Origin: an uncultured Cellvibrionales bacterium
GTDB lineage: Bacteria > Pseudomonadota > Gammaproteobacteria > Pseudomonadales > Cellvibrionaceae
Assembly: GCA_913050115.1 (NCBI GenBank)
Contig: CAJWZU010000019.1
Coordinates: 1 to 46,603 of the forward strand
Length of the DNA stretch: 46,603 nt
Direction: 5' to 3'
This document shows, piece after piece, positions 1 to 46,603 of the stretch. The notes under the pieces are model-generated. The model saw only the letters and a list, made by a program, of their open reading frames with translations, ran no database searches and was not told where the DNA came from. Position numbers and translations under genes: made by a program. How positions within the stretch are numbered: position 1 is the stretch's first letter; each line of letters starts with the position of its first letter.

Positions 1-104
1 AATGTTTGTGGTGGCTTCGCTTAAAAATTTTATTCATTTTATGCTAAAGCCATTTGAAATCACAGCCTTAGCTCTACTAGTTAAAGCTCTTTCACGCCTG
101 TACC

Positions 105-158
105 GATGTTAGGCGCAGTCTTGCGCGCCCCTCACTTTAAAACTTTGCACCTAACATC
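105..158. repeat. Inverted pair of integron-like GTTAGG core sites
   Basis: Two 13-base arms, GATGTTAGGCGCA at 105-117 and TGCACCTAACATC at 146-158, are inverted copies with one mismatch, separated by 28 bases. On the minus strand the first reads GTTAGGT and the second GCCTAAC. These match the GTTRRRY and RYYYAAC core consensus used by integron integrases in attI and attC sites. They lie about 190-240 bases upstream of the integrase start, on the side where attI and the first cassette are expected. A smaller imperfect hairpin (about 43-75) lies further left. The complete attC cannot be defined because the window ends. The assignment is inference from consensus, position and orientation. Confidence 0.45.
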
Positions 159-275
159 CCAAAAAACCGATTAATATCAATACCTTAAAAATTCACTCAG
201 ACAATCGATGTAGGTTAAATGCTAATTCGCACTTAACAACAATTATGCCTTTTATTGGTGCAAACTGATTAAAAT

Positions 276-304
276 TTGACCTATTGGCGGCCAACAACTA
301 CTGT
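276..304 (+). promoter_or_regulatory. Probable intI promoter
   Basis: A TTGACC -35 element at 276-281 is followed after exactly 17 bases by TACTGT at 299-304 as -10 element. It lies about 40 bases before the likely GTG start of the integrase. The -10 element is part of a LexA box, which fits a repressed promoter. Confidence 0.5.
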
Positions 305-318
305 TTATAAAAACAGTC
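299..318. promoter_or_regulatory. LexA (SOS) box over the integrase promoter
   Basis: The sequence TACTGTTTATAAAAACAGTC contains CTGT (301-304), an 8-base AT-rich spacer and ACAG (313-316). This is the gammaproteobacterial LexA operator pattern, including the flanking TA on the left. It overlaps the proposed -10 element of the integrase gene. Integron integrases are known to be SOS-controlled through such a box, so LexA repression is a well-supported inference. Confidence 0.75.
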
Positions 319-343
319 AAAGACAATAATGAGAGGTAGTATT

Positions 344-1342
344 GTGAGTAATGAGCGGCCAGTATTACCTATACCCCCCCTTAAATTACTGCATCGGTTT
401 CGGGCGTTTTTACGCAGTGTGGGGCTGAGCTGGCGCACTGAGCAAAGTTATGTTTTTTGGGTTAAAGAGCTCATTAAATTTCACAATTATACTCACCCCA
501 ATAAAATGGAAAAAAAGCACTGCGAAGTGTTTCTTAGCGCTCAGGTGCTCGTTAAAAATAATCACTACAGTACCCAGCGCCAAGCGGCTTCGTCGTTTAG
601 GTGTTTTTTTAATAAATTCTTACAGCAACCGCTGGGTAAACTGACTCATGCTAAATCGACAAAACCGTCGAAACTAAAACAGCCGCTTAGCCTGCGTGAG
701 ATCGATTTACTGCTAAGCGCATGTAACACAGATGCCCATTTACCGATTAGTTTTTTTATTGCCACCGGTGTGCGACTGCAGGAACTGTTGGATATGCGCA
801 TTTGCGATATTGATTTTGATCTTCGTGAAATATGGGTAAGGCACGGTAAAGGCGGTAAATCGCGGGTTATACCTTTGCCATTGTGCCTTTATCGGTCACT
901 GCAACTGCAATATGAAAAGGTATTAAGTCAGCATAATTTTGACTTAGAAAATGAACAGGGTTATGTCTATATACCGACGTGGCTGGCGCGCAATCGTAAA
1001 ACAGTTGAACGCGAATTTCGTTATCAGTATGTATTTTCGGCCCATAACCTTAAAGAGATTTATAACGATGGCCGACTGTACAGGGAGGCTGTGCCAAGAA
1101 GAACACTGCAAGCGTCCATTAGTCGTGCGATCAAGCAATCGGGTATCACCAAGGATATTTCTTGCCACAATTTTCGGCATACCTTTGCCAGCCATCTGTG
1201 TGCTCAAGGGTGCAACATTCGCGAGATACAAACGTTAATGGGGCATGACAGCGTGGCAACTACCCAGCGCTATTTACATCGACTTGATGTTGATCTCTCG
1301 ACGATTGTGAGCCCTGTAGACATGCTTTGTCTCGATCAGTAA
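344..1342 (+). CDS. intI: Integron-type integrase (tyrosine recombinase IntI)
   Basis: A site-specific tyrosine recombinase expected to insert and excise gene cassettes at attI and attC sites. In the 332-residue form the catalytic set is visible: R144 (TGVRLQEL), H275 and R278 (HNFRHTFA), H301 (MGHDS) and Y310 (QRYLH). The segment before box II (QYVFSAHNLK ... RRTLQASISRAIKQSGITK) and the C-terminal SPVDML match IntI proteins better than XerC/D. An in-frame ATG exists at 329. The GTG at 344 is preferred because GAGAGG at 331-336 is spaced 7 bases before it. The gene points away from the putative att sites, as usual for integrons, and a LexA box lies upstream. No accessory gene follows; the next cluster is on the other strand. 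The reading frame looks intact. Confidence 0.85.
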   Translation: MSNERPVLPIPPLKLLHRFRAFLRSVGLSWRTEQSYVFWVKELIKFHNYTHPNKMEKKHCEVFLSAQVLVKNNHYSTQRQAASSFRCFFNKFLQQPLGKLTHAKSTKPSKLKQPLSLREIDLLLSACNTDAHLPISFFIATGVRLQELLDMRICDIDFDLREIWVRHGKGGKSRVIPLPLCLYRSLQLQYEKVLSQHNFDLENEQGYVYIPTWLARNRKTVEREFRYQYVFSAHNLKEIYNDGRLYREAVPRRTLQASISRAIKQSGITKDISCHNFRHTFASHLCAQGCNIREIQTLMGHDSVATTQRYLHRLDVDLSTIVSPVDMLCLDQ

Positions 1343-1753
1343 CAGGACCTTAGCGCTTATAAATATTGCCCATTAAAAATAGGCATAGATGGCACGCTTT
1401 AACCGAGACGCTGAAGTGTTTGGGTAATGCACCTTGGCACCGGCCTATGCGCTAATGGATACGATATCGCAGCGCAATAAGTGCTGCGTTATGACTGACA
1501 ATTATCCGGCGGGCATTATCAGGCTCGCATAGTGCCTTTGCTCTGCAGCCGCAGAGGCAAATGTGTAAGCGCTGAGCGTGGTAAATGTACCAGGTTATCA
1601 ATGCGCGACTAAATGAATACGGCGCTATAACATTAAGATGAGGTGCTTTTGACGGCGCAGTGACCGTTGCCGCGTATAACCCTAGGGGACCGACTGTGCA
1701 CCAGTACCCCACCCAGCCTCTGGAAAAGTTGGATGAGGGCTGATTTTGAGAAG
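1343..1753. other. Intergenic region between intI and the cob cluster end
   Basis: About 410 bases between the convergent intI and cobM genes. I see no convincing gene. A minus-strand frame of 86 codons (1452-1712) has no recognisable domain or start signal. No clear terminator for intI is visible; the short GCC...GGC pair near 1368-1384 lacks a T-run. Confidence 0.5.
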
Positions 1754-1784
1754 TAAAAACCTGTCGAACTAGAGCGGTGACAGG
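1754..1784 (-). terminator. Intrinsic terminator of the cob cluster
   Basis: Inverted repeat CCTGTC (1760-1765) and GACAGG (1779-1784). On the minus strand the hairpin is followed by TTTTTA. It lies 33 bases beyond the cobM stop codon, so it probably ends the long cobalamin transcript. Confidence 0.65.
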
Positions 1785-1817
1785 ATGTTTACCCTTGAAC
1801 GTTATTGGTTTATTGAA

Positions 1818-2639
1818 TTACTCAGGCGCTTTTACGGGTGGATGCGCTTGTGAGTGGTCGACTGATCTGGCTTTTGCCGGTCTCACCTTGGGCCGATATA
1901 CATGGGCCTGCGCTTCATCGTAAAGATAAGAATCATCAAACTCGTCGGTAGCCAAAACATGTCCGACTAAAATGAGTGCGGTGCGAGTGAATTTTTTCTC
2001 TCGAACCTTGGCGACGATATCTTTTAAAGTGCCAATGACTTGGTCTTGATCGGCCCAAGAAGTGCGGTAACACACGGCTACGGGGCAGTCTTTGCCGTAA
2101 TGCGGTAACAGCTCGTCGACAATTTTATGAATGCGAGTTACGCCTAGGTGAATCGCTAAGGTGGCACCGGTTGCCGCTAGTGCTGGCAGGCGCTCGCGCT
2201 CGGGAAAAGGTGTCTTGCCTTCGTAACGGGTCATAATAACGGTTTGCGATACGCCCGATAGCGTTAACTCTTTACCCAACCAGGCCGCTGAAGCCGAAGT
2301 GGCAGTTACGCCTGGAATAATTTCAAAATCGATAGCCAAGGGTTTTAGACGGCGAATTTGCTCGCCAATGGCACCGTACACCGAGGGATCGCCCGAATGC
2401 ACCCGTGCGACGTCTTTACCCTCGGTATGAGCTTGCTCAATGTGTTCGAGTATTTGATCGAGGTCGAGACTGGCGGTATCGATGATTTTTTCTGCGGTGT
2501 CTTCAACATCGGCTAGAATTTCACGCGGTACTAGTGATCCAGCGTAGAGAATAACCGGGCAGCGGTTAATTATTTTTTGCGCTTTAATGGTAATCAGTTC
2601 GGGGTCGCCAGGGCCGGCGCCAACAAAATATACGGTCAT
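1818..2639 (-). CDS. cobM: Precorrin-4 C11-methyltransferase
   Basis: A SAM-dependent corrin methyltransferase (CobM/CbiF family) of 273 residues that methylates C11 of the ring-contracted macrocycle. It begins with the typical YFVGAGPGDPELITIKA segment (residues 4-20), the SAM-binding GxGxGDxxL motif of the tetrapyrrole methylase superfamily. It also carries HSGDPSVYGAIGEQ, the second conserved loop. The C-terminus extends about 20 charged residues past the usual end. It is the last gene of the cluster, 155 bases after cobJ, a wider gap than most in the operon, and a terminator follows. Whether the natural substrate carries cobalt depends on when the metal is inserted, so the CobM/CbiF naming is open. 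Confidence 0.93.
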   Translation of the reverse strand: MTVYFVGAGPGDPELITIKAQKIINRCPVILYAGSLVPREILADVEDTAEKIIDTASLDLDQILEHIEQAHTEGKDVARVHSGDPSVYGAIGEQIRRLKPLAIDFEIIPGVTATSASAAWLGKELTLSGVSQTVIMTRYEGKTPFPERERLPALAATGATLAIHLGVTRIHKIVDELLPHYGKDCPVAVCYRTSWADQDQVIGTLKDIVAKVREKKFTRTALILVGHVLATDEFDDSYLYDEAQAHVYRPKVRPAKARSVDHSQAHPPVKAPE

Positions 2640-2794
2640 GTTATGTCATCCAATGGTTCAATATTTTATACATTTATACTAATAATTTTTGGCTACACAT
2701 GGCTTCTGCTAACCAGTATCGCCTTTATTCTTGGTGACCAAGGCCGCCAAAATTGCAGGCCTTCGAGCGAAGCCAGCGCCGAATTAAAAGTGCA

Positions 2795-3571
2795 TTAGAG
2801 CTTTTTTGAATACCCGCGCGGGGTATACACCCACTCTTTTTGGCCATTGGCGATATGACGCGACTCGCTGTTGCCGACAGAAACTAAGGTAAACATATCC
2901 ACGTCTTTAGCATCGAGCTCGGCTAAGGTAATCACGGTAATCGATTCATCGGCGCGAGTAAGTTGACGACCGAGCAGTACCGGTGTTTCAGGCGGGCGGT
3001 ACTGGAGTAAAATATCGCGAGCATGATTAATTTGCCAGTCGCGCTTTTTTGATTTTGGATTATAAAAAGAGACTACAAAGTCACCCATACCGCAGGCGTG
3101 TAAACGTTTTTCGATGGTCTCCCAGGGGGTGAGCAAATCTGATAGCGAAATGGTACAGAAATCGTGCCCGAGCATAGCGCCGATACGACTGGCACCGGCC
3201 TGCATAGCTGACACACCAGGGACGACTTCAATCTCGACAGCCAGCCACTGGGGCGAGTTTTCTTTGCCCTGCAGCTGTAGATCCAATAGTTCGAACACTA
3301 GCGTGGCCATGGCGTAGATACCGATATCGCCACTGGAGATTAGTGCTGTGGTCTTGCCACTAGCGGCTAAGTCGAGCGCTAACCGGGCACGACCAATTTC
3401 TTCTCCGAGGGGTAAATCATGATGTGTTTTACCGTCGCACACCTCGCCGAGTAAGTCTAAGTAAAGCCCATAGGCCACCAGATCAGTGGCGGCTTCGACT
3501 GCCGCACGAGCGCGGGGGGTGACCAGATCGGCGGCACCGGGGCCAGAACTGACTAAATAAAGTGTTGTCAT
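2795..3571 (-). CDS. cobJ: Precorrin-3B C17-methyltransferase
   Basis: A 258-residue CobJ/CbiH family enzyme that methylates C17 and drives ring contraction. The N-terminus shows YLVSSGPGAADLVTPRA, and the SAM-loop ISSGDIGIYAMATLVFELL is clear. EVVPGVSAMQAGASRIGAMLGHDF and the FYNPKSKKRDWQ segment are also characteristic. The length equals that of single-domain CobJ/CbiH, so no extra reductase or precorrin-8 domain is fused. It starts 22 bases after cbiG. The 155-base gap to cobM contains no supported ORF. Confidence 0.93.
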   Translation of the reverse strand: MTTLYLVSSGPGAADLVTPRARAAVEAATDLVAYGLYLDLLGEVCDGKTHHDLPLGEEIGRARLALDLAASGKTTALISSGDIGIYAMATLVFELLDLQLQGKENSPQWLAVEIEVVPGVSAMQAGASRIGAMLGHDFCTISLSDLLTPWETIEKRLHACGMGDFVVSFYNPKSKKRDWQINHARDILLQYRPPETPVLLGRQLTRADESITVITLAELDAKDVDMFTLVSVGNSESRHIANGQKEWVYTPRGYSKKL

Positions 3572-3593
3572 GTAATAGTCTTCGCGTTAATTT

Positions 3594-4373
3594 TTAATGT
3601 GGTTGTTTTGGGTAGGCTCTAGCAATTGCACAGGTAGCCTTAGTATTTTTTTGTTTAGCCAACAGCAGCTCAGGCTCTTCAGCATGAGTGTCTCGCGCTG
3701 CCTTTTTTGCAAAATAAAGCGCCGCAGATTCGGCCACGCCGTAAACGCCGACCACAGAATAAACATAATCTGACTTGCTGTTGAGCAGATGCTCGACACT
3801 GCGGAGCTGCTTGGTACTGGCGGTTTGAAAGCGTATGTTGTGGGCCTTGGCCAGCGCGATTAAACCGACTTCATCGGCTTTGATATCGATACTATTAATA
3901 GAGTGAATAGTGTCGATAGTTAAACCCGACTGCTGTAGACACTGCTGCAACAATTCTTCTAAATAAGACTGGGGGCAGTCGCGTTCGCAGCCCATACCAA
4001 TACTATAAACAGGGTTCAGATAAGGGTTGGCAGTAGTAATAACCGTTTGCGAGCCGAGCAGTGTAGCGACTTGTGCGGCCCAGTTGTTGGCGCCGCCTTG
4101 GTGACCCGACAATAAAGGAATAACAAATTTTCCTGCCTCGTCGAGTACTAGTACCGCGGCATCTGTTTTTTTAGAGCCCAATACCGGCGCTAAGGTGCGC
4201 ACGGCTATGCCAGTGGCGCAGATTAACACCAAGCGTTCACCGCGCTGAAAAGCAGCCTGAACCTTTTCGGTAAAGGGCTTGGGTTTAAACCAGACAGCTG
4301 AATTGTCTAGCAGGCTTTGCAGATGTTCAGCCAATTTTAAACCGGCCTCGGTCAGCGCGACTATACGGATCAT
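3594..4373 (-). CDS. cbiG: Cobalt-precorrin-5A hydrolase, short form
   Basis: CbiG opens the delta-lactone of cobalt-precorrin-5A and releases the C20 fragment as acetaldehyde, a step of the oxygen-independent route. The N-terminal half (about 1-115) has ICATGIAVRTLAPVLGSKKTD and PLLSGHQGGANNWA, typical of the CbiG N-domain. The C-terminal half (about 120-245) matches the CbiG C-domain/CobE module (MGCERDC, ADEVGLIALA, VVGVYGVAESAAL). At 259 residues it is about 90 shorter than enterobacterial CbiG, apparently lacking the central domain. Its ATG overlaps the cobI stop (ATGA), so translation is probably coupled. Confidence 0.88.
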   Translation of the reverse strand: MIRIVALTEAGLKLAEHLQSLLDNSAVWFKPKPFTEKVQAAFQRGERLVLICATGIAVRTLAPVLGSKKTDAAVLVLDEAGKFVIPLLSGHQGGANNWAAQVATLLGSQTVITTANPYLNPVYSIGMGCERDCPQSYLEELLQQCLQQSGLTIDTIHSINSIDIKADEVGLIALAKAHNIRFQTASTKQLRSVEHLLNSKSDYVYSVVGVYGVAESAALYFAKKAARDTHAEEPELLLAKQKNTKATCAIARAYPKQPH

Positions 4374-5119
4374 AAACGTGAATCCAGACGGCGCCGCGCT
4401 TTGCTGCGAGTCACTACAAACAACGAAAAATAGGGACCTGCCTCGCCTTGCAAGAGGCTCATATCGGTTTCAACATGTTGCTGTTCGCGACCAATATACT
4501 CTAAGTAATTGGCATCATTACTGCGGCCAGTGTCTGTTAGCGCCTGCAGAATTCGCTGACGCGAGCGCCCCGCTTTCATGATAACCACTGAATCGTGCGC
4601 CGTTAAAGTCTCACGCAACTGTTGCTCGGAGTGACGGCCACTGACCACAGCAAAGGATTCTTTGAGCATAGTCAAAGGAATTTTTAACGCGGCGCTAGCG
4701 GCGTGTACCGAGGAAATACCCGGCACTACCTGACAGCTAAATTCATCTTCAAGACGCTCTAGCAGATAGGCGAATGAGCCGAAAAATAGCGGGTCGCCCT
4801 CGCATAAAAATACCACCGATTTACCGGCTGTTAATGCCAATGCTATAGCCTTGGCCGCCTGATCATAGGCCTCATTGGCCGCCGAGCGATCTTCGGCCAT
4901 CGGCATAACCACAGGTATATGGCACTGGTCTTTACTGACATCTTGCAGCGCCAAAGCAGCGATTTTTTTTGCCTGAGAGTCGCCCTTTGCATTGGCAATA
5001 TAACTGATCACATCCGCCTGTTGAATAAGACGATAGGCTTTTAACGTTAACAGCTCAGGATCGCCGGGGCCGACCCCGACCCCAACAAAAATAGCCTGCG
5101 ATGATATCGTTGTATTCAC
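4370..5119 (-). CDS. cobI: Precorrin-2 C20-methyltransferase
   Basis: A 249-residue CobI/CbiL family methyltransferase acting on C20 of precorrin-2 or its cobalt form. The N-terminus FVGVGVGPGDPELLTLKA is the family signature. FLCEGDPLFFGSFAYLLERL and VVPGISSVHAASAALKIPL follow in the expected order. The start is a GTG that overlaps the cobL stop as GTGA, preceded by GAGGGA, a good ribosome-binding site. The 3' end overlaps cbiG by 4 bases. It is part of the run of closely packed cob genes. Confidence 0.93.
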   Translation of the reverse strand: MNTTISSQAIFVGVGVGPGDPELLTLKAYRLIQQADVISYIANAKGDSQAKKIAALALQDVSKDQCHIPVVMPMAEDRSAANEAYDQAAKAIALALTAGKSVVFLCEGDPLFFGSFAYLLERLEDEFSCQVVPGISSVHAASAALKIPLTMLKESFAVVSGRHSEQQLRETLTAHDSVVIMKAGRSRQRILQALTDTGRSNDANYLEYIGREQQHVETDMSLLQGEAGPYFSLFVVTRSKARRRLDSRL

Positions 5120-6441
5120 GATTGTCCCTCAACCTGCGCGGTTTTATTAAATGGCTTGTTAAACTGAAAAAGACTCACCGGCAAATTCGGCCGATACAGT
5201 AATTGCCCGGCCAATTCGCCGCCACGACTGACCGCCACTTGCAAAGTTTTCCGTTCGGCGCAGTCCTGTAAATTGGCATAAAATTGCTGCAAAATCATTT
5301 TAGTATTTTCAGTCACAGCACTGGCCACCAACACCCCGCCAGCTGGCAACTGCTGCCAGCATAAATTGAGCAGGCTCGGCAGTTCGCCATCGCTGCCACC
5401 GATAAAAATTTTATTGGCGGCAGGGATTGCCGCCAAAGCCGCCGGTGCACGAGCGTTAATTGCGGTGACATTATTGACCACGCCAAAACGCTCGCAATTG
5501 GCTTGCATGCACGCAAACCGCTCGCGGTGATGTTCTATGGCAAACACCTGCGACTTAGGCGCCCAGTAGCCCCATTCAACCGCAACACTGCCACAGCCCG
5601 CGCCAATATCCCAGCCGATGTCAGATGGGCCCGGCTGCAACAACGACAAAATAGTTAGGCGCACTTCACGTTTGGTGAGCAGGCCTTTGCCGGACTCGCC
5701 GTCGGTAATGAAATCGGTGTCGGGGATACCGGGAAAGCGCGGCAGGTAACAACCGGCGCCCATCACGGTAATAACCGTTACCTGCAATGAGTCAAAATGT
5801 GGGGCGTTGGTGGAGTCTGTATCGAGCAATTCGGCGACTGAAAATTCTCGCACCTTTTGCTCGGCATAGCCCATTTTTTCACAGACCCAGAGGCGCGATT
5901 CAGGAAATCCGGCGTGTTGGCATTCTTGCGCCAGTTTTTGCGGTTGGCTGTTTTTATCGGTCAACAGTACCAGCGTTCGGCCCGCCTGCAACTGGCGGCG
6001 AATAGTGACTTGTGCGCGGCCGTGCAAGCTGATCACATCGACATCCTGCAGCGACAACCCCAGTGCATGACAGGCGGCTTGAATACTGGAAACGGCCGGA
6101 TAAAAATGCAGTGCTTGGCGGCTAAAATTTTGGCTAAACCAGCGCCCTATACCAAAGTAAAGGGGGTCGCCAGAGGCGAGAATAGCCACTGAGCTGACGT
6201 TTGGCTGGGCGCCAATTTTTTCAATCAGCGCCGGTAACTGCGACAATTTTGGCAGCGGATACTGTTGCTGCTCGGGAGTTAATGCCGCGGCGAGCGTTTG
6301 CAACTGCCGCTCGGAACCTATGACCGCACCAGAGCGCTGCAATGCCGCTAGTGCCGGGGTATCTAGCGGCGCCGCAGCTGCCACGCCTAAACCAATAATA
6401 TGAATATTGACCGCAGAGGTTATCAACTTGGAAGCACTCAT
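5116..6441 (-). CDS. cobL: Precorrin-6Y C5,15-methyltransferase (decarboxylating)
   Basis: A fused CbiE-CbiT enzyme that methylates C5 and C15 and decarboxylates the C12 acetate side chain. The N-terminal part (about 10-210) is the CbiE tetrapyrrole methylase, with HIIGLGVAAAA and ILASGDPLYFGIGRW. The C-terminal part (about 240-430) is the CbiT class I methyltransferase with DIGAGCGSVAVEWG and KIFIGGSDGELP. A frame extends to a GTG at 6450. The ATG at 6441 is preferred because it overlaps the cobH stop as TAATG, giving 441 residues. It overlaps cobI by 4 bases at the other end. Confidence 0.93.
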   Translation of the reverse strand: MSASKLITSAVNIHIIGLGVAAAAPLDTPALAALQRSGAVIGSERQLQTLAAALTPEQQQYPLPKLSQLPALIEKIGAQPNVSSVAILASGDPLYFGIGRWFSQNFSRQALHFYPAVSSIQAACHALGLSLQDVDVISLHGRAQVTIRRQLQAGRTLVLLTDKNSQPQKLAQECQHAGFPESRLWVCEKMGYAEQKVREFSVAELLDTDSTNAPHFDSLQVTVITVMGAGCYLPRFPGIPDTDFITDGESGKGLLTKREVRLTILSLLQPGPSDIGWDIGAGCGSVAVEWGYWAPKSQVFAIEHHRERFACMQANCERFGVVNNVTAINARAPAALAAIPAANKIFIGGSDGELPSLLNLCWQQLPAGGVLVASAVTENTKMILQQFYANLQDCAERKTLQVAVSRGGELAGQLLYRPNLPVSLFQFNKPFNKTAQVEGQS

Positions 6442-7106
6442 TAGTACCACTCGTCTGTGTTGCAGCGCAGCAGCGCATTACAGGCCGACGCTGTAACGGC
6501 ACTACCGCCTTGGTTACCGAGTAGAGTAATGCATTCTATACCCAGCTCTTGATGCACATCCCACAGTGCTTGTTTTGACTCGGCTGCACCGACAAACCCG
6601 ACGGGCATGGCGATGATCAGGGCCGGTAGCCCTACATTTGAGCCGAAACCAGAGTCGCGGCCTTGTGCAATCATTTCGAGCAACCGAAAGAGTGCCGTGG
6701 GAGCATTGCCGATCATCACGACACTGCCCGCCAACTGCGGTTGCCAATAATCCAGCGCGGCCATAGTGCGAGTTTCGCCGCGTGATTTTGCCAGCGCGGG
6801 CACATCAATATGATTTAAAAAACACAATGGCTCCACCTCGACCATGCGTTTGGTGATGCCCTGCTTAACCATTTCTACGTCGCAAAGAATAGCGCCGCCA
6901 GCTGCCAGAGCCTTGCGGCCAGCCGCACAGGCGTTATCACTAAAGCGCACCTGCCCGGCTATTTCGGGCATACCAACGCTGTGGACAATACGCATCACCA
7001 CTTGCTGTTGTGCTCGGCTGAGACCAGACAGATCGGTAACCTGACGAATGCGGCGAAAACTTTCACTTTCGATGCCCTGGGGGTCAATGATGTAATCAAA
7101 AACCAT
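6441..7106 (-). CDS. cobH: Precorrin-8X methylmutase
   Basis: CobH/CbiC moves the methyl group from C11 to C12 to form hydrogenobyrinic or cobyrinic acid. The 221-residue product has the family segments MRIVHSVGMPEIAG (with the active-site His), AAGGAILCDVEMVKQGI, IGNAPTALFRLLEMI and MPVGFVGAAESK. It lies 150 bases after cobK, one of the wider gaps of the cluster. That gap holds a 29-codon ORF (7130-7219) without a good ribosome-binding site. The 3' end overlaps the cobL start. Confidence 0.95.
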   Translation of the reverse strand: MVFDYIIDPQGIESESFRRIRQVTDLSGLSRAQQQVVMRIVHSVGMPEIAGQVRFSDNACAAGRKALAAGGAILCDVEMVKQGITKRMVEVEPLCFLNHIDVPALAKSRGETRTMAALDYWQPQLAGSVVMIGNAPTALFRLLEMIAQGRDSGFGSNVGLPALIIAMPVGFVGAAESKQALWDVHQELGIECITLLGNQGGSAVTASACNALLRCNTDEWY

Positions 7107-7256
7107 AATAAGACCTTTGTCTAATTGTTCTATTGCCTTGTGGCGGCGTTGACACCCTGCTTAGTAAGTAATTTGTCATCCATGCTCGGCCTATTTGCGC
7201 GGGCTTTTGCCTTAGCCATGCGCAAAAATTGTATTCCTGCAATGGTCTCATAATAT

Positions 7257-8039
7257 TTATTGCCCTAGGTTCAGCTGAGTGCTAAAAAATTGTTGCACCT
7301 GCTGCTGGCAAGTTTCGGTGTCGGTAAATACCTTATCTGCCGAACCCGGTTCGGGCCGGCGCAACATAAACACTGCCACGCCCAATTCGCGCGCTGCGGT
7401 TAGTTTTGCCGCAGTTGAATCGCCACCACTGTTTTTAGTGACTAGCGCATCAATCTTGCCGCGCCGCATAAAGTCTATTTCAGCGGCCAACGCAAACGGA
7501 CCTATCGCTTTATGCCAGTGCATATTGGCACCAAGTTGATGTTTTGGGGCAACCGCTGTGCGCAGCCACAGCTGTTGATTTGAGCAGGCACTGCGTTGTT
7601 CAAAAGCCTGCAGCGCCACGGCCGGCAACTGCCCTGCGGTTAAAAATACCGAGCGTTTATGGACGAGCGCCGGCAGTAGGTCATGCCAGTTATTAAACTC
7701 AGACCATTGGTCATCACTCTGCGGTTGCCAGGCCGGGCGCTGAAAACGCCAGCAAGGAATACCCCATTCACGACTGGCCGCGGCCGCGGTGGCGCTCATG
7801 GTTGCAGCATAGGGATGGGTTATATCCAGCAGCAGACGAATACCCTTGTCTCGCAGGTAGTTATGCAGGCCACCAAACTGACGAAAACCACCCACAACCA
7901 CTTGGCAGGGCATATCGGGCACTCGCACTAAACCGGCTATAGAGTAGATAATATCCACTCCCATTTGCTGCAGTGGTGCATAGAGCGCATCGACTGCACG
8001 CCGAGCATCGAGAGTGCCACCTAAAATGAGCAGCGTCAC
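7257..8039 (-). CDS. cobK: Precorrin-6A reductase
   Basis: CobK/CbiJ reduces precorrin-6A with NAD(P)H. The protein of 260 residues starts [17 protein letters not shown], a nucleotide-binding motif (GGTxxAR), and contains [14 protein letters not shown] and [14 protein letters not shown], both typical of the family. The start is a GTG overlapping the cbiD stop as GTGA, which implies coupled translation. A 150-base gap separates it from cobH. Confidence 0.92.
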
Positions 8040-9154
8040 AGTGACTCTCCCGGGCTGTTATCTATGGCACCCGCTCGGCCGACAAATACGCCCTGACGAT
8101 CGATGGCTAAGACTTCGATTTGGACACTATCAGGCACCACAGAACGGGCCTTAAGGAGAGCTTTTTGACACACCACACTGGCCAAATCCAGCCCTTGCTG
8201 ACGGCATAATTTTAATACTTGTATGCTGGTGTTGGCGGTAACGACGGCCTGTAATAATTCGGGCCCAGCGCCCAGACCTTTTGCCAGCCCGGCCAGAAAT
8301 TCAAAGTTGATACTCGAGGCCCGACTGTGCAAGTCGAGATTGCCGTCGGCCAGTTTGCACATTTTGCCAAAACCGCCGCAGATGCTGAGCTTGGCAATGG
8401 GCTTGCGCTTTAAGTACTTGAGCACCGCGCCGGCAAAATCGCCCATTTCTATGAGCGCCATTTCGGGCAACTGGTACTCGCGGGTTATCGCCGACTCGCT
8501 GCTGCTGCCAGTAGCCGCGGCGATGTGTTCTAAGCCATTAGCCTTGGCGACGTCGATGCCTTGGTGAATTGAAGCAACATAAGCGGCACAGGAGAATGGC
8601 CGCACTATACCGGTAGTCCCTAAAATGGATAAGCCGCCGAGAATACCCAGACGCGAATTCATGGTTTTTAACGCCAACTGTTCGCCCTTCTCCACCCCCA
8701 CTTCAACCTCGAAGCCACCGCGGTAATGATTCTCCTGCGCCAACTGCTGTAAATGTTCTGTCATCATCTGCCGTGGCACGGGGTTAATCGCCGCCTCACC
8801 CACCGCCAACACCAGACCGTCGCGGGTCACTGTGCCGACACCGGCGCCAGCGGTAAAACGTATCCCGGTTTCGGGCCGCAACTGCAGGCGCACAAATACT
8901 CGCGCGCCGTGGGTAACATCGGGGTCGTCACCGGCATCTTTAATGGTGCTAGTGGTGACGCTGTTGTGATCGCGAAGGGTGTTAACAATCGTCAGCTCGA
9001 CCATTTTTCCGCGCGGCAGTTTTATCGAGACCAGAGTAATGTGCTGATCTTGCAGCAGCAATGTTGCTGCGGCCACGCAGCAGGCGGTGGCGCAGCTGCC
9101 GGTAGTCAGCCCGCTGCGCAGTGGTGATTTGCCTTCATTGCTCTCGGGCCACAC
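8036..9154 (-). CDS. cbiD: Cobalt-precorrin-5B C1-methyltransferase
   Basis: CbiD adds the C1 methyl group in the oxygen-independent pathway and in hybrid pathways such as that of pseudomonads. The 372-residue protein begins with [19 protein letters not shown], the hallmark of the family. It also has [26 protein letters not shown] and [12 protein letters not shown]. The start is a GTG, supported by GAGGG 7 bases upstream. It follows the NiCo transporter by 28 bases and overlaps cobK by 4 bases. Confidence 0.94.
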
Positions 9155-9182
9155 GGGCTATCCCTCAACTTATCCGTTAAAT

Positions 9183-9857
9183 CTACAGTGCTTGCACTAG
9201 CCAGTAACTGCCAATAACAATGGAGGTTGCGGCAATTAAGCGCCGACTGTAACAAAACAATTGTTGATAGCGCTGCTGCAGTGTTTTTTGCATAAAACCA
9301 AAACCAAGGCCAAACAACAACATAGACAGCATGACACCTACCGAAAATATCACTAAGTACGCCAGCGCCACACTCAGCTGACCTTGCCCCACCGCTGGCA
9401 CTAAGGCCAGCGCTGGGGCGCTGCCAGCTAAACCGTGCAGCACGCCAACCAGCACTGGGGTATGTTTTGCATTATTTGCATGTTCATCATCTTGGCCTTG
9501 CGCCAAATGCGTGTGCACCAGCTCGCCGTGGCAATGCTCTACCAAGCGAATTTTTTCCTGTCGAAATTGCCAAAAACAAAACAGCCCCAGCGCAATCAGC
9601 AGCACACCGACACTCATTTCAGCCGCGCGCTGCAGTGCCTGCGGCAGCGCCCACCCCAAACTGAACAGCAGCGCGCCACTGAGCAGTAATACACCGCCGT
9701 GGCCCAGCGCCCAGTGCGCGCTAAAACGCAAAGTGCGCGCCAAACCCGGACGCTGATTACTCAGATTGGACACGGCCATAACATGGTCGGCATCTAGGGC
9801 ATGCATTAAACCCAGACTAAAACCCAGTGCTAACAATGGAACTATTTCAAGCGACAT
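9183..9857 (-). CDS. Nickel/cobalt transporter family membrane protein
   Basis: A 224-residue polytopic membrane protein, inferred to import cobalt for the corrin ring. It has about six hydrophobic segments. Metal-site motifs include HALDADHVMAVSN (near residue 20), HWALGHGG and GVLHGLAGSAPAL, as in the HupN/NixA/UreH-like superfamily. The central hydrophilic loop is histidine-rich (HCHGELVHTHLAQGQDDEHA). An in-frame GTG lies 6 bases upstream. The ATG at 9857 is chosen because TAGGG sits 6 bases before it. The substrate is inferred from its place between cobB and cbiD; nickel is possible by family. Confidence 0.78.
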   Translation of the reverse strand: MSLEIVPLLALGFSLGLMHALDADHVMAVSNLSNQRPGLARTLRFSAHWALGHGGVLLLSGALLFSLGWALPQALQRAAEMSVGVLLIALGLFCFWQFRQEKIRLVEHCHGELVHTHLAQGQDDEHANNAKHTPVLVGVLHGLAGSAPALALVPAVGQGQLSVALAYLVIFSVGVMLSMLLFGLGFGFMQKTLQQRYQQLFCYSRRLIAATSIVIGSYWLVQAL

Positions 9858-9937
9858 AGACACCCTACAGCAGATTATCGACGGTTAGATTTTGCATTAA
9901 ACCCAGAGCAAAACCGAGAATTAATAGTGCATAAATG

Positions 9938-11287
9938 TTAATGGTTGAGTGTACGTTTTTCCTTGCCTGCGCCGAAGATCTGCGCCACAGCGCCAGGGTT
10001 TGACGGGAAAAATAAATGTAAATAACTGGCGGTTAAACCTCCAACGCGAAAAATGGCCTCGCCCGGGGCCGGATGATGCTGACGGCGGCCGTGAGCCAAC
10101 GGCTCTGGGGTGTCGCCACTGCGCGAGCGGTGATGAGCGTGGGCGCGAATGTCTCCCTCGGGCAGCACCGCCGTTTGCATGCCCTGACAACCGCGTTTGC
10201 CACGCATGGCCCCATGACCGTCGAGCAACCCCAGCATGGTGTGCTGGCATTCATCCAAATCTGTGAGCGTTTGCAGGCTGTAGAGAAAGCCTCCGCACTC
10301 AGCCAGAATAGGTTTGCCAGTGCGGTAAAAACGTTGAATTTGACGGTGTAAATCGGTGTTATCAGCAAGGGTTGCTGCGTGTAATTCAGGGTAACCGCCC
10401 GGCAGCCAGAGCGCGTCAACTTCGGGCAGTATGGCATCATGCAGGGGCGAGAAAAATATCACCTGCGCCCCCAGTTTACGCAATAGACGCAAATTGGCGT
10501 CGTAAATAAAACTAAAAGCGGAGTCCCGAGCGATGCCAATAGTAACACCCTGAAGACTGGGTTCGATGGCGGGAACCGGCGCGGCCGTAAAAGTCACCGG
10601 CGTTAGTTGAGTAATTGCCGCCAACAAACCCGCCTCTTCAAGCCAGTCGGCGCCGGCGGCAAAACGCAGTTCCAACTCATCACGCACCTCTTCAGCCTGC
10701 ACCAAGCCTAGGTGGCGCTCGGGTAAAGCTACCGTCTCTGAGCGTTTTAAGGTGGCCAGTAAAGCCAGTGACGGGGGCAGCGCATTGCGAATTAATTCGG
10801 CGTGGCGCTCGGTGCCGCAGTTGTTAGCGATAAGGCCAAACACATTAATATCGCTGCGATAATTAGCCAGACCGGTTGCCACCGCGGCGGCGGTTTGCGC
10901 CATGCCTTTTACATCCATGACAATGGCCATAGGAATACCGAAGCGCGCGGCCAAATCAGCACTTGAAGGATCGCCATCGAACATGCCCATGGCCCCCTCA
11001 ATCAAAATCAGATCGCACTCGGTGGCGGCCCAATAAAGCATCTGCTGACAGTAGGCCTCACCGGCCATCCACAAGTCCAGTTGCTCCACCGGCGCGTTTG
11101 AGGCCTGAGCCAGAATTTGCGGGTCGAGGTAATCGGGGCCAGTCTTGAACACTCGCACCTTTTTGCCCTGCCGCGTGAGCAGGCGTGCCAGAGCCGCGGT
11201 AATAGTGGTTTTGCCCTGCCCCGAGGCGGGGGCAGTTAAAAATAGTGCCGGACACAGAGCTACTGCTTGCTCGCCATCGGCCCTCAA
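9938..11287 (-). CDS. cobB: Cobyrinic acid a,c-diamide synthase
   Basis: An ATP- and glutamine-dependent amidase (CobB/CbiA) that amidates side chains a and c. The N-terminal dethiobiotin-synthetase-like domain has the P-loop APASGQGKTT near residue 20 and the segment VFKTGPDYLDPQILA. The C-terminal class I glutamine amidotransferase domain has LWLPGGYPELHA and the nucleophile Cys in LAECGGFLY. The family end GGLTASYLHLFFPSNP is intact. The start appears to be a TTG overlapping the cobO stop (TTGA), because no in-frame ATG or GTG lies close by; this is unusual and uncertain. The RGHxFHxS motif near the end reads RAHAHHRS here. Confidence 0.92.
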   Translation of the reverse strand: MRADGEQAVALCPALFLTAPASGQGKTTITAALARLLTRQGKKVRVFKTGPDYLDPQILAQASNAPVEQLDLWMAGEAYCQQMLYWAATECDLILIEGAMGMFDGDPSSADLAARFGIPMAIVMDVKGMAQTAAAVATGLANYRSDINVFGLIANNCGTERHAELIRNALPPSLALLATLKRSETVALPERHLGLVQAEEVRDELELRFAAGADWLEEAGLLAAITQLTPVTFTAAPVPAIEPSLQGVTIGIARDSAFSFIYDANLRLLRKLGAQVIFFSPLHDAILPEVDALWLPGGYPELHAATLADNTDLHRQIQRFYRTGKPILAECGGFLYSLQTLTDLDECQHTMLGLLDGHGAMRGKRGCQGMQTAVLPEGDIRAHAHHRSRSGDTPEPLAHGRRQHHPAPGEAIFRVGGLTASYLHLFFPSNPGAVAQIFGAGKEKRTLNH

Positions 11288-11904
11288 AATTCGATCCCGG
11301 GCTGGGCCTTAACACCTAAGCGAAAAGCGTGTCGTTCGTCTTGCACCACAGAAATAGTATCGGCGATGTCCTGCAGTGGCAGGGCCATAGTGCGACCGGT
11401 AATGATCACATTTTGCATTTTAGGGCGGTTTTTCAACGCCTCGATTACCGGCTCGACATCGAGATAGCCGTACTTGAACATGTAGCTCATCTCGTCGAAC
11501 ACCAGTATCTGGTAGCGGTCGTCTCGCAGCAGTTTCTCCGCCGCCGCCCACGCCTGTTGCGCGGCCTCAATATCGCGCTCTTTACTTTGGGTTTCCCAAG
11601 TAAAACCGTGGCCCATTACTTTCCAGTCGATTAGGGGGTGATCGCGAAAAAACTTGTACTCGCCGGTCTCCATGCGCCCCTTGCTAAACTGAATTACGCC
11701 GCAGCGCTGGCCGTGACCGGCGCTGCGCGCCATAGTGCCAAAGGCAGAGCTACTCTTGCCCTTGCCATTGCCCTTAAGCAGAATCAAGACGCCACGTTCC
11801 TCAGTGGCCTTGGCAATTTTTTTGTCCATTACGACTTTGCGCGCGGCCATGCGAGCTTGGTGGCTACTGGCTTTTGAGTCGTGCAGTGTCGAGTCGTCAG
11901 TCAT
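11284..11904 (-). CDS. cobO: Corrinoid adenosyltransferase
   Basis: The CobO/BtuR/CobA-type ATP:cob(I)alamin adenosyltransferase puts the upper adenosyl ligand on the corrinoid. The 206-residue product has the P-loop GNGKGKSS (45-52), the segment GVIQFSKGRMETGEY and the conserved VFDEMSYMFKYGYL. The C-terminal KAQPGIEF is typical. ATG at 11904 is preceded by TAGGAAAC, a good ribosome-binding site formed right at the end of the upstream gene. It overlaps cobB by 4 bases. Confidence 0.95.
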   Translation of the reverse strand: MTDDSTLHDSKASSHQARMAARKVVMDKKIAKATEERGVLILLKGNGKGKSSSAFGTMARSAGHGQRCGVIQFSKGRMETGEYKFFRDHPLIDWKVMGHGFTWETQSKERDIEAAQQAWAAAEKLLRDDRYQILVFDEMSYMFKYGYLDVEPVIEALKNRPKMQNVIITGRTMALPLQDIADTISVVQDERHAFRLGVKAQPGIEF

Positions 11905-11912
11905 AATGTTTC

Positions 11913-13667
11913 CTATGCCGGCAACGGCAGATATTGCGCACCAAGAGCCGCGGCAATGGCTTGGCCTTTACCGCGCTTAATACTGGAAGATTCGATATCC
12001 ACCAGTACACAATCGCCCACCTCGGGCAGCTGTTCCAGTGGCGCGGTGGTGCGGCCATCGGTAATGAGGTAGGTGCGAGTAAGGAGTTCTGGACTCTGAC
12101 GCAGCAACTTGGCGCGAGTGTCCCGCGCCTGCTGCAACACTTGCCGTAAAGGCGTGCCGCCGGCGGCGGGGATGCTGTCTAACAACTGCCGCAGAGCCTT
12201 GGGCGCGCGCACCTGCGGCAGCAGCGTTTCGACCTTGCCATTGCCAAAGCCGAGCAACAGCAATTGCTCTCGGCTGATGTAGGCCCGTTCAGCAATGGCC
12301 AGTACGGCAGCCTTGGCGCGACCAAATAAACTGTTTTTAAGCGTTGAGGCCGAGGTGTCGAGCAAAATTAAATGCAGCGCCGGCTGGGCGGTTTTTTGTC
12401 GCCAAAAACTCAAACTCGATGGTGGCCACTGACCGCGATTTTTAACCAGAGTCTTAAACCAATTGGGCCTGCGACTGTAACCATCCGCTCGCTTGCCCGC
12501 AGAGGCTGAGGCTGACTGCCCGGCGCCCTTAGCCGCAACCTCATCCGCTCGATGCTGACGAACAGGTGTACTCGGCAGCAGAGGTTTACAGGCTAATTCA
12601 AGTGCATCAGCCGTTACCTGCTGCTGCGGTTTCATACGGCCCCAATCACCCGAGGTCGGTGCATTGCTGTTGCTATCGCGCTCGGGCGGCCGCTGAAAAT
12701 TCGACGCAGGCGGTGGTGTCGACGGCGGCGCTGCCGGTGGTGGATTTTGCGGCGCAGGTTTGCGTCTGTGGCTAAGCACTAACTCTGCCACCATCGACAG
12801 ATCTGCAGCGATCACACTGTCGCGACCGCACCACGCTGCGTGGGCCATGGCTGCTCGGCACCAGACAATATCAGCGCGCAAGCCGTCGACATGAGCAGCC
12901 GTGCAGCGTTCGGCGATAGCGCGGCGCCACTCGTCCGCACAGATGACTTGCGGCAGGCGCGCTTGGGCTCGCTCGATTGATTGTTGTAAATGCAGCTGCT
13001 CGTCGATATAGCGGTCACAAAAAACCTTGGCATCGCCATCGAACTGTTCGCGCAGGCGCACTATGTCAATGCGTTCGTCTAGGCTATATTGATTGTCCAG
13101 CTCTACCGCCAAACCAAAACGGTCCTGCAGCTGTGGCCGCAATTCGCCCTCATCGGGGTTCATGGTGCCCAACAACAAAAATCGCGAGCTGTGACTGTGA
13201 CTGATGCCATCGCGCTCCACTCGGTTGACGCCACTAGCGGCCACATCCAGCAATAAATCTACCAGCGTATCGGATAATAAATTAACTTCATCGACATAGA
13301 GCACGCCGGTGTCGGCCTTGGCCAACAAACCGGGATTAAAACTAACTTGACTGTCGCTGAGAACTTTTTGTAAATCCAGCGTCCCGGTCAGCATCTCCTC
13401 GCCAGTACCCAGCGGTAATGTAATAAATGGGTGGCTCTGACTATCGCATCGCAGCGGCAGAATGTCGGCCAAACTGCGTGCCAGTGTCGACTTGGCCGCG
13501 CCTCTCGGGCCACTCACCAACACCCCGCCAATACTAGGGCTAATAGCCGCGAGAATAAGTGCTAACTTAAAGGGCACCTGTCCCGCAACGGCAGCAAAGG
13601 GATAGTTTGGCGCTAAAGTGGGGTCAGACGAGGCGCTAGGCACTGTTGGTATCGCTATGGATGGCAC
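11913..13667 (-). CDS. ChlI/ChlD-like fused chelatase ATPase with VWA domain
   Basis: A 584-residue fusion of a BchI-like AAA+ motor (about 20-300), a proline-rich low-complexity linker (about 310-370) and a C-terminal von Willebrand A domain (about 430-580). Walker A is GPRGAAKST (53-61) and Walker B GVLYVDEVNLL (121-131). The metal-ion-dependent adhesion site begins at D437 (DTSAS). By family it would be the small subunit or motor of a Mg- or Co-chelatase working with a CobN/BchH-type large subunit, but no such gene is in this window. Start is a GTG inside the end of cbtA (32-base overlap); another GTG lies 24 bases on, and neither has a clear ribosome-binding site. Confidence 0.85.
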   Translation of the reverse strand: MPSIAIPTVPSASSDPTLAPNYPFAAVAGQVPFKLALILAAISPSIGGVLVSGPRGAAKSTLARSLADILPLRCDSQSHPFITLPLGTGEEMLTGTLDLQKVLSDSQVSFNPGLLAKADTGVLYVDEVNLLSDTLVDLLLDVAASGVNRVERDGISHSHSSRFLLLGTMNPDEGELRPQLQDRFGLAVELDNQYSLDERIDIVRLREQFDGDAKVFCDRYIDEQLHLQQSIERAQARLPQVICADEWRRAIAERCTAAHVDGLRADIVWCRAAMAHAAWCGRDSVIAADLSMVAELVLSHRRKPAPQNPPPAAPPSTPPPASNFQRPPERDSNSNAPTSGDWGRMKPQQQVTADALELACKPLLPSTPVRQHRADEVAAKGAGQSASASAGKRADGYSRRPNWFKTLVKNRGQWPPSSLSFWRQKTAQPALHLILLDTSASTLKNSLFGRAKAAVLAIAERAYISREQLLLLGFGNGKVETLLPQVRAPKALRQLLDSIPAAGGTPLRQVLQQARDTRAKLLRQSPELLTRTYLITDGRTTAPLEQLPEVGDCVLVDIESSSIKRGKGQAIAAALGAQYLPLPA

Positions 13668-14427
13668 TGTTGCGGTTAGCCTTATTTAAGTCCGCGGGTT
13701 TTACTATCCAGCGCTGTAAACACCACACGCTTGCCGGCCCCAACGCCAACCAAAAGAGTAAGTTACTAAGACCGCTGGCAACAATAAACTCTTGGTGCAA
13801 TGCCATTAGGGCTGCTACGGCCTGCGGATCGGCATGTGAAAACTCGGGCCCGCCAGCATGCGGTGCGCCAATAATAAAGGGCAGCGCCAACAACAGCGGA
13901 CCAATAAGTTTGTACTTTACCGGCGCAAACGCTAACAGCGCCAACCCAGCAATGCCTGTTACCACAGCCAGCAACCACCAGATTTGACGATGCTCAATAG
14001 CGGCGGCTTCAACACCTGGAATTTCCGGCGGCAAGCCCAGCGCTGGCATCAGGAAAAACACTCCAAAACCGGCCAGCCCCCAGAGTAGGCCTCGCAACAG
14101 GCTGAGTTGGGTTAGCCGCTGTAATTGCAGCTGACTCATAATGGCCAGCAACAGGGCGGCAAAACCGATAGCGGCCAGTACATTGGCGACAAAAGAATAA
14201 CCGCCGCGCTCAAAGCCGTCTGCAGGTGCCCAAGCTTCGGCATCATGACTGTGAGCGTGGCTGTGATCGTGACTATGGCTGTGGGCAACCTCGGGCGCTG
14301 CTTTTTCTTCATAGGCTTCAGCGGCAAAAATAATCGGGTTAACCGCCACTATTTGCAGCAGGGTTAACAGCGAGCCGGCCAGCAAGCCGAGCAATAGCGA
14401 GGTCAAAATAATATTACGAAAAATCAT
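13636..14427 (-). CDS. cbtA: CbtA family cobalt transporter subunit
   Basis: A 263-residue membrane protein with about six hydrophobic segments. It matches CbtA, the larger partner of CbtB in cobalt uptake next to cobalamin genes. After the first membrane segment a periplasmic or cytoplasmic loop carries a run of histidines (HSHSHDHSHAHSHD, about residues 49-62), probably for metal capture. The C-terminal GAPHAGGPEFSHADP and FWLALG segments also fit. cbtB lies about 206 bases upstream, a wide gap for such a pair, and chlID overlaps its 3' end. Function is inferred from family and riboswitch context. Confidence 0.87.
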   Translation of the reverse strand: MIFRNIILTSLLLGLLAGSLLTLLQIVAVNPIIFAAEAYEEKAAPEVAHSHSHDHSHAHSHDAEAWAPADGFERGGYSFVANVLAAIGFAALLLAIMSQLQLQRLTQLSLLRGLLWGLAGFGVFFLMPALGLPPEIPGVEAAAIEHRQIWWLLAVVTGIAGLALLAFAPVKYKLIGPLLLALPFIIGAPHAGGPEFSHADPQAVAALMALHQEFIVASGLSNLLFWLALGPASVWCLQRWIVKPADLNKANRNSAIHSDTNSA

Positions 14428-14633
14428 GGCTCACACCTAAATCAAGCTTGAACGTGCACAGCCCTAGCTTGGTTAAATAATAAAAAACGAGAGATCTTTG
14501 CGGGCAAGCCATTTCACTTTCAGTATGCATAATCCAACCACAGGAGGATGTTTATGCATTATAAACGACCGCTTGAAGAGGATATCAACGCAGCCAGAAA
14601 GCAAAGCGGCAATCGGGCAAATATCTCAGAATG

Positions 14634-14819
14634 TTAGTGGCAGGGAAACGCCAGTGTATGACGCGTGTCGTGGGCCGCATTATGGGCCACATCCATAGGC
14701 GCAAAGCCCACCGCGAAAAGAATCAGCACACCAAAAGCCATAGCGCCGGCAGTTTGCAGCCAGCTAGCGGTTGCGGTTGCGGCCGTTGCGGATTGATTAA
14801 TTACAGATTGAGTTGACAT
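14634..14819 (-). CDS. cbtB: CbtB family cobalt transporter subunit
   Basis: A 61-residue protein with one membrane helix (about 24-42). It is followed by the CbtB signature DVAHNAAHDTRHTLAFPCH at the C-terminus, which probably binds cobalt. The frame continues upstream to 14909, but the ATG at 14819 fits the family length and has AGAGG just before it. It is the first gene after the cobalamin riboswitch, so cobalt entry is shut off when cobalamin is plentiful. Confidence 0.9.
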   Translation of the reverse strand: MSTQSVINQSATAATATASWLQTAGAMAFGVLILFAVGFAPMDVAHNAAHDTRHTLAFPCH

Positions 14820-14864
14820 AAAACCTCTGGCACCCACCGTGCACATGTTAATTAAATTGATTGA

Positions 14865-15041
14865 TACAGGCCGGTATTCGGGCTCAAAGAGAGCGCTGTC
14901 TATAAACATAAAACGGCTGTCACTTGCGCCTTCCCGAAGTCTAACGACTTCAGTGGCTGTGCAAGCTACTCTTTTTTACCGATGCGGGGGCAGCGCTGGA
15001 ATAGATCAATAAGTATCAGCTGTACCAGACTTCCCGATTAT
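14865..15041 (-). promoter_or_regulatory. Cobalamin riboswitch
   Basis: The minus-strand leader contains the conserved blocks of the cobalamin riboswitch in order: CGGGAAGTCTGGTAC, CCAGCGCTGCCCCCGCA followed by CGGTAA, the invariant GCCACTG (14951-14957), TCGGGAAGGC (14928-14937) and GAGCCCGAATACCGGCC near 14870. It lies about 45 bases upstream of the cbtB start. A short GCAC/GTGC pair just before the cbtB ribosome-binding site could form the expression platform. No strong terminator with a T-run is seen, so translational control of cbtB is more likely. Confidence 0.95.
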
Positions 15042-15074
15042 CCCAAAAATTTTGGGCACCTATAATGGGCTGCG

Positions 15075-15103
15075 ATAGTAGGCGTTTAAAGGTGATTTTT
15101 CAA
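15075..15103 (-). promoter_or_regulatory. Probable promoter of the cobalamin operon
   Basis: On the minus strand TTGAAA (15098-15103) is separated by 17 bases from TACTAT (15075-15080). Transcription would start a few bases later and run straight into the riboswitch. A CCCAAAA-a-TTTTGGG palindrome (15042-15056) lies at the 5' end of the expected leader. The -35 element begins two bases after the stop codon of the upstream hypothetical gene. Confidence 0.6.
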
Positions 15104-15105
15104 GG

Positions 15106-15426
15106 CTAACGAATGCTTGTTGGCAGCTGCGTGAGGCGATAGAGGCTGCTATCGACCTTGCCACTCGAGGCCATCACCACAATTTGTGCACCCATTACCG
15201 CCAGATCTGAATTCAAACGACTGGCGTAGAGGCGCCGACGAAATTCCGCATAGCCGAGTGCGGGAAAATCCGGCTGCTGCGATAGAGTCTGATGCAAACC
15301 AACTAAACTGAAGACTAATTCGCCTTCATCAAAATGTAGGTTAGCTTCGGTATCGACAATATCGCAACAAAGCTCGGCATCTTTGTTATGGACAGCAGTA
15401 AAAAAAGCCAGCAGTTCAGCGTACAT
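15106..15426 (-). CDS. Conserved-looking hypothetical protein, 106 aa
   Basis: I do not recognise the family. The 106-residue product has no signal peptide or membrane helix and has an acidic N-terminal half (ELLAFFTAVHNKDAELCCDIVDTEANLHF begins near residue 4). The start ATG at 15426 has AGGG spaced 7 bases before it, which supports a real gene. It precedes the cob promoter on the same strand, so some read-through into the cob transcript is possible, but nothing in the protein suggests a role in cobalamin metabolism. Confidence 0.6.
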   Translation of the reverse strand: MYAELLAFFTAVHNKDAELCCDIVDTEANLHFDEGELVFSLVGLHQTLSQQPDFPALGYAEFRRRLYASRLNSDLAVMGAQIVVMASSGKVDSSLYRLTQLPTSIR

Positions 15427-15592
15427 TTATTTCCCTAGCCCATGTGCACGTTAAAATCGTCATAACCACCGCCCCCCCACTACCGATGCCTCAGTTGACG
15501 AGCCTCGTATAGCAAAGGGGGCGCGCGATACACTTTAAATGCGAACAGTAATCCCGCATAACTTTGGTGCATCTAAAAGCAAACACGATGCT

Positions 15593-16069
15593 TTAAAAGA
15601 TAACCTCTCCGGCATCAGTGGCCACACCACTAATGCCATCGGCCGAATCGATGACTTCAAAATCTTCGCTGGCAAGGGCATTGCGCAAGCGGTCAACTAA
15701 GGCGGTGAGTTCGGCCTGAGGGTAAAATTTCAAATCGGCTATACCCCAAATCGGCTTGGGCCAGGCTGCGTCGGCCTCAAAACGTGCCACATGGTGCACG
15801 TGCAGCTGCGGCACTACATTGCCCAGTGCCGCGACATTCATTTTTACTGGGTTAAACAAGTCGGTCATCATCTCGGACAAACGGCAGGATTCTCGCATTA
15901 GCTGCACCCGCTCTCCCTCACCCAAATGATGTATCTCGGTAACGCTGTTGCGCTGAGGCACCAGTAGCAACCAGGGATAGTTACTGTCTTTGTGCAACAG
16001 CACCATAGACAGCTCAAAACGACCCAAAATAACGGTGTCGGCCTGCAATTGTGGATGAAGTTTAAACAT
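15593..16069 (-). CDS. HIT family protein (nucleotide hydrolase-like)
   Basis: A 158-residue histidine-triad protein. The HIT motif reads PQLHVHHVARF (H90, H92, H93), the variant seen in a proteobacterial group annotated as diadenosine tetraphosphate hydrolase-like. Other family segments are NYPWLLLVPQR, CRLSEMMTDLFNPVKMNVAALGN and AWPKPIWG. It would act in the cytoplasm on dinucleotide or nucleotide conjugates; the substrate is not shown by sequence. It is divergent from proS, 133 bases away. Confidence 0.87.
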   Translation of the reverse strand: MFKLHPQLQADTVILGRFELSMVLLHKDSNYPWLLLVPQRNSVTEIHHLGEGERVQLMRESCRLSEMMTDLFNPVKMNVAALGNVVPQLHVHHVARFEADAAWPKPIWGIADLKFYPQAELTALVDRLRNALASEDFEVIDSADGISGVATDAGEVIF

Positions 16070-16202
16070 AGAATTTCCTTTTATGAAACGGATTCTTGTA
16101 TCAAGCTATCTTGGCATCGTAAAATAGCGCCAATATTGTGATGCGACACCTTAAGTCTTATCAAAATTGCTCCCTTTTACAAGTTAACAAGACACTATTC
16201 CT

Positions 16203-17936
16203 ATGCGCGCCAGTCAATTCCTTATCGCCACTCAAAAAGAAACTCCTGCCGATGCTGAAGTTATCAGTCATCAATTGATGCTACGCGCGGGTCTCGTGAG
16301 AAAAATGGCCTCGGGTCTTTATAACTGGTTACCAATGGGCCTGCGTGTACTGCGCAAGGTTGAAAAGATCGTGCGCGAGGAGATGGACCGCTCTAACGCT
16401 CAGGAAGTATTGATGCCTGTCGTGCAGCCGTCAGAGCTATGGACTGAGTCTGGCCGCTGGCAGGAATACGGTTCAGAACTGTTGCGTATTAAAGATCGTC
16501 ATAACCGTGAGTTTTGCCTAGGCCCCACTCACGAAGAGGTAGTTACCGACCTGGTGCGCGGCGAAATCAACAGTTATAAGCAACTACCGGCCACTTTTTA
16601 TCAAATTCAAACCAAGTTCCGCGACGAAGTTCGTCCGCGCTTTGGCATAATGCGCGCGCGTGAATTCACCATGAAAGATGCCTATTCCTTCCATGCCAGT
16701 GGCGACTGCCTGCAACAGACTTACGATAAGATGCATCAAGCCTACTGCAATATTTTTGACCGTATTGGTTTGAGCTACCGCCCGGTAATCGCCGATACTG
16801 GCTCTATCGGGGGCGCCGTCTCGCACGAGTTCCATGTACTGGCTCAAAGTGGTGAAGATGCCATTGTCTTTAGCGACAGCTCTGACTACGCGGCCAACGT
16901 CGAAAAGGCCGAGGCTCTAGCGCCCACTGGCGAGCGCCCAGATGCCACCGCAGACAAAACTGAGGTCGCAACCCCTGACCAACACAACATCGACGATGTT
17001 GCCGCTTTCTTAGATATTGCCCCTCAACAAACCCTGAAGACATTAATTGTTCTGGGTGAGCAAGCCGATGATGCCGAGGGACCAGCGCCGCTGATCGCTT
17101 TGGTATTGCGCGGCGACCACGCGTTAAATGAACTTAAGGCCGAACAGTTGGCCGGTGTTACCAGCCCACTGGAATTTGCCCCAGAAGCGCGTATTAAAGA
17201 CGAATTAGGTGCCGGCGTTGGTTCACTGGGACCGGTAGGCTTAGAGATTGACGTTATTGTCGATCGCGCCGCCGCTCATGTTGCTAACTTTGCCTGCGGC
17301 GCCAACAAAGACGGCAGCCACTTGACCGGCGTAAACTGGAGCCGCGATTTAGTCGCCCAGCGCATCGAAGACCTGCGCAATGTCGTTGCCGGTGACCCAA
17401 GCCCCTGCGGTGCAGGTACCTTAGACATTGCTCGCGGTATTGAAGTCGGCCATATCTTCCAGCTTGGCACCAAGTACTCAGAGGCTATGAATGCCACCAT
17501 TTTGGACAATAATGGCAAGCAAAAGCCGATGCTTATGGGTTGTTATGGTATCGGTGTATCCCGCGTGGTCGCGGCCGCCATCGAACAAAACTTCGACGAC
17601 AATGGCATTATTTGGCCCAATGCGATTGCACCGTTTCAAATAGCAATTGTGCCCATTAATATGCACAAATCCGAGGCTGTGCGCGACAAGTGCGAAACGC
17701 TGTACACCGCGCTCACCAACGCAGGTATTGAAGTGCTGTTTATGGATGAGTCCAAAGCGCGCCTTGGCGTGATGCTGGCCAACACCGAGTTGGTGGGCAT
17801 TCCACACCGCATCGTGATTGGCGACAAAGGCTTAGACAAGGGCATGATTGAATACAAGGGCCGTCGCGATGCCGAGAAATCGGAAATTCCTGAAGCCGAC
17901 CTACTCGACACGTTAATCGCTAAACTACAGGCCTAA
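16203..17936 (+). CDS. proS: Prolyl-tRNA synthetase
   Basis: The class II bacterial-type enzyme of 577 residues that charges tRNA-Pro. Motif 2 region is [26 protein letters not shown], and the start [14 protein letters not shown] is typical. An inserted editing domain (about 225-400) deacylates mischarged Ala-tRNA-Pro. Motif 3 lies in [18 protein letters not shown], and the anticodon-binding domain ends the protein. It starts with ATG after a TTAACAAGAC stretch without a strong ribosome-binding site. A plausible promoter (TTGTAT, 18 bases, TAAAAT) lies about 80-110 bases upstream. The transglycosylase gene begins 1 base after its stop. Confidence 0.97.
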
Positions 17937-17937
17937 T

Positions 17938-18507
17938 ATGTTGCGTTGCTGTGCTGTTTTTCTTGGCGGCTTAGCTCTGCTGCTAACCGTAGTTTCAAGT
18001 GCCGCTGCACCTGCATTTGAAGTTGACGATGAACTGCGTCAGCACCTAAAAGCGGCCGTCGAGGCCGCCGACAGCTTTGAAGATCGTTTCGATGCCGAGG
18101 TGTGGCTTATGGACAAGTCTAACCGCATGGCGCGCTACCACAAGGACCCCGAAACACGCCTGAACCTGCTGCGCAGTATTCACCGCGCAGCCACCCGTGC
18201 CGAGTTAAATCCGGAAGTGGTATTGGCACTGATCGAGGTGGAAAGCCACTTTAAACTCTATGCAGTTTCCAGCGCTGGCGCCCAAGGAATGATGCAGGTG
18301 ATGCCGTTTTGGAAAAACGAAATTGGCCGCCCCGAAGACAATCTTACCGATTTAGAAACCAACCTGCGCTATGGCTGCACCATTCTTAAGCATTACATCA
18401 AACGTTCGAATGGGCATTTGGCCAATGCTCTGGCGAGGTATAACGGCAGTTATGGTAGCTACCGCTACTCCTCCAAAGTGATGGATGCTTGGGACAAGTG
18501 GAGATAA
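17938..18507 (+). CDS. Small lytic transglycosylase (SLT domain)
   Basis: A 189-residue secreted peptidoglycan lyase. Residues 1-24 form a signal peptide ending in SSAAA. The SLT domain (about 75-185) has the catalytic Glu in IEVES (E102), then SSAGAQGMMQVMPFW, NLRYGCTILKHYI and ALARYNGSYG, all family motifs. It would cleave glycan strands in the periplasm, forming 1,6-anhydro ends. It follows proS with 1 base spacing, so they are probably cotranscribed. The last third of the gene is copied downstream in a 142-base tandem array. The current stop lies in the first copy, and the protein end WDKWR is encoded in all three copies. Confidence 0.9.
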   Translation: MLRCCAVFLGGLALLLTVVSSAAAPAFEVDDELRQHLKAAVEAADSFEDRFDAEVWLMDKSNRMARYHKDPETRLNLLRSIHRAATRAELNPEVVLALIEVESHFKLYAVSSAGAQGMMQVMPFWKNEIGRPEDNLTDLETNLRYGCTILKHYIKRSNGHLANALARYNGSYGSYRYSSKVMDAWDKWR

Positions 18508-18790
18508 CAAGCGTCTATTGTTAAGCGACTCTTTAGATTGCAAACGCTCGAATGGGCATTTGGCCAATGCTCTGGCGAGGTATAACGGCCGTTATGGTCG
18601 CTACCGCTACTCCTCCAAAGTGATGGATGCTTGGGACAAGTGGAGATAACAAGCGTCTATTGTTAAGCGACTCTTTAGATTGCAAACGCTCGAATGGGCA
18701 TTTGGCCAATGCTCTGGCGAGGTATAACGGCCGTTATGGTCGCTACCGCTACTCCTCCAAAGTGATGGATGCTTGGGACAAGTGGCGCTA
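18400..18790 (+). repeat. 142-bp tandem triplication of the transglycosylase 3' end
   Basis: Units begin at 18400, 18542 and 18684, exactly 142 bases apart. Each includes the last codons of the transglycosylase (from AACG..TCGAATGGG to GACAAGTGG). The first two also carry the same 3' flank with GCGTCTATTGTTAAGCGAC. Units 2 and 3 match each other closely and differ from unit 1 at a few bases: RYGRYRY is encoded instead of SYGSYRY. Unit 3 ends in TGGCGCTAA rather than TGGAGATAA. Because 142 is not a multiple of 3, the extra copies are not in frame with the gene and lie after its stop. Confidence 0.95.
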
Positions 18791-18884
18791 AGAGCACTTA
18801 TTAATTTATTAAACATTTTGGCAGCATCTGTAACACACTGCATTTTTGCACACCAATAACTCTTTATAAAAATTTAACCTCACA

Positions 18885-18911
18885 TACTTCAGCTAACCTT
18901 CAGCTGAAGTA
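18885..18911. other. Perfect 9-bp inverted repeat upstream of a lipoprotein gene
   Basis: TACTTCAGC (18885-18893) and GCTGAAGTA (18903-18911) form a perfect inverted repeat with a 9-base loop. There is no T-run, so it is not an obvious terminator. It lies 126 bases before the lipoprotein start and could be an operator or an RNA hairpin. Confidence 0.4.
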
Positions 18912-19036
18912 CTGACAATAAAGCCATAGAACTGAAGACATAGAACTGTCGCAATAGATTGAGTGTTACAACTCGGCCAACAGGCAGTAAACTGATTAGA
19001 TCACCCTATAATTTTGTACTATTAAGGTAAGCATCC

Positions 19037-20140
19037 ATGTCCGTATTGCATAAATATTTTGTCGTTGTGACGGTACTAATAGCAGCCATGGTCCTTAGCG
19101 CCTGCGAGAAAACCGACAGCCCTGAAGTTGTTAGCAGACAGTTTTGGAAGGCCGTGCAAGCTGGCGATATGAAAACAGCGCAGACCTATGCCGTACCCGG
19201 AAGCTTAGAGAGCAAAGCCGAAGCGATTAAAACCGGTGACTTTAACAGTGAATTTACCGCTACGGTTATCAAGGGCAACCTTGCCACGGTGAGCACGACC
19301 CACAAAGGAACCCAAAACGGTGCTGCACTGGAATACCAGTTCAACACTGTACTGACTCAAGTGGATAAGCAGTGGAAAGTTGATGTAACAAAAACCACCC
19401 AATCTCTTGTTCCCGCGGCGATGACGGCTGCCTTTTCTGGCTTTGGTCAAGCGCTGAATCAAAGCTTGTCTAATCTTGGTGATGCCTTTGGTCAAGAAGC
19501 CAACAACATTGGCTCGCTGCTGGGTCAGGTGCTCAATCAGAGCATTGATGAAATGTCCCGTGAGATGGAAAAAGCCAGCGCCGAAATCAGCCAATCTGCC
19601 GAGCAGGCCAGCAACTCAGGCTTTGAGATGGCCGCTGAACTCGGCCGAGAACTCTCGAATGAGCTCAGTCAAGAACTGCAAAATGCCGGCTCTATTTATC
19701 AGCAAAAAGTGAACGAACTAAAAGCCGCGCAATTGAAAAAACAGCAGCAAACAATCTCTGCTGCCAGTATTGATGGCAGCATTCACGGCACGGCTGTCAA
19801 ACTTACCCAGGCTCGCTATCAACAGGCCTTGGAGCTATACAGCGGCGACAGCTGGAGTGCCAACCCAAGCCTGTTGATTTTCTTGTTTGCCGATGAAGAG
19901 CAAAGCATAGCGGGCAAACGTTTTGAGTTTAACGCCCATTCATTCACTGATGGCCAGCCTCACGTCCATCTGCGCTGGCGCGACCCCGACAGCGGTGAGA
20001 TTAAAACCGAGATAGCCTCTGGCGATTACGATATGAGTTTAATATTCAGCACTGCCGATAATCAGGGCAACCTCACCGCTACCCTCGTCTTCGCGAAAGA
20101 CACCACCCAGATGAGCGGCAGTTTTACCCTAAAACAGTGA
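19037..20140 (+). CDS. Predicted lipoprotein with coiled-coil centre
   Basis: A 367-residue predicted lipoprotein with a lipobox LSAC at residues 20-23, so it is probably anchored in the outer membrane. Residues about 28-125 resemble small secreted domains of the DUF4878/SnoaL-like type (SPEVVSRQFWKAVQAGDMKTA). The centre (about 130-250) is Gln/Ala/Glu-rich and helical, probably coiled coil. The C-terminal part (about 255-367) looks beta-rich (HVHLRWRDPDSGEIKTE). I do not recognise a specific function. The stretch upstream carries a 9-bp inverted repeat, and no neighbour suggests a pathway. Confidence 0.75.
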   Translation: MSVLHKYFVVVTVLIAAMVLSACEKTDSPEVVSRQFWKAVQAGDMKTAQTYAVPGSLESKAEAIKTGDFNSEFTATVIKGNLATVSTTHKGTQNGAALEYQFNTVLTQVDKQWKVDVTKTTQSLVPAAMTAAFSGFGQALNQSLSNLGDAFGQEANNIGSLLGQVLNQSIDEMSREMEKASAEISQSAEQASNSGFEMAAELGRELSNELSQELQNAGSIYQQKVNELKAAQLKKQQQTISAASIDGSIHGTAVKLTQARYQQALELYSGDSWSANPSLLIFLFADEEQSIAGKRFEFNAHSFTDGQPHVHLRWRDPDSGEIKTEIASGDYDMSLIFSTADNQGNLTATLVFAKDTTQMSGSFTLKQ

Positions 20141-20374
20141 TAATAAACCGCCTCCCATTCCCAGCGTTATCTAACCACTAGGGCACCATATTGGCACTAA
20201 GGTAACAATATACTGTTCTCTATAAACCATCGATATAACTGCTATGGCGGTCAAGCAATCTGAATCTCGGGCCGTGGCGGCCCGTGTTTAGGTGCGCGGC
20301 CTAGCGGATATTTTCTGCAAGTACTATTGTGTAATGTGGTAACCCACGACAACCTGTGAAAACCAAGAAACTCT

Positions 20375-20575
20375 ATGCTTGACCCTATCGAATTGGCTCT
20401 GTGCCCTCTTTGTCGGCGAGATAACGCCTGTGGCAATACACAGGGTGTTGCCGCCTGCTGGTGCCATACTGAGGGCATAAAGTTCTCTAAGGCACTGCTC
20501 GACCAAGTGCCCGAACAGAAAAAGCTATTAAGCTGTATTTGTCAGCAGTGCGCGCGGGAGTTCCAACAAGACTAA
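20375..20575 (+). CDS. Cysteine-rich CWC family protein
   Basis: A 66-residue protein with eight cysteines in the pattern CPLCRRDNACG ... CWCH ... CICQQCARE. This matches the small cysteine-rich CWC family, presumed to bind zinc and of unknown role. It has no signal peptide. The ribosome-binding site is weak. A GC-rich hairpin CGGGCCG/CGGCCCG (20268-20284) lies about 100 bases upstream, with no T-run. Confidence 0.75.
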   Translation: MLDPIELALCPLCRRDNACGNTQGVAACWCHTEGIKFSKALLDQVPEQKKLLSCICQQCAREFQQD

Positions 20576-20869
20576 ACGTCTGCATGATCTACTGTGCTGT
20601 ATGGTAGTTAGTGACAAGCATGTAGCCATGCTGGCCGAAATCAGTATCACGGCTGTCATTTTTTAACGGCTAGTATTTTTAATACTCTATGGCTGTGTGC
20701 GCGGTCATGCGCAGAAATTAAAGTACGCTTTATGCCATAATCGTTGGGCATAGCAACCGCCCGTTTCAGGTCTACAAGATTGAGATCTTGATGCGGTGGA
20801 AATTTTTTGATGTGGCCGAACAACATAAGGCTGGCGCCTAAATAGCGATTAAAAAATAGGAACTCGATA
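20576..20869. other. Intergenic region without supported gene
   Basis: About 295 bases before the next lipoprotein gene. A minus-strand frame (20656-20925) overlaps the following gene start and has no recognisable features. I see no terminator or strong promoter. Confidence 0.4.
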
Positions 20870-21223
20870 ATGAAAAGTGCTGTTATTTTGTGCTTCTTAC
20901 TCTGCCTTAACGGGTGTATCCGCACTACCCATCAAAACCCCAACAGCACTTTCACTGAGAACCAAACTGAAACCCTGCGCATTGGCGCACTGGTACAAAA
21001 AGTCGATTACGCTATAGCGCATCCTTCAAATGAATCGCTTGAGAATATCGCGCTGGCGGGAACGGACACGCGACACTATGTGATGATTCGCGGCTGGTTG
21101 GTACAGACATTAAAAGGCATAGAGAGCCAGCACGACGCCAGTGCCGCTGCGGATAGACGCGCTCAGTTACAAGTAAAAATCGATTTTTTACAAAGGGCTA
21201 TTCGCCGTATTGATTTAGAATAG
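20870..21223 (+). CDS. Small predicted lipoprotein
   Basis: A 117-residue protein with a short signal peptide and lipobox LNGC at residues 13-16. The rest is mostly helical and polar (ETLRIGALVQKVDYAIAHPS; RRAQLQVKIDFLQRAIRRID at the C-terminus). GGAACTCGATA precedes the ATG and provides a ribosome-binding site. No family recognised. Its stop is 2 bases from the convergent lipoprotein gene on the other strand. Confidence 0.65.
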   Translation: MKSAVILCFLLCLNGCIRTTHQNPNSTFTENQTETLRIGALVQKVDYAIAHPSNESLENIALAGTDTRHYVMIRGWLVQTLKGIESQHDASAAADRRAQLQVKIDFLQRAIRRIDLE

Positions 21224-21225
21224 CT

Positions 21226-21645
21226 TCAACGGCTAACGCGCTTATCACTATCTATACTGACACCTTCATTACACTCGCCGCGCGCCTTGTAATTACCGAC
21301 ACTGAGCAGTTCTTCGTAGAGAATATAACCCGAAGTGCAGTAGCCGCTGGCGAGCATCTTTGCCGCCAATAAAGTTTGCGCAAAGTCTTTTAAATCGCGA
21401 TTGCGCTGGGCCGGATTTTTATACTTTTTACGACCGTTATCAAAGCTTGCTCGTGAGTGGCGCCCCTCCATTCCCGGTACGCGAATACGCCCAATAGTGA
21501 AACTAAATTGTTTAATACCGTTATCGGTGAGTTGGGTTTTCAGGCGCTGGTCGAGATCGGCGACAACCGGCATGTCATAGTGGCTGCAAGCGCCAATCAA
21601 TATGGCGCAGGCTAACAGTGACAGTAAAGATAATTTATGGCTCAC
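21226..21645 (-). CDS. Small predicted lipoprotein, 139 aa
   Basis: The open frame reaches 21762, but the GTG at 21645 is preferred. It has GGAG spaced 6 bases before it and yields a proper signal peptide with lipobox IGAC near residues 15-18. The mature part includes KQFSFTIGRIRVPGMEGRHS, a basic patch and four cysteines (two in the signal region, then one in GYCTSGY and one in GECNEG). I do not recognise a family. It is divergent from the Kazal-like gene, with only 31 bases between the two start codons, so they share one small promoter region. Confidence 0.6.
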   Translation of the reverse strand: MSHKLSLLSLLACAILIGACSHYDMPVVADLDQRLKTQLTDNGIKQFSFTIGRIRVPGMEGRHSRASFDNGRKKYKNPAQRNRDLKDFAQTLLAAKMLASGYCTSGYILYEELLSVGNYKARGECNEGVSIDSDKRVSR

Positions 21646-21676
21646 TAAGTACTCCGTAACTATTGTCGAGATCACT

Positions 21677-21916
21677 ATGCCCATTCTACCTCGAGCCACT
21701 CTCATCGGTGCGATTATCAGTCTTGCCGCCTGTGCCAGCAACCCGATGGCCGATATGACCACATGTAAGGAGCCGCGTCCGCAGGTATGTACTATGCAAT
21801 ATGATCCGGTCTGTGCCGAACACTCTAATGGCAGCCTTAAGACTCATTCCACTGACTGTACTGCTTGCGGCAAGGCCGAAGTCATAGGCTACATCAAAGG
21901 CGCATGCCCTGAGTAA
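21677..21916 (+). CDS. Kazal-like protease inhibitor domain lipoprotein
   Basis: A 79-residue protein. Residues 1-18 form a lipoprotein signal with the box LAAC (Cys near residue 18). The mature part has six cysteines in the pattern C-x6-C-x6-VCA ... TDCTACG ... GACPE, close to Kazal-type serine protease inhibitor domains with PVC and the disulfide knot. It would be exposed at the envelope and could block serine proteases; this is inference from the fold motif. A longer frame starts at 21602, but the ATG at 21677 gives the clean signal peptide. Confidence 0.7.
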   Translation: MPILPRATLIGAIISLAACASNPMADMTTCKEPRPQVCTMQYDPVCAEHSNGSLKTHSTDCTACGKAEVIGYIKGACPE

Positions 21917-22258
21917 ATGGGTTAGGCAAAGAGGGTAAAGATGCTTATTCACCGGTTTTTGCTCCTCGGCAACGGCTCCTGCGTTGCTCTACCTCCTGCA
22001 TCCATGCAGTCGTCCCTGGCTGCGCGCAGTACCTCCTCACTAGGACGCAATCCACTGTCGTGGACAGACTTTTTACCTTGGTGGCTGCAAGAGGAGGTGG
22101 TTCAGCTTTCACGCATCATCTAGGCCTGATTCTTTAGATACGACTGTTGCATACAGGAACAAGCTGCGCACAGAGCGGGCGTGTATCGGTATACGTGACC
22201 AACCGAGTACAGCACCGACGAAGAACTGGAGAAAAAAGACCGTTTGCCCCCTTAACAC
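21917..22258. other. Intergenic region without supported gene
   Basis: About 340 bases between the Kazal-like gene and the 3' end of avtA. A plus-strand frame of 60 codons (21941-22123) starts with a passable ATG, but its Leu/Ser-rich product matches nothing I know. GAGGTGGTTC and CTACCTCCTGC tracts occur, without a clear terminator. Confidence 0.4.
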
Positions 22259-23536
22259 CTACGCTCCGTAAGCCTTTTTTACCTCATCGGCAATAATGGC
22301 CACACCGCGTTCGATAGTCTCGGCATCTTGGGAATAGGTAACACGAATGCACTCGCGGCTATGTCGCCAGTCGGGGTCGTTAAGACCTGGGAAAAAATGA
22401 TGCCCCGACACCACCAATACTCCGCGCGTCTTTAACCGCTGGTAAAGCTCTTCGGACTCGATCGGCAGCCCTTCAAACCAAAGCCACAGAAATATGGCGC
22501 CCTCGGGCTTATGAATTCGCCAAGGCAAATCACCCAGATAACGCCGAAACAGTCCCAACGCCAACTCAGCCTTGGCCTGATAAAAAGGCTTAATATACTG
22601 GCGGCTAATCTTTAACAGGTTCTTGTCGCGACACAAACCGCTCGCCAATGCTGGACCCACGTTGCCACACGCCAAACTTAAAATAGTATTGGCGCTGGCA
22701 AAAGCACTAATAACCTCTTCACTGGCAATAACAATTCCGGTGCGCACGCCGGGCAAACCCAGCTTGGATAAACTCAGCACCATAATGGTATTGTCATTCC
22801 ACAGCGGCTCGGCCTCGGTAAAAATAATATTTGGGAATGGCGTGCCGTAGGCACCATCGATAATCAGCGGGATACCCGCCTTGCGCGCCAAACTGTCGAG
22901 ATGGCGCATCTCTTCATCGGTCAGTACATTGCCGGTGGGGTTGGTGGGCCGCGACACACACAAAGCGCCACAGTGGTCATCAATATTAAGCGCGTCAAAA
23001 TCGACTCGGTATTTAAATAGGTTATCGTCCAGCAGTTCTATATTGGGTCGAGTCGCGGCAAACATGTCATCTGCCAGGCCCAAGTCTGCATAACCCAAAT
23101 ACTCCGGTGCCAGCGGCAACTGAATCTTGCGCTTATGACCCTCACTATCAACCCCGGCAAATAGGTTGAATAACACAAAAAAGGCCGACTGACTGCCATT
23201 GGCAATGGCGATATTTTTCTCGCTAATGGGCCAGTTAAATTCCTCGCGCAATAACAGAGCCAACTGTTCTAAAAGTTGTTCATCCCCTTGGGGCGACTGG
23301 TACACCCCCAACATTTTATGACAGGCCTCCTTGTCGTCAATTAATGCCTGCAATTGTTGGCGCAAAACCGACTCAACTTCGGGTATACGGCTGGGGTTGC
23401 CGCCGCCCATAAAAATCATCTCGGGGTTTACCCTTAGCGCTTCGCCTAAATCGGCCATTAACGAGACTATGCCGGCATCGTCTTCACTGCCGGCACGGGT
23501 GCCAACAAACTTTTCGCCGAAACGGGAGAATTTCAC
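22259..23536 (-). CDS. avtA: Valine-pyruvate aminotransferase
   Basis: A fold type I PLP-dependent aminotransferase of 425 residues that interconverts valine and pyruvate with 2-oxoisovalerate and alanine (transaminase C). The N-terminus MKFSRFGEKFVGTRAGS and MGGGNPSRIPEVE are typical of AvtA. SRPTNPTGNVLTDEE binds the cofactor and substrate, and the Schiff-base lysine is in LSLSKLGLPGVRTG. The arginine in RVTYSQD near the C-terminus would bind the carboxylate. It stands alone; the neighbours are not linked to branched-chain synthesis. Confidence 0.93.
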   Translation of the reverse strand: MKFSRFGEKFVGTRAGSEDDAGIVSLMADLGEALRVNPEMIFMGGGNPSRIPEVESVLRQQLQALIDDKEACHKMLGVYQSPQGDEQLLEQLALLLREEFNWPISEKNIAIANGSQSAFFVLFNLFAGVDSEGHKRKIQLPLAPEYLGYADLGLADDMFAATRPNIELLDDNLFKYRVDFDALNIDDHCGALCVSRPTNPTGNVLTDEEMRHLDSLARKAGIPLIIDGAYGTPFPNIIFTEAEPLWNDNTIMVLSLSKLGLPGVRTGIVIASEEVISAFASANTILSLACGNVGPALASGLCRDKNLLKISRQYIKPFYQAKAELALGLFRRYLGDLPWRIHKPEGAIFLWLWFEGLPIESEELYQRLKTRGVLVVSGHHFFPGLNDPDWRHSRECIRVTYSQDAETIERGVAIIADEVKKAYGA

Positions 23537-23799
23537 AAGTCGGTAACCTTCATAAATCCAATAAAATCTATTTTAGCAGCCCAGCGAGGTTAACAAAAAG
23601 TATTGCACGGCTACAAATTTGTATCACTGAGCTCAGCAGATTACCGATAAAGGACACCAAAACCTGCCGCAATAAATGGCTTTTGGATGATGCTGGCATC
23701 ATCACCAATGAGCATTAGAACAGTCACAGCTGAATAAGAATTTCTGGCCCTAGTGTGATAAGTCCCTTCAAATTTAGCCCCATAATTACCAATACAAGC

Positions 23800-24315
23800 C
23801 TATTTAACCGAGCGCAGTAACTGTTTTGCCTGAGTTAAGGCAACAGACAGGGTTTGCTCAGTTTGCGGCCCCAGCAATGTTGACAGCAGCTGACCTTCAG
23901 CACTAACAATATAAGTTGTTGGCAGGCCGTTGGGTCTTGGCAGTTGCCAGTGGCTCTCTAGCGCGCGACTTGATGCGCCATCCAGCACGCCAAAGTCAAT
24001 ATTTAGCTTGGCCACCTGCGCCTGCAGCTCAGACACGGAATACTCGCCTGTAAATACGTCAAAGTTGACCCCCAGCAGCGCAATTTGAGCGTGGTGACTG
24101 AAGGCATTTAACTCGGGAATCTCTTCATGACAGGGTTTGCACCAAGGCGCCCAATAGTTAATAAACAAGAAGGGTTTGGCTCCCACGTCAACGGTGGCGC
24201 CACTAGTAAGAGATAGCTTAGGTGAATCTTTTGCCGTAAAACAGCCCGTCAATAGCAGTATAAACAGCGCCAATAGTGGGCTGAAAAACCGACCGCCGTG
24301 CAGTTTAAGTGTCAC
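23800..24315 (-). CDS. TlpA-like thioredoxin lipoprotein
   Basis: A 171-residue thiol-disulfide oxidoreductase. The signal peptide ends in a lipobox (LLTGC, Cys25), and the thioredoxin motif WCKPC holds C59 and C62. The cis-proline loop is GLPTTYIV. It would act in the periplasm, anchored to a membrane. The frame is open to 24378. The GTG at 24315, overlapping the yihY stop by 11 bases, gives a better signal peptide than the longer start, which would place about 20 basic residues before it. The yihY-tlpA order resembles pseudomonad chromosomes as I remember them. Confidence 0.82.
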   Translation of the reverse strand: MTLKLHGGRFFSPLLALFILLLTGCFTAKDSPKLSLTSGATVDVGAKPFLFINYWAPWCKPCHEEIPELNAFSHHAQIALLGVNFDVFTGEYSVSELQAQVAKLNIDFGVLDGASSRALESHWQLPRPNGLPTTYIVSAEGQLLSTLLGPQTEQTLSVALTQAKQLLRSVK

Positions 24316-25705
24316 TCTTGGTATTTCCGCTATCAATTTCTGGCAGCGGCTTTTGTTCCGCCTGAGTAACAGAGTCAAGGGCAGTGCTTTGAATGGAAGG
24401 TGCGGCAGCAGTTAAACCGCTTAGACGGCATAGTTGCTCCGCTGGTATGTCTGGCCGCTCACTCTCGCCGGCAGTCATTGGGCTGTGGTATTCACCCTCG
24501 ACTGCAAACAACTCAGCAATAGAAACCGCAAAACGCTCTTCGACAAACTGATCAATGGCCTGCAGTCGTCCGCCCACCTCGGAAAACCAAGGGAAAACTT
24601 GCAAATGGTCAGTGACGCCTGGCATCTGCGCTGGCATGGCTATAATGTCGGCCAACTGCCGCAGAGATGTGTGGCTAAGATCGCGACAAAGGACATAATT
24701 GTCCGACTGGGTTGCCGCAATCACCTTGTGCTCTAAAAGCTGTACGCGCAGCAGCTGCCACTGATCTAAGTCTAAACCCAGCTTCCACAATTCGCTCACC
24801 TTGAGCTGATCACCTTGATTCTGATGTTGATGAAACTCCCACAGCACCAGCAGTGCCGCGACTAAATCTGGGTGGCGACGGCCACTAGAAATCACCTTAA
24901 AAGCCGTCAATGAGCGCACCATCACAGCGCCGCCCAGCACGATCATCCAAGAGATATAAATCCACATCAAAAAGATCGGCACCGCGGCGAAGGCGCCATA
25001 GATCACACCGTTAGAGGCATTAAACGACATGGCTATGCCAAAACCGGCTTTAAGTACCTCAAAACAAAAAGCAGTGGCAAAACCCCCTGCAAGAGCATGT
25101 TTAAAGGGCACCCGGCAATTGGGCACGGCCGAAAAAATTAGCGTGAATATAGCGGTCGATAACAACAGTGGAAAAAAGCGTAAAAACTTTAAAATACCCA
25201 GTTGGTCATACTCGGTCACGGCCATTTGCAGTGTCACTAAATAGCCGCTGACCGCTAAACCCACTCCAAGCAGCAATGGACCCAAACTCAAAATAGCCCA
25301 ATAAATCAAAAAACTCGGCAGACCCGAGCGCGGTTTTAATACGCCCCAAATACCATTGAAGGCTTTTTCTATATTGCGCAACATGAAGTAGGCGGTGGCG
25401 AACAAGAACAATGCACCCACCCAAGACAGGCTGCGCGCCTGATGCATAAAGGTAACCAAGTATTCCTGCACCTCCACGCCCGTTTCGGGCAGTAAGTTGG
25501 AAAACATCATCACTTCAAGATCGCCACCCAGTGACTGAAATGCAGGCACCATAGAAAATACAGAGAACACCACTGTCAGCATCGGCACTATGGCAAACAG
25601 CGTCATGTAAGTAAGCGCTGCGGCGTTTTTTTGGCACTCTTTAGCCAAGTATTGCTTGACCACATAGGGTAAAAAACGCCATAGAAGATTCGCCTTGTTA
25701 TTCAT
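24305..25705 (-). CDS. yihY: YihY/BrkB family inner membrane protein
   Basis: A 466-residue protein whose first about 290 residues form the YihY/BrkB membrane domain with about six helices. Family segments are AAALTYMTLFAIVPMLTV, WVGALFLFATAYFMLRNIE and YGAFAAVPIFLMWIYISW. The C-terminal 170 residues are soluble, with a winged-helix-like portion and a disordered tail. The biochemical function is unknown despite old links to RNase BN and virulence. The ATG at 25705 with TTGGGA upstream is preferred over the 21-codon longer frame. It is divergent from arsC, 106 bases away. Confidence 0.88.
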   Translation of the reverse strand: MNNKANLLWRFLPYVVKQYLAKECQKNAAALTYMTLFAIVPMLTVVFSVFSMVPAFQSLGGDLEVMMFSNLLPETGVEVQEYLVTFMHQARSLSWVGALFLFATAYFMLRNIEKAFNGIWGVLKPRSGLPSFLIYWAILSLGPLLLGVGLAVSGYLVTLQMAVTEYDQLGILKFLRFFPLLLSTAIFTLIFSAVPNCRVPFKHALAGGFATAFCFEVLKAGFGIAMSFNASNGVIYGAFAAVPIFLMWIYISWMIVLGGAVMVRSLTAFKVISSGRRHPDLVAALLVLWEFHQHQNQGDQLKVSELWKLGLDLDQWQLLRVQLLEHKVIAATQSDNYVLCRDLSHTSLRQLADIIAMPAQMPGVTDHLQVFPWFSEVGGRLQAIDQFVEERFAVSIAELFAVEGEYHSPMTAGESERPDIPAEQLCRLSGLTAAAPSIQSTALDSVTQAEQKPLPEIDSGNTKSDT

Positions 25706-25811
25706 TACTTTTCCCAAAGTTTGAGCCGATAAAACTACCATCACACAAAACAGAGCATAGCGCGACAAGCTCTATTACAATAGCACTCAATGTTCACTAT
25801 TTGAGGTAACT

Positions 25812-26758
<947 letters not shown>

Positions 26759-26780
26759 TTAATTAAGAGAGTCGAATGTT

Positions 26781-27209
26781 ATGAAGACAGCACAGATCAA
26801 TAACTTGCGAATTAAACTTAAAATTGCCCTAGGTACTAGCCTGCTCAGCTACGCAGCTCTTATGCTATTGATTGCTGTAGGCAATATTTTTACACCGGAT
26901 GGCTCAATTAAATACTGGCTGCTGCAGAGTATTCCACTGCTCATTTTTGTGCCCGGTATCCTGCAGCGCCGTTTTCGCACCTACAGCTGGATCTGCTTTG
27001 TGGTGCTGATCTATTTTATTCACTATGCCGATAAACTGAGCACTGACCCTGGCAGTATCATTAATTGGGCCGGAATAGTCCTAACGGTGATACTGTTTAA
27101 TGGTGCCATGTTTACCAGTCGTTGGATGCAATACTTCACCCTAGAACAAGAACAAGAACAAGAACAAGAACAAGAACAAGAACAAAGCTCAGCAGAAAAG
27201 GACGATTAA
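26781..27209 (+). CDS. DUF2069 membrane protein with Glu-Gln repeat tail
   Basis: A 142-residue inner membrane protein of the DUF2069 family with four hydrophobic segments (about 15-35, 45-60, 70-85 and 95-115). The function is unknown. The C-terminal tail is a run of seven Glu-Gln pairs encoded by a pure hexanucleotide repeat, then SSAEKDD. It sits between wrbA and sppA, 3 bases from the latter, and so probably belongs to one operon. Confidence 0.82.
   Translation: MKTAQINNLRIKLKIALGTSLLSYAALMLLIAVGNIFTPDGSIKYWLLQSIPLLIFVPGILQRRFRTYSWICFVVLIYFIHYADKLSTDPGSIINWAGIVLTVILFNGAMFTSRWMQYFTLEQEQEQEQEQEQEQSSAEKDD
27144..27185 (+). repeat. (GAACAA)7 microsatellite in the DUF2069 gene
   Basis: Seven perfect tandem copies of GAACAA, encoding (Glu-Gln)7. 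Because the unit is 6 bases, copy-number changes would lengthen or shorten the tail without frameshift. Confidence 0.97.
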
Positions 27210-27212
27210 ATC

Positions 27213-29093
27213 ATGGCATATGTGCAGCAGAATGAACCTAAACAACAGCGCCCAGGACTAATAGGGCGTTTCTTGAGCGCTATCTGGAATATCTACACTT
27301 GGCTTCGTAACGCGCTATTTAATATTTTATTTTTGCTGGTCATTGTCATAATTTTTGCAGCCGTTAGCACCGACGATACTGATGCTCTCCCCGATACAGC
27401 CGCGTTGCGCATAGCGCCGAGTGGTTTTCTGGTCGACCAGCGCAGCTATACCGACCCTATGACGCAGGTGCTACAGCAGAACAGCCCCGACCAAATAGAA
27501 ACCCTAGTGCGTGATGTTACCCGCGCCATCAACGCCGCCACAACGGACCCGCGCATCACCGGCATCGTGCTGGAACCCAGCTACCTATTGGGTGGCGGCA
27601 TCAGTAAGCTCAACGAAATTGGCCAGGCGCTGCTGCGTTTTAAACAATCGGGCAAACCTATTATTGCTGTTGGCGATACCTATAGCCAAGACCAATATTA
27701 TCTGGCCAGCTTCGCCGATGAAATTCATTTACACCCGCAGGGCTCACTGTTTTTAACCGGCTATGGCAGTTACCGAAACTACTACAAAAGCGCGCTGGAT
27801 AAGCTAGAAATTAGTTACCATATCTTTAAAGTAGGCACCTATAAAGATTTTGTCGAACCCTATATTCGCGACAATATGTCCGCCGCCTCAAAAGAACACA
27901 ACGGTCAGTGGCTACAAGAGCTGTGGGCTATGTACACCGCTCAGGTTGAAACTAGGCGAGCATTAAGCCCCGACACAATCAACAACTACATTAACAATAT
28001 CGACCAGAAAATGGCGGCGGCCAGTGGCAACAGCGCCCAGTTGGCGCTCGACATTGGCTTGGTTGACCGGCTCAGCGATCGTCAGAAAACGGTGCTGCGA
28101 CTGCAGGAGCAGTTTGGCCTGAACGACGAGGAGCAGAGTTACGCCGCTATTCAGCTCAGTGAATATAACGATTTACTTGATTTGAACGCACCCCCTTATG
28201 GCGATAAAGTCGGGCTTATTGTCGCCTCGGGGACAATTTTAGACGGCGTACACCCTGAGGGCACCATCGGCGGGGACAGTCTCGCACAGTTATTTCGCGA
28301 TGCCCGTCAAGACGATGATATTAAAGCCCTAGTCCTGCGAATCGACTCTGGCGGTGGCAGCGCTTTTGCCTCAGAGATTATTCGCGAGCAGATACAAGTC
28401 AGCCGTGACCAAGGCATGCCGGTGATAGTCTCTATGGGCAGTGTGGCCGCCTCCGGTGGCTATTGGATAGCCACCGCCAGCGACAAAGTCTTTGCTACCC
28501 CCGCCACTATTACCGGATCTATTGGCGTTTTCGGCGCCTTTCCAACCCTAGAAAACACCTTAGGCAACCTCGGTATTTACACCGACGGCCTCGGTACCAC
28601 CAAACTCGCCGGCAGCATGCGCCTCGACCGACCGCTGTCACCACTAGCCGCCAATGTTATTCAGCAGGGGGTAGAGCATATCTATGGCAACTTTATTAAC
28701 CTAGTCGCCAGCGCACGCCAATCGACCCCGGAGGAAATAGATAAGATCGCTCAGGGCCGTGTATGGAGCGGACTGGCTGCCCAAAAAATCAATTTAGTCG
28801 ATGAGCTCGGCTATCTCGACGACGCCATCAACGCCGCCGCACAACTCGCCAAGCTTAAACAGTATGAAGTGTTCGAGGTGCGTAAGACACTGTCCCCTGC
28901 CGAGGCGTTTTTGCAACAGCTGGCCACAGCCGATAGCGTACGGTCTCTGGCGCCTAAGCAGTTGATTAACAGTTTTGCCCCCGCCAGCTTACGGCACGCA
29001 TTAGCACCTATTATTGAACCCTTTAAACAGTTCGATGCGATGAACGATCCGCGCGGGGTTTATGTGCAATGTACTGGCTGCGTAGCCCCCTGA
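27213..29093 (+). CDS. sppA: Signal peptide peptidase SppA, 67-kDa type
   Basis: A 626-residue membrane-anchored serine protease that degrades cleaved signal peptides in the periplasm. One membrane helix lies at about 36-54. The two tandem S49 domains carry the split catalytic dyad: Lys211 in KVGTYKDFVEP and Ser414 in SMGSVAASGGYW, matching Lys209 and Ser409 of the E. coli enzyme. DNMSAASKEH and TGSIGVFG are also conserved. The gene follows DUF2069 by 3 bases. Confidence 0.95.
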   Translation: MAYVQQNEPKQQRPGLIGRFLSAIWNIYTWLRNALFNILFLLVIVIIFAAVSTDDTDALPDTAALRIAPSGFLVDQRSYTDPMTQVLQQNSPDQIETLVRDVTRAINAATTDPRITGIVLEPSYLLGGGISKLNEIGQALLRFKQSGKPIIAVGDTYSQDQYYLASFADEIHLHPQGSLFLTGYGSYRNYYKSALDKLEISYHIFKVGTYKDFVEPYIRDNMSAASKEHNGQWLQELWAMYTAQVETRRALSPDTINNYINNIDQKMAAASGNSAQLALDIGLVDRLSDRQKTVLRLQEQFGLNDEEQSYAAIQLSEYNDLLDLNAPPYGDKVGLIVASGTILDGVHPEGTIGGDSLAQLFRDARQDDDIKALVLRIDSGGGSAFASEIIREQIQVSRDQGMPVIVSMGSVAASGGYWIATASDKVFATPATITGSIGVFGAFPTLENTLGNLGIYTDGLGTTKLAGSMRLDRPLSPLAANVIQQGVEHIYGNFINLVASARQSTPEEIDKIAQGRVWSGLAAQKINLVDELGYLDDAINAAAQLAKLKQYEVFEVRKTLSPAEAFLQQLATADSVRSLAPKQLINSFAPASLRHALAPIIEPFKQFDAMNDPRGVYVQCTGCVAP

Positions 29094-29146
29094 TGTAACA
29101 CTGTGTACGCAATAAATTTTACTATCAATAAACATAGATTAAGTTA

Positions 29147-30727
29147 ATGGATTTTCTCTCACTTTTAGTTGCTTTTATTTTCGGTCTCGGTGTCAAACAA
29201 CTGGGGCTCCCGCCACTAGTAGGCTATTTGGCGGCGGGCTTTGGTTTGCACGCTTTTGGGGTAGAACCGGTTGCCAGTATGGAGACCATCTCCGACCTCG
29301 GCATTACCCTGCTGCTGTTTACCATCGGTCTCAAACTTAACGTTAAAGATTTGGCTCAGCGCGAGGTTTGGGGCACCACCTCAATCCATATGCTGGCATG
29401 GTCTGGGTTTATTGCTCTGCTGGTATTCGCCGTGTCTCTGCTCAGTAGTCTGGCGCTGTTCCAGCTCGACTGGCAAACCGCGCTATTAATCGGCTTCGCC
29501 TTAAGCTTCAGTTCCACGGTCTGTGTGGTTAAAGTGCTGGAGGAAAAATCCGAACTTAAAATTCGTCACGGCAAACTCTCTATCGGCATACTGGTTATTC
29601 AAGATATCGCCGCCGTCATTTTTCTAGTGTTAGCCACTGGGGTGACTCCCAGCCTCTGGGCGCTGGCGCTAGTGCTACTGCTGTTTATTCGGCCGCTACT
29701 TGGCCGCCTGCTCAAGCTGAGCGGTCATGGTGAGCTACTAATTTTAGTCGGTTTTTTTCTCGCGCTGGGCGGCTCCCAGCTGTTTTATGCGGTAGACCTA
29801 AAAGGCGACTTAGGCGCGCTAATTTTTGGTATGTTGCTCGCATCGCACAGTAAGGCCAACGAGTTGTACAAATCGCTGATGGGCTTTAAGGATATATTTT
29901 TAATCGGATTTTTTCTCTCCATCGGTTTTACTGCCCTGCCCAGCTGGGAGGCACTGGCTATTGCCGCGGGCCTGAGTCTACTGTTGCCAGTTAAATTTGC
30001 GCTTTTCTTTGCTTTGTTGGTGCTGTTTAAACTGCGTGCCCGCACCGCTTTTCTGGCTAGTTTGGCGCTAATGAATTTCAGTGAATTTGGACTGATTGTG
30101 GCCACGACCAGTGTTGCGCTGGGATGGTTGTCGACGGATTGGCTAGTGGCCATTGCTCTGGCGGTATCGCTGTCGTTTATTGTCAGCAGCTATTTATACA
30201 AAGATGCACACAATATTTATGCCCGCCACAAAAACCGAATCGCACGTCTGCAAAGGCGCAGTACCAATGCCAGTGCCTGCCCCGACCTACCAGGCCCCGA
30301 TGTACCCAATAGCGCAGAAGTTTTAATTGTCGGTATGGGCCGTGTTGGCTGCGGCACCTACACCAGTTTGCATGCCGAGCACGGCAATGGGGTTTGGGGA
30401 CTCGATGCGGATTCCGAGCGCATCAAAAAACTGAAAACCAGAGGCCATCAAGTAATGTTGGCCGATGCCGAAGATATCGAGTTTTGGGAGCAGCTTGATT
30501 TGGACAAAGTTCGCCTTATTATGTTGACGGTACCGTCGGTGAATGACATGAAAAATATTATTCAGCAGTTGCAACTATGCCAATTTCGCGGCCGCATCGC
30601 CGCCATCGCCCAATTTGAAGACCACCGCGCCCAACTGCTCGATTTCGGTGCCGATGCGGTGTTCAACTACTACGCCGAAGTTGGTTCGGGCTTTGCCGCC
30701 GAGGGCCGACGCCTGCTCAGTAGTTAA
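29147..30727 (+). CDS. CPA2 family cation/proton antiporter with RCK domain
   Basis: A 526-residue membrane protein. The first about 360 residues form a sodium/proton-exchanger-type domain with 11-12 helices (GLGVKQLGLPPLVGYLAAGF, FTIGLKLNVKDL, SFSSTVCVVKVLEEK, LMNFSEFGLIVATTS). The C-terminal part (about 385-525) is a TrkA-N/RCK nucleotide-binding domain with VGMGRVGCGTY. It resembles the YbaL/RosB and KefB/C-like group and probably exchanges K+ for H+. The ion cannot be read from the sequence. It is 53 bases after sppA. Confidence 0.88.
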   Translation: MDFLSLLVAFIFGLGVKQLGLPPLVGYLAAGFGLHAFGVEPVASMETISDLGITLLLFTIGLKLNVKDLAQREVWGTTSIHMLAWSGFIALLVFAVSLLSSLALFQLDWQTALLIGFALSFSSTVCVVKVLEEKSELKIRHGKLSIGILVIQDIAAVIFLVLATGVTPSLWALALVLLLFIRPLLGRLLKLSGHGELLILVGFFLALGGSQLFYAVDLKGDLGALIFGMLLASHSKANELYKSLMGFKDIFLIGFFLSIGFTALPSWEALAIAAGLSLLLPVKFALFFALLVLFKLRARTAFLASLALMNFSEFGLIVATTSVALGWLSTDWLVAIALAVSLSFIVSSYLYKDAHNIYARHKNRIARLQRRSTNASACPDLPGPDVPNSAEVLIVGMGRVGCGTYTSLHAEHGNGVWGLDADSERIKKLKTRGHQVMLADAEDIEFWEQLDLDKVRLIMLTVPSVNDMKNIIQQLQLCQFRGRIAAIAQFEDHRAQLLDFGADAVFNYYAEVGSGFAAEGRRLLSS

Positions 30728-30756
30728 CTGCCGGTTTAATTAAATAAAGGTTTAGT

Positions 30757-31581
30757 ATGATCGTTAAATACTTAATAGCGCTGTTGCTAATAGTGGGGGC
30801 TAACTCATCTTTAGCCTTTAAAACTACAGTGGTATCAATTCCTAGCGCCAGCATGAACAAAAGCTACCCGGCTACAGTGGTAATGCCAGACAGCTACTCA
30901 CTGAGCAACAAACGCTATCCTGTGGTGTACTTACTGCACGGCTACGGCGGTAATTATCTAGGTTGGGCCAAAAACTCTGAGGTGGAAGCGTTGGCCGATC
31001 AGCACCAACTTATTATTGTTATGCCCGATGGAAATGTCGGTAGCTGGTACATCGACAGTCCAGTGAAAACAAACTCTCGCTTTGAAACCTACATCTATAA
31101 AGATGTGATCGGTTACATCGATAAGCATTATCGCAGCATCAACCAAAAAAACGCTCGCGCAATATCTGGTTTCAGCATGGGTGGCTTTGGCGCACTGAAT
31201 ATCGCCCTCAACCACAGTATATTATTTGGTGCAGCCGGCAGCATTAGCGGCGGCGTCGACCCGCGGCCGTTTCATCAGCACTGGCAGTTGAGTGACGTTT
31301 TCGGCTCGCCAAGCGAGAATAAAATCTATTGGAACAGCCGAGCTATTATCAACAACAGCCACCGTTTTTTTTCCTCGGCTTTAGATATAACGCTGGACTG
31401 TGGCGTCGATGATTTTTTTATAGACACTCACCGCGCTCTGCATCAAAAACTGCTCAAGTTGAATATTGCCCACGATTATAGCGAGCGTCCCGGCGGCCAC
31501 AATTGGAATTACTGGCGCCGTGCCATCAAATACCAAATGCTATTTTTTACCGACGGTTTCGACCATAAACTGAAACGCTAA
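30757..31581 (+). CDS. Secreted esterase (alpha/beta hydrolase, EstA/esterase D type)
   Basis: A 274-residue predicted exported hydrolase. Residues 1-20 form a signal peptide (ANSSLA end). YLLHGYGGNYLGW (58-70) gives the oxyanion loop, and the nucleophile is Ser140 in SGFSMGGFG. The acid is probably Asp in LDCGVDDFFID, and the base His in RPGGHNWNYW. The group includes esterase D-like and carbohydrate acetyl or feruloyl esterases, so a role in removing acyl groups from polysaccharides is plausible but unproven. The aldo/keto reductase starts 4 bases after its stop. Confidence 0.83.
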   Translation: MIVKYLIALLLIVGANSSLAFKTTVVSIPSASMNKSYPATVVMPDSYSLSNKRYPVVYLLHGYGGNYLGWAKNSEVEALADQHQLIIVMPDGNVGSWYIDSPVKTNSRFETYIYKDVIGYIDKHYRSINQKNARAISGFSMGGFGALNIALNHSILFGAAGSISGGVDPRPFHQHWQLSDVFGSPSENKIYWNSRAIINNSHRFFSSALDITLDCGVDDFFIDTHRALHQKLLKLNIAHDYSERPGGHNWNYWRRAIKYQMLFFTDGFDHKLKR

Positions 31582-31585
31582 TATT

Positions 31586-32476
31586 ATGACAACACCCTCA
31601 AACACTCCCGACTTATCCCCTATGATTGCCGGCTACTGGCGCCTGCAACAATGGGGTTTTTCCACCGAACAACTGCTTAGCTTTATCGAGCAACATATCG
31701 CATTGGGTATCAGCACGGTCGATCATGCCTGGGTTTACCAAAGCGAGGCTATTTTTGGTCGCGCACTTAAACAGGCGCCGGAGTTACGCCGGCAGCTTCA
31801 GATTATTTCTAAGTGCGGAATTAAACCGTCCGGTAATAGTCCGCTGCATGCCCGCAATACGGCTCACTACGACAGTCGTGGCAGCACTATTATCGAATCT
31901 TGCGAGCAATCACTGCGCGATTTAAATACCGATCATATAGATGTGCTGCTCTTGCATCGCCCAGACTATTTGATGCCGGTAGATGAGGTAGCCAGCGCCT
32001 TTAATAGGCTCAAAGAAGCCGGCAAAGTAAAACACTTTGGTGTCTCAAATTTTAGCGTGGCGCAGTTTGAGTTGTTGCGGGCCGCGGTCGATGTCCCGCT
32101 GGTGACCAATCAAATTGAATTCTCGCCCTATCAACTCTCGGCATTAGAATCGGGAGTATTTGAGCAGTCGCAAATACAGCAGTTTTCAGTAATGGCCTGG
32201 TCTTGCCTCGGTGGGGGTGTCTTACTTAAAGGGGAAACCGAAAGGTCGCAACGTTTACTGCTGGCCTTAACTGATGTTATGCATGCTGTCGGCGCCGACA
32301 GTATCGACCAGGTGGTGTACGCTTGGGTTCTAGCCCACCCGGCAAAAATACTGCCACTACTGGGCAGCAGTAACATCGAACGCTATCGCAGCGCAGTCAA
32401 AGCCCTAAATATCACCATAGAGCACGAGCAGTGGTACAGTATTTGGCAGGCTGCCGTGGGACATGGTGTGGCGTAA
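31586..32476 (+). CDS. Aldo/keto reductase, YdhF-like
   Basis: A 296-residue NADPH-dependent oxidoreductase with a TIM-barrel. The catalytic tetrad is visible: Asp in TVDHAWVYQ, Tyr four residues further, Lys in IISKCGI and His in LLLHRPDYL. HFGVSNFSVAQFELL and LLGSSNIERY are typical of the YdhF-type subfamily, which acts on small carbonyls. The physiological substrate is unknown. It is closely packed behind the esterase and ends at a strong terminator. Confidence 0.9.
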   Translation: MTTPSNTPDLSPMIAGYWRLQQWGFSTEQLLSFIEQHIALGISTVDHAWVYQSEAIFGRALKQAPELRRQLQIISKCGIKPSGNSPLHARNTAHYDSRGSTIIESCEQSLRDLNTDHIDVLLLHRPDYLMPVDEVASAFNRLKEAGKVKHFGVSNFSVAQFELLRAAVDVPLVTNQIEFSPYQLSALESGVFEQSQIQQFSVMAWSCLGGGVLLKGETERSQRLLLALTDVMHAVGADSIDQVVYAWVLAHPAKILPLLGSSNIERYRSAVKALNITIEHEQWYSIWQAAVGHGVA

Positions 32477-32482
32477 TTAACC

Positions 32483-32515
32483 AAAAAAGCCGCTATCGTT
32501 TGATAGCGGCTTTTT
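32483..32515. terminator. Bidirectional intrinsic terminator
   Basis: Perfect 9-bp stem GCCGCTATC (32489-32497) and GATAGCGGC (32502-32510) with a 4-base loop, flanked by six A (32483-32488) and five T (32511-32515). It serves the aldo/keto reductase gene on the plus strand. On the minus strand it would serve the small ORF that ends 20 bases away. Confidence 0.9.
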
Positions 32516-32534
32516 CTGATGGCCATACCCTCGG

Positions 32535-32642
32535 CTACTGTAACAAGGACGAAAACAATAAATAATTTGTCAATAAACCCGTGCTCAGCGCCAAGGTCAT
32601 ACCCCATGAGCGCGGCCATTTCTTAGCCATAATCACATCCAT
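32535..32642 (-). CDS. Possible 35-aa single-helix membrane protein
   Basis: A small ORF with ATG at 32642 (or an in-frame ATG at 32630). The product has a basic start (MAKKWPRSWG) and one hydrophobic helix, MTLALSTGLLTNYLLFSSLL. It sits between a CRP/FNR-like site 100 bases upstream and the bidirectional terminator 20 bases downstream, which suggests a real transcript. Just upstream lies a minimal leader ORF MKVTSG ending in TAA, with GGAAGAAAATCT before it. The ribosome-binding site of the 35-codon ORF itself is weak. No family is recognised. It might instead be a noncoding RNA. Confidence 0.4.
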   Translation of the reverse strand: MDVIMAKKWPRSWGMTLALSTGLLTNYLLFSSLLQ

Positions 32643-32740
32643 AATGTTAGCCCGATGTTACTTTCATAGATTTTCTTCCAGTTAAAGGTAGTGCAGTATT
32701 CTCTGGCCTGCAACAAACAGCCATTATAATGCGGTGTGCT

Positions 32741-32756
32741 TGTGATAAAGATCACG
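32741..32756. promoter_or_regulatory. CRP/FNR-type operator
   Basis: TGTGATAAAGATCACG fits the CRP/Vfr consensus TGTGA-N6-TCACA with one mismatch. Its core GTGAT-AAAG-ATCAC also approaches an FNR/Anr site. A TATAAT-like element (ATTATAAT, 32723-32730) lies beside it and reads on both strands. Which gene is controlled is open; the small minus-strand ORF is the closest candidate. Confidence 0.55.
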
Positions 32757-33070
32757 TAATGTCAAAAAAACCGCTGATAACTTTCACCCTCTCGGTATTA
32801 AATTTTCACACATTTCACACTACAAAGTTTGAGCTCACGCCACACACCAACCACCTGTTCAGGCTTTGCATTAGCCGAATGACGGCCCCTGATAACCAGC
32901 CAAAAGCCAAAGCGTGATTGCAATCGAGCTTAAATCACCAGCGCCAAAATCGCCTGTGCCAGTAAAGCACTCAACTAAAAAAGTCAGCTGAACAGTATGC
33001 CTAAGAGATAAAGGCATTAAAGCTAAACGGCAAAGCGAAAATGCATCTGCTGCTGAAGGGCTAACACGAT
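32757..33070. other. Intergenic region without supported gene
   Basis: About 310 bases between the CRP-like site and the hda terminator. A plus-strand frame from 32759 (MSKKPLITF..., 52 codons) begins directly after the operator, but it has no ribosome-binding site and low-complexity composition. I see nothing else. Confidence 0.4.
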
Positions 33071-33107
33071 AAAAAATTGATCGAGCCCGTTACAGTCGTG
33101 CGATCAA
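33071..33107 (-). terminator. Intrinsic terminator of DUF2066-hda
   Basis: Stem TTGATCG (33077-33083) and CGATCAA (33101-33107). On the minus strand it is followed by six T (33071-33076). It lies about 27 bases after the hda stop. Confidence 0.65.
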
Positions 33108-33134
33108 AAAAGCGAAACAGGGTTTTAAGGGCCG

Positions 33135-33851
33135 CTAGAGACCGAGCACTTGCTTAACGAAGGGTATGGTTAATTTGCGCTGCTCCGCCAGCGAGGCGTC
33201 ATCGAGCTTGCTGAGACTGTGAAACAGCTCGTTCATATCGCGTGAAGCGCGAGTGAGAATAAACTTCGCCACTTCCAGAGTCAGTTCCAGTCCTCGCCGT
33301 AATGCGCGCTCCTGTAGTGCCGCGCATTTTTCCTGATCATTGAGCTGCTGTAAGCCAAAGCTGATTCCGCTGTGTAGCCGCGAGCGTAAATCGGGCAACT
33401 CAATAGCCAGCTGGTGGGGGCCGAGATTAGCCGCCAGCAACAATTGTTTACCGCTGTCGCGCAGACGGTTGAACAGATGAAATATAGCCAGCTCCCAGTC
33501 GGCTTTGCCGATCACCAACTGCAAATCATCCAAACAGACTAAGTCCTGCGAATCCAAGCCTTCCAGCAAGTGCTGTGGCTCAAAACCGAGCATAGTGCCA
33601 AGCGGTAAGTATTGAATCCTGTGACCCTGCTCTTGCGCCTGATGACACGCTGCTTGCAACAAGTGCGTGAGACCGGCGCCGGAACCGCCCCAGAGATAAA
33701 TAAACTTTTCTCCCAGCGGCGCGAACTGCTGACGCACCGCCGCCACTGCAATGCCATTGGGCGAGGTAGAGGCAAGATAAAAGTTGTCGAAGGTGGCATC
33801 GTCAATGTGCGAAATACCCAGCGATAACTGCTGTGGGCCGCTATTAGTCAT
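33135..33851 (-). CDS. hda: DnaA regulatory inactivator Hda
   Basis: A 238-residue AAA+ protein that, with the DNA-loaded sliding clamp, stimulates ATP hydrolysis by DnaA to prevent over-initiation. The N-terminus has the clamp-binding motif QLSLG (about residues 8-12). The P-loop region reads LWGGSGAGLTHLLQA, degenerate as is normal for Hda. LVCLDDLQLVIG is the Walker B region, and DLRSRLHSGISF carries the sensor arginine. The ATG at 33851 overlaps the DUF2066 stop by 8 bases, so a longer frame to 33890 is not needed. Hda downstream of DUF2066 and opposite purM is a common gammaproteobacterial layout. Confidence 0.92.
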   Translation of the reverse strand: MTNSGPQQLSLGISHIDDATFDNFYLASTSPNGIAVAAVRQQFAPLGEKFIYLWGGSGAGLTHLLQAACHQAQEQGHRIQYLPLGTMLGFEPQHLLEGLDSQDLVCLDDLQLVIGKADWELAIFHLFNRLRDSGKQLLLAANLGPHQLAIELPDLRSRLHSGISFGLQQLNDQEKCAALQERALRRGLELTLEVAKFILTRASRDMNELFHSLSKLDDASLAEQRKLTIPFVKQVLGL

Positions 33852-35154
33852 TAGGAACAAGCGCCGGTAAAAGATCTTGCTCGGCGTCAAGTGACTGAAG
33901 GGTAGTCACCGCGCCGCGATCAACGGCACTCGCTTCGGCATTCTTTTCGGCACCGTCTACAACACTCTCTTCGGCATTCTTTTCGATACCGTCTACAACA
34001 CTATCTGCGGCATTTATGCTGCCTTTAAGCCGCGCCTGCCAAAAGTACTGCAGCGGATTATCAACACTGCCCGCTGGGGTATAACGAGTATTATTAAGGT
34101 CGCTATTAAGACTTGTCGTCGCGGGAGGCAATAACTTTTGCCCCTGCTGCAGAGTGTTTAAAAATAATTCCAAATCGCCTTCTGTTGTTAGGCTCAACCA
34201 AAGCTGTTGACCCGATACATAAGTAGGTCGGGCGCTAGTCACCATGGGTAAAGCTTCCAAATAATCGATTGCCTCAGCATAGGCGGCAAAATCGCCCACG
34301 CCCGACAACTGCAGTGTCAAGGCGCTGTCGAGGCTATCAGCCATAACAATCGCATAGCGAGCCGCCAAATCATCGGCTACACGTTCAACACCCTCAAGTA
34401 GAGCCGCCGCCGCAGTCTTACCTTCGGTCTCAAGCAAGCTGTCGCCATCGGCGCGCAATATTTGCCAATTGGCGAACCACCTAGACTGACCGCCGCGTGA
34501 AATTTCAGAGAAACGCCCCACCACGACAATATCGGCGCCGTAACGTTTTGACGCGGCCTGAATTGAGTCGCTATTAAAATTCCATAAATCGTCAACCGAC
34601 ACTCGCATCTGATCTTCGAGATCCAGCAGCGGTTGCTTTAAGGGCAAACCACGCCCAGCAGCGGCGCGTTTAATAACCTGTAAGTAGTCGCCATCGGTAC
34701 TGTACAGGCGGCCATCAATGCGATCATCTTGTACCAGCCACAGCAATACGCTGGGGCGACTGGCGGGCCAAAAAGGCAATTCAGCACGGCGTAAAAGCGC
34801 ATCCACAGCAGAAACCGAAAACTTCAGGGTTAACTCTGTGGCTACTATTTCGACCTCGCCTTGGGCAAGTATCTGATCGCTTTTGCCATAGCTAAATGAT
34901 GACAAATATGGCCCTGAACGCTGCAGTGCCCGTTTAATAAGCGGCTGTTTCAGACTGTCGCGGCGGCCCGAGATACGCACCACAATATTAGCCAGACTGT
35001 TACTAATAGCGGCATTGCGGTCCTCCTCGTTCTGGGACTTAACCAGTATTTGGGTGCGATAGAGGTCAATAGTTTCCTCTGCCATGGCCGATAAAGCCGT
35101 TACCGTAAGCAGTAAAAAGGTCAGCAAAGCGAGGCTACGTGTATGAGTTAGCAT
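33844..35154 (-). CDS. DUF2066 domain-containing exported protein
   Basis: A 436-residue protein with a signal peptide (residues 1-25, ending ALSAMA). The DUF2066 domain (about 27-330) includes LYRTQILVKSQNEEDRN and a segment WPASRPSVLLWLVQDDR typical of the family, whose role is unknown. The C-terminal about 80 residues are low in order and contain two 12-residue repeats (VVDGIEKNAEES and VVDGAEKNAEAS) plus part of a third. It is coupled to hda and divergent from purM. Confidence 0.85.
   Translation of the reverse strand: MLTHTRSLALLTFLLLTVTALSAMAEETIDLYRTQILVKSQNEEDRNAAISNSLANIVVRISGRRDSLKQPLIKRALQRSGPYLSSFSYGKSDQILAQGEVEIVATELTLKFSVSAVDALLRRAELPFWPASRPSVLLWLVQDDRIDGRLYSTDGDYLQVIKRAAAGRGLPLKQPLLDLEDQMRVSVDDLWNFNSDSIQAASKRYGADIVVVGRFSEISRGGQSRWFANWQILRADGDSLLETEGKTAAAALLEGVERVADDLAARYAIVMADSLDSALTLQLSGVGDFAAYAEAIDYLEALPMVTSARPTYVSGQQLWLSLTTEGDLELFLNTLQQGQKLLPPATTSLNSDLNNTRYTPAGSVDNPLQYFWQARLKGSINAADSVVDGIEKNAEESVVDGAEKNAEASAVDRGAVTTLQSLDAEQDLLPALVPND
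33916..33999 (-). repeat. 36-bp coding repeats in the DUF2066 gene
   Basis: Two 36-base units (33964-33999 and 33928-33963) and the start of a third (33916-33927) encode VVDGxEKNAExS. The unit is a multiple of 3, so the frame is kept when copies change. Confidence 0.85.
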
Positions 35155-35301
35155 CTAACAGTTTTCTCAATTAGCAAGTATGTAGGGTCAGTATTGTAAC
35201 AACTCATTGCCCACCCGATAACCATTTAAACGCACACATATAACCGCAACAGGTTCTATATGACTGGCACTCGCTTCAGTGTTAGAATGACGGCCAAATT
35301 T

Positions 35302-35337
35302 AATCATCTTTTTAACCTTCTTTTTAATCTTCTTTTT
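35302..35337 (+). repeat. 12-bp triple repeat in the purM leader
   Basis: Three consecutive 12-base units close to AATCTTCTTTTT (35302-35313, 35314-35325, 35326-35337) differ by one or two bases. They lie 22 bases before the purM start, in a pyrimidine-rich leader. No Shine-Dalgarno sequence is evident between them and the ATG. Confidence 0.8.
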
Positions 35338-35359
35338 AATCTACACAGACCTCATTGCT

Positions 35360-36391
35360 ATGACAGATTCCAAGACTTCCCTGAGCTATAAAGACGCCGG
35401 TGTTGATATCGATGCGGGTAACGCCCTGGTAGAACGCATTAAAGGTGTTGCCAAGCGCACCCGCCGCCCAGAAGTAATGGCCGGTCTCGGTGGTTTCGGC
35501 GCGCTATGCGAGCTGCCAGAGGGCTACAAAAAGCCAGTATTGGTCAGCGGCACCGATGGTGTTGGCACCAAGCTGCGTTTAGCCATGGATTTGAACAAGC
35601 ATGACACCATCGGGATCGATCTGGTTGCCATGTGCGTAAACGACCTGATTGTCGCCGGCGCAGAGCCACTGTTCTTCCTCGACTACTACGCCACTGGCAA
35701 GCTCAATGTCGACGTTGCCAGCGCGGTAGTTTCCGGCATCGGCGATGGTTGCGAGCTATCGGGCTGTTCCTTGGTCGGCGGCGAAACCGCTGAAATGCCG
35801 GGCATGTACGAAGGCGAAGACTATGACCTAGCCGGTTTCTGTGTTGGCGTGGTAGAAAAAGATGAGATTTTAGACGGCAGTGAAGTTGCCGCAGGCGACG
35901 TACTCATTGCATTAGCGTCGAGCGGTCCGCACTCCAACGGCTACTCATTGATTCGCAAGATCATCGAAGTCTCGGGTCAGAAAGTGGACGCTGAACTTGG
36001 CGACGCACTCATGGCGCCAACCCGTATCTACGTCAAGTCTGTATTGAAGCTGATCAAAGAGTCCAAAGTTCACGCCATGAGTCACATCACCGGCGGCGGT
36101 TTAACCGAGAACATTCCGCGCGTACTGCCCGACAATGCCAAGGCTGTTATCGACCTCAACAGCTGGGAGCTGCCAGACGTATTTAAGTGGCTACAAAAAC
36201 ATGGCAACGTTGAAGCCAGCGAGATGTATCGTACCTTTAACTGCGGTCTGGGCATGGTAATCGCCGTTCCCGCAGCTGAAAAAGAGGCCGCTTTGGCGCT
36301 ACTGACCGACTGCGGCGAAGAAGCCTTTGTCGTTGGCCATATTGCCGACGCCGCAGTAGGCGAAGAACAAGTTGAGTTGTTGGGTCTGTAA
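35360..36391 (+). CDS. purM: Phosphoribosylformylglycinamidine cyclo-ligase
   Basis: AIR synthetase, fifth step of purine synthesis, 343 residues. The N-terminus [18 protein letters not shown] is typical. [32 protein letters not shown] (starting near 71) holds the nucleotide-binding part. [28 protein letters not shown] and [16 protein letters not shown] are conserved. It is the first gene of the purM-purN pair, whose start codons are 2 bases beyond each other's stop. A 12-bp repeat lies in its leader. Confidence 0.97.
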
Positions 36392-36393
36392 GC

Positions 36394-37059
36394 GTGAGCG
36401 AGCAAAACACTAAGATGAAAGTCGTGGTGCTGGTCTCAGGCGGCGGTTCTAATTTGCAAGCGCTGATCGATGGCCAGCAAGACGGCTCGCTGCCGATCGA
36501 AATTGCCGCCGTTATCAGCAACCGTCCCGGCGTAAAAGGCCTCGATCGCGCCCGCGACAATGGTATTAGCGCCGAGCTACTCGATCACAAAAATTTCGAC
36601 AGCCGCGATGACTTTGACGCATCACTAATGAATTTGATCGACAGTTTCGATGCCGAGCTGATAGTTCTGGCCGGTTTTATGCGCATCTTGACGCCGCAGT
36701 TTACCGGCCATTATGTCGGACGTATGCTCAACATCCACCCATCACTGCTGCCTAAGTATCAGGGGTTACACACTCATCAGCGCGCATTAGATGCCGCCGA
36801 CAGCGAGCATGGTGTCAGCGTCCACTTTGTTACCGCCGAGCTCGATGGCGGCCCAATCGCTATTCAGGCTCGAGTGCCGGTACTACTAGATGACGATGCC
36901 AACAGTCTCGCCAAGCGCGTGCAAGCGCAAGAACACGTGATCTACCCGCTGGCCGTTAAGTGGTTTGCCCTGCAGCGTTTAACGATGAAAGACAATCTAG
37001 CAGTGCTCGATAATAAAGTGCTGCCAAACAACGGCTATCAAATCGACACCAGCGTTTAA
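36394..37059 (+). CDS. purN: Phosphoribosylglycinamide formyltransferase
   Basis: The folate-dependent GAR transformylase, third step of purine synthesis, 221 residues. VLVSGGGSNLQAL binds the phosphate. The catalytic Asn-His-Asp are in LNIHPSLLPKYQG and LDGGPIAIQ. The frame begins at GTG 36394, two bases after purM. An ATG at 36415 begins MKVVVLVSGGG and is equally plausible; neither has a strong ribosome-binding site. The C-terminal extension after ALQRL is longer than in E. coli. Confidence 0.95.
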   Translation: MSEQNTKMKVVVLVSGGGSNLQALIDGQQDGSLPIEIAAVISNRPGVKGLDRARDNGISAELLDHKNFDSRDDFDASLMNLIDSFDAELIVLAGFMRILTPQFTGHYVGRMLNIHPSLLPKYQGLHTHQRALDAADSEHGVSVHFVTAELDGGPIAIQARVPVLLDDDANSLAKRVQAQEHVIYPLAVKWFALQRLTMKDNLAVLDNKVLPNNGYQIDTSV

Positions 37060-37092
37060 AGCTAATCTATACCTATTACAGAGATATTTACT

Positions 37093-37623
37093 ATGAAAAT
37101 CGCCGATCAAAAAGTTGCCGTTATTCACTACAAACTGACCGACAGCGAAGGTCAGATTATCGACAGTTCCGAAGGCCAAGAACCTATGCCATACCTGCAC
37201 GGAGCCGCTAACTTGGTACCGGGTCTGGAAAAAGAATTAATCGGCAAGGCCGCTGGCGACAAACTCAGCGTTGTTGTGACTCCTGAGGACGGCTACGGTC
37301 ATAAAGAGGCCGCCATGGTACAAGAGCTGCCGCGCGCATCATTTGGTGGCGTTGATGAAATCAAAGTTGGCATGGAATTTCATGCCGAAACTGACAACGG
37401 CATGCAAGTTGTCGAAGTTATTGAACTGTCCGATGAAACAGTCACCATTGACGGCAATCACCCTCTGGCAGGCGTTGAACTGCACTTCGATATTGAAGTA
37501 GTTGAAGTTCGCGAAGCTACAGCCACTGAAATTGAGCACGGCCATATTCACGCCACTGGCGATAGCTGCGATGCTGATACGCCAGAGGAAGAGCATGTGC
37601 ACAGCGAAAGCTGCAATCACTAA
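37093..37623 (+). CDS. slyD: FKBP-type prolyl isomerase SlyD
   Basis: A 176-residue cytoplasmic peptidyl-prolyl isomerase and metallochaperone. The FKBP fold has LHGAANLVPGLEKELIGKAAGDKL, followed by the inserted IF chaperone domain (about 65-130), then VNGNHPLAG-like DGNHPLAGVELHFDIEV. The tail is rich in His, Cys and acidic residues (HGHIHATGDSCDAD, EEEHVHSESCNH), the expected nickel-binding end. GAGATATTTACT precedes the ATG. A strong terminator follows. Confidence 0.95.
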   Translation: MKIADQKVAVIHYKLTDSEGQIIDSSEGQEPMPYLHGAANLVPGLEKELIGKAAGDKLSVVVTPEDGYGHKEAAMVQELPRASFGGVDEIKVGMEFHAETDNGMQVVEVIELSDETVTIDGNHPLAGVELHFDIEVVEVREATATEIEHGHIHATGDSCDADTPEEEHVHSESCNH

Positions 37624-37643
37624 ACTCAACCAGTAGCCTGAAA

Positions 37644-37678
37644 GGCCGACGCCCTAACTAGGGCGTCGGCCTTTTTTT
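37644..37678 (+). terminator. Intrinsic terminator after slyD
   Basis: Twelve-bp perfect stem GGCCGACGCCCT (37644-37655) and AGGGCGTCGGCC (37660-37671), extendable by AA/TT, with a 4-base loop and seven T. It lies 20 bases after the slyD stop. Confidence 0.95.
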
Positions 37679-37808
37679 ATACCTTAAAAAAGTTCCTCCG
37701 GTGGCCATTCCTTTTGGGCATATCTAACATAAGCAGTAGTCACTTCCGACCAAGCCCTTTGAATAGCATAATTAATTCGACTTCAAAGGAAACCAAAGGA
37801 AATTGACT

Positions 37809-38024
37809 ATGTTGATACTCACTAGACGAATCGGTGAAGCCATTATGATTGGCGATGATGTTACCGCGACTGTTCTCGGTATTAAAGGCAATCAAGTACG
37901 CATTGGCGTTGATGCCCCGAAAGAGGTCTCCGTGCACCGCGAGGAGATTTACAATCGAATTCAAGACGAAAAAATACTCGAAGCTGAAAAACAGCGGGAG
38001 CAAGTTGGTTTGACCGTAGTGTAG
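37809..38024 (+). CDS. csrA: Carbon storage regulator CsrA
   Basis: A 71-residue RNA-binding post-transcriptional regulator (RsmA). It shows the full family core [35 protein letters not shown], with the RNA-contacting L4 and R44-type residues in place. An in-frame TTG six bases upstream extends the frame, but the ATG at 37809 has AAAGGAAATTG before it and gives the conserved start. The C-terminus is about 10 residues longer than in E. coli. It is followed by a small basic ORF and a terminator. Confidence 0.97.
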
Positions 38025-38067
38025 CGTCAGTTAAGACCGCTTTCGATCAGATTAGAGGTACAACTTA

Positions 38068-38241
38068 ATGAAGCATTTGGTGAAAAAAGTTCGAGAAAAA
38101 ATGACCCTGACATTGCGAGAAGTACGCAGCCGCCGCGACCGTCGCAAACAGGAAAAAAGTCATCGCAACATTTGCGCCCAACAAGCCGCTAACGAGGCTA
38201 TTTTCGAAATGCGCACAGCCAAAAATTGGCAGCCAGAATAA
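38068..38241 (+). CDS. Small basic protein downstream of csrA, 57 aa
   Basis: A small ORF with ATG at 38068 and AGAGG spaced 9 bases before it. The 57-residue product is strongly basic in its first half (REVRSRRDRRKQEKSHRN) and predicted helical, with no signal peptide. It starts 43 bases after csrA and precedes a terminator about 100 bases downstream, so the two are probably cotranscribed. I do not recognise a family. A nucleic-acid-binding or ribosome-associated role would fit the charge but is guesswork. Confidence 0.6.
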   Translation: MKHLVKKVREKMTLTLREVRSRRDRRKQEKSHRNICAQQAANEAIFEMRTAKNWQPE

Positions 38242-38341
38242 TAACGTTTAAGAGTTATATTGATAAAAAAATAAGCGTTAATATGTTGCTAAGCTGGGCA
38301 TAATCAGCCAGCTAGTGACATTATAAGAGACAACCCTTTAT

Positions 38342-38373
38342 AGCCAGACTCTTCTCAAGAGTCTGGCTTTTTT
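38342..38373 (+). terminator. Intrinsic terminator after csrA and small ORF
   Basis: Ten-bp stem AGCCAGACTC (38342-38351) and GAGTCTGGCT (38359-38368) with a 7-base loop and a T-run to 38373. The 100 bases before it have no ORF and could be the 3' end of the csrA transcript or a small RNA. Confidence 0.9.
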
Positions 38374-38387
38374 AGCTCTCCTGCCAA

Positions 38388-38579
38388 CTACTTGGCCTCT
38401 GTTTTATCGGCGTCACAGCGCTGGCATTTATACACACACACCAACTTGCCTTGACGACTGTCAAATTTATTATCGGTAATTAACTTCCACTTGTGAAAAC
38501 CATCACGACAGAGACTACTGCCCTTGTGTTTTTGCCAAGCAGTTTTGCGCTTAAACGGAATAACATCGCCCACAATCAC
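38388..38579 (-). CDS. Small conserved-looking zinc-ribbon-like protein, 63 aa
   Basis: A 63-residue protein starting MIVGDVIPFKRKTAWQKHKG. It contains SLCRDGFHKWKLITDNKFD and, near the C-terminus, YKCQRCDADKT. The cysteine in SLCRDGFH, that histidine and the CQRC pair suggest a zinc site. I recall similar small proteins in pseudomonads but cannot name a family or function. It is convergent with the csrA transcript, whose terminator lies 14 bases away. No clear ribosome-binding site. Confidence 0.6.
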   Translation of the reverse strand: MIVGDVIPFKRKTAWQKHKGSSLCRDGFHKWKLITDNKFDSRQGKLVCVYKCQRCDADKTEAK

Positions 38580-38786
38580 CTCTAAATTTACCTAAGCTAG
38601 AACCATACTCACGTACGCAAGCAAACACTGACAACCAACATTGCCGGAGCGGCTACCTACCCGCAGCGGAGTCAATCATAAGCTTCCCAGCGGGTTAACA
38701 CTCAGAAAACTAAGCCCACTTAGTCGGCCTGTAACAGTCTGAAAATAAGCTAAAATTAAACCTAGACACAGCAATCCAGCAAAAAC

Positions 38787-38960
38787 ATGAACCAAAATAA
38801 CACTGCCCAATGCGCCGTGCAGTATTGCGCAGCAGAACATCTGGTTGCCGCCCTAATCATGAAGGGTACAGCCGAGGTTCACTGGCCCTGCATTCAACCA
38901 ATGTGTATTAGTAACCAGCAAGCCGAACAGATCGCCAACCGCTCCCCCTCCCCCCGTTAG
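38787..38960 (+). CDS. Possible small Cys-containing protein, 57 aa
   Basis: An ORF of 57 residues containing four cysteines (QCAVQYC, WPCIQPMC) in a helical-looking protein, with no signal peptide. The pattern of paired cysteines is reminiscent of metal or redox proteins, but no family is recognised. There is no good ribosome-binding site, and it ends 23 bases from the convergent yeiH-like gene. It may not be translated. Confidence 0.35.
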   Translation: MNQNNTAQCAVQYCAAEHLVAALIMKGTAEVHWPCIQPMCISNQQAEQIANRSPSPR

Positions 38961-38983
38961 CGCCGAGTTGCTGACTAAAGTCT

Positions 38984-39988
38984 TTAGCGTACAGTCGCGG
39001 CCATTAAAAAAAATTCAGCCAGCCACACCAATAGCGCCAATATCAAGGTACCAACAACCATAAGTACTATAGGCTTAATGCCCACCTGCCCCAGCGTCTG
39101 AAACGACGTCTTAACACCCAGCGCCGCTATCGCCAGCACCAATAACCAACGCGACAGATCGGATAAGCCCTCGGCAAGCACTGCTGGCACCAACCCGATA
39201 CTGTTAATGACCACAAATAGCGAGAAGGCAATAAGAAAAACCGGCACTATTTGCAGCATCGAACGCGAAGCGTGTTGCGGATGATGCTTGCGCAACAGCA
39301 GTGAAAAGAAGATCACCACCGGTACCAACAGCGCCACACGAAATAGCTTAATCACGGTGGCAACATCACCCACCGGATCAGAAATACTGTAGCCCGCACC
39401 GACTACCTGTGCCACATCGTGAATAGTGCCACCGAGAAAAACACCCATCTGATTTGAGCTAAGGCCGATATTTTGCACCAACACTGGATAGAAGATCATT
39501 GCTATAGTCGACAATGCTGTAACAATTACCACCACAAACAGTGTGTCGCGCTCTTTGTCCTTGTATAAAGGCAGAATAGCCGCCACCGCCAACGCGGCCG
39601 ATGCGCCGCAAATAGCCACAGAGCAGCTGGCTAATATGCCCAGAAAAATCGACAAACCCAGCAGGCGCGCCACTAAAATACCCACCGCGATAGTCAATAT
39701 CACCGAGGCTAAAACTATCGCGATAGGCATGTAACCCAGGTTTGCTATCTGCTCAAAGGTAATCCGAAAACCCAACAGAGCAACACCAAGGCGCAATAGC
39801 GTGGTGGCACAAAACTCAATACCGACCGCGCAGCGCGGACTTTCTAACAAAAAATGAAAGGCGGTGCCAAATAACAGTGCGAACAACATCACCGGACCGC
39901 CATAGTGCTCGGCAATAAAGGTCGAGGCCATGGCAATGGTCGCGCAGGTTAACAACCCCGGAAAATAGCGTTGAGCTTGGGCAAACAT
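38984..39988 (-). CDS. YeiH/UPF0324 family putative sulfate exporter
   Basis: An inner membrane protein of 334 residues with about ten helices. It matches the YeiH family, with LLRLGVALLGFRITFEQI, SCSVAICGASAALAVAAIL and FLGGTIHDVAQVVGAGYS. Members are annotated as putative sulfate or sulfonate-related exporters on limited evidence. The frame includes a TTG start at 39997 directly after the SDR stop; the ATG at 39988 seems more likely. It is probably cotranscribed with the SDR upstream. Confidence 0.88.
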   Translation of the reverse strand: MFAQAQRYFPGLLTCATIAMASTFIAEHYGGPVMLFALLFGTAFHFLLESPRCAVGIEFCATTLLRLGVALLGFRITFEQIANLGYMPIAIVLASVILTIAVGILVARLLGLSIFLGILASCSVAICGASAALAVAAILPLYKDKERDTLFVVVIVTALSTIAMIFYPVLVQNIGLSSNQMGVFLGGTIHDVAQVVGAGYSISDPVGDVATVIKLFRVALLVPVVIFFSLLLRKHHPQHASRSMLQIVPVFLIAFSLFVVINSIGLVPAVLAEGLSDLSRWLLVLAIAALGVKTSFQTLGQVGIKPIVLMVVGTLILALLVWLAEFFLMAATVR

Positions 39989-39997
39989 AAAATTCAA

Positions 39998-40669
39998 TTA
40001 CCAGGGCAAGACTTCGCCATTGGAATGCCAGAAAGTACCACTAGTGGCAAGTGTCAGCTCTTCTATACGTTGAACCAAGCGCTCAGCGGCTTGATCTGGG
40101 GTAATATCGCCATAGCCACCGATCATTTCAGTGCCTACTAACCCGGGGTGTAAAATCGCCACCGCCACGCCGATAGATTTTAAATCCTGTGCCAGAGACA
40201 CAGAAGCTATATTCAGCGCCGCCTTCGACATACGATAACCATAGCGGCCACCACTGGTATTATCCGCCACCGAGCCCATGCGACTGGTAATAATAGCCAA
40301 TTTAGCGTGTGCACAGAACTGCCCCATCAAGGCTTCTGTCACCACAAGGGGCGCTAGTGCATTAACCTCAAACTGCTGGCGAATGGAATTTTTATCAATA
40401 CTGCCCAACGATTCATTAGCTAGAATACCGGCGTTGTTGATGAGTAGGTCGATAGGCACCCCCTTGAGCGCCGCGACCATTTTGCCAATGCCCTCATCTG
40501 TTGCAACATCAACGCCATCGATAATATTCACGTGTAAAGATTCAAGCTCGACTGTTGCCTTGCGGCACAGAGCATAAACTGTAAAACCTTGAGCCTTATA
40601 ACGTTTGCTAAATGACAGACCAATACCGCGACTGGCACCGGTGATAACAACGACTTTTGACATAAACAT
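39998..40669 (-). CDS. Short-chain dehydrogenase/reductase
   Basis: A 223-residue classical SDR. The NAD(P)-binding TGASRGIGLSFSKRY lies at about residues 10-24. DLLINNAGI is the NNAG motif. The catalytic Ser is in ITSRMGS, and Tyr and Lys are in YRMSKAAL. The proline-glycine LHPGLVGTEM follows. The substrate is unknown. Two start codons (40669 and 40663) are possible; the second gives the more typical MSKVVVITGA. It precedes yeiH on the same strand with no gap. Confidence 0.9.
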   Translation of the reverse strand: MFMSKVVVITGASRGIGLSFSKRYKAQGFTVYALCRKATVELESLHVNIIDGVDVATDEGIGKMVAALKGVPIDLLINNAGILANESLGSIDKNSIRQQFEVNALAPLVVTEALMGQFCAHAKLAIITSRMGSVADNTSGGRYGYRMSKAALNIASVSLAQDLKSIGVAVAILHPGLVGTEMIGGYGDITPDQAAERLVQRIEELTLATSGTFWHSNGEVLPW

Positions 40670-40768
40670 TTACTCAATCAGGATTAGTAATTAGAGAAAC
40701 TCATTTCGCACTGGCGTACTTACAGGTTATACCCAGCAGCATGCTCAGTCTTATAAATAATCGATGCT

Positions 40769-41278
40769 TTAATGTAACTGTAAGACCTGCACATTGTCAC
40801 TACCGAACTGCGCGGTCAAAATACCATCGTCCATCATCGGCGCCTTAGGGTCGATTATTCTGGCCAGCTCGGTATTAATACACAGCAGCACGGTAAGTTC
40901 TTTATAGGCCGTTAAATTAATCATCATTAAGTCGCCCTCCCCCGCACTGTCCTCCACTGCACCAGACGTTGATGCTACTACCGCCTCGCACACATCGGGC
41001 CATTCAAGGTCTGAACCGTTAATCTTTTTATACTCAATAGGCCCGTCAAGTTTTAGCACCTGCATTGCCGCTACAAAGGCATTCAACTGGCAGAAGCTTT
41101 CAGCTTGCAATACTGAACCTGCATCCGAACTGGCACCCGTTAACAACACCGCCTGAGTGCCGACAAAAACGGCAACTAGATCAGCCGATTTAACCGCTGC
41201 AGAGGGGGTATAAATACCCGGGGTTAAGGATGAGGCCTTGAGATAGGCCTCTACCAGTGACTGATATTTATCAAACAT
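40769..41278 (-). CDS. Hypothetical protein, 169 aa
   Basis: I do not recognise the family. The 169-residue product has no signal peptide or clear membrane helix. It is acidic, with hydrophobic patches (ADLVAVFVGTQAVLLTGAS; ELTVLLCINTELARI) suggestive of a compact alpha/beta fold. The gene stands alone between the SDR and the LPMO. A short GGAAACC stretch upstream of the ATG could be the ribosome-binding site. Confidence 0.6.
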   Translation of the reverse strand: MFDKYQSLVEAYLKASSLTPGIYTPSAAVKSADLVAVFVGTQAVLLTGASSDAGSVLQAESFCQLNAFVAAMQVLKLDGPIEYKKINGSDLEWPDVCEAVVASTSGAVEDSAGEGDLMMINLTAYKELTVLLCINTELARIIDPKAPMMDDGILTAQFGSDNVQVLQLH

Positions 41279-41494
41279 TAAGGTTTCCGTAAAGGGCTAA
41301 TGGTGTAAGTAAGGATACAGAAAAATGAAGCCTATCTAACCGGCAAGCAGCAAACTGCAGTTCGCCAACAGCGAGTAATGCCGACAAAAAAGACATTTTT
41401 TAAAACTCAAATTTTTTAAATTATGAGGATTTAGACAGTATTTTACAATGGCATTATAAACAGCCATTAATACTCTAAGCTCAAAAATTTCCAT

Positions 41495-41531
41495 AAAAAA
41501 ACCCGCACCTCCAAAAGAGGCGCGGGTTTTT
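41495..41531. terminator. Intrinsic terminator after the LPMO gene
   Basis: CCCGCACCTC (41502-41511) pairs with GAGGCGCGGG (41517-41526) with one mismatch and a 5-base loop. A-rich sequence is at 41495-41501 and T at 41527-41531. On the minus strand it ends the LPMO transcript, about 20 bases after the stop. It resembles the hairpin at 46427-46453. Confidence 0.9.
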
Positions 41532-41550
41532 AACTCGCTAAGGTTTCCCT

Positions 41551-44331
41551 CTAGTGCACGAGCATCCAACCCGAAGGTTTAGATGGCATAACCAACACAC
41601 TCTGTTGATTACCAAAGTTATCACTGATGGCCTGTTTAACATCGCCATTAGCCGGCTTATGCCAAAGGATGTCGGTACGACCATCGCCATTAAAGTCGGC
41701 CAGCTGCTGAGTCCATGCAGAGAATTTATCCGCTAAGTTCTCAACACGATCCTGACCACCTGTTGGGCCACTGATAGCAACTTTAACTGTACCTGTCGAG
41801 GCTCGGCGCCACAAAATGTCGTGGCGACCATCGCCATTAAGATCGGCTAGGTCAGCAGCCCAAGCATTAAACTTGGCGAAGTGAGTCACAGAAGAGCTCT
41901 GCTTACCGTCTGCACCACTTAGGCCAACTTTAACAGTGCCATCATCGCCCTTGCGCCAGAAGATATCGTCACGTCCGTCGCCATCGAAGTCAGCAACTTG
42001 AACATCCCACGCTGTGAAACGCTTAAATGGAACGGCATTTACCACCGACTGCTGGGTGCCCTGGGTATTAGTGAAGACAATTTTTGACGAACCGTCGGTG
42101 CCGCGACGCCATAACATATCGTCACCACCGTCACCGTTAAAGTCACCGACGAACACTTCCCAAGCGGCACCCTTGTCGAAGAAAGACTCGAGGCGGGCCT
42201 GATCACCATTGGCATCGCTGATGCCTATAACAACAGTACCTACTGATGGCTTGCGCCATAAGATGTCGTCACGACCATCGGCATTAAAGTCACCGATATG
42301 GGTCTCCCAAGCACTGCCTTTAGCAGCCATATTATGGACGGCACCTTGATTACCGTTAGCATTGCTAATAGCAACTTTAACGGCGCCGGTCATACTGTCA
42401 CGCCAAAGAGTATCCACCGCACCATCGCCATTGAAATCACCCAACTGGGCGGCCCAATCACTCGCCTTATTGTTTAGGCTCTCAGTACGATCAACAGCAC
42501 CCATGCTATTAGTTATATCAATTTCTGCACTGCCGTTAGTATTGCGCCAGAAAATATCGGCAGTACCATCGCCATTGAAGTCGTTATTAACTGCTGAAGA
42601 ACCACTAGAGCTCGAAGAAGAGCTACTAGAACTGCTGCTCGAAGAAGAACTACTGGAACTGCTGCTCGAAGAAGAGCTAGACGATGAACCATCGTTAACT
42701 TCAGTGTAAGTAACACCAATCGCTGCAGCACAATTAGATGCCGCAAACGCAGGCGCTACTCCATAGTTGCTAGCACCGCGCACACAGAATGTTCCTTTTT
42801 TATTGGCCGGACCAAACCAGCCTAAAGTAGGCGTTGCACCAGACCAAGTTTTGTTCCAGCCACAGAAGTGATAGGTGCCAGCTACATCGCCATTTTCGGT
42901 GCCATTAGGGGCATATCTTGGTGTGGTAAATATCTGTTCAGCGGATGTAATCATGTCCCAATGAGCATTGTCTAATTCGTCCACCGTTGGCATGCGCCAG
43001 TCGTCATAACCGTCCATCGATAAGCTTTCGCAACCGGCTTTAGTTTCAGGCCAGCCTTGTCCAGAAAATTGAAGATCCTTAGTCCACATAACACCGTCAC
43101 TGCCTTCAGCATGACTACCGACTACGACAAAGGTACCAGGTTCAATACTGCCAGAAGATGAGCTGGAGCTGCTGCTAGAAGTACTACCAGAACTAGACGA
43201 GCTGCTAGAGCTAGAAGTACTACCAGAACTAGACGAGCTGCTAGAGCTAGAACCGCCGATAACTTCACACGCTTCTACAAACTCCCAATCACTTGCATTC
43301 ATGGCAGGTTGTTGGGTAGTCCACCACTTGGCCTCATAAAGATTGCCACCATTTTGCATCTTGTCGCCGCTACTGGCGTTACCCGAATTTGCCCAATTTG
43401 GGTACTCAGGGTATGCATCACAGGTGTTACCACCACCAGAGCTGCTAGAGCTGCTCGATGAACCGAATATACATGCGCCCTGATTTATCCATGGGTCATC
43501 TTTGCCATGGTTTTCTTCAGGGTTGGTGGTGGTCCAGTAATTAGCCGTGTAGCGAACACCGTTAAACTGAACCTCATTGCCTTGTGTAGTCGGGAAAGTC
43601 GATTCCCACTCACTCAAACTCTGACAGGTATCAAAAACACCGCCGGAAGAACTGCTTGAAGAAGACGAGCTGTCAGAGCTCGGTTCCTTATCAAAATCAA
43701 CATCGACACAGGCATAAAATGCCTCGGGGCTATCTTCAACGCCGCGCTGCCATACAGAATACACAATGTGCTTACCGGTGCGCTCGGGCAAAAAAACGGT
43801 ATGTGTGGCAGCTGTCTCGCGAAGAGACTCGCCTGAGTCGTGAATAAAATCAAGGTCGAGCCAATTAAGTGGCTGAGTAAAGTCATGACCGTCGCGAGTT
43901 ATGTAATAACGGTAATACTGAGTAACATGGGGCGCCGTATTGATCCAAGTAAAATCGGTATCGCCACCAGGTTTTACCCCTGCTGCCACCCAGTCGGTAC
44001 GCGCTAAATCGAGCCCAGCGTACTTACCTTCCTGACCGCCACTGCAGAGCGTACCATCGGGCACTACCGCCAGATGATCGTCAGAGGCACCGCCCTGATT
44101 AACACCATTGATGTCGTAGAACCCGGATGTGCCACTTAAGGCAACCGCGGCTCGACATGCTGTGGATGTCATATTTTCAACGCCCTCAGACTCACATTGA
44201 GCAATACGGCTCAAGGGTGACTTAATGGTGCCATGGGCTGTTGCTACCTGCGGTACAGCTGCTAAAGATGCAGCTACACCACATGCCAAAGCAATTGCTT
44301 TGGTACTTACCACTTTACTGGAATTTTTCAT
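41551..44331 (-). CDS. Multimodular AA10 lytic polysaccharide monooxygenase with poly-Ser linkers and FG-GAP repeats
   Basis: A 926-residue secreted copper enzyme, inferred to cleave chitin or cellulose oxidatively. After the signal peptide (1-32, ATA|HG) the mature N-terminal His33 and His135 (TAPHVTQYY) form the copper histidine brace. The AA10 domain runs to about 215. Poly-serine linkers join it to two CBM5/12-type modules (about 232-292 and 303-362, with NYWTT and AKWWTT). A DUF1566-like domain follows (about 400-540, GYDDWRMPTVDEL). After a longer poly-Ser stretch come about seven FG-GAP/VCBS repeats (from about 580; DFNGDGxxDIxWR, calcium-binding style). There is no cell-wall anchor. 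The poly-Ser linker style is typical of Cellvibrionaceae. Confidence 0.88.
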   Translation of the reverse strand: MKNSSKVVSTKAIALACGVAASLAAVPQVATAHGTIKSPLSRIAQCESEGVENMTSTACRAAVALSGTSGFYDINGVNQGGASDDHLAVVPDGTLCSGGQEGKYAGLDLARTDWVAAGVKPGGDTDFTWINTAPHVTQYYRYYITRDGHDFTQPLNWLDLDFIHDSGESLRETAATHTVFLPERTGKHIVYSVWQRGVEDSPEAFYACVDVDFDKEPSSDSSSSSSSSSGGVFDTCQSLSEWESTFPTTQGNEVQFNGVRYTANYWTTTNPEENHGKDDPWINQGACIFGSSSSSSSSGGGNTCDAYPEYPNWANSGNASSGDKMQNGGNLYEAKWWTTQQPAMNASDWEFVEACEVIGGSSSSSSSSSGSTSSSSSSSSSGSTSSSSSSSSSGSIEPGTFVVVGSHAEGSDGVMWTKDLQFSGQGWPETKAGCESLSMDGYDDWRMPTVDELDNAHWDMITSAEQIFTTPRYAPNGTENGDVAGTYHFCGWNKTWSGATPTLGWFGPANKKGTFCVRGASNYGVAPAFAASNCAAAIGVTYTEVNDGSSSSSSSSSSSSSSSSSSSSSSSSSSSSGSSAVNNDFNGDGTADIFWRNTNGSAEIDITNSMGAVDRTESLNNKASDWAAQLGDFNGDGAVDTLWRDSMTGAVKVAISNANGNQGAVHNMAAKGSAWETHIGDFNADGRDDILWRKPSVGTVVIGISDANGDQARLESFFDKGAAWEVFVGDFNGDGGDDMLWRRGTDGSSKIVFTNTQGTQQSVVNAVPFKRFTAWDVQVADFDGDGRDDIFWRKGDDGTVKVGLSGADGKQSSSVTHFAKFNAWAADLADLNGDGRHDILWRRASTGTVKVAISGPTGGQDRVENLADKFSAWTQQLADFNGDGRTDILWHKPANGDVKQAISDNFGNQQSVLVMPSKPSGWMLVH
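42597..42690 (-). repeat. Long poly-serine coding tract in the LPMO gene
   Basis: About 30 serine codons in near-tandem units of about 27-30 bases (AGC/AGT/TCT/TCG mixed) encode the linker before the FG-GAP repeats. Mixed codons keep the repeat from being a simple trinucleotide run. Confidence 0.85.
43153..43252 (-). repeat. 36-bp serine-linker repeats
   Basis: Two 36-base units starting at 43174 and 43210 encode a serine tract ending in Gly-Ser-Thr. A further partial unit lies on the left. They form the linker between the second CBM and the DUF1566-like domain. Confidence 0.85.
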
Positions 44332-45413
44332 GGTTACTTCCTAGTCGTCATTTTATTATTGGTATAGGCGTTTTTAAACATAAATATTATTTCGATAATG
44401 ACTGGGTACATCGAATTACGCTGTGCAACGGTTGTTCAATATCACTATCAATTCAAAAGATCACATCCTGTAATCTCTGGTTGTGCACCATGTATCACCG
44501 ATGGGCGACAATATAACAGTACAAAAAAAACCTGTTGCGTCTTAGCTCGTTTTTAGCGGTGCACCGACGCGGTTTCACGAACTATCTAGATATTCGAGAA
44601 CACTACAGTAAATTGAGAAGCAACCGAGTTAAGAGGAAACTTACTCCATAGAGTTACCTCGACTATACCAAAATCGGTAGTTAAGTCACTTTGATGTTAT
44701 TAAATGCTCATAAGCATGAGAAGTTGTGACGAATAGCACACGACTAAGCCGATAAATGAGCAGAATAGTGACACTTACTTTTTTAAGACCAATAAATAGC
44801 TCTGGCAACGCTATTCAATGAGCAAACATTAGTGCCTCTAGCCACTATCGCGCAGGATAACGGTGAGACTCAGGAGGTATCTGCAAACAATTATGCCGAC
44901 GAATATTTAGAAGCTCTTGTCCTTTTCAGGTAAGAGCCTATCGATAAGCACCCAAGCGTCCTATAAAGTTAATTACAGGGATACACTCAATGAGTAAACA
45001 GGTCCCTCTGTTGTCTATGAGCGACGCATTTGGGTATTTTTGGACAACGAGTGGATGCGTGTTGGCCGACTAACAACCCACTCAGTTACCTTCATGCTGA
45101 CCCCACATATCACCACTAAAGTGAGGGTTTGGCTGAGAACACGAGAAATCTAGGTAACGTATTCTTATCGAGCCCCAAGTTATTAGCGTAATAGACAGAG
45201 CAGTTACCGAGAAACAGCACTGTCATTGTTTACCCTAAACATTAGGGCACAACTAAACCGCTGACGCTATTAGCTTCCGCCACCATCAACGCAAGCTGCG
45301 TAGTTTAAGCGGGCACACAGCACAGAACACACTAAAGTCAGTTACTATTAAACTCAGTAGAGTTATAACGCCCCGCCACCATCGTGCAGTCAAACCATTT
45401 ACGGATAAAGACC
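44332..45413. other. Gene-poor region of about 1.1 kb
   Basis: No convincing gene in either strand. Small frames exist: a 27-codon ORF with ATG at 44990 and AGGGATAC before it, and an overlapping unstarted frame (about 44995-45151) with protein-like text RRIWVFLDNEWMRVGRL. A palindromic CTCAT-aagc-ATGAG (44707-44720) and a weak CRP-like TGTGACGAATAGCACA (44725-44740) lie toward the LPMO start. CCCTAA/TTAGGG (45233-45247) forms a short hairpin. I see no strong promoter for the channel gene. Confidence 0.4.
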
Positions 45414-46244
45414 ATGGATCAAAATGCAGTAACCCAAGAACTCCAGCAACTTCAAGGTATATACCTGCTGATCACTGAATTTTTAGTGCAGTACAGCTTT
45501 AAAATACTGGGCGCAATTATTATCTTCATGCTCGGCATGTGGATCGCCAGCAAAGTCGCCAAGCTGGTCGCCAGACAGTTTGCCAAGCACGGTATCGATA
45601 TTTCCCTCAGTAATTTTGTTTGTAACTTCACTCGCATACTCATTATTATCATGGTCGGCATTATTGCCATGGGCAAGCTCGGCATCAGTATCACCCCTAT
45701 GGTGGCCGCCATTGGTGCCGCCTCACTCGGTTTAGGCTTAGCCATTCAGGGCATGCTATCTAACTACGCCGCGGGTATCACGATTATCGTCAGCAAGCCC
45801 TTTGTGGTCGGCAATACTATTTCTATTCAAGGGGTAGCGGGCGTGGTCAAAGAGATATTTCTCGGCCGGACTCTACTCAGTAATGAAGAAGGCGAAGAGA
45901 TCACCATCCCCAACAAACATATTGTCGGTGAAATACTGCACAACTCTTTCGCCAATAAGTTGGTAGAAACACACTTTAATATTCACTACCACACCGACAC
46001 CGAGGCAGTAATTAAAAGCATCGAGCAGGTATTAAAAACTAGCGCTAAGGTTTACCAAGACAAAGGCAGCCAGGTGGGCATCAATGATTTCAATAGCATT
46101 GGCATAGAAATAGGCGTGCGTTACTGGGTGCCAACTAACACTTATTATCAAGATAAATTTGAAACTAATCTGGCCGTCTATAAGGCGCTCAAAAGTCAGG
46201 GCGTTGAAATTGCTCGCCCAAAAGCCATTCATATTGAGCCGTAA
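45414..46244 (+). CDS. mscS: MscS-type small-conductance mechanosensitive channel
   Basis: A 276-residue inner membrane channel that opens under membrane tension to release solutes. Three hydrophobic segments end with the pore helix GAASLGLGLAIQGMLSNYAAGI, the Gly/Ala-packed TM3 of MscS. Then comes the beta domain with KPFVVGNTISIQGVAGVVKEI and TIPNKHIVGEIL. The length matches E. coli MscS (286). The frame starts 10 codons earlier at a GTG (45384). The ATG at 45414 is preferred for the usual length and the GGATAAAG sequence upstream. The terminator at 46421 follows about 180 bases later. Confidence 0.92.
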   Translation: MDQNAVTQELQQLQGIYLLITEFLVQYSFKILGAIIIFMLGMWIASKVAKLVARQFAKHGIDISLSNFVCNFTRILIIIMVGIIAMGKLGISITPMVAAIGAASLGLGLAIQGMLSNYAAGITIIVSKPFVVGNTISIQGVAGVVKEIFLGRTLLSNEEGEEITIPNKHIVGEILHNSFANKLVETHFNIHYHTDTEAVIKSIEQVLKTSAKVYQDKGSQVGINDFNSIGIEIGVRYWVPTNTYYQDKFETNLAVYKALKSQGVEIARPKAIHIEP

Positions 46245-46420
46245 CGGCTGCAGTGGTTAGCCTGTAGATCACTACTATAAATACCGGAAGTAGAGTACCC
46301 AAATACCGTGTTAGATAAAACTCTGTCGGGCTAAGAGAAGAAATAGTCAGCAACACAAGTAGCGGTAAAAAGTATTTACCACGCTTGGCTACCGTTTTAT
46401 TTTCTCTCTAACTAACCCAT

Positions 46421-46459
46421 AAAAAAGCCCGCGACTCTTAAAGAGGCGCGGGCTTTTTT
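46421..46459. terminator. Bidirectional intrinsic terminator between mscS and the right-edge gene
   Basis: GCCCGCGACTC (46427-46437) pairs with GAGGCGCGGGC (46443-46453) with one mismatch and a 5-base loop. Six A (46421-46426) and six T (46454-46459) flank it. It closes the mscS side and directly abuts the stop codon of the minus-strand gene at the window edge. Confidence 0.9.
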
Positions 46460-46603
46460 ATTCACTCGCCAATAAGACTAACTGCACTAACTGCACTAAC
46501 TGCACTAACTGCCAGTTTTCACCTTTGTCGTAGTGGCCGACCCCGTTAGCCTGCACGGCATTGGCATTGTTAAGGATGATCTTAACGGTGCCTAAATTAC
46601 TGT
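46458..46603 (-). CDS. Partial gene running off the right edge (C-terminal 47 codons)
   Basis: The minus-strand frame is open from the window edge to a TAA at 46458-46460, so only the C-terminus is present. It reads KIILNNANAVQANGVGHYDK, then ENW, a four-fold QLV repeat and LLASE. The first part looks like a secreted beta-sandwich tail. The function cannot be named from 47 residues. It is followed at once by the terminator at 46421-46459, whose hairpin resembles the one after the LPMO gene. Confidence 0.7.
   Translation of the reverse strand, partial: SNLGTVKIILNNANAVQANGVGHYDKGENWQLVQLVQLVQLVLLASE
46479..46514 (-). repeat. 9-bp tandem repeat in the right-edge gene
   Basis: Three perfect TAACTGCAC units (46479-46505) and a degenerate fourth (46506-46514). 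On the coding strand they encode a repeated Gln-Leu-Val. A 9-base unit keeps the frame on expansion or contraction. Confidence 0.92.

Follow-up and report, generated by a model that had tools for sequence, protein, structure and literature searches.

The AA10 lytic polysaccharide monooxygenase (LPMO) encoded in the window, that is, the whole stretch of 46,603 nucleotides analysed, ends in a predicted propeller module of about 343 aa that recurs in at least 23 proteins of the same genome, with one copy per ORF. The copies are old, under purifying selection, and have been relocated between protein positions. Then, what could so widely shared a propeller do for so many proteins? The reading we prefer, to which we give an even chance, is that the module would be a lectin-like shared handle, whose loop sites bind glycan and keep many secreted enzymes on one surface.

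The features of the gene are collected in Table 1. The sequence-only reading had proposed an AA10 domain, two CBMs, a DUF1566-like domain and FG-GAP repeats joined by poly-Ser linkers, and this order is borne out by Pfam and by sequence matches to the PDB. The LPMO_10 match covers residues 33-211 (E 1.2e-44, 153.7 bits versus a cut-off of 23), and the best-scoring solved AA10 domains are those of CjLPMO10A (5fjq, E 5.7e-56) and CbpD (E 1.4e-48 and 7.6e-48). His33, which had been named as the mature N-terminus, keeps that place, since ATA precedes it and its counterpart in the alignment is residue 1 of mature CjLPMO10A, and the second copper-brace histidine, His135, is also present; cleavage in front of His33 is presumed from this alignment. 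The first CBM matches the solved CjCBM5 chain 6z40 (E 3.3e-9) and gives a weak match to the CBM_5_12 model at residues 249-271, under the Pfam cut-off, and the second is the best stretch for CBM_5_12_2 (30.2 bits versus a cut-off of 27). By these matches the LPMO has two modules of CBM5/12 type. According to the available text of PMC10154629 and PMC8449059, CjLPMO10A is C1-oxidising on chitin and has the order AA10-CBM5-CBM73. Since the best solved matches include this enzyme, chitin oxidation is the likely activity, and the LPMO is probably a secreted AA10 of the CjLPMO10A/CbpD kind. Like CjLPMO10A of Cellvibrio japonicus, it has an N-terminal His and two small chitin-type CBMs C-terminal to the catalytic domain; however, the DUF1566-like domain and the propeller are extra in the LPMO, and in the second CBM Cys304 and Cys355 stand where CBM73, in the part of PMC8449059 available, has an additional disulfide. 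The adjoining genes appear housekeeping-like on reading of the ORF lists, and the propeller copy of the LPMO lies well within its contig, away from the ends.

Table 1. Features of the LPMO gene, and proteins of the same genome in which Pfam names a domain on an ORF bearing the propeller module (partners; C and a number denote a contig).
Feature	Position or contig	Strand	Basis
Whole gene, secreted multidomain AA10 LPMO, 926 aa	41551..44331	-	ORF and Pfam
Putative signal peptide, residues 1-32, ATA end before His33	44236..44331	-	Sequence; alignment of His33 to 5fjq residue 1
AA10 LPMO domain, residues 33-213, copper-brace His33 and His135	43693..44235	-	
Poly-Ser linker 1 (Ser/Gly run), residues 221-231	43639..43671	-	
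CBM5-type module, residues 234-290	43462..43632	-	CjCBM5 6z40 match
Poly-Ser linker 2 (Ser/Gly run), residues 290-301	43429..43464	-	
Second CBM5/12-type module, residues 301-356	43264..43431	-	Pfam
Poly-Ser linker 3 (longer Ser/Gly run), residues 359-395	43147..43257	-	
DUF1566/Lcl_C-like domain, residues 396-547	42691..43146	-	Pfam, below cut-off
Poly-Ser linker 4 (Ser/Gly run), residues 548-579	42595..42690	-	
Predicted seven-bladed FG-GAP/VCBS propeller module, residues 584-926	41554..42582	-	
GC-rich hairpin between A and T runs, probable terminator	41496..41531		Read by eye
AA10 + module	LPMO, 41551-44331	-	
GH18 + module	C10, C70, C15, C93		
GH19 + PHB-type esterase + module	C65		
GH44 / DUF1800 + module	C35		
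GH5 + module	C38		
CE2 + module	C12		
GDSL + module	C2		
Polysaccharide deacetylase + module	C94		
BD-FAE esterase + module	C87		
Beta-lactamase-like + module, RicinB match under cut-off	C92		
YceI + module	C75		
NPCBM/PKD + module	C78		

The domain between the CBMs and the propeller is likely homologous to DUF1566/Lcl_C at a level below the curated threshold, since the Lcl_C match (residues 412-456, E 1.7e-5) scores 25.5 bits versus a cut-off of 34.9. It had no match among PDB sequences up to E 10, and its single-sequence AlphaFold2 model (pLDDT 33) is useless. Among 144 genomes of the family the domain was found only in the genome studied here, at two places, the second of which, on contig C75, is 81% identical to that of the LPMO and scores 29.2 bits for Lcl_C, also below 34.9.

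Seven FG-GAP repeats had been counted in the LPMO, and the recount agrees: Dx[ND]xDG blocks begin at residues 584, 632, 681, 730, 781, 830 and 879, and FG-GAP_3 matches six stretches (Pfam, E 9e-29). Because the seven blocks are spaced by 48-51 residues and the module recurs across the genome, these repeats, as judged from sequence, are real and not a chance pattern. That they could form a propeller, as had been suggested, is supported by the AlphaFold2 prediction, for which the input was the module of the LPMO with 28 outside homologues; the model (pLDDT 86.7, pTM 0.86) contains 28 strands, taken as seven blades of four strands each. The seven predicted blades with Dx[ND]xDG loops, together with the FG-GAP_3 match, are those of a VCBS/FG-GAP propeller. 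Ranked by E-value, the Foldseek matches begin with the Streptomyces chain 9oee (TM 0.60), followed by the GlcNAc lectins AAL2, PVL and PAL (TM 0.77-0.80). In VIA-align, the GlcNAc-binding mushroom lectins PVL, AAL2 and PAL (2bwr, 4tqm, 5mb4) come first, with Z 29.6-30.5, rmsd 2.5-2.6 over 328-329 residues and 19-20% identity, and after them CV39L (Z 24.4), Photorhabdus lectins (20.8-22.7), 9oee (22.2) and unrelated propellers (about 19). The likeness of the predicted fold to lectins proves no function. The chains 9oee and 8w20, named 'secreted esterase' of Streptomyces, resemble the module of the LPMO in having a VCBS-type propeller on esterase-named chains; 9oee belongs to the entry titled 'S. 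griseus TUA bound UmbA4 complexes', and by sequence it matches the module better than any other solved structure; the two are 22-23% identical. The propellers of integrins and KICSTOR are in the match lists as well, and a 'hemolysin-related protein' chain, 6mlt, is among the listed solved structures. Related propellers of integrins and KICSTOR serve in protein-protein contacts. A second ligand for the propeller, whether glycan or protein, is plausible on the basis of the model, and the LPMO may be surface- or complex-associated, as had also been suggested.

The genome comprises 2.72 Mb in 100 contigs, with completeness 97.85 and contamination 0.29, and 43 matches to the module were found in it. 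Fifteen copies, including that of the LPMO, are full; they are 60-85% identical pairwise, with a mean column identity of 77% (alignment A1), and beyond them the copy on C22 is an outlier at 42-47%. Six further copies run off contig ends with the N-terminal part and eight with the C-terminal part, so that the number is 23 if each N-part pairs with a C-part and otherwise up to 29, plus a partial copy on C87. It should be noted that the genome is fragmented and possibly a metagenome assembly; the copy number and several partners are therefore uncertain, because many contigs stop inside the module. The module proteins are presumably all secreted, the leader being often out of view in contig-cut copies. 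Divergent propellers are present on C22 and C58, and remnants of the module on C25, C35 (16575) and C52. The G+C content of the fetched module stretches is 0.41-0.50, mostly under the 0.503 of the window. The idea of a propeller unique to the LPMO was rejected on its genome-wide recurrence, and a module common to at least 23 proteins is not specific to an oxidase.

The architecture had been called uncommon, and this holds for the combination: AA10 with FG-GAP is rare in the family, but the propeller itself is not LPMO-specific. LPMO_10 is present in 90 of the 144 family genomes. An AA10 joined to a propeller needs about 550 aa, so only LPMO_10 ORFs of at least 551 aa were checked, and the tested Dx[ND]xDG pattern is absent from all 20 besides the LPMO among the matches listed, whereas the LPMO has seven such blocks. 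In the open-licence PMC literature, we found no description of FG-GAP joined to a lytic polysaccharide monooxygenase, of a VCBS/integrin-like propeller on a glycoside hydrolase or a chitinase/CBM protein, of Cellvibrionaceae FG-GAP proteins, or of a carbohydrate-binding family matching the propeller module; as far as their available parts go, PMC3161981 (FG-GAP, chitinase, carbohydrate-binding) and PMC3192720 (FG-GAP, glycoside hydrolase, marine) are seemingly not about it.

With alignment A1 as a profile, two of the 144 family genomes, the one studied here included, have a match of E 1e-30 or lower; the other (G127) has a single place (E 2.6e-36) within a 2954-aa ORF, and a close copy of the module was found in none of the 143 other genomes. 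In a class sample of 369 genomes, five match at 1e-25 or better, again including our own, whose best copy reaches 4.5e-196 and the others no better than 3.3e-41. Among the matches listed for named genomes, from which our own may be absent, the best identity is 38% and the hosts are from many phyla. Ten such outside ORFs were scanned, and three of them (L079, L087 and L088) encode Xanthomonadaceae proteases that are reprolysin-like and have an FG-GAP tail. They rank with the closest outside sequences (best-segment identity 35-37%) and, like the LPMO, consist of an enzyme followed by a C-terminal propeller; unlike it, they are proteases and lack Lys/Arg-x3-Trp at the tested spacing. By sequence, then, FG-GAP-tailed enzymes are already known, with these proteases as examples. 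Several FG-GAP ORFs are likewise held by two other genomes (G230 and G495), and five records of a plasmid collection have propellers, all below 34% identity. Among the genomes searched, no second one with sharing of the module at this scale was found.

The partners named in Table 1 are mostly enzymes, and several module proteins are without any catalytic domain named by Pfam. Eight partner regions were compared with NCBIfam, none reaching a curated cut-off; against the PDB, the partner region on C97 had no convincing match (best E 0.1) and that of the 1054-aa ORF on C35 had none. Four of the 10 GH18 places are in ORFs with the module and six are in ORFs without it, of which one extends past its contig end; nor does the module occur in the second AA10 gene, on C70. 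LPMOs and chitinases are usually considered to reach their targets through small CBMs, and here CBM_5_12_2 was found in 18 ORFs (21 places, three below cut-off), 12 with the propeller module and six without, one of the six at a contig edge (C49). CBM_5_12_2 modules are expected, from their family, to bind chitin. Since 12 of the 18 ORFs thus hold both, it is more likely that the propeller holds something other than chitin, or adds avidity.

The site of the module varies, being right after the leader in some genes, at the protein end in others and central on C12, C75 and C92. Comparison of eight genes with an N-terminal module showed that most pairs have a common leader and a common short 5' segment. 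Identity is intermediate at 60-120 bp before the module and near background farther out; the C35 pair is an exception, its similarity extending further upstream. A tree built from 16 copies has one supported clade, of six members (100/98), in which N-terminal, central and C-terminal modules occur together, and most branches outside it are weak. On the branches with good support, at least two changes are required for each position label, and no label is more clustered than expected from shuffling (305, 53 and 500 of 500 as low for N-terminal, mid and C-terminal, respectively). Poly-Ser runs adjoin many copies, and the module was probably relocated via poly-Ser coding stretches. Dockerins and C-terminal sorting domains bring enzymes into cell-bound complexes without glycan binding, and the main rival to the lectin-like handle is such a docking or sorting module, recognised by a surface or secretion-route protein so that a cell-bound enzyme complex forms. 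The fusion of the module at either end to functionally diverse proteins, its place next to CBMs of chitin type in 12 of the 18 CBM_5_12_2 ORFs, the listed integrin and KICSTOR propellers, and the leader, short 5' stretch and module that form one cassette in several genes would all suit docking. However, sorting tags usually keep one fixed end, whereas the module is found N-terminal, central and C-terminal with the forced changes above, and the highest Z scores belong to lectins; we regard docking as possible, and rather doubtful.

The sugar pocket offers a closer comparison with the mushroom lectins. As far as the available text of PMC4483166 describes it, the ligand of AAL2 is non-reducing terminal GlcNAc, and its pocket is formed by Asn/Asp, a Gly pair, Trp and a His from the inter-blade segment; a GW loop contributes to the pocket in PVL and tachylectin-2 (PMC8023676). 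We counted residues at fixed spacing from the Trp in the 15 full copies, that is, by sequence position and not by structure superposition. The loop Trp is present in 90/90 cells of loops 1-6 and 13/15 of loop 7, and Lys/Arg at W-4 in 89/90 and 4/15, respectively (93/105 overall). Asn/Asp at W-8 occurs in only 30/105 cells, Gly at W-1 in 5/105, so that the Gly-Gly before Trp is mostly lacking, and His at W+5 in 0/90. Thus, the module shares with PVL, AAL2 and PAL a predicted seven-bladed VCBS-type propeller (Z about 30) and a Trp in the loop between blades, but most of their polar GlcNAc contacts are replaced by Lys/Arg at W-4, and it is fused to bacterial enzymes, at 19-20% identity to these lectins. 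A straightforward lectin of PVL type was therefore rejected, because the PVL/AAL2 contact side chains are mostly absent. Tachylectin-2, in the part of its description available, has a Lys three residues before Trp that is involved in GlcNAc specificity, and the W-4 Lys/Arg may resemble it, which is a lead by analogy. Lys/Arg with Trp at the module spacing occurs in none of 140 outside blades, a count that does not prove absence of the Trp, because many of those listed have a Trp one residue farther from the Asp motif. The same residues bear on the idea that the propeller is a classical substrate-targeting CBM, binding chitin itself and raising avidity. The closest folds bind GlcNAc, and GH18, GH19 and AA10 are among the partners; yet so are GH44, GH5 and esterases, CBM5/12-type modules are already there in the 12 of 18 ORFs, the PVL-type contacts are mostly missing, and the terminal GlcNAc that AAL2 binds (PMC4483166, in its available part) would be scarce on crystalline chitin. 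Consequently, we consider this idea quite improbable.

The age of the copies could be estimated from their divergence. Ks is near saturation for most copy pairs (0.61-1.50 for pairs with the copy of the LPMO), and Ka/Ks has a median of 0.16 (range 0.079-0.336; 105 pairs of the 15 full copies). Since Ks is near 1 and Ka/Ks is low, the copies are old and have been kept by selection; a recent burst of duplication was rejected on the same Ks. A passive stable cap or spacer, spread via poly-Ser repeat recombination with little function of its own, would fit the poly-Ser runs bordering many copies and the remnants on C25, C35 and C52, but is very improbable given this Ka/Ks at Ks near 1 and a loop Trp and Lys/Arg that vary little or not at all between copies; purifying selection that acts only on the fold might account for part of this.

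Under the preferred lectin-like handle, the LPMO would be anchored on chitin by its two CBM5/12-type modules, and long poly-Ser linkers would join it to the seven-bladed VCBS propeller, probably stabilised by Ca2+. The propeller would serve as a genome-wide mix-and-match accessory module, in which the repeated loop sites around Trp, with Lys/Arg at W-4, bind glycan with high avidity, and so the shared handle would hold the enzymes on one surface, be it a substrate rich in GlcNAc or a matrix polysaccharide of the bacterium itself. A similar arrangement is described, in the available part of PMC10102183, for Bap1 and RbmC of Vibrio cholerae, in which a shared propeller ties secreted proteins to matrix polysaccharide. 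By analogy, both systems have a propeller common to secreted proteins and a polysaccharide tether, which for the module is proposed; Bap1 and RbmC, however, are two adhesins with eight blades, whereas the module has seven predicted blades in at least 23 proteins. Neither was among the 50 matches listed for Foldseek or VIA-align, which excludes nothing. Against the lectin-like handle stand the partners without an obvious polysaccharide role (YceI, DUF1800, beta-lactamase-like), the six of ten GH18 places and the second AA10 without the module, the rank of 9oee above the lectins by Foldseek E-value, the mostly absent PVL/AAL2 contacts, the weaker motif of loop 7 and the protein contacts of related propellers.

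In a wider sense, the lectin-like propeller, specific to this genome, common to much of its polysaccharide-degrading secretome and swapped through poly-Ser stretches, might gather oxidases, hydrolases and esterases on one glycan of the matrix or surface as a glycan-based counterpart of the cellulosome, which we regard as unlikely. The presence of an old propeller under purifying selection in at least 23 proteins suggests that this lineage has a shared means of localisation or of raising avidity, and, if it binds glycan, the module would be a candidate for a new carbohydrate-binding family and for a general tag for the co-localisation of enzymes.

Several module genes are clustered within positions 1-20000 of contig C35 of the same genome (fetched as stretch L061), and they are listed in the table together with the other features located here. 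The 499-aa ORF that follows the module-CBM5-DUF1800 gene is presumably its DUF1501-type partner, judging from its sequence.

Features in the window and in fetched stretches of the same genome (leader, N-terminal leader peptide)
Feature	Location	Strand
Cut module and 1054-aa ORF	L061, C35:1-20000	
1155-aa ORF, same leader type, three CBM matches, no propeller	L061, C35:1-20000	
Module-GH44 gene	L061, C35:1-20000	
Module-CBM5-DUF1800 gene, then 499-aa ORF	L061, C35:1-20000	
Module remnant, after the 499-aa ORF	L061:16569-17522 (C35)	
Second AA10 LPMO	L059:7450-8529 (C70)	+
Module protein	L063:790-3897	+
Module protein	L064:1504-3870	+
337-aa ORF	window 329-1342	+
Long ORF series	window 1818-14427	-

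The second AA10 LPMO of the genome lacks the propeller, and its gene is adjoined on C70 by a module-GH18 gene. The module proteins of L063 and L064 have N-terminal openings that are alike by eye, and their long N-terminal regions carry no Pfam name; the two proteins may represent an undescribed family of secreted enzymes. Away from the LPMO, we take the 337-aa ORF of the window to be tyrosine recombinase-like, possibly of the integron type, and the ORF series to resemble a cobalamin biosynthesis cluster.

The G+C content of the fetched module stretches (L053-L077) is 0.41-0.50, mostly lower than the 0.503 of the window. The stretches L071 (C22) and L069 (C58) encode divergent multi-FG-GAP proteins, which are devoid of long poly-Ser runs and have C-termini similar to that of the module; these proteins are candidates for its source. 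C25 (L077), C52 (L074) and C35 each carry a degenerate remnant of the module, and in one of these the reading frame is interrupted by stop codons; the remnants indicate that module copies have been lost as well as gained.
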